Positions 1 through 23,984 of a stretch of 23,984 nucleotides of DNA are shown here, one piece after another. Under the pieces are notes generated by a model. The model was not told where the DNA came from. It was given only the letters and a program-made list of their open reading frames with translations, and did no database searches. Each line of letters starts with the position of its first letter. Within the stretch, counting starts at the first letter, position 1. The DNA comes from a virus: IMG/VR virus record IMGVR_UViG_3300025138_000351, positions 1 to 23,984 of that record; one strand, 5' to 3'. The translations under genes and the position numbers were made by a program.

Positions 1-2
1 TT

Positions 3-1727
3 TACACATTTGCTGATGATGGTGAAAAGGTTTCTATGAATGGAGACCAAAGAAGAACTACAGATGTAAATATTCGTAGATTAATCGGAACTTATGATGA
101 CTTTGTAATGACATCGCTTTCTCTACAAACTAACTCAACTGTTTTTATTGATAAGACACAGAAAGAAAGAAAAGACTTACTTGCACAATTTATGGGCATT
201 GGTGTGTTTGACGATCTTTGGAAATTAGCCGCTGATGAAATACACGATGTATCTTCTCTTCTCAAATCTTTTAAGAACAACAACTACGATACAGATTTAG
301 CTGAAATAAAAGAAAGTCTAACTGATTTTAGAAAAGAATCAAGAGAGTTGACTGTAACTAAGAAAGAAATGGTTGCTGATAAAAAGAAATCAGACAGAAA
401 GATTATAACCCTTACTAAAAAACTTAAAAAAGTTGATGATACTGTCGGTAGTTTAGATGAGTTGGAAGAAAGAAAAGCCAACCTAAATAATACTCTAGCC
501 ACTACAGATGAAAAGTTCGGTAAACTTAAAACTCTTTCTGAGCAATATAAAGTTGAAGAAACTGAACTAACAGAAAAGATAAACATCTACAAAGAAAACG
601 AAGTGGGTAAGAAGTTTGCTCAGTTTGAACAATATAGTTTAGAGAAATCAAATCATCAGATAGAGATAGACAAATTAAAGATTGAAGTTCAACATAAGTT
701 GGATAAGATTGATAAGCTTGGTAATTTAGAACACGATCCTGATTGTACCTATTGTATGAGCAATCCTTTTACATTGGATGCTATAGAAACAAAAGAAAAA
801 CTAAATGAAGATAAGACTTTAGCAGATACTTTTCTAAAGAAATCATCCGAGTTGGATAGTATCATAAATGGTTTATCTCATATTACTGCTCACAAACAAC
901 AAATGGATTCTTGTATAAATAATTTTAACTTACTAACTTCAAACATCAGTAAAACAGATAGTGAACAAAAACTAACTACAGAAAAGAAAAAGAATCTTAT
1001 AAGTCAGTTAGCTATTGTGGAAGATAAAATCAATCTTTATCACGAACAAGAAAAAGATATTTTATTTAACAAAGACTTGTACAACTCTATCGATTCTGAA
1101 CAGAACAATTCTGATAACTTAGAAGTAGAGATAGAAGATTTAGATAAGAAACTACAAACTGCAAATGGTGAGATTAAAGTATTAGAAACCAATCGTAGAA
1201 ACATAATGTCTAATATCAAAAAGGTAGAAGAATTGGAAGGTAAGTATGCAGCTTACCAATATTATATGGATGCTATCAAACGTGATGGTATACCTTACGA
1301 ACTAATATCCAAAGCTCTTCCAACTATTGAGGGTGCTGTAAATGATATATTAGCACAAATCGTAGACTTCTCTATGATATTGGAGATGGACGGTAAGAAC
1401 ATTAATTGTTATATTGTATATGATGATGATAATGTTTGGCCTCTTGAACTAAGTAGTGGTATGGAAAGATTTATATCTTCTTTAGCTATGCGTGTAGGAT
1501 TGATAAATGTATCTAATCTACCAGCAGCTAACTTCTTAGCTATTGATGAGGGTTGGGGAACTATGGATTCAGATAATCTAAACTCTGTTTATAATCTGTT
1601 TCAGTATCTTAAAACTCAGTTTCAGTTTACAATGATTGTTTCTCATATAGATTCTATGAGGGATGCTGTAGATACCCTATTAGAAATTAAAAAAGAAGAT
1701 AACTTCTCTAACGTATTTTTTGACTAG
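3..1727 (+). CDS. 46: Rad50/SbcC-like recombination endonuclease subunit, gp46 family (5' partial)
   Basis: The reading frame is open from base 3, so the ATG at 36 is probably internal and the true start lies left of the window; 574 residues are visible. Numbering from the ATG at 36, a long charged coiled coil (about 85-400) is split by a CxxC zinc hook (C237, C240). The C-terminal ABC half has the signature LSSGMERF (472-479), Walker B FLAIDEGWG (500-508, catalytic D504/E505) and the switch histidine H537 in IVSHID. This is the Rad50/SbcC/T4 gp46 plan. In T4, gp46 pairs with the nuclease gp47 to resect DNA ends for recombination-dependent replication and to degrade host DNA; the same role is inferred here. 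The Walker A motif must be in the missing N-terminus, and a gp47 partner would be expected upstream. The 3' end overlaps the convergent minus-strand gene by 20 bases. Family assignment is very secure. Confidence 0.93.
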   Translation, partial: YTFADDGEKVSMNGDQRRTTDVNIRRLIGTYDDFVMTSLSLQTNSTVFIDKTQKERKDLLAQFMGIGVFDDLWKLAADEIHDVSSLLKSFKNNNYDTDLAEIKESLTDFRKESRELTVTKKEMVADKKKSDRKIITLTKKLKKVDDTVGSLDELEERKANLNNTLATTDEKFGKLKTLSEQYKVEETELTEKINIYKENEVGKKFAQFEQYSLEKSNHQIEIDKLKIEVQHKLDKIDKLGNLEHDPDCTYCMSNPFTLDAIETKEKLNEDKTLADTFLKKSSELDSIINGLSHITAHKQQMDSCINNFNLLTSNISKTDSEQKLTTEKKKNLISQLAIVEDKINLYHEQEKDILFNKDLYNSIDSEQNNSDNLEVEIEDLDKKLQTANGEIKVLETNRRNIMSNIKKVEELEGKYAAYQYYMDAIKRDGIPYELISKALPTIEGAVNDILAQIVDFSMILEMDGKNINCYIVYDDDNVWPLELSSGMERFISSLAMRVGLINVSNLPAANFLAIDEGWGTMDSDNLNSVYNLFQYLKTQFQFTMIVSHIDSMRDAVDTLLEIKKEDNFSNVFFD

Positions 1728-1878
1728 AAAGTAAATTTTTAGGTTTACTCTCTCCTCGTTTAAGACTTAGTACATATTGATTAAGCACTGCGCTCATCGT
1801 AGTGCTTTCTTCTTTAACATATAATCTAAACCAGTCTACTAGCCCTTCATCTATAGTAAATGAATATTTCTTTTTCAT
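1708..1878 (-). CDS. Small ribbon-helix-helix (Arc/CopG-like) putative DNA-binding regulator
   Basis: This is a 56-residue protein. A short N-terminal strand (KKYSFTID) is followed by two predicted helices (about residues 9-23 and 25-42), the pattern of the ribbon-helix-helix fold, in which a dimer inserts a two-stranded sheet into the major groove. I chose the ATG at 1878 because GGAG lies 9 bases upstream (1888-1891). The ATG at 1893 would add five residues, has no good ribosome binding site, and is itself part of that Shine-Dalgarno stretch. It is the only convincing minus-strand gene here, convergent with gp46 (20-base overlap) and divergent from the giant fibre gene. That position suits a transcriptional regulator, possibly self-regulating from the AT-rich gap at 1879-1970. 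The fold is inferred from pattern only; DNA targets are unknown. Confidence 0.68.
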   Translation of the reverse strand: MKKKYSFTIDEGLVDWFRLYVKEESTTMSAVLNQYVLSLKRGESKPKNLLSSQKIR

Positions 1879-1906
1879 ACCGATAATCTCCATATCTTAT
1901 ACATAT

Positions 1907-1914
1907 AATAAATA
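1907..1914 (+). promoter_or_regulatory. Possible T4-type late promoter octamer upstream of the giant fibre gene
   Basis: AATAAATA matches the T4 late-promoter octamer TATAAATA at 7 of 8 positions and lies 56 bases before the ATG at 1971. The whole gap is extremely AT-rich, so a chance match is quite possible. Confidence 0.25.
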
Positions 1915-1932
1915 TAAAAATTTTAAATTATG

Positions 1933-1946
1933 ATATTTATTAATGA
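1933..1946 (+). promoter_or_regulatory. Shared 14-base intergenic motif, copy A
   Basis: ATATTTATTAATGA lies 24 bases before the ATG of the giant fibre gene. It matches the copies at 14645 and 23315 at 12 of 14 positions. The opposite strand reads AATAAATA, one base from the T4 late octamer. This copy lies between the divergent ribbon-helix-helix gene and the fibre gene, so it could serve either as a promoter or as an operator. A ribosome binding site for the fibre gene (AGGA, 1958-1961) follows. Confidence 0.45.
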
Positions 1947-1970
1947 TATCAAATTATAGGAAATATATTA

Positions 1971-4900
1971 ATGAGCATCGTAAAAAGATTCAACAGATTA
2001 CTTGGACTTGAAAAAATAGATGTATTGGTAGATGAGAAGGATAAATCCAGACACATCGTAATTACCGATATACCTGAAAGTCTGCCTCAAGGTAAAAGCT
2101 CTTTTCTTATAGAGGTTTCTCCTTATATGAGAAAGGGAATAGAACTTCAAATAGACTTTATCGACTCAAAAGGTAATAGTATATATGTTGAACCAGTTCA
2201 AAATTATTTAGAAGGTACTTCCAGAACTGTATCGGTTGAGGTATATGATACAGTAGCACCTGGTATTGCTACAATGATAATAGTTGGTGAGTTAGATAGA
2301 TTACCATTAGATGCTGGAAACTATAGTGAAGTAGAAGAAATACCAAAAGAGTTTCAAGGAGTTTATAATGTAAGACTTACCAAAGAATTTATTATAAATA
2401 CTGCTGAAATAAATGTTCAGCCTATAAAATTTTATACATCACCAAGACTTACAGCTGTTGAAAAGCGTTTTGGTACAATGATTAGAGAAGTAGTATCAGG
2501 CGAAACCGTATCTTCTGCATTCAAAGTTAGAGGACAATCAAATATACAACAACAGTATGAGATATTTAATAATCCATCTCAAAATGATGATGCAGGAGAA
2601 GGAGCTGGTGTAACAGAAACACAAGAAAATCAAACACCACCGCCACCTAACGGAGATATTCCAGGTGATGAAGCTGAAAAAGAAAAATTAAAACAACATG
2701 CAAAGAAAAAAAGTATCAGAGGAAATAGTAGATTTAAAAGGTCTAGAAGAATAAGAAGAAGAAATTCACCAGAAGATTTTCCGTATTTTTTTACTATAAG
2801 AGATGACGAACATAGATTTACTACAAAAGAAATCGGCGCAGAAATAAGATTTTCTGCTATAAATACTTCCCTATACAGTCGAGAAGACTTAGATAACAAT
2901 GGTTTAAAAGTTCCTGTTTCTTTCAATGTGGTTACGGATCCGGATGATGAAAACTTTCCAAACCATTACACAGCCTCAATTGCTGAGTTAGATGTTACGG
3001 GTACAACTGCTTATGTGAATACACCATTTACAAAACAAGATGTTGAAGGTAACTATAGAATTTTGAATATGGAAGCTACTGGTAAAACTCATTTTACTCG
3101 TGAGCCATCTGCCTCTTTTAGTCTAACAAACATAGTCTCTTACGCGGATATTACATTAAGTCACCTTAGAACTTTCTCAGGCGAAGTTTTTAAAGCAAAG
3201 GTTTACGTAAGAAGTGAAGGTTCTTTTGACGATTACAAACTATTAGCTGAAGTACCTGTAGAATCTCCTGATAAAATGGTAAATAACAATTCGGTTGGTG
3301 TAGGAGAAAGAACAGGTTATTTTGTTCAAGCCGATTTTCCTACATCTTCATCATATCTATATTGGGATTTATATGGTAGTACAAATGGTTTAACAACAGC
3401 TGCTGCTACATCAACTGCTTCTTATTCTGAAACAGGCACATTAAATGATTCTGTAATGATATCAGGAAGTACATCAGTATTTACAGACCAAATAAGATTT
3501 CAATTAAAAGATGAATACAAATTTGAGTTGAGAAAAAGTATAGATTATACTTTATCTTTTAATGCTATAGGGCAAAAAGATATTGATGGTAGGGCTTTAA
3601 TGCTGGTATATGTTTCTGGCTCTTCTATGGAACAATCAACTGATTTACATAATGATGATGTCACCCAAACTGATGTAGAAGAATCCTCTGCTTATGGTAA
3701 AAGAATGGGAGTCTTAGAAGTAGAATCTACCGATGATACTAAAAAAGATTTTAAACTAGTTACTCATAATTTTAATTCGACTTTAACTGGCGATGCTATA
3801 GTTCAGTTTAGGGTTATATCTGGCCAATGGAACTTATCAGACATATCAGTAGTTCCATCAACGGACACAGGCTTTTCACCAACATTTGTAAATTTTCAAC
3901 AAGAACTATCTCCTGAACTAACACATAAAAGACCTGAAACATTAGAGTTTCTAACAGAGTTTTATGATATAAATAATAATTTGGCAGATGAGATTGCTGT
4001 AACTACAGGTTCTGTATTTACTGGCGCTAATATGGTTATTACAGGAGACGATAATAACATTCCTGGTAGTGTATTTTTAGGTGGAGAAACAACTGCTAGT
4101 GGTATGCAGTTTGGTGGTGTTGACTCAACAATACCTGAAACAGGAGACGATGGAGCTACTGGTTCTGGCTTTATGAGGTCAGTTGGCTATTTGGGATTCA
4201 CATCAGCTTCAGACTCATCGTTGGGTGGTACTCCTGGTTTTATGATTTATAGTGGCTCTGTGTTACCTGGCAGTGGAGAAGATTATGCTGGTGTTGGCTT
4301 AGAGTTGGTTGGTGAAAGTGGTTCTTTAAAGTTTAGAACCAATCCAAGTTTATTTGATGTACAAGCAGATGCTTTTTTTGTAGGAAAAACTTCAACACAA
4401 TTCATAAGTGGTTCAGGAGAAAAAATTGAGATAAGTTCATCTAACTTTCATTTGCAGCCAGGTGGTGATGTCGATATGACAGGAACAATTACTGCAGCTG
4501 CTGGTGCTATAGGTGGTTGGGAAATAAAAGATGGTGATTTAAGGGCTGGTGTAGGAAACTCATCTGTAACAATGAGTGGTGATGAACAATTAATAAGAAT
4601 GGGTAGTGGTTCTACATTTACTGCTGATGAAATAAATGGTGTGTTATTTGGAAGGGATACGGATGGTAAATATAAATTTGGTGTCGGTAAAGGTGGCTCT
4701 TATGTATTCTTTGATGGTGATGTTGTAAATATCGCTTCTGAAGATATTAATGTTACTGCTTCAGTTTTCTCAGTAGATGTCGATCAGTTTAAATTAAGTG
4801 CTACAAATTTATTTGTAAGTTCAAGTCAGGGTGGTTTTATATCTCTTGGAAATCCATTACCAACTGATATAGATGGTACTAATAAAGGTATCTTTATGAA

Positions 4901-7900
4901 AGGTAAGGGTTCTGATAACAAACCAAAATTTTTAGCTGGTAATGCCGCTGGTGGTCATTTGTCATTTGATGGTGATAATGTTTTTATGTCATCTTCTGCT
5001 TTCTTCTTAGGTTCACCTACACAATTCGTAAGTGGTTCATTGGGTAACATAGAAATAAGTTCGTCAAACTTTCATTTAGATAATGAAGGTAATGTTATTA
5101 TGTCAGGCAAAGTAACAGCAGCTGAAGGTGAGATTGGTGGACTTACAATTGGTGATACGAAGTTAAGTTTAGGAACATCATATGAAATATCTTCATCTAC
5201 AAATACTGCCGATCCCGTTTCATTTATATCATCAAGTAATTTCAAAGTATCTGCTGGTGGGCAAGTAACAGCATCAGGTCTTTCATTAGAGGGTGGAGAT
5301 ATCGGTGGTTTAGTTGTAGATAGTGGAGTTATATCAGTAGGTGCTGTTCTAAAACTAAAAGATAGTGGACAGATTACAGGTTCAAAAGTTTTATTTACAG
5401 GTGGAACAATCGGTGGATTTACAATAGATGCAGATGAAATAAAATCAACAAATGTTCTTATAGATTCAGCTAACGAAAAGATTACTTTGGGTTCAGGAAA
5501 TGCTATAAAGTTACAAGGTGGTGCAACTGATAATTTTCTTGCTATGGGAAGTAAGGGTGACTTTGGAGATGAAGGAACAGGAACTGCCGGTATCCTTATC
5601 GGTATGGATGCTACAAATCCACAAGCTGAGTTCGTAAAGAATAGTACTAACTACTTTATATTTGATGATGGTATTGATATACAGACGGATACTTTAAAGG
5701 CTAGTGGTAGTAATATTGTATTAGAAGCTCCTAGATTCTTTTTAGGAAAAAAGACTTCAACTTTTGTGAGCGGTAGTAATGGTAATATAGAAGTAAGTTC
5801 TTCTGCTTTTCATTTAACTCCAGAAGGAAATATAACAGCTAGTAATATTTTATTAGGTGATAAGGGTGGTAGTCAATTCCTACAATTTGCAGATGGTGAT
5901 TTAACCGTTAGAGGAGATTTAGCAGTTGATTCATTATTCTTACCGGCAACTATAGCTGGTGCTACCTCAACACTACTGAACGCTTCTTCGTCTCTTAATT
6001 CAACCGGATTTGCTAAGTTTGTATCAGCATCAATAGGCGGCTTTGTAGTAGATTCTTCACAAATAAATTCTGCTAATAATAACATAGTTTTAGAAGCTGA
6101 TGGTGGGGCTACTATTAGTGGTAGTTCTATAAATTTACAAACTCCTAAGTTCTACTTTGGTGAAACGGATAATTTCATAAGTGGTTCAGAAGGTAATATA
6201 AGAATATTTAGTACTGGTGATACTACACTAAGTGGTAGCTCTATTACTCTATCTACTCCAAAATTCTTTATGGGGGAATCATCTCAGTTTATAAGTGGTT
6301 CAAATGGAAATATAGAGATAAGTTCTTCTAAGTTCCATTTAAAGCCAGATGGTGATATAATAGTTAGAAAAGTAAACGCAGATGAAGGAGAAATCGGTGG
6401 TTTTGAAGTAGGTTCTTCACAGATATCAAGTTCGACTGGTGGTCTTATATTAAAATCAGACGGACAGATTACAGGCTCTAAATTTTTATTATCTGGTGGT
6501 AAAATTACAGCTGATGTGACTATTGAAGGTTCACTCGCGGCTAATTCAATATCTACTCCTGCTGATGGAACTAAATTAGCAGAAATAACAGATGCTGGTT
6601 TTGCTAGATTCGTTTCTGCTTCAATTGGTGGGTTCGATGTTAGCGACAGTCAAATAAATTCAACAAACGATGCATTAATTTTAAAATCAAATGGTCAAAT
6701 TACAGCATCAGCAGTTTCGATGTCTGGTACTGTTACAGCAAACGCGGGTGCAATTGGTGGGTTTAAAATTAATTCGAGCACAATAACTGCTACTAATTTT
6801 ACATTAGATCCTGGCAATAACTCACTAACACTTGGTAGTGGAACAAATATTTTTATAGCTGATGGTGATGTTGGTATTCATTTAGGACATGGAACTTTTG
6901 GTTCAGCACCATTTAGTGTTACAAAAGCTGGTGTTCTAAAGTCTACTAGTGGAACAATTGGTGGATGGAGCTTGTCTGCTAACAGATTTAACGATAGTGG
7001 TGATAATGTTAGAATCGACAGTAATGCTGGTTCTATATCAATTAAAAATCATACATTTGGACAAGCAGGTCTTCAATTAGAACATAATAGTGGAACTTCT
7101 AGATTTTACGCAGGTGATGGTTCTAATAAACATTTAAAATTTGATGGTAGTGATGTTGATATTAAATCTGCTAAATTTGAATTAGACGCAACCAATGTAG
7201 AAATATCGTCAACACACGCTTCTATGAGTTTAGGTGAGGGTAAGATTAGATTGATTGGTGCTTCCACTTCTACTATGACTCTTGGTACAGGAGCTTCATC
7301 GGTTACGATGTCAGCTGATGGGAGTGATACTCTTATTGCTATGGGAGACAAAACAAACTTTTCTTCAGAGGGTAGTGGAACTGGAGGTATTCTTATCGGA
7401 ATGGATAACACCAATCCACAAGCTGAGTTTGTTAAGAACTCATCTAACTATTTTATATTTGATGATGGAATAGATATAAAAACAGATACATTTAATTTAG
7501 ATACTACAAACTTAGATATAAACTCAGCTACTAAAAGGATTGAGGTTTCCGATGGTAGTAATGTAAGAGTTAGAATAGGTGAAGTTGATTCTACTTCAGC
7601 TAATCATTTTGGTATAACAATTTATGACGGAACAGGAACAGCCGCTTCCGATGAGATAGTTCATCTAAGTGATGCTAAAAATCAAATAGCTAGTTGGTCA
7701 TTAAGCCCTAATCAAATATCAAGTCAAAATTTAGTTATCCATTCTTCTGGTAGATTAGAAACTGCTGATTTTGCTAGTGGTGTAAAAGGATGGAGAATAA
7801 CTTCGGAAGGTAATGGTTCTGCAGAATTTGAAAATGTTAGTATTCGTGGTACATTAAAGACTACTGTATTTGAAAAAGAAACTGTAAATGCTGTAGGTGG

Positions 7901-10900
7901 TCAGTTATACATTGCTAACTCAACTGTAACAACAGGCTCTACTGCTTTAGCTGCTAATGCTACTACGATGAGTGTTGTTAATGTTAGTGGGTTTGCTGCA
8001 GATGAAATTTTAGCAGCAAAGAAAATAAGTTCTACTGGATTTGCTACAGAGTATATGTTAGTTCAAAGTTCTTCTAGAGAAGAACCATCTAGTGATACTA
8101 ATTTTGCTGGAAACCTTCATTTAATTAGAGGTTATAGGAGTGGAAGTTTAGGTGAATCAGGTTCTCTTGGAGATAGGTCGAATATATCACAGTCATATGA
8201 GCCAGGTCAAGTTATTATATCAACTGGAAAAATTGGAACTGGTTTCATTAGATTAAACGCTAATCCAAATGACCAAACTACTCCTTATATGGATATTGTT
8301 GAAAGAACAGGTAGTGGAGTTTATGATGTAGATTTAAAGGCTCGTTTAGGAGACTTGAGTGGATTGAGTAGTGGATTGTTATTTGGTAATGCTACACCAG
8401 GGTTTGGTTTATTTACAGAAAATGTTTTCTTAAAAGGAGCTTTAACTGCTACAACAGGTTCGATAGAGGGAATACTTCATGTTAGAACTGATTTATCAAA
8501 TCAAGTAACAATAGGAACTAATGTAAGAAATACGTTAGATGGTATCCACATAAATGATAATAACTTTTGGTATACCAACGGACATTTTAGAACAGGATTT
8601 GATAGTGACAATTTTATACACCAATCAGGTTCTGCTCTAACTATAAAATCAGAAACCTTTGCTTTAAAGGGTGGAACTACTTTAATATTAGATAGTAGCA
8701 CACCTAAATTAGTAATGGGAAGTAGTGCTGCTTCGGTAACAGATACGGATAATACTGGTATCTATATGGATGGTAGTGGCAAGTTTAGGGTTGGTGAAGA
8801 TCAGGGAAGTGGTGATAACTTTATTTACTTTAATGGAACTACCATACAGATGAAATCAACAGTATTTGATTTGGTTGCTGGTTCTACTCTCGTTATTAAT
8901 AGTTCTACTCCTAAGATTGTATTGGGTGCTAGTGCTACTGGACAAAGTTTGACTAGTGGAACTGGTATATTTATGAATGGTAGTGGACATTTTAGAGCTG
9001 GTAAAGCTGGTCATGGTAGATTAGAATGGGATGGAACTAATGTATATGTGAGCTCATCAGGATTTTTCTTAGGAAGTGATTCACAATTTATAAGCGGTTC
9101 TTTAGGTAATTTAGAAATAAGTTCATCTGCTTTTCACCTAAGTGGTGGTAATACTATTATGTCAGGTAAGGTAACATCCGCTGAAGGTAATATTGGTGGT
9201 TTTGATATAGCGGCCGCTTCAATAACCAGTCAAGCTGGTGGACTTACATTGAATGCAGATGGTGGTATAACTGGTTCTAGATTTAGATTAACGGGAGGTG
9301 TTATTACTTCTGATGTAACAATTTTAGGTGATTTATCAGCTAATAGTATAGCAACACCCTCTAGTGGAGATATACTAGCTCGAATAACCGATGAGGGATT
9401 TGCACAATTTATATCAGCTTCAATTGGTGGATTTGATGTTGATGGTAGTCAGATAAATTCAATAAACGATGCATTAATTTTGAAATCAAGTGGCCAGATT
9501 ACAGCATCAGCTGCTCAGATATCAGGAAATATAACCATCACTGGCGGTGATTTAGCTGGAGTAAGCGCAGATACAATTAGTGGTTCAGCCGCAGAAGTGT
9601 CAGCTTCTTTAGCTAGTAGACAAACTCCTTATGAAACTCAAGTTTCACTTACTTCAGCTGGAATGTCTTTGAACAAAGCAGATGGAACGAGTGTAGCAGA
9701 TTACGGAGATACAATTAGAATTGGTATAGATGCTAATAATGAGTCTAGAGTTGAGATTGATAACGATTCAATGGATTTTATAACTGATAGTTCAGGGACA
9801 GATACAACACGTGCTACCTTTGGAGCAACATCGGTAATTGGTACTTCAGCCGACAAAGTAACTATCAGCGATAGTGGAATCACACTCACAGAAAATAGTG
9901 TTGACAGTATTTTATTGGCTAGTGGTGCTGTAACATTAAATGGGGCTAGTACGGATGACCAAGTAGTTATAAACGCAAGTGGTGTAACCATAAAAGAAGG
10001 TGGTACTGTAAGAACAACATTGGCTGGCAACAAACTTACGCTTGGTAAAGCTGATGATAATAGAATAGAGATTACAGATAGTACTTTTAGTTTATACGAA
10101 GGTTCTGTTGAAAAGGTATCTATTGGCTCATCCGATGTAAAAGTTTTATTTGACTCCAACAACTACTCTCAGATGGATGCTGATAGTTTTGATGTTGTCT
10201 TAGGTGGACAAACCTCTGCTTCATTTGGAGCAACCACAACAATCGGTCCGACAGGTGGAAGTCACGTATCCATAGATTCCCAACAAATATCGGTAAAGAG
10301 AGGAACAACAACTTTCTTATCAGCATCAGCTGCTGGTTTAGATATGAGTGGTTCTATAAAAGCTAGTGGTGGTACAATCGGTGGATTTACCATTGGTACA
10401 AACAAAATTGAAAGTGCTACAGGTGGTGATACTGTAAATTATACTGTAACTGCAAATGGTTCTAGTAATTACCTTATAGATGGAGTTGCTCAACCAGCAC
10501 TTACTCTTATAGTTGGCAACACATATGTATTTGACTTTTCAGATGGCTCTAATGGTGGTCACCCATTTAGAATAGGAACATCAGCAAATGGTAGTGTGAT
10601 TACAGATGGTATTACAATAACTAGCTCTGCACTTACAATTGTTGTAACGGCTAGTACACCGACATCGCTTTACTACTTTTGTACCTCACATAGTGGTATG
10701 GGTAACTCTATATCGGTTACAACCGCCACACCATCTCTTATATTAAATGGTTCTAACGGGCAGATAACTGCTTCTGCGGTTTCAATGTCCGGAATGGTAA
10801 ATGCCAGTTCAGGACAGATTGGTAACTTTGCTATAAGCAGTAATAATTTACAAGGTGGAACTACCTTTCAATTAAATCCAACTAATAATAGTGGTGAGAT

Positions 10901-13900
10901 TAGAATGGGTGCTAGTTTAGGACCAAACTCAGCCGATAGTACAACTAGAGGTATATACTTAGCTGGTAGTGGAGAATTTGGTTTAATTGAAAGCGCAACT
11001 AATAGAATATTTTCAGATGGTAATGGTCTTGACATACGTTCAGATACATTTACTTTAGACGCTACTACGGTTTATCTTGATAGCGCAACACCGTCATTAA
11101 GATTTGCAGCTGATGCAAGTGCTCATTCTTATAATGCTGCTGAAGGTATATTCATCGGAAAAAATAGTAGTAAATATAAGATGTCAATAAAAGGAGGGGC
11201 TAGTGATAATTCTTTAGTTTGGGATGGTGATAGCTTAACTATAGCAGGTAGTATAACAATTACAGGTGGAAATGCTGCAACTAATGACTATGCAAAAGGT
11301 GTTGCATTGGGAGCTGAAGCATCAGCATCTGCTTATGGTGCTGGAGCAGTCGCTTCAGGTTCTGCTTACGGTGCTGGAGCAGTCGCTTCAGGTTCTGCTT
11401 ATGCAGTTGGAGCAGCTGCATCTGCTAGTGCGGCTCAAACAACTGCTAATACAGGAGTTTCAAACGCAGCAACTGCTCAAGCAGCAGTAGATGTTATTGA
11501 AACACGAGTTGTAATTGATAATGATGGTATGTCTTTGAATACAGCTGCTGGCGTTAGCGTAGCAGATTATGGAACTACAACAAGAATAGGTTTAGCTGCC
11601 GATGCTAGAACAGAAATAACATCTACTGCTATTAGTATGTATTCCGGAAAAGTATCTGGTACATCTTACAAAAGAGTTGCTATTGACAATACTGGAAAAA
11701 TAGCTATAGGTGGAGCAGTCGGTGCTGATGTTTCAATTTCGACAACCGATGATGTGATTAGAATTGAGCCAGGTACCGGTATAACTATATTTGATAGTAA
11801 TGCTGATAAGTTACTTCTTAATAGTGATGGTATGACATTGACAGAAAATAGTCAAGTCAGAGCAATATTTGGAGCAGTAACCGCAATTGGAAGTGCGGGA
11901 GCGGCTGTAACCACAACATCTACCGATGATTGTATAAGAATTGCCGATGGAACTGTTAGTATTTTTCAAGATAACAACAATAAGGCAGTTGTTAATTCGA
12001 GTGGATTAACTATAACACAAGGTGGAGTAGATGTTGGAACATTTGGTTCAGATACTGTAATAACAGGTGGAACATTAACATTACGAAGTACAGGTGGAAC
12101 AACAGGCCACGAAAGAGTCGTTATAGAAAATAATTCTATATCTATGTTCACTAATAACGCTGAGGTTTTTGATGTGACTGGTGGTGTTGTTACAATCGGA
12201 AGCTCAACAGATAAAGTAACTATTAATGGAACTAGTGGAATTACTATCAAAGAAAATAATAAAGATAATATATCTTTGGTAGATGGTACAATAAAAATTG
12301 GTGTTGATGAAAATGACTCAACATTCGTACAGATAGATAGTGATTCGGTAGACATAATAGAGGATGTGAGTGGAACAAATACTACAGTAGCTTCGTTTGG
12401 ACTAGCAACAGTAATAGGACCCGTAGCTAATGAAAAATCAAGAATAGAATTAGGTAGTGGAATAGTTAAAATAATTAATAGAAATGGTAGTGGAACAGAC
12501 GCGACTGCAATACAATTAGCCGCTGATGGAACTGCTACATTCACAGGAGATGTTACTGCTAATACTGGAAGATTTGGTGGTACTACTGGTTGGGTAGTAG
12601 GTTCAAATAAATTAACATCAAACGCTGGTAATATAGCACTTGATGCGAACGCAGGTGATATAATTGTTGGTACTGGTGCTGATATAGTAAGGCTATCTGG
12701 CACTGGTGATGTTAGAATTTCTGCTGGTAATCTTACACCAGCAAGTGCTCCATTTCAAGTTAGTAAAGAAGGAGCGATGACTGCTACTGCTGGAACTATC
12801 GGTGGATTTACTATAGGTTCAACTACACTAACTGCTACTAATTTCACAATAGATGTAACTAGAAAATCTATTACACTTGGAAGCGGTGATGATGTATTCG
12901 TAGCTGATGGTGATGATGGAATACAACTAGGAGATGCTACATTTGCTGATGCTCCATTTAGTGTAACACCCGCTGGTGTTTTAAAAGCACAATCAGGAAC
13001 AGTTGGTGGATTTACTTTAAGTAGTGATGATTTAACTGCAACAAATTTTACATTAAGTCCAAGTGGTAAATCAATAACACTTGGTAGTGGAACAGATATT
13101 TTTGTAGTAGATGGGGATGTAGGTTTACAATTAGGTCATGGGACATTTGCTTCAGCTCCATTTAGTGTTACTAAAGCTGGTGTTTTAAAAGCTATATCAG
13201 GAACTATCGGTGGTTGGACATTGAGTTCAACAACACTTACAAAAAACAATATAACCTTAGATTCTTCTAATAAATTGATTGATGTAGGAAGTGATTCAGA
13301 TTTTAGATTAAGACTAAAGGAAAATAATGGTGAACCATTTTTAAGTATAGGAAATAATGACACCTATGGAAATGCTGGTATATTTATGCAAGTTATTGAT
13401 TCTGCTGGTGATAAAAGACTAAAATTTTCTGTAGTTGATCCTCTTACTGGACAATTTATTAAATTGACCACTTCTGGTGGACTTACATTTAGTGGACAGT
13501 CAGCAACATTTGCAGGCAACATAACTGCAAACGGAAACATTGTAGGTGATGGTAGTACTGCTATATCAAGTATGGCTTCATTGGGTATTGGTTCAGTAAC
13601 TGCAACTGGAACAATTCAAGCAGAACAAATAACATCAACCGATGATATTGCAGTACCTGCTACAGGAAAAATAAATTTAGATGGTGCTGGTGGTCATACT
13701 TACATTCAACAAAGTTCCAGCGATGTATTGGATTTCTATGTCGGTGGTGATAATATGTTGAAGATTGATGAGGGTAATAACACCACAACTTTACAAGGTA
13801 ATTTAATCGCAGCTAATCCTAAGTTTTTTGCGTGGAAAAGTTCTGACCAAATAATTTTAGAAGATGCTGACCGTACTATAATATTTGACACAGAAATATT

Positions 13901-14252
13901 TGATGTGGGGGCTGATTATAACGTTTCCAACGGAATTTATACAGCACCAGTAAGTGGTAAATATAACTTTTCAGCACAAATTAGAATTGACCTATTAGAT
14001 ATTGATGCTAATGAAATACGGATAAGCTTAGTCACAAGCGATGCTACTTACAGATCACCTTTTGATCCAAATTTCTCAGGAGATTTAACTACTTATTCTT
14101 ACAATATAAATGTTCTTGCGGATATGGATGCAAATGATACTGCTTATATTGCAGTTTTTGTAGCTGACGATAGAGGTAATAGTACACACGTACATGGATT
14201 TAATAATGTAAGTTTCATAGATACTTTTTTTAGTGGTCACTTAGTAGTTTAA
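1971..14252 (+). CDS. Giant repeat-built fibre/appendage protein with cupredoxin-like insert and C1q-like tip (4093 aa)
   Basis: The start is supported by AGGA 9 bases upstream. Residues 1-220 are non-repetitive and probably the virion-attachment end, followed by four prolines (223-226) and a basic stretch (about 239-264). Residues 265-700 look like beta-sandwich modules. From about 800 the chain is repeats: fifteen IGG[FWL] units, six F[IV]SGS units (811, 1019, 1265, 1402, 1440, 2373) and three 68-residue units. A segment at about 2100-2156 (TPYMDIVERTGSG, then FGLFTENVFLKG) resembles one I recall from phage tail-tip proteins. A cupredoxin-like domain (2821-2920), an Ala/Gly/Ser segment (about 3105-3160) and a C1q-like end (3951-4093) follow. 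It is about three to four times longer than T4 long-tail-fibre subunits (gp34, about 1290 residues; gp37, about 1030). The expected role is host recognition at the tip, with repeats as a trimeric shaft; this is inferred from architecture. A secreted-adhesin role is unlikely, as no signal peptide is seen. Confidence 0.85.
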   Translation: MSIVKRFNRLLGLEKIDVLVDEKDKSRHIVITDIPESLPQGKSSFLIEVSPYMRKGIELQIDFIDSKGNSIYVEPVQNYLEGTSRTVSVEVYDTVAPGIATMIIVGELDRLPLDAGNYSEVEEIPKEFQGVYNVRLTKEFIINTAEINVQPIKFYTSPRLTAVEKRFGTMIREVVSGETVSSAFKVRGQSNIQQQYEIFNNPSQNDDAGEGAGVTETQENQTPPPPNGDIPGDEAEKEKLKQHAKKKSIRGNSRFKRSRRIRRRNSPEDFPYFFTIRDDEHRFTTKEIGAEIRFSAINTSLYSREDLDNNGLKVPVSFNVVTDPDDENFPNHYTASIAELDVTGTTAYVNTPFTKQDVEGNYRILNMEATGKTHFTREPSASFSLTNIVSYADITLSHLRTFSGEVFKAKVYVRSEGSFDDYKLLAEVPVESPDKMVNNNSVGVGERTGYFVQADFPTSSSYLYWDLYGSTNGLTTAAATSTASYSETGTLNDSVMISGSTSVFTDQIRFQLKDEYKFELRKSIDYTLSFNAIGQKDIDGRALMLVYVSGSSMEQSTDLHNDDVTQTDVEESSAYGKRMGVLEVESTDDTKKDFKLVTHNFNSTLTGDAIVQFRVISGQWNLSDISVVPSTDTGFSPTFVNFQQELSPELTHKRPETLEFLTEFYDINNNLADEIAVTTGSVFTGANMVITGDDNNIPGSVFLGGETTASGMQFGGVDSTIPETGDDGATGSGFMRSVGYLGFTSASDSSLGGTPGFMIYSGSVLPGSGEDYAGVGLELVGESGSLKFRTNPSLFDVQADAFFVGKTSTQFISGSGEKIEISSSNFHLQPGGDVDMTGTITAAAGAIGGWEIKDGDLRAGVGNSSVTMSGDEQLIRMGSGSTFTADEINGVLFGRDTDGKYKFGVGKGGSYVFFDGDVVNIASEDINVTASVFSVDVDQFKLSATNLFVSSSQGGFISLGNPLPTDIDGTNKGIFMKGKGSDNKPKFLAGNAAGGHLSFDGDNVFMSSSAFFLGSPTQFVSGSLGNIEISSSNFHLDNEGNVIMSGKVTAAEGEIGGLTIGDTKLSLGTSYEISSSTNTADPVSFISSSNFKVSAGGQVTASGLSLEGGDIGGLVVDSGVISVGAVLKLKDSGQITGSKVLFTGGTIGGFTIDADEIKSTNVLIDSANEKITLGSGNAIKLQGGATDNFLAMGSKGDFGDEGTGTAGILIGMDATNPQAEFVKNSTNYFIFDDGIDIQTDTLKASGSNIVLEAPRFFLGKKTSTFVSGSNGNIEVSSSAFHLTPEGNITASNILLGDKGGSQFLQFADGDLTVRGDLAVDSLFLPATIAGATSTLLNASSSLNSTGFAKFVSASIGGFVVDSSQINSANNNIVLEADGGATISGSSINLQTPKFYFGETDNFISGSEGNIRIFSTGDTTLSGSSITLSTPKFFMGESSQFISGSNGNIEISSSKFHLKPDGDIIVRKVNADEGEIGGFEVGSSQISSSTGGLILKSDGQITGSKFLLSGGKITADVTIEGSLAANSISTPADGTKLAEITDAGFARFVSASIGGFDVSDSQINSTNDALILKSNGQITASAVSMSGTVTANAGAIGGFKINSSTITATNFTLDPGNNSLTLGSGTNIFIADGDVGIHLGHGTFGSAPFSVTKAGVLKSTSGTIGGWSLSANRFNDSGDNVRIDSNAGSISIKNHTFGQAGLQLEHNSGTSRFYAGDGSNKHLKFDGSDVDIKSAKFELDATNVEISSTHASMSLGEGKIRLIGASTSTMTLGTGASSVTMSADGSDTLIAMGDKTNFSSEGSGTGGILIGMDNTNPQAEFVKNSSNYFIFDDGIDIKTDTFNLDTTNLDINSATKRIEVSDGSNVRVRIGEVDSTSANHFGITIYDGTGTAASDEIVHLSDAKNQIASWSLSPNQISSQNLVIHSSGRLETADFASGVKGWRITSEGNGSAEFENVSIRGTLKTTVFEKETVNAVGGQLYIANSTVTTGSTALAANATTMSVVNVSGFAADEILAAKKISSTGFATEYMLVQSSSREEPSSDTNFAGNLHLIRGYRSGSLGESGSLGDRSNISQSYEPGQVIISTGKIGTGFIRLNANPNDQTTPYMDIVERTGSGVYDVDLKARLGDLSGLSSGLLFGNATPGFGLFTENVFLKGALTATTGSIEGILHVRTDLSNQVTIGTNVRNTLDGIHINDNNFWYTNGHFRTGFDSDNFIHQSGSALTIKSETFALKGGTTLILDSSTPKLVMGSSAASVTDTDNTGIYMDGSGKFRVGEDQGSGDNFIYFNGTTIQMKSTVFDLVAGSTLVINSSTPKIVLGASATGQSLTSGTGIFMNGSGHFRAGKAGHGRLEWDGTNVYVSSSGFFLGSDSQFISGSLGNLEISSSAFHLSGGNTIMSGKVTSAEGNIGGFDIAAASITSQAGGLTLNADGGITGSRFRLTGGVITSDVTILGDLSANSIATPSSGDILARITDEGFAQFISASIGGFDVDGSQINSINDALILKSSGQITASAAQISGNITITGGDLAGVSADTISGSAAEVSASLASRQTPYETQVSLTSAGMSLNKADGTSVADYGDTIRIGIDANNESRVEIDNDSMDFITDSSGTDTTRATFGATSVIGTSADKVTISDSGITLTENSVDSILLASGAVTLNGASTDDQVVINASGVTIKEGGTVRTTLAGNKLTLGKADDNRIEITDSTFSLYEGSVEKVSIGSSDVKVLFDSNNYSQMDADSFDVVLGGQTSASFGATTTIGPTGGSHVSIDSQQISVKRGTTTFLSASAAGLDMSGSIKASGGTIGGFTIGTNKIESATGGDTVNYTVTANGSSNYLIDGVAQPALTLIVGNTYVFDFSDGSNGGHPFRIGTSANGSVITDGITITSSALTIVVTASTPTSLYYFCTSHSGMGNSISVTTATPSLILNGSNGQITASAVSMSGMVNASSGQIGNFAISSNNLQGGTTFQLNPTNNSGEIRMGASLGPNSADSTTRGIYLAGSGEFGLIESATNRIFSDGNGLDIRSDTFTLDATTVYLDSATPSLRFAADASAHSYNAAEGIFIGKNSSKYKMSIKGGASDNSLVWDGDSLTIAGSITITGGNAATNDYAKGVALGAEASASAYGAGAVASGSAYGAGAVASGSAYAVGAAASASAAQTTANTGVSNAATAQAAVDVIETRVVIDNDGMSLNTAAGVSVADYGTTTRIGLAADARTEITSTAISMYSGKVSGTSYKRVAIDNTGKIAIGGAVGADVSISTTDDVIRIEPGTGITIFDSNADKLLLNSDGMTLTENSQVRAIFGAVTAIGSAGAAVTTTSTDDCIRIADGTVSIFQDNNNKAVVNSSGLTITQGGVDVGTFGSDTVITGGTLTLRSTGGTTGHERVVIENNSISMFTNNAEVFDVTGGVVTIGSSTDKVTINGTSGITIKENNKDNISLVDGTIKIGVDENDSTFVQIDSDSVDIIEDVSGTNTTVASFGLATVIGPVANEKSRIELGSGIVKIINRNGSGTDATAIQLAADGTATFTGDVTANTGRFGGTTGWVVGSNKLTSNAGNIALDANAGDIIVGTGADIVRLSGTGDVRISAGNLTPASAPFQVSKEGAMTATAGTIGGFTIGSTTLTATNFTIDVTRKSITLGSGDDVFVADGDDGIQLGDATFADAPFSVTPAGVLKAQSGTVGGFTLSSDDLTATNFTLSPSGKSITLGSGTDIFVVDGDVGLQLGHGTFASAPFSVTKAGVLKAISGTIGGWTLSSTTLTKNNITLDSSNKLIDVGSDSDFRLRLKENNGEPFLSIGNNDTYGNAGIFMQVIDSAGDKRLKFSVVDPLTGQFIKLTTSGGLTFSGQSATFAGNITANGNIVGDGSTAISSMASLGIGSVTATGTIQAEQITSTDDIAVPATGKINLDGAGGHTYIQQSSSDVLDFYVGGDNMLKIDEGNNTTTLQGNLIAANPKFFAWKSSDQIILEDADRTIIFDTEIFDVGADYNVSNGIYTAPVSGKYNFSAQIRIDLLDIDANEIRISLVTSDATYRSPFDPNFSGDLTTYSYNINVLADMDANDTAYIAVFVADDRGNSTHVHGFNNVSFIDTFFSGHLVV
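6495..6728 (+). repeat. 78-residue duplicated module, first copy
   Basis: This 234-base in-frame block aligns without gaps to the block at 9294-9527. Shared landmarks are DVTI, ANSI, TP, ITD, GFA, SASIGGFDV, SQINS, NDALILKS and GQITASA. It carries one IGGF unit. Confidence 0.8.
6753..6956 (+). repeat. 68-residue IGGF...SAPFSVTKAGVLK repeat, isolated copy
   Basis: This 204-base unit starts at IGGF (residue 1595). Its landmarks are TATNFT, LGSG, ADGD, LGHGTF and APFSVTKAGVLK. It has exactly the length of the two tandem copies at 12798 and 13002, about 6 kb downstream. Confidence 0.82.
9294..9527 (+). repeat. 78-residue duplicated module, second copy
   Basis: This is the partner of 6495-6728, equal in length and 2799 bases downstream in the same frame. 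The two copies delimit a larger segment that could be lost or gained by homologous recombination. Confidence 0.8.
10431..10730 (+). other. Cupredoxin-like domain encoded inside the fibre gene
   Basis: Residues about 2821-2920 differ from the surrounding repeats: NYTVTANG, then LIVGNTYVFDFSD, then GGHPFRIG, and finally YYFCTSHSGMGNSI. The His, Cys-x2-His, Met order (H2864, C2904, H2907, M2910) is the type-1 copper ligand set of plastocyanin-like cupredoxins, with a shorter His-to-Met spacing (x2, against x4 in plastocyanin). The domain lies between an IGGFTI strand and an LILNGSNGQITASA strand that are contiguous in ordinary repeats, so it looks like a clean domain insertion. Copper binding is not shown; the fold may be purely structural or bind a receptor. 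Confidence 0.7.
11328..11426 (+). repeat. 33-base tandem repeat coding an Ala/Gly/Ser/Tyr segment
   Basis: Units 11328-11360 and 11361-11393 differ at one base and encode SAYGAGAVASG twice. A diverged third unit (11394-11426) encodes SAYAVGAAASA. The low-complexity peptide is probably a flexible or collagen-like linker in the fibre. The near identity of the first two units suggests recent slippage or unequal exchange. Confidence 0.9.
12798..13205 (+). repeat. Two tandem 68-residue repeats (12798-13001 and 13002-13205)
   Basis: Two adjacent 204-base units encode [IV]GGFT, TATNFT, ITLGSG, DG[DV], QLG, APFSVT and AGVLKA in fixed register, and are followed at 13206 by the IGGW that would open a next unit. 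Equal lengths imply a strict structural repeat, as in a beta-helical or triple-stranded fibre shaft. Confidence 0.82.
13821..14249 (+). other. C1q-like C-terminal tip domain of the fibre protein
   Basis: Residues 3951-4093 are non-repetitive. The pattern IFDVGADYNVSNGIYTAP then SGKYNFSAQI fits the F-N-x-G-x-Y...G-x-[FY]-T-[AV]-P-x-[ST]-G-x-Y-x-F core of the C1q/TNF-like jelly roll, and the length (143 residues) suits it. C1q domains trimerise and bind ligands, so this is the likely receptor-contacting end. Confidence 0.75.
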
Positions 14253-14277
14253 AATTTTAAAATAGGAGTAAATAAAA

Positions 14278-14589
14278 ATGGCAACAGTAATATCACAATC
14301 AATATCAGATATGGAAATGAGGATATTAGAATACAATATTTATGATGAAAGCAATAAGGATAATCCTTTATCCTTTTGGGTTTCCGGTTCAATAACAGGT
14401 AAAATAAATAATTGTTACAAAAGAATGCAAACAGAGTGGATTCCAAAGTTAATGGCGGATAGTAGTGTAAGTGCTATTTCTGCTAGTAAAGATGATTTTG
14501 TAAATCAAGTTACAAGTCATCCAACTTACAGTAATAGGTGGACAGTCATGTCAGCATCAGCAGCTGCTGATGGCACAACTTTCGGTTAA
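14278..14589 (+). CDS. Unrecognised 103-residue protein, probable virion accessory
   Basis: I do not recognise this family. The start is well supported by AGGAG (14264-14268) 9 bases upstream, and the gene begins 25 bases after the giant fibre gene, so the two are probably co-transcribed. The protein has no signal peptide or membrane segment. An acidic N-terminal half (ISDMEMRILEYNIYDE) precedes FWVSGSITGKINNC, a helical stretch with aromatic and basic residues (YKRMQTEWIPKL) and a small-residue-rich end (SASAAADGTTFG). The single cysteine (about residue 45) gives no metal site. Position suggests a fibre partner such as a chaperone, connector or small decoration protein, but the sequence does not discriminate. 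A possible hairpin and a promoter-like motif follow it, so it may end its transcription unit. Confidence 0.72.
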   Translation: MATVISQSISDMEMRILEYNIYDESNKDNPLSFWVSGSITGKINNCYKRMQTEWIPKLMADSSVSAISASKDDFVNQVTSHPTYSNRWTVMSASAAADGTTFG

Positions 14590-14605
14590 ATATTTAAAAA
14601 CCCTA

Positions 14606-14624
14606 TCCCAACAAATAAGTGGGA
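14606..14624 (+). terminator. Weak candidate hairpin downstream of the fibre unit
   Basis: TCCCA (14606-14610) and TGGGA (14620-14624) can pair across a 9-base loop in an otherwise GC-poor gap; a competing pairing is TATCC with GGATA. No clear T-run follows, so an intrinsic terminator is uncertain. Confidence 0.25.
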
Positions 14625-14644
14625 GTGGATAATTTATAAACCTT

Positions 14645-14658
14645 ATATTTATATATGA
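14645..14658 (+). promoter_or_regulatory. Shared 14-base intergenic motif, copy B
   Basis: ATATTTATATATGA is identical to the copy at 23315-23328 and sits 18 bases before the start of the 1250-residue fusion gene. The minus strand contains an exact TATAAATA (14646-14653). Twelve of the bases around it form a TATA-TTTA-TATA inverted repeat. Confidence 0.55.
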
Positions 14659-14676
14659 ATAAGAACATAGGAAATT

Positions 14677-17600
14677 ATGGATAAACTTACAGAATTTTTA
14701 ACAAAACCATTTCTAAACGAAGGAGCTAGAGATCCTGGCATCTTCAAAGCTATCTTTTTAGCTGGAGGACCTGGCAGCGGTAAATCATTCGTAGCACAAA
14801 AGCTATTCGGTATACCTGAAAAGGTAAACGTATCTAAGACTGGTTTAAAGATGGTAAATCAAGATAACGAACTTGAACTTCTGTTAAAAAAGTATTTCGG
14901 AACAACAGACATTGATAATATGCCTGATGAGTTATTTGCTGACCTAACAGGTGTAGATAAAAAAGGTAAACCTGTAGATTACGACACAAGTGGATTAAGG
15001 AAGTTTGCTAAATCATTAAGTAAGGAAAGATTAAGACTATACACCAATGGTAAGTTAGGTGTTATCATAGATGGTACAGGACATAACTTTGGTAAGATTA
15101 AAAGAAGAAGAAAAGAATTAACGGATTTGGGTTACGATACCTATATGGTTTTCGTAAATACCTCATTAAAGATTGCTAGGGAAAGAAACGAAAAAAGAGA
15201 TAGGGTTGTACCGGATGCTATCGTTGAAAAAAGTTGGGAAGATGTTCAAGGTAATTTGGGTGCCTTTCAAGGTTTATTCGGTGGTTCTAACTTTATGATT
15301 GTTCAGAATAATAAGATGTTATCGGATTCTCAAATAACTAAACATTTTAAGATGTTGGTTAGTAAGGGTATAGATACCTTTTTAAAGAAACCAATTAAGA
15401 GTAAGGTTGGTAAAGCTTGGTTACGAAGAGAAAAGAAACATCAAAAGATATTTAAGAATCCAGGCCAATCTCGTTTCTTTGAATCCATAGAAGTTCCTGT
15501 CGAAATAGGCGATACAGTTCTTATGGGTAGATTTAAGAATAAAAGGGTAGTTGTTAAGTCTATAGATTATAACGAGAAAGGAGACTTACTTATCAATGGT
15601 AGGACTGCTTTAAAATTTAGAATAATGAAAAAAGATGAAGCCGCTAGAGTTCCTCGTAAGAAAGGACAACATCGTGGTTCTAAGTCTCATTCAGATTTAT
15701 ATACGGATGAAAATCCAAAAGGAACAATAAAAGGATTAAAGTTTGCTACGGTTAAGGATGCAAAAGCATCGGTTAGTAAGATAAGTGGAAGTGGTAAAAA
15801 GCACGCACATAAGATACAAGCTGCTGTAGCTATGGAACAGAGAGCTAAAGAGATGGGTAAGAGTTCGGAAGCAGCTGTCTATAGAGCTTACATCAATAAG
15901 ATGAAGAAAAAAACCAAAGCTAAAAACGAAGAGTTTGGTGCACCTGCTGGTACATTACCATCACCAAGTCGTAAGATGGTAAAGAAGATGAAGAGAAAAG
16001 GTAACACTTCAGTTCCTTATGGTAGTGGTTATAAGAAAGTAAATGAAAATGATAAAGCTGAGTTATACAAATTGTATAGTATGGGTATGAAAGCATTTTC
16101 TGGTAGTGCTAAACATAAAGAAATACTAAAGAAGATAAAAGTTTTAAGAAAAAAATTAGGTATGAATGAACAAAAAGAAATCAAAAAAACCATCGGTGTA
16201 TTCGGTGGAAGATTTCAACCATTTCATTCAGGACATCTAGCAACATACAATTGGTTAAAGACACAAGTAGATGAGGTTTATATAACCACAACAAACATTA
16301 AACAACCACCAAGACATCCTATGAACTTTAAAGAAAAAGTTTCTCATATGATTAAGATGGGTATTCCTAAAAATCGTATCATTATGGAAAAGTCTCCTTA
16401 TATAGCAAAGAATCTATTAAAGAAATTTAATAAAGATACGACTGCTGTAGTATATGCCGTTGGCAAAAAAGATGCTGGTAGATTGAAGGGTGGTAAATAC
16501 TTTCAAGATTACAAAAAAAGTAAAGGTAGTATTAAAGGATACGAAGAAAATGGATACATTATGAGTGCTCCAAAATTCGGTTCGGTTAGTGGAACGCAGA
16601 TGAGAAAACTTTTAGGTGACCCGAAACTTGATGATAGTGATAGGGTAAAAGCATTTAAAAAAGTATTTGGATATTATGATAAAAGTGTGTATACTATGAT
16701 GACTAATAGTTTTAAAAAGTTATTTGAGTCTTACGATTTATCAGACGAACTGATTGAAGAGTTTTTGATGGAATCAAGCGATACTTCTGCAGGAAACTTA
16801 GACGATGGTCCTTCTACATTTTATACAGATTATCCTACATACAAAAAGACTTCTAAGGAGTGGTTAGATTCTATCTATTCAGATGCAGGGTGGAAAGTCG
16901 TTAATTATATTTTGGATGATAATGCTAAAAATACTATAGAAAAAAATTATCATTCAGTTCCACTTACCTTTTTAGACCACGGGCAAGCTAATGGTTCAAC
17001 ATCAGCCGTAACTAAGTATAAAAAATGGATGAGTGAAGTTATAAAACCCTTGGGTTGGAAAGTGGTTAACTGGATGGGTACTGAATCCGCTATAAATAAT
17101 ATAATAGGTTCTTTATTCGCAGCTGGTGCTGATGGGGATTCATACGATATTGAATCACTTTTTGAAAAGATAAATTTAGACAAAGAGGTTAGTTTATTAT
17201 TAGAAGGTGGTGCTTATGGTCATTTAAATCATCCGTTTGATGATAAAAATTTAACGTTTTCAGACTTTAAGACACTAATTATTAATACACTTCAAGGTAA
17301 TCTTGATAGTGAAGGAGCAGTTACAGAAAAAACGGATGGTCAAAACATAATGGTTAGTTGGAAAGGTGGAAAACTTTTAGCTGCTCGTAACAAAGGACAC
17401 ATTAAGAATCACGGAGCTGGTGCTTTAGATATCAATGGTATTAAGAGTATGTTTAGTGGTAGAGGTGATATTGAAAAAGCATTTGTATATGCTATGAGAG
17501 ATTTAGAAAGAGCCGTAGGTAAACTTAGTGATGGACAAAAAACAAAGATATTTGATGAAGGAAAGAAATTTATGTCGTTGGAAGTTATATATCCAAAGAC

Positions 17601-18429
17601 AGCAAATGTAATACCATACGACAAATCACTCCTACAATTTCACGGAACAATAGAATATGATACAGCTGGTTCTCCAATCGGAGAAGATAGGGGAAGTGCA
17701 AGAGTTTTGGCTGGTATGATAAAACAGATAAATCAGGATGTACAAAAGGCTTTTAAAATCGAAAAACCATTTATAACTAACTTACCAAAAGTAAAAGATT
17801 TTAGCAAAAGGCAAAGTTACTTTTTGGGTAAGTTAAATAAATTACAGAATCAATTTAACCTAAAAGGTAATAACACATTATCTGAGTATCATCAGGCTTA
17901 TTGGATGGAGTATATTTTTAATGCAGGAAAACAATTTAAGTACAATGTACCAAATAACATATTGGTAAAACTAACACGTAGATGGGCATTCTTAGATAAG
18001 TCTTATAAGATACCACAGATTAGAAAAGACATAAAAAATGAAAAGTTTTTAGATTGGATATTAAAAACAGATAAGACAGATTTAAAGGGTTTACAGAAGA
18101 AACATATTAGGGATTGGGAAGTCCTTTTCTTTGAGTTAGGAGCTGAGATACTTTCTAACCTTAGTGATTTTATAGCAGCCAATCCATCAAAATCAGCTCG
18201 AACAATTCGTAAGGATTTGAAGTCTGCTATTGGAAAGGTAAGAACATCTAAAGACCCAAAGGTATTGAATACATTAAAAACTCAGTTGGATAGATTGAAT
18301 GCTATCGGTGGTTTGAAGTCTGTAGTTCCATCAGAGGGTATTACTTTTGTTTACAAAGGAAAACTTTATAAGTACACAGGTGCTTTTGCACCAGCAAATC
18401 AAATATTAGGAATGTTAAAGTTCGTATAG
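14677..18429 (+). CDS. Fusion of P-loop kinase-like, NMNAT-like nucleotidyltransferase and ligase-like (KxDG) domains (1250 aa)
   Basis: AGGA lies 4 bases before the ATG. Domains in order: a P-loop phosphotransferase resembling zeta-toxin/polynucleotide-kinase ATPases (about 1-230; Walker A GGPGSGKS 30-37, VIIDGTGHN with D132, Arg-rich lid RERNEKRDR 168-176); a small beta segment (273-318); a basic helical stretch with HAHKIQAAVAMEQRA (about 340-410); an HxGH nucleotidyltransferase like NMN adenylyltransferase (about 505-690; GGRFQPFHSGH 510-520, SGTQMRK 638-644); a linker with two GWKVVN repeats (738-743, 793-798); and a nucleotidyltransferase/ligase-like domain (about 853-1100) with EKTDG (candidate nucleophile K885), ARNKG, FMSLEV (E969) and EYDTAG. 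The C-terminal 150 residues are basic and unassigned. Kinase plus ligase suggests nucleic-acid repair; NMNAT suggests NAD metabolism. All key motif residues are present. Substrates are unknown, and the ligase call rests on motifs alone. Confidence 0.8.
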   Translation: MDKLTEFLTKPFLNEGARDPGIFKAIFLAGGPGSGKSFVAQKLFGIPEKVNVSKTGLKMVNQDNELELLLKKYFGTTDIDNMPDELFADLTGVDKKGKPVDYDTSGLRKFAKSLSKERLRLYTNGKLGVIIDGTGHNFGKIKRRRKELTDLGYDTYMVFVNTSLKIARERNEKRDRVVPDAIVEKSWEDVQGNLGAFQGLFGGSNFMIVQNNKMLSDSQITKHFKMLVSKGIDTFLKKPIKSKVGKAWLRREKKHQKIFKNPGQSRFFESIEVPVEIGDTVLMGRFKNKRVVVKSIDYNEKGDLLINGRTALKFRIMKKDEAARVPRKKGQHRGSKSHSDLYTDENPKGTIKGLKFATVKDAKASVSKISGSGKKHAHKIQAAVAMEQRAKEMGKSSEAAVYRAYINKMKKKTKAKNEEFGAPAGTLPSPSRKMVKKMKRKGNTSVPYGSGYKKVNENDKAELYKLYSMGMKAFSGSAKHKEILKKIKVLRKKLGMNEQKEIKKTIGVFGGRFQPFHSGHLATYNWLKTQVDEVYITTTNIKQPPRHPMNFKEKVSHMIKMGIPKNRIIMEKSPYIAKNLLKKFNKDTTAVVYAVGKKDAGRLKGGKYFQDYKKSKGSIKGYEENGYIMSAPKFGSVSGTQMRKLLGDPKLDDSDRVKAFKKVFGYYDKSVYTMMTNSFKKLFESYDLSDELIEEFLMESSDTSAGNLDDGPSTFYTDYPTYKKTSKEWLDSIYSDAGWKVVNYILDDNAKNTIEKNYHSVPLTFLDHGQANGSTSAVTKYKKWMSEVIKPLGWKVVNWMGTESAINNIIGSLFAAGADGDSYDIESLFEKINLDKEVSLLLEGGAYGHLNHPFDDKNLTFSDFKTLIINTLQGNLDSEGAVTEKTDGQNIMVSWKGGKLLAARNKGHIKNHGAGALDINGIKSMFSGRGDIEKAFVYAMRDLERAVGKLSDGQKTKIFDEGKKFMSLEVIYPKTANVIPYDKSLLQFHGTIEYDTAGSPIGEDRGSARVLAGMIKQINQDVQKAFKIEKPFITNLPKVKDFSKRQSYFLGKLNKLQNQFNLKGNNTLSEYHQAYWMEYIFNAGKQFKYNVPNNILVKLTRRWAFLDKSYKIPQIRKDIKNEKFLDWILKTDKTDLKGLQKKHIRDWEVLFFELGAEILSNLSDFIAANPSKSARTIRKDLKSAIGKVRTSKDPKVLNTLKTQLDRLNAIGGLKSVVPSEGITFVYKGKLYKYTGAFAPANQILGMLKFV

Positions 18430-18437
18430 GAGTTACA

Positions 18438-18968
18438 ATGGGATATAGTAAAGAAGCAGAAAGACAAAATAAAGCATTAGGAGACCTATTAGCTGGTAGA
18501 ACTCCTGATAAAAGAGTGATGGTTGGTTACAAAGGTAAGGAACAAGATAGTGGTGACCAAATCAGTAGAATGACTGATATTATGAAGGGAGCTAGAATGC
18601 CTATGTTTTGTCCGAAGTGTGATGTCATTATGAAGAAAAAATTAGATGATAAAATGTGGTCATTATTTGGACATTGTTTTGATTGTCAGATTAAGATGGA
18701 AAACAAACTTCGTATAGAAGGTGGGTATGAAGAATGGGCTGAAGAAAAGATTAGAAGTAATAAGATTGCATTTATTAAAGACCAAATACAAGCTATCTCA
18801 GAGTGGAGAGATTCAAAGGCTCCGGAATGGTTTAATAATGTCGGTGTTAATACTCCTGAGTTGGAAAAAGAAAAATGGGATATTGATATGAAAAAGGTTA
18901 AAAGAGAAGCTGAAGAAGCTTTAAAAAAGTATACCGAAGTTTTAGAACAATTGGAGAGTAACGTATGA
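18438..18968 (+). CDS. Zinc-ribbon protein of unknown function (176 aa)
   Basis: I do not recognise this family. Two CxxC pairs, C58-x2-C61 (FCPKC) and C80-x2-C83 (CFDC), spaced by 18 residues, make a treble-clef or zinc-ribbon site very likely. The N-terminal 55 residues are polar with GYKGKEQDSGDQ. The region after the ribbon is helical and strongly charged, with EEWAEEKIRSNK, EWRDSKAPEWF and a Lys/Glu-rich coiled coil to the end. The ribosome binding site AGGAG (18428-18432) overlaps the stop codon of the fusion gene, and the gene's own TGA overlaps the next start in ATGA, so translation is coupled on both sides. Its place just ahead of the terminase could suit a packaging or assembly accessory such as a small terminase, but nothing specific to gp16 is visible. 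Another possibility is a nucleic-acid-binding regulator. Confidence 0.75.
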   Translation: MGYSKEAERQNKALGDLLAGRTPDKRVMVGYKGKEQDSGDQISRMTDIMKGARMPMFCPKCDVIMKKKLDDKMWSLFGHCFDCQIKMENKLRIEGGYEEWAEEKIRSNKIAFIKDQIQAISEWRDSKAPEWFNNVGVNTPELEKEKWDIDMKKVKREAEEALKKYTEVLEQLESNV

Positions 18969-19270
18969 AGATTTGGAAAATAATAGTTGGTATCTTAGGT
19001 ACGATTGGAGCACTTTTTGCTGTTTCTTCTAAGAGTAAAGAAGTAAAAAAGCTAAAAGGTGTGATTAAAGAAAACAAAAAAGAAGAGAAAAAAGTTGAAA
19101 AAGAAATAAAGGTATTAGAGGAGAACAAACAATCTTCTAAAAAAGAGATAGGAAATCTCAAACGTAAATTAACTAATAGCAAAAAGAAAACTCAAAAGAT
19201 GGAGAAAGCTTTTACAGATGATAACTCAGATGAAGCTGTAGATTTTTTGAAGAAATTCGCTAAAAAATAG
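18965..19270 (+). CDS. Membrane-anchored coiled-coil protein (101 aa)
   Basis: The start overlaps the previous stop (ATGA at 18965). Residues 3-20 (WKIIVGILGTIGALFAV) form one N-terminal transmembrane or signal-anchor helix. Residues 22-90 are an almost uninterrupted Lys/Glu coiled coil (KEVKKLKGVIKENKKEEKK and onward), and the tail is SDEAVDFLKKFAKK. There is no cysteine and no lipobox. A short anchor followed by a long charged coiled coil is the shape of an inner-membrane spanin (Rz-like) or of a membrane-tethered assembly factor. The second membrane-type protein three genes on (19577) makes a lysis pair conceivable. Neither role can be proven from sequence. The extreme Lys content (about a third of residues) makes homology searches prone to false hits. 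Confidence 0.7.
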   Translation: MKIWKIIVGILGTIGALFAVSSKSKEVKKLKGVIKENKKEEKKVEKEIKVLEENKQSSKKEIGNLKRKLTNSKKKTQKMEKAFTDDNSDEAVDFLKKFAKK

Positions 19271-19281
19271 GGAGAAATAAA

Positions 19282-19575
19282 ATGTCAGACATGCATGACT
19301 CACCATCAGATTATTCTGATTTTCAAAAAAAAGGATATCCAGGAACATATATTTCTGCATCAGCAGTAGCAGACGGAATGACTGCTTATACAGGATCAAA
19401 TTATGGCGCAAGTGCTGTTATAGTAAAAACACATGGAAGCGCAGTATTTCATTTAGCAGATGGTGGACAAATTCCAGCTGCAAATCTAACTGCAGGTGTA
19501 GTGTATGATTTTTCAATAAGTAAAATAACTGCTGCAAGTAGTGCTGTAATTTATGTTCTTAAAAAACACGGATAA
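19282..19575 (+). CDS. Small beta-rich protein, possible virion component (97 aa)
   Basis: I do not recognise this family. The ribosome binding site GGGAGA (19270-19275) starts on the last base of the preceding stop codon. After a polar N-terminus (MSDMHDSPSDYSDFQKKGY) the protein alternates short hydrophobic strands with Gly/Ala/Ser turns: GTYISASAVADG, ASAVIVKTHGSAVFHL, VVYDFSISKI and AVIYVLKKHG. No membrane segment is present. The strand-turn pattern and size fit a single small beta-barrel or sandwich, such as a head-decoration or neck protein. It is a recurring type in structural clusters, but that is inference from shape and context. Small-residue stretches such as SASAVADG loosely echo SASAAADG at the C-terminus of the 14278 gene, though too short to claim homology. 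Confidence 0.68.
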   Translation: MSDMHDSPSDYSDFQKKGYPGTYISASAVADGMTAYTGSNYGASAVIVKTHGSAVFHLADGGQIPAANLTAGVVYDFSISKITAASSAVIYVLKKHG

Positions 19576-19576
19576 T

Positions 19577-19912
19577 ATGAAATACTTACTACCACTATTA
19601 CTATCAGTTCCTTTACTTGGACAAGTAACTCTTTCACAAGAACAGATGTTAGGAATTGCTAACAATATCAAAGAATTACAACATTCTGATAGCTCTAAAT
19701 CCGTACAGATTTCTATATATGAGGATTTGGTAAAAGAGATGGATAATCAAATAAAATCAGATTCTTTAATCATTGTAAAGAAAGATGAACAGATTGGATT
19801 GTTAAAGGAAAGAGATGTAGCCAATGAGAAGTTGGTAGACTTAGTTGAACCAAAATGGTATGAACACAGATACATTTGGTTAGTAATTGGATTTATAGTA
19901 GGAAAGATATAA
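19577..19912 (+). CDS. Protein with N-terminal signal/anchor and C-terminal membrane segment, possible lysis or envelope protein (111 aa)
   Basis: I chose the ATG at 19577, one base after the previous stop, because it begins a clean signal-type sequence (MKYLLPLLLSVPLLGQVTLS). The in-frame ATG at 19553 would bury this behind eight polar residues and overlap the previous gene; neither start has a strong ribosome binding site. After the hydrophobic N-terminus comes a charged, probably coiled-coil region (residues 21-90: KELQHSDSSK, DLVKEMDNQIK, KKDEQIGLLKERD), then PKWYEHR and a short C-terminal hydrophobic helix (YIWLVIGFIVGKI, 99-111). Hydrophobic ends around a periplasm-sized coiled coil would suit a spanin-like protein bridging the envelope, but there is no lipobox cysteine, so a classic o-spanin or u-spanin is not supported. 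Its stop overlaps the terminase start (TAATG). Confidence 0.62.
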   Translation: MKYLLPLLLSVPLLGQVTLSQEQMLGIANNIKELQHSDSSKSVQISIYEDLVKEMDNQIKSDSLIIVKKDEQIGLLKERDVANEKLVDLVEPKWYEHRYIWLVIGFIVGKI

Positions 19913-21489
19913 TGAAACCAGGACAATTAAAAGAGGTAATCAAAAGCGAATATAAGAAATGCGCTAAAGATCCCGTATACTTTTTAAAAAAGTATTGTGT
20001 TGTCCAGCACCCAATAAAGGGTAAAGTTCCATTTCATCTTTGGTCTTATCAAGAAGAGTCACTTAGAACCTTTGAACAACATAGATTTAATGTAATTCTT
20101 AAAGCTAGACAATTAGGTTTATCTACGTTATCAGCCGGATACTCCCTTTGGATGATGACATTTCATCAGGATAAAAACATATTAGTGATTGCTACCAAAC
20201 AAGATACTGCTAAAAACTTAGTTACAAAGGTTAGGGTGATGCACGCTAATTTACCGAGTTGGTTAAAACAGAAATGCACAGAGGATAATAAACTATCTTT
20301 ACGATATAACAATGGTTCACAGATAAAAGCTGTTTCAAGCGGTGAGGATAGTGGTCGTTCTGAGGCTTTGTCTCTTTTGATATTAGATGAGGCTGCTTTT
20401 ATTGATAAGATTGAACCGATATGGGCTGCTGCTTCACAGACACTATCTACTGGTGGACAATGTATTGCTCTATCTACACCAAATGGTATAGGTAATTGGT
20501 TTCATAAGACTTGGGTTGGTGCAGAAGATGGAACTAATGATTGGAACTTTATTAGATTACATTGGAACTTACATCCTGAAAGGGATGATGAGTGGAGAGC
20601 TGAACAAGATAGACTATTAGGCCCGTCACTAGCTGCTCAAGAATGTGATTGTGACTTCTTAACTTCAGGACAAACTGTTATTGATGGTGTAATCTTAGAA
20701 GAGTACAAACAAATACATACACAAGACCCATTAGAGAAGAGAGGTGTTGATAGTTGTCTTTGGATATGGCAACCAGCAAACTATACTAGAGATTATGTAC
20801 TAAGTGCTGATGTTAGTAGGGGAGATGGTTCAGATTACTCTGCATTTCACGTTATGGATATCGAAACGATGGAGCAGGTAGCAGAATACAAAGGTAAGAT
20901 GTCAACAAAAGATTTTGGAAACTTATGTGTAAACACAGCAACAGAATATAATAATGCTTTGTTGGTAGTAGAGAACAACAACATAGGTTGGGCTACACTA
21001 CAACAATGTATTGATAGAGGTTATCAAAACTTATTTTACACAAGCAAAGATTTAAAGTATGTGGATACAGAACACCAGATAAACAACCGATATAGAAATC
21101 AAGATCGTAATATGGTGGCTGGATTTAGTATGACAATGAAGACTAGACCATTGGTTATAGCTAAATTAGAGGAGTATTTCAGAGAAAAGTCGGTAATTGT
21201 ACGTTCAAATCGATTAATTGATGAGTTGTTTGTATTTATATATAACAACAATAAAGCTGAAGCGATGACAGGATACAACGATGACTTAGTGATGAGTTTC
21301 GCTCTTACTCTTTGGGTAAGGGATACTGCATTAAGACTTAAAAATGAAGGAATAGAATTAACTAAAAGAACTTTGAGTGGTGTAGCATCACAGATGTTAC
21401 CACAAAAACCAACCAATCAAAATAATTCTTGGGAAATGGAAACAGGACCCAATGGAGAAAAAGAATCATTAGATTGGTTACTTAACTAA
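19912..21489 (+). CDS. 17: Terminase large subunit, gp17 family (ATPase and nuclease)
   Basis: This is the DNA-packaging motor: the ATPase translocates concatemeric DNA into the prohead and the nuclease cuts it. I chose the ATG at 19912 (525 residues) because AGGAAAG lies just upstream and the start overlaps the previous stop by one base. The alternative at 19876 would add 12 residues inside the upstream gene. The N-terminal ATPase has a P-loop KARQLGLST (64-72), Walker B LLILDEA (D159, E160) and coupling motif LSTPNG (187-192). The C-terminal RNase H-like nuclease has D300 in DVSRGDGSD, E354 in VVENNN and the D457/D458 pair. The P-loop has Leu70 where T4 has the GK lysine, with Lys64 at the start of the loop instead, a variant known from other terminases. 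T4 gp17 is 610 residues. No small subunit is recognisable nearby. Confidence 0.94.
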   Translation: MKPGQLKEVIKSEYKKCAKDPVYFLKKYCVVQHPIKGKVPFHLWSYQEESLRTFEQHRFNVILKARQLGLSTLSAGYSLWMMTFHQDKNILVIATKQDTAKNLVTKVRVMHANLPSWLKQKCTEDNKLSLRYNNGSQIKAVSSGEDSGRSEALSLLILDEAAFIDKIEPIWAAASQTLSTGGQCIALSTPNGIGNWFHKTWVGAEDGTNDWNFIRLHWNLHPERDDEWRAEQDRLLGPSLAAQECDCDFLTSGQTVIDGVILEEYKQIHTQDPLEKRGVDSCLWIWQPANYTRDYVLSADVSRGDGSDYSAFHVMDIETMEQVAEYKGKMSTKDFGNLCVNTATEYNNALLVVENNNIGWATLQQCIDRGYQNLFYTSKDLKYVDTEHQINNRYRNQDRNMVAGFSMTMKTRPLVIAKLEEYFREKSVIVRSNRLIDELFVFIYNNNKAEAMTGYNDDLVMSFALTLWVRDTALRLKNEGIELTKRTLSGVASQMLPQKPTNQNNSWEMETGPNGEKESLDWLLN

Positions 21490-21500
21490 GAGGCACAAAA

Positions 21501-23306
21501 ATGGCAGAACAAGACTTATTTTCAAGACTAAAACGATTGTTTTCAACAAACACTATTGTTAGAAATATAGGCGGTAGGAAATTAAAAGTTGTAGATACAG
21601 GACAACTACAATCAAATGTACAAACTAATTTAGTAGATAGATATACTAAATTGTATTCTACTTCACAAAATATGGGATATAATGACCAACTCTATCAACA
21701 ACAGTTAAGATTGGGATTATTTAGAGATTATGAATCTATGGATTCTGATTCTATTATATCTTCTGCTCTAGATATCTACTCAGATGAATCTACTATGAAA
21801 AATGAGTATGGAAAAGTATTAGATATCAAAACTGATAACGACCAAATACATGATATACTACATAATTTATTTTACGATATTATAAATATAGAATTTAACC
21901 TATGGCCTTGGATTCGTAATATGGCTAAGTATGGTGATTTCTTTTTACAATTAGAAGTAGCTGATAAGTATGGTATTACAAATGTAACTCCTATGTCTGC
22001 TTACGATGTGGCTAGATTAGAAGGACACGATCTTGAAAATCCACAGAATGTTCAGTTTATGTTGACTCCTCAAGGAGATAGTAACAGGCATGGTTCTAGT
22101 AAACGTGAAACACAGACATTTGAGAACTATGAGGTAGCTCACTTCAGACTTCTATCGGATTCTAACTATGTTCCTTATGGTAAGTCTATGTTAGAGGGCG
22201 GAAGAAAAGTTTGGAAACAGGTTACTCTTATGGAAGATGCTATGTTGATACATAGGATTATGAGAGCTCCTGAAAAAAGAGTATTTAAGTTGGACATTGG
22301 AAACATTCCACCAGCAGAAGTTGACAATTATATGCAACAGGTAATCAATAAGATGAAGAAGGCTCCTGTTATTGATGAAAAGACAGGCGATTATAACCTT
22401 AGATATAACATACAGAACTTAACAGAGGATTTCTTCTTACCAGTTCGTGGTGGAGATAGTGGAACATCTATTGATAGTCTTAGTGGTTTAAGTTATGATG
22501 CTGTTGACGATATTGAATACCTAAAGAATAGATTACTTGCATCTTTAAGAGTTCCAAAGGCTTTCTTAGGATATGAAGAGGGATTAGGTTCTAAGGCTAC
22601 GTTGGCTGCTGAGGATGTTAGGTTTGCTAGAACGATTGAAAGAATACAAAGAATTGTAGTTAGTGAATTAACAAAGATTGCTGTTGTTCATCTATACTCA
22701 CAAGGGTTTAGAGACCAAGAGCTTGTAAACTTTGATTTAGGTTTAACAAATCCATCTACAATCTACGAACAGGAAAAGATTGAGTTGTGGAATAACAAAA
22801 CATCATTAGCTGAATCTATGGTTAGGGATGGTTTAGTATCTTCTGAATGGATTTACAAAAACATATTTAACTTCACAGACGACCAAATCAAAGAAAATGA
22901 TGAGCAGATAATCTTTGACTATAAGAATAAGTTTAGAAGACAACAGATTGAAGCTGAAGGTAACGATCCTGCTAAAAGTGGTGAGTCACAAGGAACACCA
23001 TCGGATATGGCTATGGGTAGAACTGGTCATGAGTTGGATGATGAGGGTGGTTCAGAAGAAGGTGGACAACCAGGCGCTGGAAGACCTAAAGAAGCTAACA
23101 AGTATAGTAAAGATAGTGGTGTGAGAGGTAGAGATCCGTTAGGAGCGCATGATAAAAAGATGGCTTATGGTGGAGTAGCTACAAAACATTATGAAAATCT
23201 GTTCAAACATTTAGGTAATGATGGAAAAGAACTGCTTTCAGAGGCTAATGAGCTAGAAGATGAATATAAATCAGAAGTATCTTCCCTTAATACTAAGAAA
23301 AACTAA
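21501..23306 (+). CDS. 20: Portal vertex protein, gp20 family
   Basis: The portal is a dodecameric ring at the capsid vertex through which the terminase pumps DNA and to which the neck attaches. The 601-residue protein has the T4 gp20 pattern: an N-terminal region with VDRYTKLYSTSQNMGYNDQL, then FRDYESMDSDSIISSALDIY, NLWPWIRNMAKYGDFF, YGKSMLEGGRKVWKQVTLME, IHRIMRAPEKRVFKLDIGNI (clip and wing regions), and SLRVPKAFLGYEEGLG near the crown/stem. T4 gp20 is 524 residues; the excess is mostly a disordered, Gly/Asp/Glu-rich C-terminus (about 495-560). AGAGG (21489-21493) lies 7 bases before the ATG. The gene follows the terminase by 11 bases, whereas T4 has the tail sheath and tube genes (18 and 19) between them. 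Confidence 0.94.
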   Translation: MAEQDLFSRLKRLFSTNTIVRNIGGRKLKVVDTGQLQSNVQTNLVDRYTKLYSTSQNMGYNDQLYQQQLRLGLFRDYESMDSDSIISSALDIYSDESTMKNEYGKVLDIKTDNDQIHDILHNLFYDIINIEFNLWPWIRNMAKYGDFFLQLEVADKYGITNVTPMSAYDVARLEGHDLENPQNVQFMLTPQGDSNRHGSSKRETQTFENYEVAHFRLLSDSNYVPYGKSMLEGGRKVWKQVTLMEDAMLIHRIMRAPEKRVFKLDIGNIPPAEVDNYMQQVINKMKKAPVIDEKTGDYNLRYNIQNLTEDFFLPVRGGDSGTSIDSLSGLSYDAVDDIEYLKNRLLASLRVPKAFLGYEEGLGSKATLAAEDVRFARTIERIQRIVVSELTKIAVVHLYSQGFRDQELVNFDLGLTNPSTIYEQEKIELWNNKTSLAESMVRDGLVSSEWIYKNIFNFTDDQIKENDEQIIFDYKNKFRRQQIEAEGNDPAKSGESQGTPSDMAMGRTGHELDDEGGSEEGGQPGAGRPKEANKYSKDSGVRGRDPLGAHDKKMAYGGVATKHYENLFKHLGNDGKELLSEANELEDEYKSEVSSLNTKKN

Positions 23307-23314
23307 GTAATCAT

Positions 23315-23328
23315 ATATTTATATATGA
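23315..23328 (+). promoter_or_regulatory. Shared 14-base intergenic motif, copy C
   Basis: ATATTTATATATGA is identical to copy B at 14645 and lies 28 bases before the next start. It is embedded in a perfect inverted repeat, CATATA-TTTA-TATATG (23312-23327), and its minus strand contains an exact TATAAATA (23316-23323). Confidence 0.55.
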
Positions 23329-23356
23329 AGAATTATATAAACGATTGGAGTATAAT

Positions 23357-23984
23357 ATGAGTTCAAAAACAAAACACTCAAAGATCCGTAACACCGGAAT
23401 ATTATTTGAGTTATTAACTAGACAAATTACAGTCGATGTGTTGAATAACGATAAGAAGGGTTCGGCGGCTAATATATTAAAAGAGTTTTTTAATAAGAAC
23501 ACCCAGTTAGGTAAAGAGTACGAATTGTATAGAGTATTAACTGTTGAGAATTACAAATCAGAAACAAAAGCTAATCATTTAGTAGATGCAGTCTTAAATG
23601 CTCGGGTTAAACTAAACGATGCTTCTTTAAAAAGAGAAAAATATAATCTAATTAAAGAGGTTCGCTCTAATTATGATATAAATGATTTTTTTATGGCTAG
23701 AATACCAAACTATAAGGTGAATGCTTCTATCTTTAAGTTATTTTCAACAAAAGAAGCTATGAATCCACAGACAGAAACAGAAAGTCGCTTTACGATCGTA
23801 GAAAACATAACACGAAAGAACCTTTCAACCAAAAAGAAAGAGAATGTTATGGTTGAAGGATACAAAAAGCAAGAAAAAGACTTGAGATTGCTCGCATATG
23901 GTATTTTAATTGAGAAATTTAACAAAAAATACAGTAATCTTAGTGCAAATCAAAGAAATTTGCTAAAAGAGTACATAAATAACA
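23357..23984 (+). CDS. Unrecognised protein downstream of the portal (3' partial, at least 209 aa)
   Basis: The frame is open from the ATG at 23357 to the window edge, so the C-terminus is missing. GGAG (23347-23350) is 6 bases upstream. The visible part is highly charged and mainly helical: KHSKIRNTGILFELLTRQI near the start, then KGSAANILKEFFNKN, NHLVDAVLNARVKL, FKLFSTKEA and YSNLSANQRNLLKEYI. No catalytic motif or membrane segment is seen. In T4 the genes after the portal encode prohead core proteins and the prohead protease. A charged helical protein here would suit a core or scaffold component, but I cannot assign it to gp67, gp68, gp21 or gp22, and a non-structural role is possible. The promoter-like motif before it suggests it opens a new transcription unit. 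Confidence 0.75.
   Translation, partial: MSSKTKHSKIRNTGILFELLTRQITVDVLNNDKKGSAANILKEFFNKNTQLGKEYELYRVLTVENYKSETKANHLVDAVLNARVKLNDASLKREKYNLIKEVRSNYDINDFFMARIPNYKVNASIFKLFSTKEAMNPQTETESRFTIVENITRKNLSTKKKENVMVEGYKKQEKDLRLLAYGILIEKFNKKYSNLSANQRNLLKEYINN

Follow-up and report, generated by a model that had tools for sequence, protein, structure and literature searches.

A small ribbon-helix-helix gene beside the SbcC gene of uncultured T4-like phages: a candidate self-limiting repressor

What does a small ribbon-helix-helix (RHH) gene that lies alone on the minus strand of a phage genome control, and through which DNA sites? The question is raised by the window analysed here, a 23,984-base virus fragment from IMG/VR that has many close relatives in the same collection. 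The window's phage is T4-like: it encodes a T4-type portal (PF07230, E=9.5e-76) and a T4-type terminase (PF03237), and the nearest annotated phages by portal identity are Flavobacterium phage immuto (54.3%) and Microcystis phage Mel-JY01 (53.5%). The RHH gene is convergent to the SbcC-like part of a recombination nuclease gene (36-1727, plus strand; phrog_77, E=2.5e-21), which it overlaps by 20 nt; in relatives, SbcD and SbcC form one fused frame (SbcDC). On its other side it is divergent from a gene for a 4093-aa protein (1971-14252, plus strand; ORF list and synteny). The original prediction had placed the RHH gene between replication and structural genes; its position between SbcC and the 4093-aa gene was borne out, while the structural nature of the latter gene is something that we infer. 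The 4093-aa protein contains repeated stretches, and the long antisense open frames in its gene are probably not genes. Elsewhere on the plus strand, 14677-18429 encodes a protein of 1250 aa in which an AAA/zeta-toxin-like kinase part is joined to a cytidylyltransferase-like one, and 18965-19270 encodes a small coiled-coil protein with a weak match to Rz-like spanins.

The open reading frame at 1708-1893 of the minus strand is real and, on our reading of the ORF list, is the sole plausible minus-strand gene of the window, as had been proposed. We assign the RHH (Arc/CopG-like) regulator gene to 1708-1878 (minus strand) on the basis of homologues, phrog_3180 and predicted fold. The protein probably starts at the ATG at 1878, which gives a 56-aa form, because the ATG at 1893, to which the listed frame reaches, is not conserved (it is absent in L014, L038, L201, L220, L222, L227 and L236) and because GGAG, the probable ribosome-binding site (1888-1891, minus strand), sits 9 nt ahead of the ATG at 1878. 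Among 30 unique leaders, obtained from 35 sequences that include the window, GGA is present in 30 and the last G in 28. The frame has 34 relatives in IMG/VR, and the gene order is the same in 34/34, with SbcC convergent and a large gene of the 4093-aa type divergent (in L020 the large gene is only partly on the locus). In three loci (L023, L024 and L026), identity to the window is 77-79% for the RHH protein, compared to 33% for SbcC and 26-28% for the divergent protein over the aligned parts; the RHH gene either is unusually constrained or has moved between phages within its slot. A literature search, in sources that were available in part, did not turn up this gene slot, which is not proof of its being unpublished.

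The prediction that the gene encodes a DNA-binding protein was upheld by a profile match to the 'Arc-like repressor' family phrog_3180 (E=1.4e-5 to 1.5e-5). Pfam returned sub-threshold matches only for the window's protein, and a distant RHH protein from the same slot in another phage (type II, L210; see below) passes PF10723. An AlphaFold model built from a diverse alignment has helices at residues 11-23 and 28-42 with a mean pLDDT of 81.5; the strand of the fold is not assigned in this monomer, and an earlier model built from closer sequences was a single helix. When the model was compared with the PDB, the top matches were RHH proteins (probability up to 0.99, best E=0.055, none at E<=0.001), the nearest being CopG, ParG and CdbA, with Arc further down. 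A sequence search of solved structures gave one meaningless match, and direct profile comparison with the single sequences of P22 Arc and Mnt gave a poor match. No homologue was found by tblastn in named phages; immuto has no match to the window's RHH profile, and Mel-JY01 has a weak one (E=0.01) and none to phrog_3180. A strand-helix-helix DNA-binding fold is thus supported by computation, as a model.

To the original prediction, the gene stood beside one copy, A, of a motif that also occurs as copies B and C. The motif is indeed present, and the gap between the RHH and the 4093-aa genes holds not one copy but two, each facing its own gene: ATATTTAT at 1908-1915 (minus strand; motif scan, direction and position) before the RHH gene, and ATATTTAT at 1933-1940 (plus strand), which relatives retain whether or not they have the RHH gene, before the 4093-aa gene. 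Scanning also places a box, ATATTTATATATGA, at 14645-14658 (plus strand), before the gene that starts at 14677 and presumably the former copy C, and another, ATATTTATATATGA, at 23315-23328 (plus strand), in the 23312-23327 site of the original prediction and before the gene that follows the portal. A one-mismatch copy lies inside the terminase gene (21232-21245, plus strand). In eight related genomes, namely six IMG/VR relatives and the two named phages, several of them close to one another, ATATTTAT followed by ATATRA is a directional, promoter-like element that precedes genes by 12-70 nt. When ATATTTAT itself was counted at this distance from gene starts, with simple ORF calls of our own, 101 sites point in the direction of the gene versus 15 against it, out of a total of 321 sites in the eight genomes. 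ATATTTAT outranks all 54 other letter orderings tried in 7/8 genomes, the exception being immuto, where the shifted forms TATATTTA and TATTTATA score above it. In six genomes, 16/17 sites of the full form ATATTTATATATG precede a gene and point towards it, and no site before a gene points the other way. The same six genomes yield 59 promoters, with the RHH promoter excluded, which share ATATTTAT and a looser ATATRA; upstream of the box they have an A-rich patch and nothing strong, that is, no -35-like element. Mel-JY01 has copies (0-2 mismatches) at 41-45 nt upstream of its portal homologue, of its tail tube gene and of four further genes in this region that are unnamed. Immuto contains another Arc-like RHH gene elsewhere (L164:48910-49123), with a ATATTTATATATA box 31 nt before it.

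The motif exceeds chance in position and direction, and neither in its symmetry nor in how often it is present: the window contains 30 sites within 3 mismatches of ATATTTATATATRA versus 28.04 expected. Because of these direction and position data, and of a likeness to T4 late promoters that is set out below, it looks like an ordinary promoter element of this phage group, as judged from sequence, and by analogy the box promoters are probably late-acting. The late sigma family phrog_234 was not found in five IMG/VR fragments or in Mel-JY01, and immuto gave only a match at E=0.008; the sliding clamp family phrog_223 was found in G001 and G002 only, out of 7 records searched. The motif can be used for annotating this phage group, and calls for caution before such copies are named operators. 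The CATATA/TATATG repeat that had been taken for an operator is there letter for letter at 23312-23327, and its symmetry looks incidental: at up to 2 mismatches, the window contains 3 copies of CATATA-N4-TATATG versus 3.04 expected in shuffles (an expectation that covers the single perfect copy together with imperfect ones), and the outer C of the palindrome is present in only 10/59 related promoters. The inverted repeat was rejected as an operator, being at chance level in the window.

That the motif has a life apart from the RHH gene was seen in a survey of SbcC loci collected through a distant SbcC alignment. At least 80 loci were found, from which L296, which ends at SbcC, and L264, which is too short, were dropped. 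Among the 78 loci listed, some of them near-duplicates, and with slot types assigned by eye, 18 have an RHH gene of the window's type (type I), 6 of type II and 4 of type III, and 50 have no RHH gene; the same slot can hold other RHH types. Among these loci, ATATTTAT lies on the plus strand within 450 nt after SbcC in 18/18 type I, 6/6 type II and 3/4 type III loci and in 44/50 loci without an RHH gene, while the chance expectation for such 450-nt stretches is roughly 8% (321 sites in about 1.9 Mb of strand). Therefore, relatives retain the motif and lack the gene, which is an outcome that the original prediction had named as refuting it; Mel-JY01 retains the motif too, with no convincing homologue. 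Given this result and the directional occurrence of the motif before many genes in eight genomes, the copies are probably not operators of the RHH protein, and the proposed control of structural units through copies A, B and C is not supported. Self-regulation, the other half of the proposal, is supported by computation, not through the shared motif but through an element of the gene's own leader.

This proposed operator is an 11-bp element present twice in the RHH promoter and leader, 22 bp apart; outside this leader, the pair occurs neither in the window nor in six relatives. The upstream copy, TATATGTATAA (1897-1907, minus strand; leader conservation and pair scan), follows directly after the promoter box, and the downstream copy, TATCGGTATGA (1875-1885, minus strand), which is identical in 29/30 unique leaders, overlaps the start codon. 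The leader is strongly conserved. The stretch TATCGGTATGAA is identical in 29/30 unique leaders, with G for A in the remaining one; one of the six peptide patterns by which loci were found covers this place, with all synonymous codons allowed. Among the 18 type I loci listed that were found through SbcC and not through the RHH protein, 14 have TATCGGTATG exactly. With the upstream ATG as the start, positions -7, -4 and -1 would fall on third codon positions; they are fixed in 30/30, unlike most third positions of the gene. A comparison with the leaders of other genes, for which the upstream ATG was taken, is not used as a control, several of its high-scoring leaders probably being within other genes. 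Directly after the RHH box stands TATATGTAYAA, whose TAYAA columns agree in 27-30/30 unique leaders; the corresponding positions in the 59 other box promoters carry 0.2-0.3 bits, with the caveat that aligning the boxes on ATATG instead of their start puts the first TAYAA column at a generic position that carries 0.97 bits for A. The pair TATMKGTAYRA-N11-TATMKGTAYRA was found at the RHH leader in 7/7 records, with 0-1 mismatches in 6 and 3 in G008, and all its matches elsewhere in those records have at least 3 mismatches. Within the window, the RHH leader is its sole good match; copy C differs from it at 4 positions, and no match of up to 4 mismatches falls at copy B. In L226, the upstream copy reads TATCGGTATAA, like the downstream copy, so that both copies are TATCGGTAT.

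The two copies resemble each other modestly. The best self-match of the window's leader is at 9 bp and is not significant (p=0.073 in shuffles); over 39 related leaders, the mean self-match at 22 bp is 6.64/11 compared to 6.46/11 at 9 bp. Alleles L225, L235 and L237 are without TATCGGT, and the first ten residues of the L235 protein are those of L226, which keeps TATCGGT. The type I repeat is weak, and autorepression of the window's gene is a reading that such leaders suggest.

Type III leaders are much clearer. A follow-up covered 80 of 131 type III stretches; a convergent SbcC relative is present in 80/80 of these listed loci, and leaders were readable in 65/80, of which 52 are unique. Among the loci listed, 49/52 unique leaders contain AAAGAAAACTAA, at up to 2 mismatches, two or three times, versus 3.4% of dinucleotide shuffles with two or more, a figure that flatters because the element was defined from the same leaders. 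The spacing, which depends on that definition much less, is 10, 20, 30 or 40 bp in 101/103 pairs, and the distance from the box start to the first element is exactly 10 nt in 48/50 leaders with both box and site, again among the loci listed. Such phased leader repeats support autorepression for type III, as far as sequence can. For type II, periodic repeats were found in the leaders of L231 (at 22 bp, 0/300 shuffles) and L240 (at 11 bp, p=0.003), and none were found in those of L228 and L238 by the same shuffle test.

In type III phages, the element also appears at a second place. Thirty of the 80 records (2.41 Mb), chosen for their long flanks, were scanned with ACTAAAGAAAACTAAA at up to 1 mismatch, which gave 45 matches versus 0 for the reversed control: 26 in the RHH leader, 18 at 3.3-4.3 kb on the other strand and 1 elsewhere. 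This 16-base form was used because the short one, exact AAAGAAAACTAA, tried on six records and rejected, gave 14 matches with 2 strays (G014:45714 and G016:11178), and 4 with the reversed control. The single match elsewhere, a type III-like element outside the two usual places, is at G014:196084-196099. All 18 distal sites fall within the last codons of the same gene upstream of SbcDC; as read from the letters, SbcDC comes directly next in 14, and another gene lies between in 4. The exact 12-base element was found 54-57 nt before SbcDC in 5/7 type III loci and also in L264 and L296, which stop short of the slot, while type III loci L275 and L279 are without it and all other loci compared have at least 2 mismatches. 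The other 12 of the 30 records contain the same gene end with at least 2 mismatches to the element; ten of them have a changed peptide, and two (G024 and G038) encode the same ELKKTKEF peptide with other, synonymous codons. GAA GAA CTA AAG AAA ACT AAA is the same in 16/17 unique SbcDC-side sites. An argument from frozen codons was dropped because the sites were picked by the element, which fixes five of the seven codons, and because G024 and G038 keep the peptide with other codons; this made SbcDC as a target less probable and, slightly, the preferred reading as well. The SbcDC-side copy is therefore common to many type III phages and not universal, and could be either an operator in some members of the clade or a coincidence that they share in a coding sequence. 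Since the site is broken in 12/30 records, twice by synonymous changes, SbcDC as a second target in part of the type III phages is only a lead from sequence. No type I element was found near SbcDC in the relatives scanned. Type I relatives have almost fixed codons at the start of SbcDC and at the end of the preceding gene (L124:16450-16490 and homologues), where there is no RHH element.

A terminator-like hairpin lies within the RHH gene on the SbcC strand (1783-1807, plus strand), one of 3 terminator-like sites around the RHH gene region versus 0.3 in shuffles. It is not well conserved: three wobble pairs of the stem are kept in 15/30, 17/30 and 20/30 sequences when G-U is judged on the RHH strand and in 20/30, 19/30 and 20/30 when judged on the SbcC strand, and some stem was found in 16/29 loci by a scan that had no shuffle control. 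A terminator embedded in the RHH gene at this place is unproven. Upstream of the RHH promoter, within the first part of the 4093-aa gene, lies another terminator-like hairpin (2046-2078, minus strand).

Binding to short repeated sites and repression of their own genes are common among RHH proteins, CopG and Arc being examples. We consider it moderately likely, from the leader sequences, that the window's gene works in the same manner. It would be transcribed from its own box promoter, and its product would form a dimer, as expected from the family. The dimer would bind the two directly repeated 11-bp elements, whose 22-bp separation is about two helical turns. One bound element would lie directly after the promoter box and the other would overlap the start codon just after the ribosome-binding site, and the bound protein would curb its own synthesis, probably late in infection if the box promoters act late. 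Type III would follow the same layout, which there is much clearer, with SbcDC a possible second target in part of the phages. For the window's gene, autorepression is the best reading, though less certain, because it occupies the slot that type III does, under the same promoter, and its paired element is arranged similarly. As this promoter and that of the 4093-aa gene lie within 80 bp of each other, the structural genes might conceivably feel the bound protein as well. If this is true, uncultured T4-like phages use a tiny self-limiting repressor between recombination and structural genes, distinct proteins fill the same place within the group, and the predicted operators stated here can be tested.

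Other readings of the leader have to be weighed against self-limitation. The conserved block could be merely a translation-initiation signal or an RNA element, with the protein acting elsewhere, e.g., on host genes. The invariant block does contain the ribosome-binding site and the start codon, the type I repeat is weak, and the nearly fixed codons at the type I SbcDC start suggest that start regions may be constrained for other reasons. This explanation leaves aside that the fixed positions extend to TAYAA, ahead of the ribosome-binding site, unlike in other box promoters, that the window scored below the gathering threshold of every Rfam family, and that the repeats of type III leaders are phased; we consider it somewhat unlikely. 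The repeats could instead serve another phage factor, e.g., a middle-promoter activator, whose box could lie before SbcDC, where 18/30 type III records have the element (54-57 nt ahead in the loci measured). In RHH leaders, the copies come after the promoter box, which fits a repressor, and the SbcDC-side copy is not kept in 12/30 records, which makes such a factor improbable.

A little more improbable is control of the structural units by binding of the RHH protein to copies A, B and C of the shared AT-rich motif. The gene is divergent from the 4093-aa gene with two boxes within 80 bp, and copy C fits the paired element with 4 mismatches; yet the motif is directional and precedes many genes, is retained in 44/50 slots without an RHH gene and in Mel-JY01, which has no convincing homologue, and the RHH-specific pair is absent from copy B. 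Many antitoxins of toxin-antitoxin pairs use RHH folds, the predicted fold of the window's protein is one that antitoxins such as ParD share, and the gene could be an orphan of this kind; this is most unlikely, as SbcC and the large divergent gene flank it in 34/34 loci, which leaves no room for a small partner gene, and no toxin gene was found in its operon in any of the 34. Self-limitation through the leader, our preferred reading, can also be extended to a swappable brake slot: an RHH repressor facing SbcDC, repeatedly replaced by very distant RHH types, each with a phased operator in its own leader, would turn SbcDC down at the onset of the late programme, and in some type III phages would do so through an operator in the last codons of the gene before SbcDC. 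We regard this extension as doubtful.

Among known systems, the plasmid copy-control repressor CopG (1b01; 1ea4 with 22-bp DNA) is a small RHH protein, like the one described here, and the best fold match; it autoregulates through a site in its own promoter. Here, the gene belongs to a phage, with direct elements 22 bp apart, and no plasmid replication gene was recognised among ten window proteins scanned. P22 Arc and Mnt are likewise phage RHH repressors, the PHROG family of the window's protein is named Arc-like, and the annotated operators of Arc and Mnt overlap divergent promoters. P22, however, is temperate, and Arc and Mnt act on ant, whereas the present gene lies in a T4-like phage between SbcC and a large divergent gene, and no antirepressor gene ant was found beside it (34/34 loci). 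A T4 late promoter has its short AT box about one turn ahead of the transcription start. T4 late promoters, as described in the accessible part of PMC2988020, have an 8-bp TATA box followed by an AT-rich stretch and no -35 element. The putative promoters of the window's phage group resemble these gp55-dependent promoters, so far as that text goes, in the 8-bp AT box, in the AT-rich stretch just downstream and in the lack of a -35-like element beyond an A-rich patch, and differ from them in the box itself, which here is ATATTTAT, a motif that immuto and Mel-JY01 share with the window.
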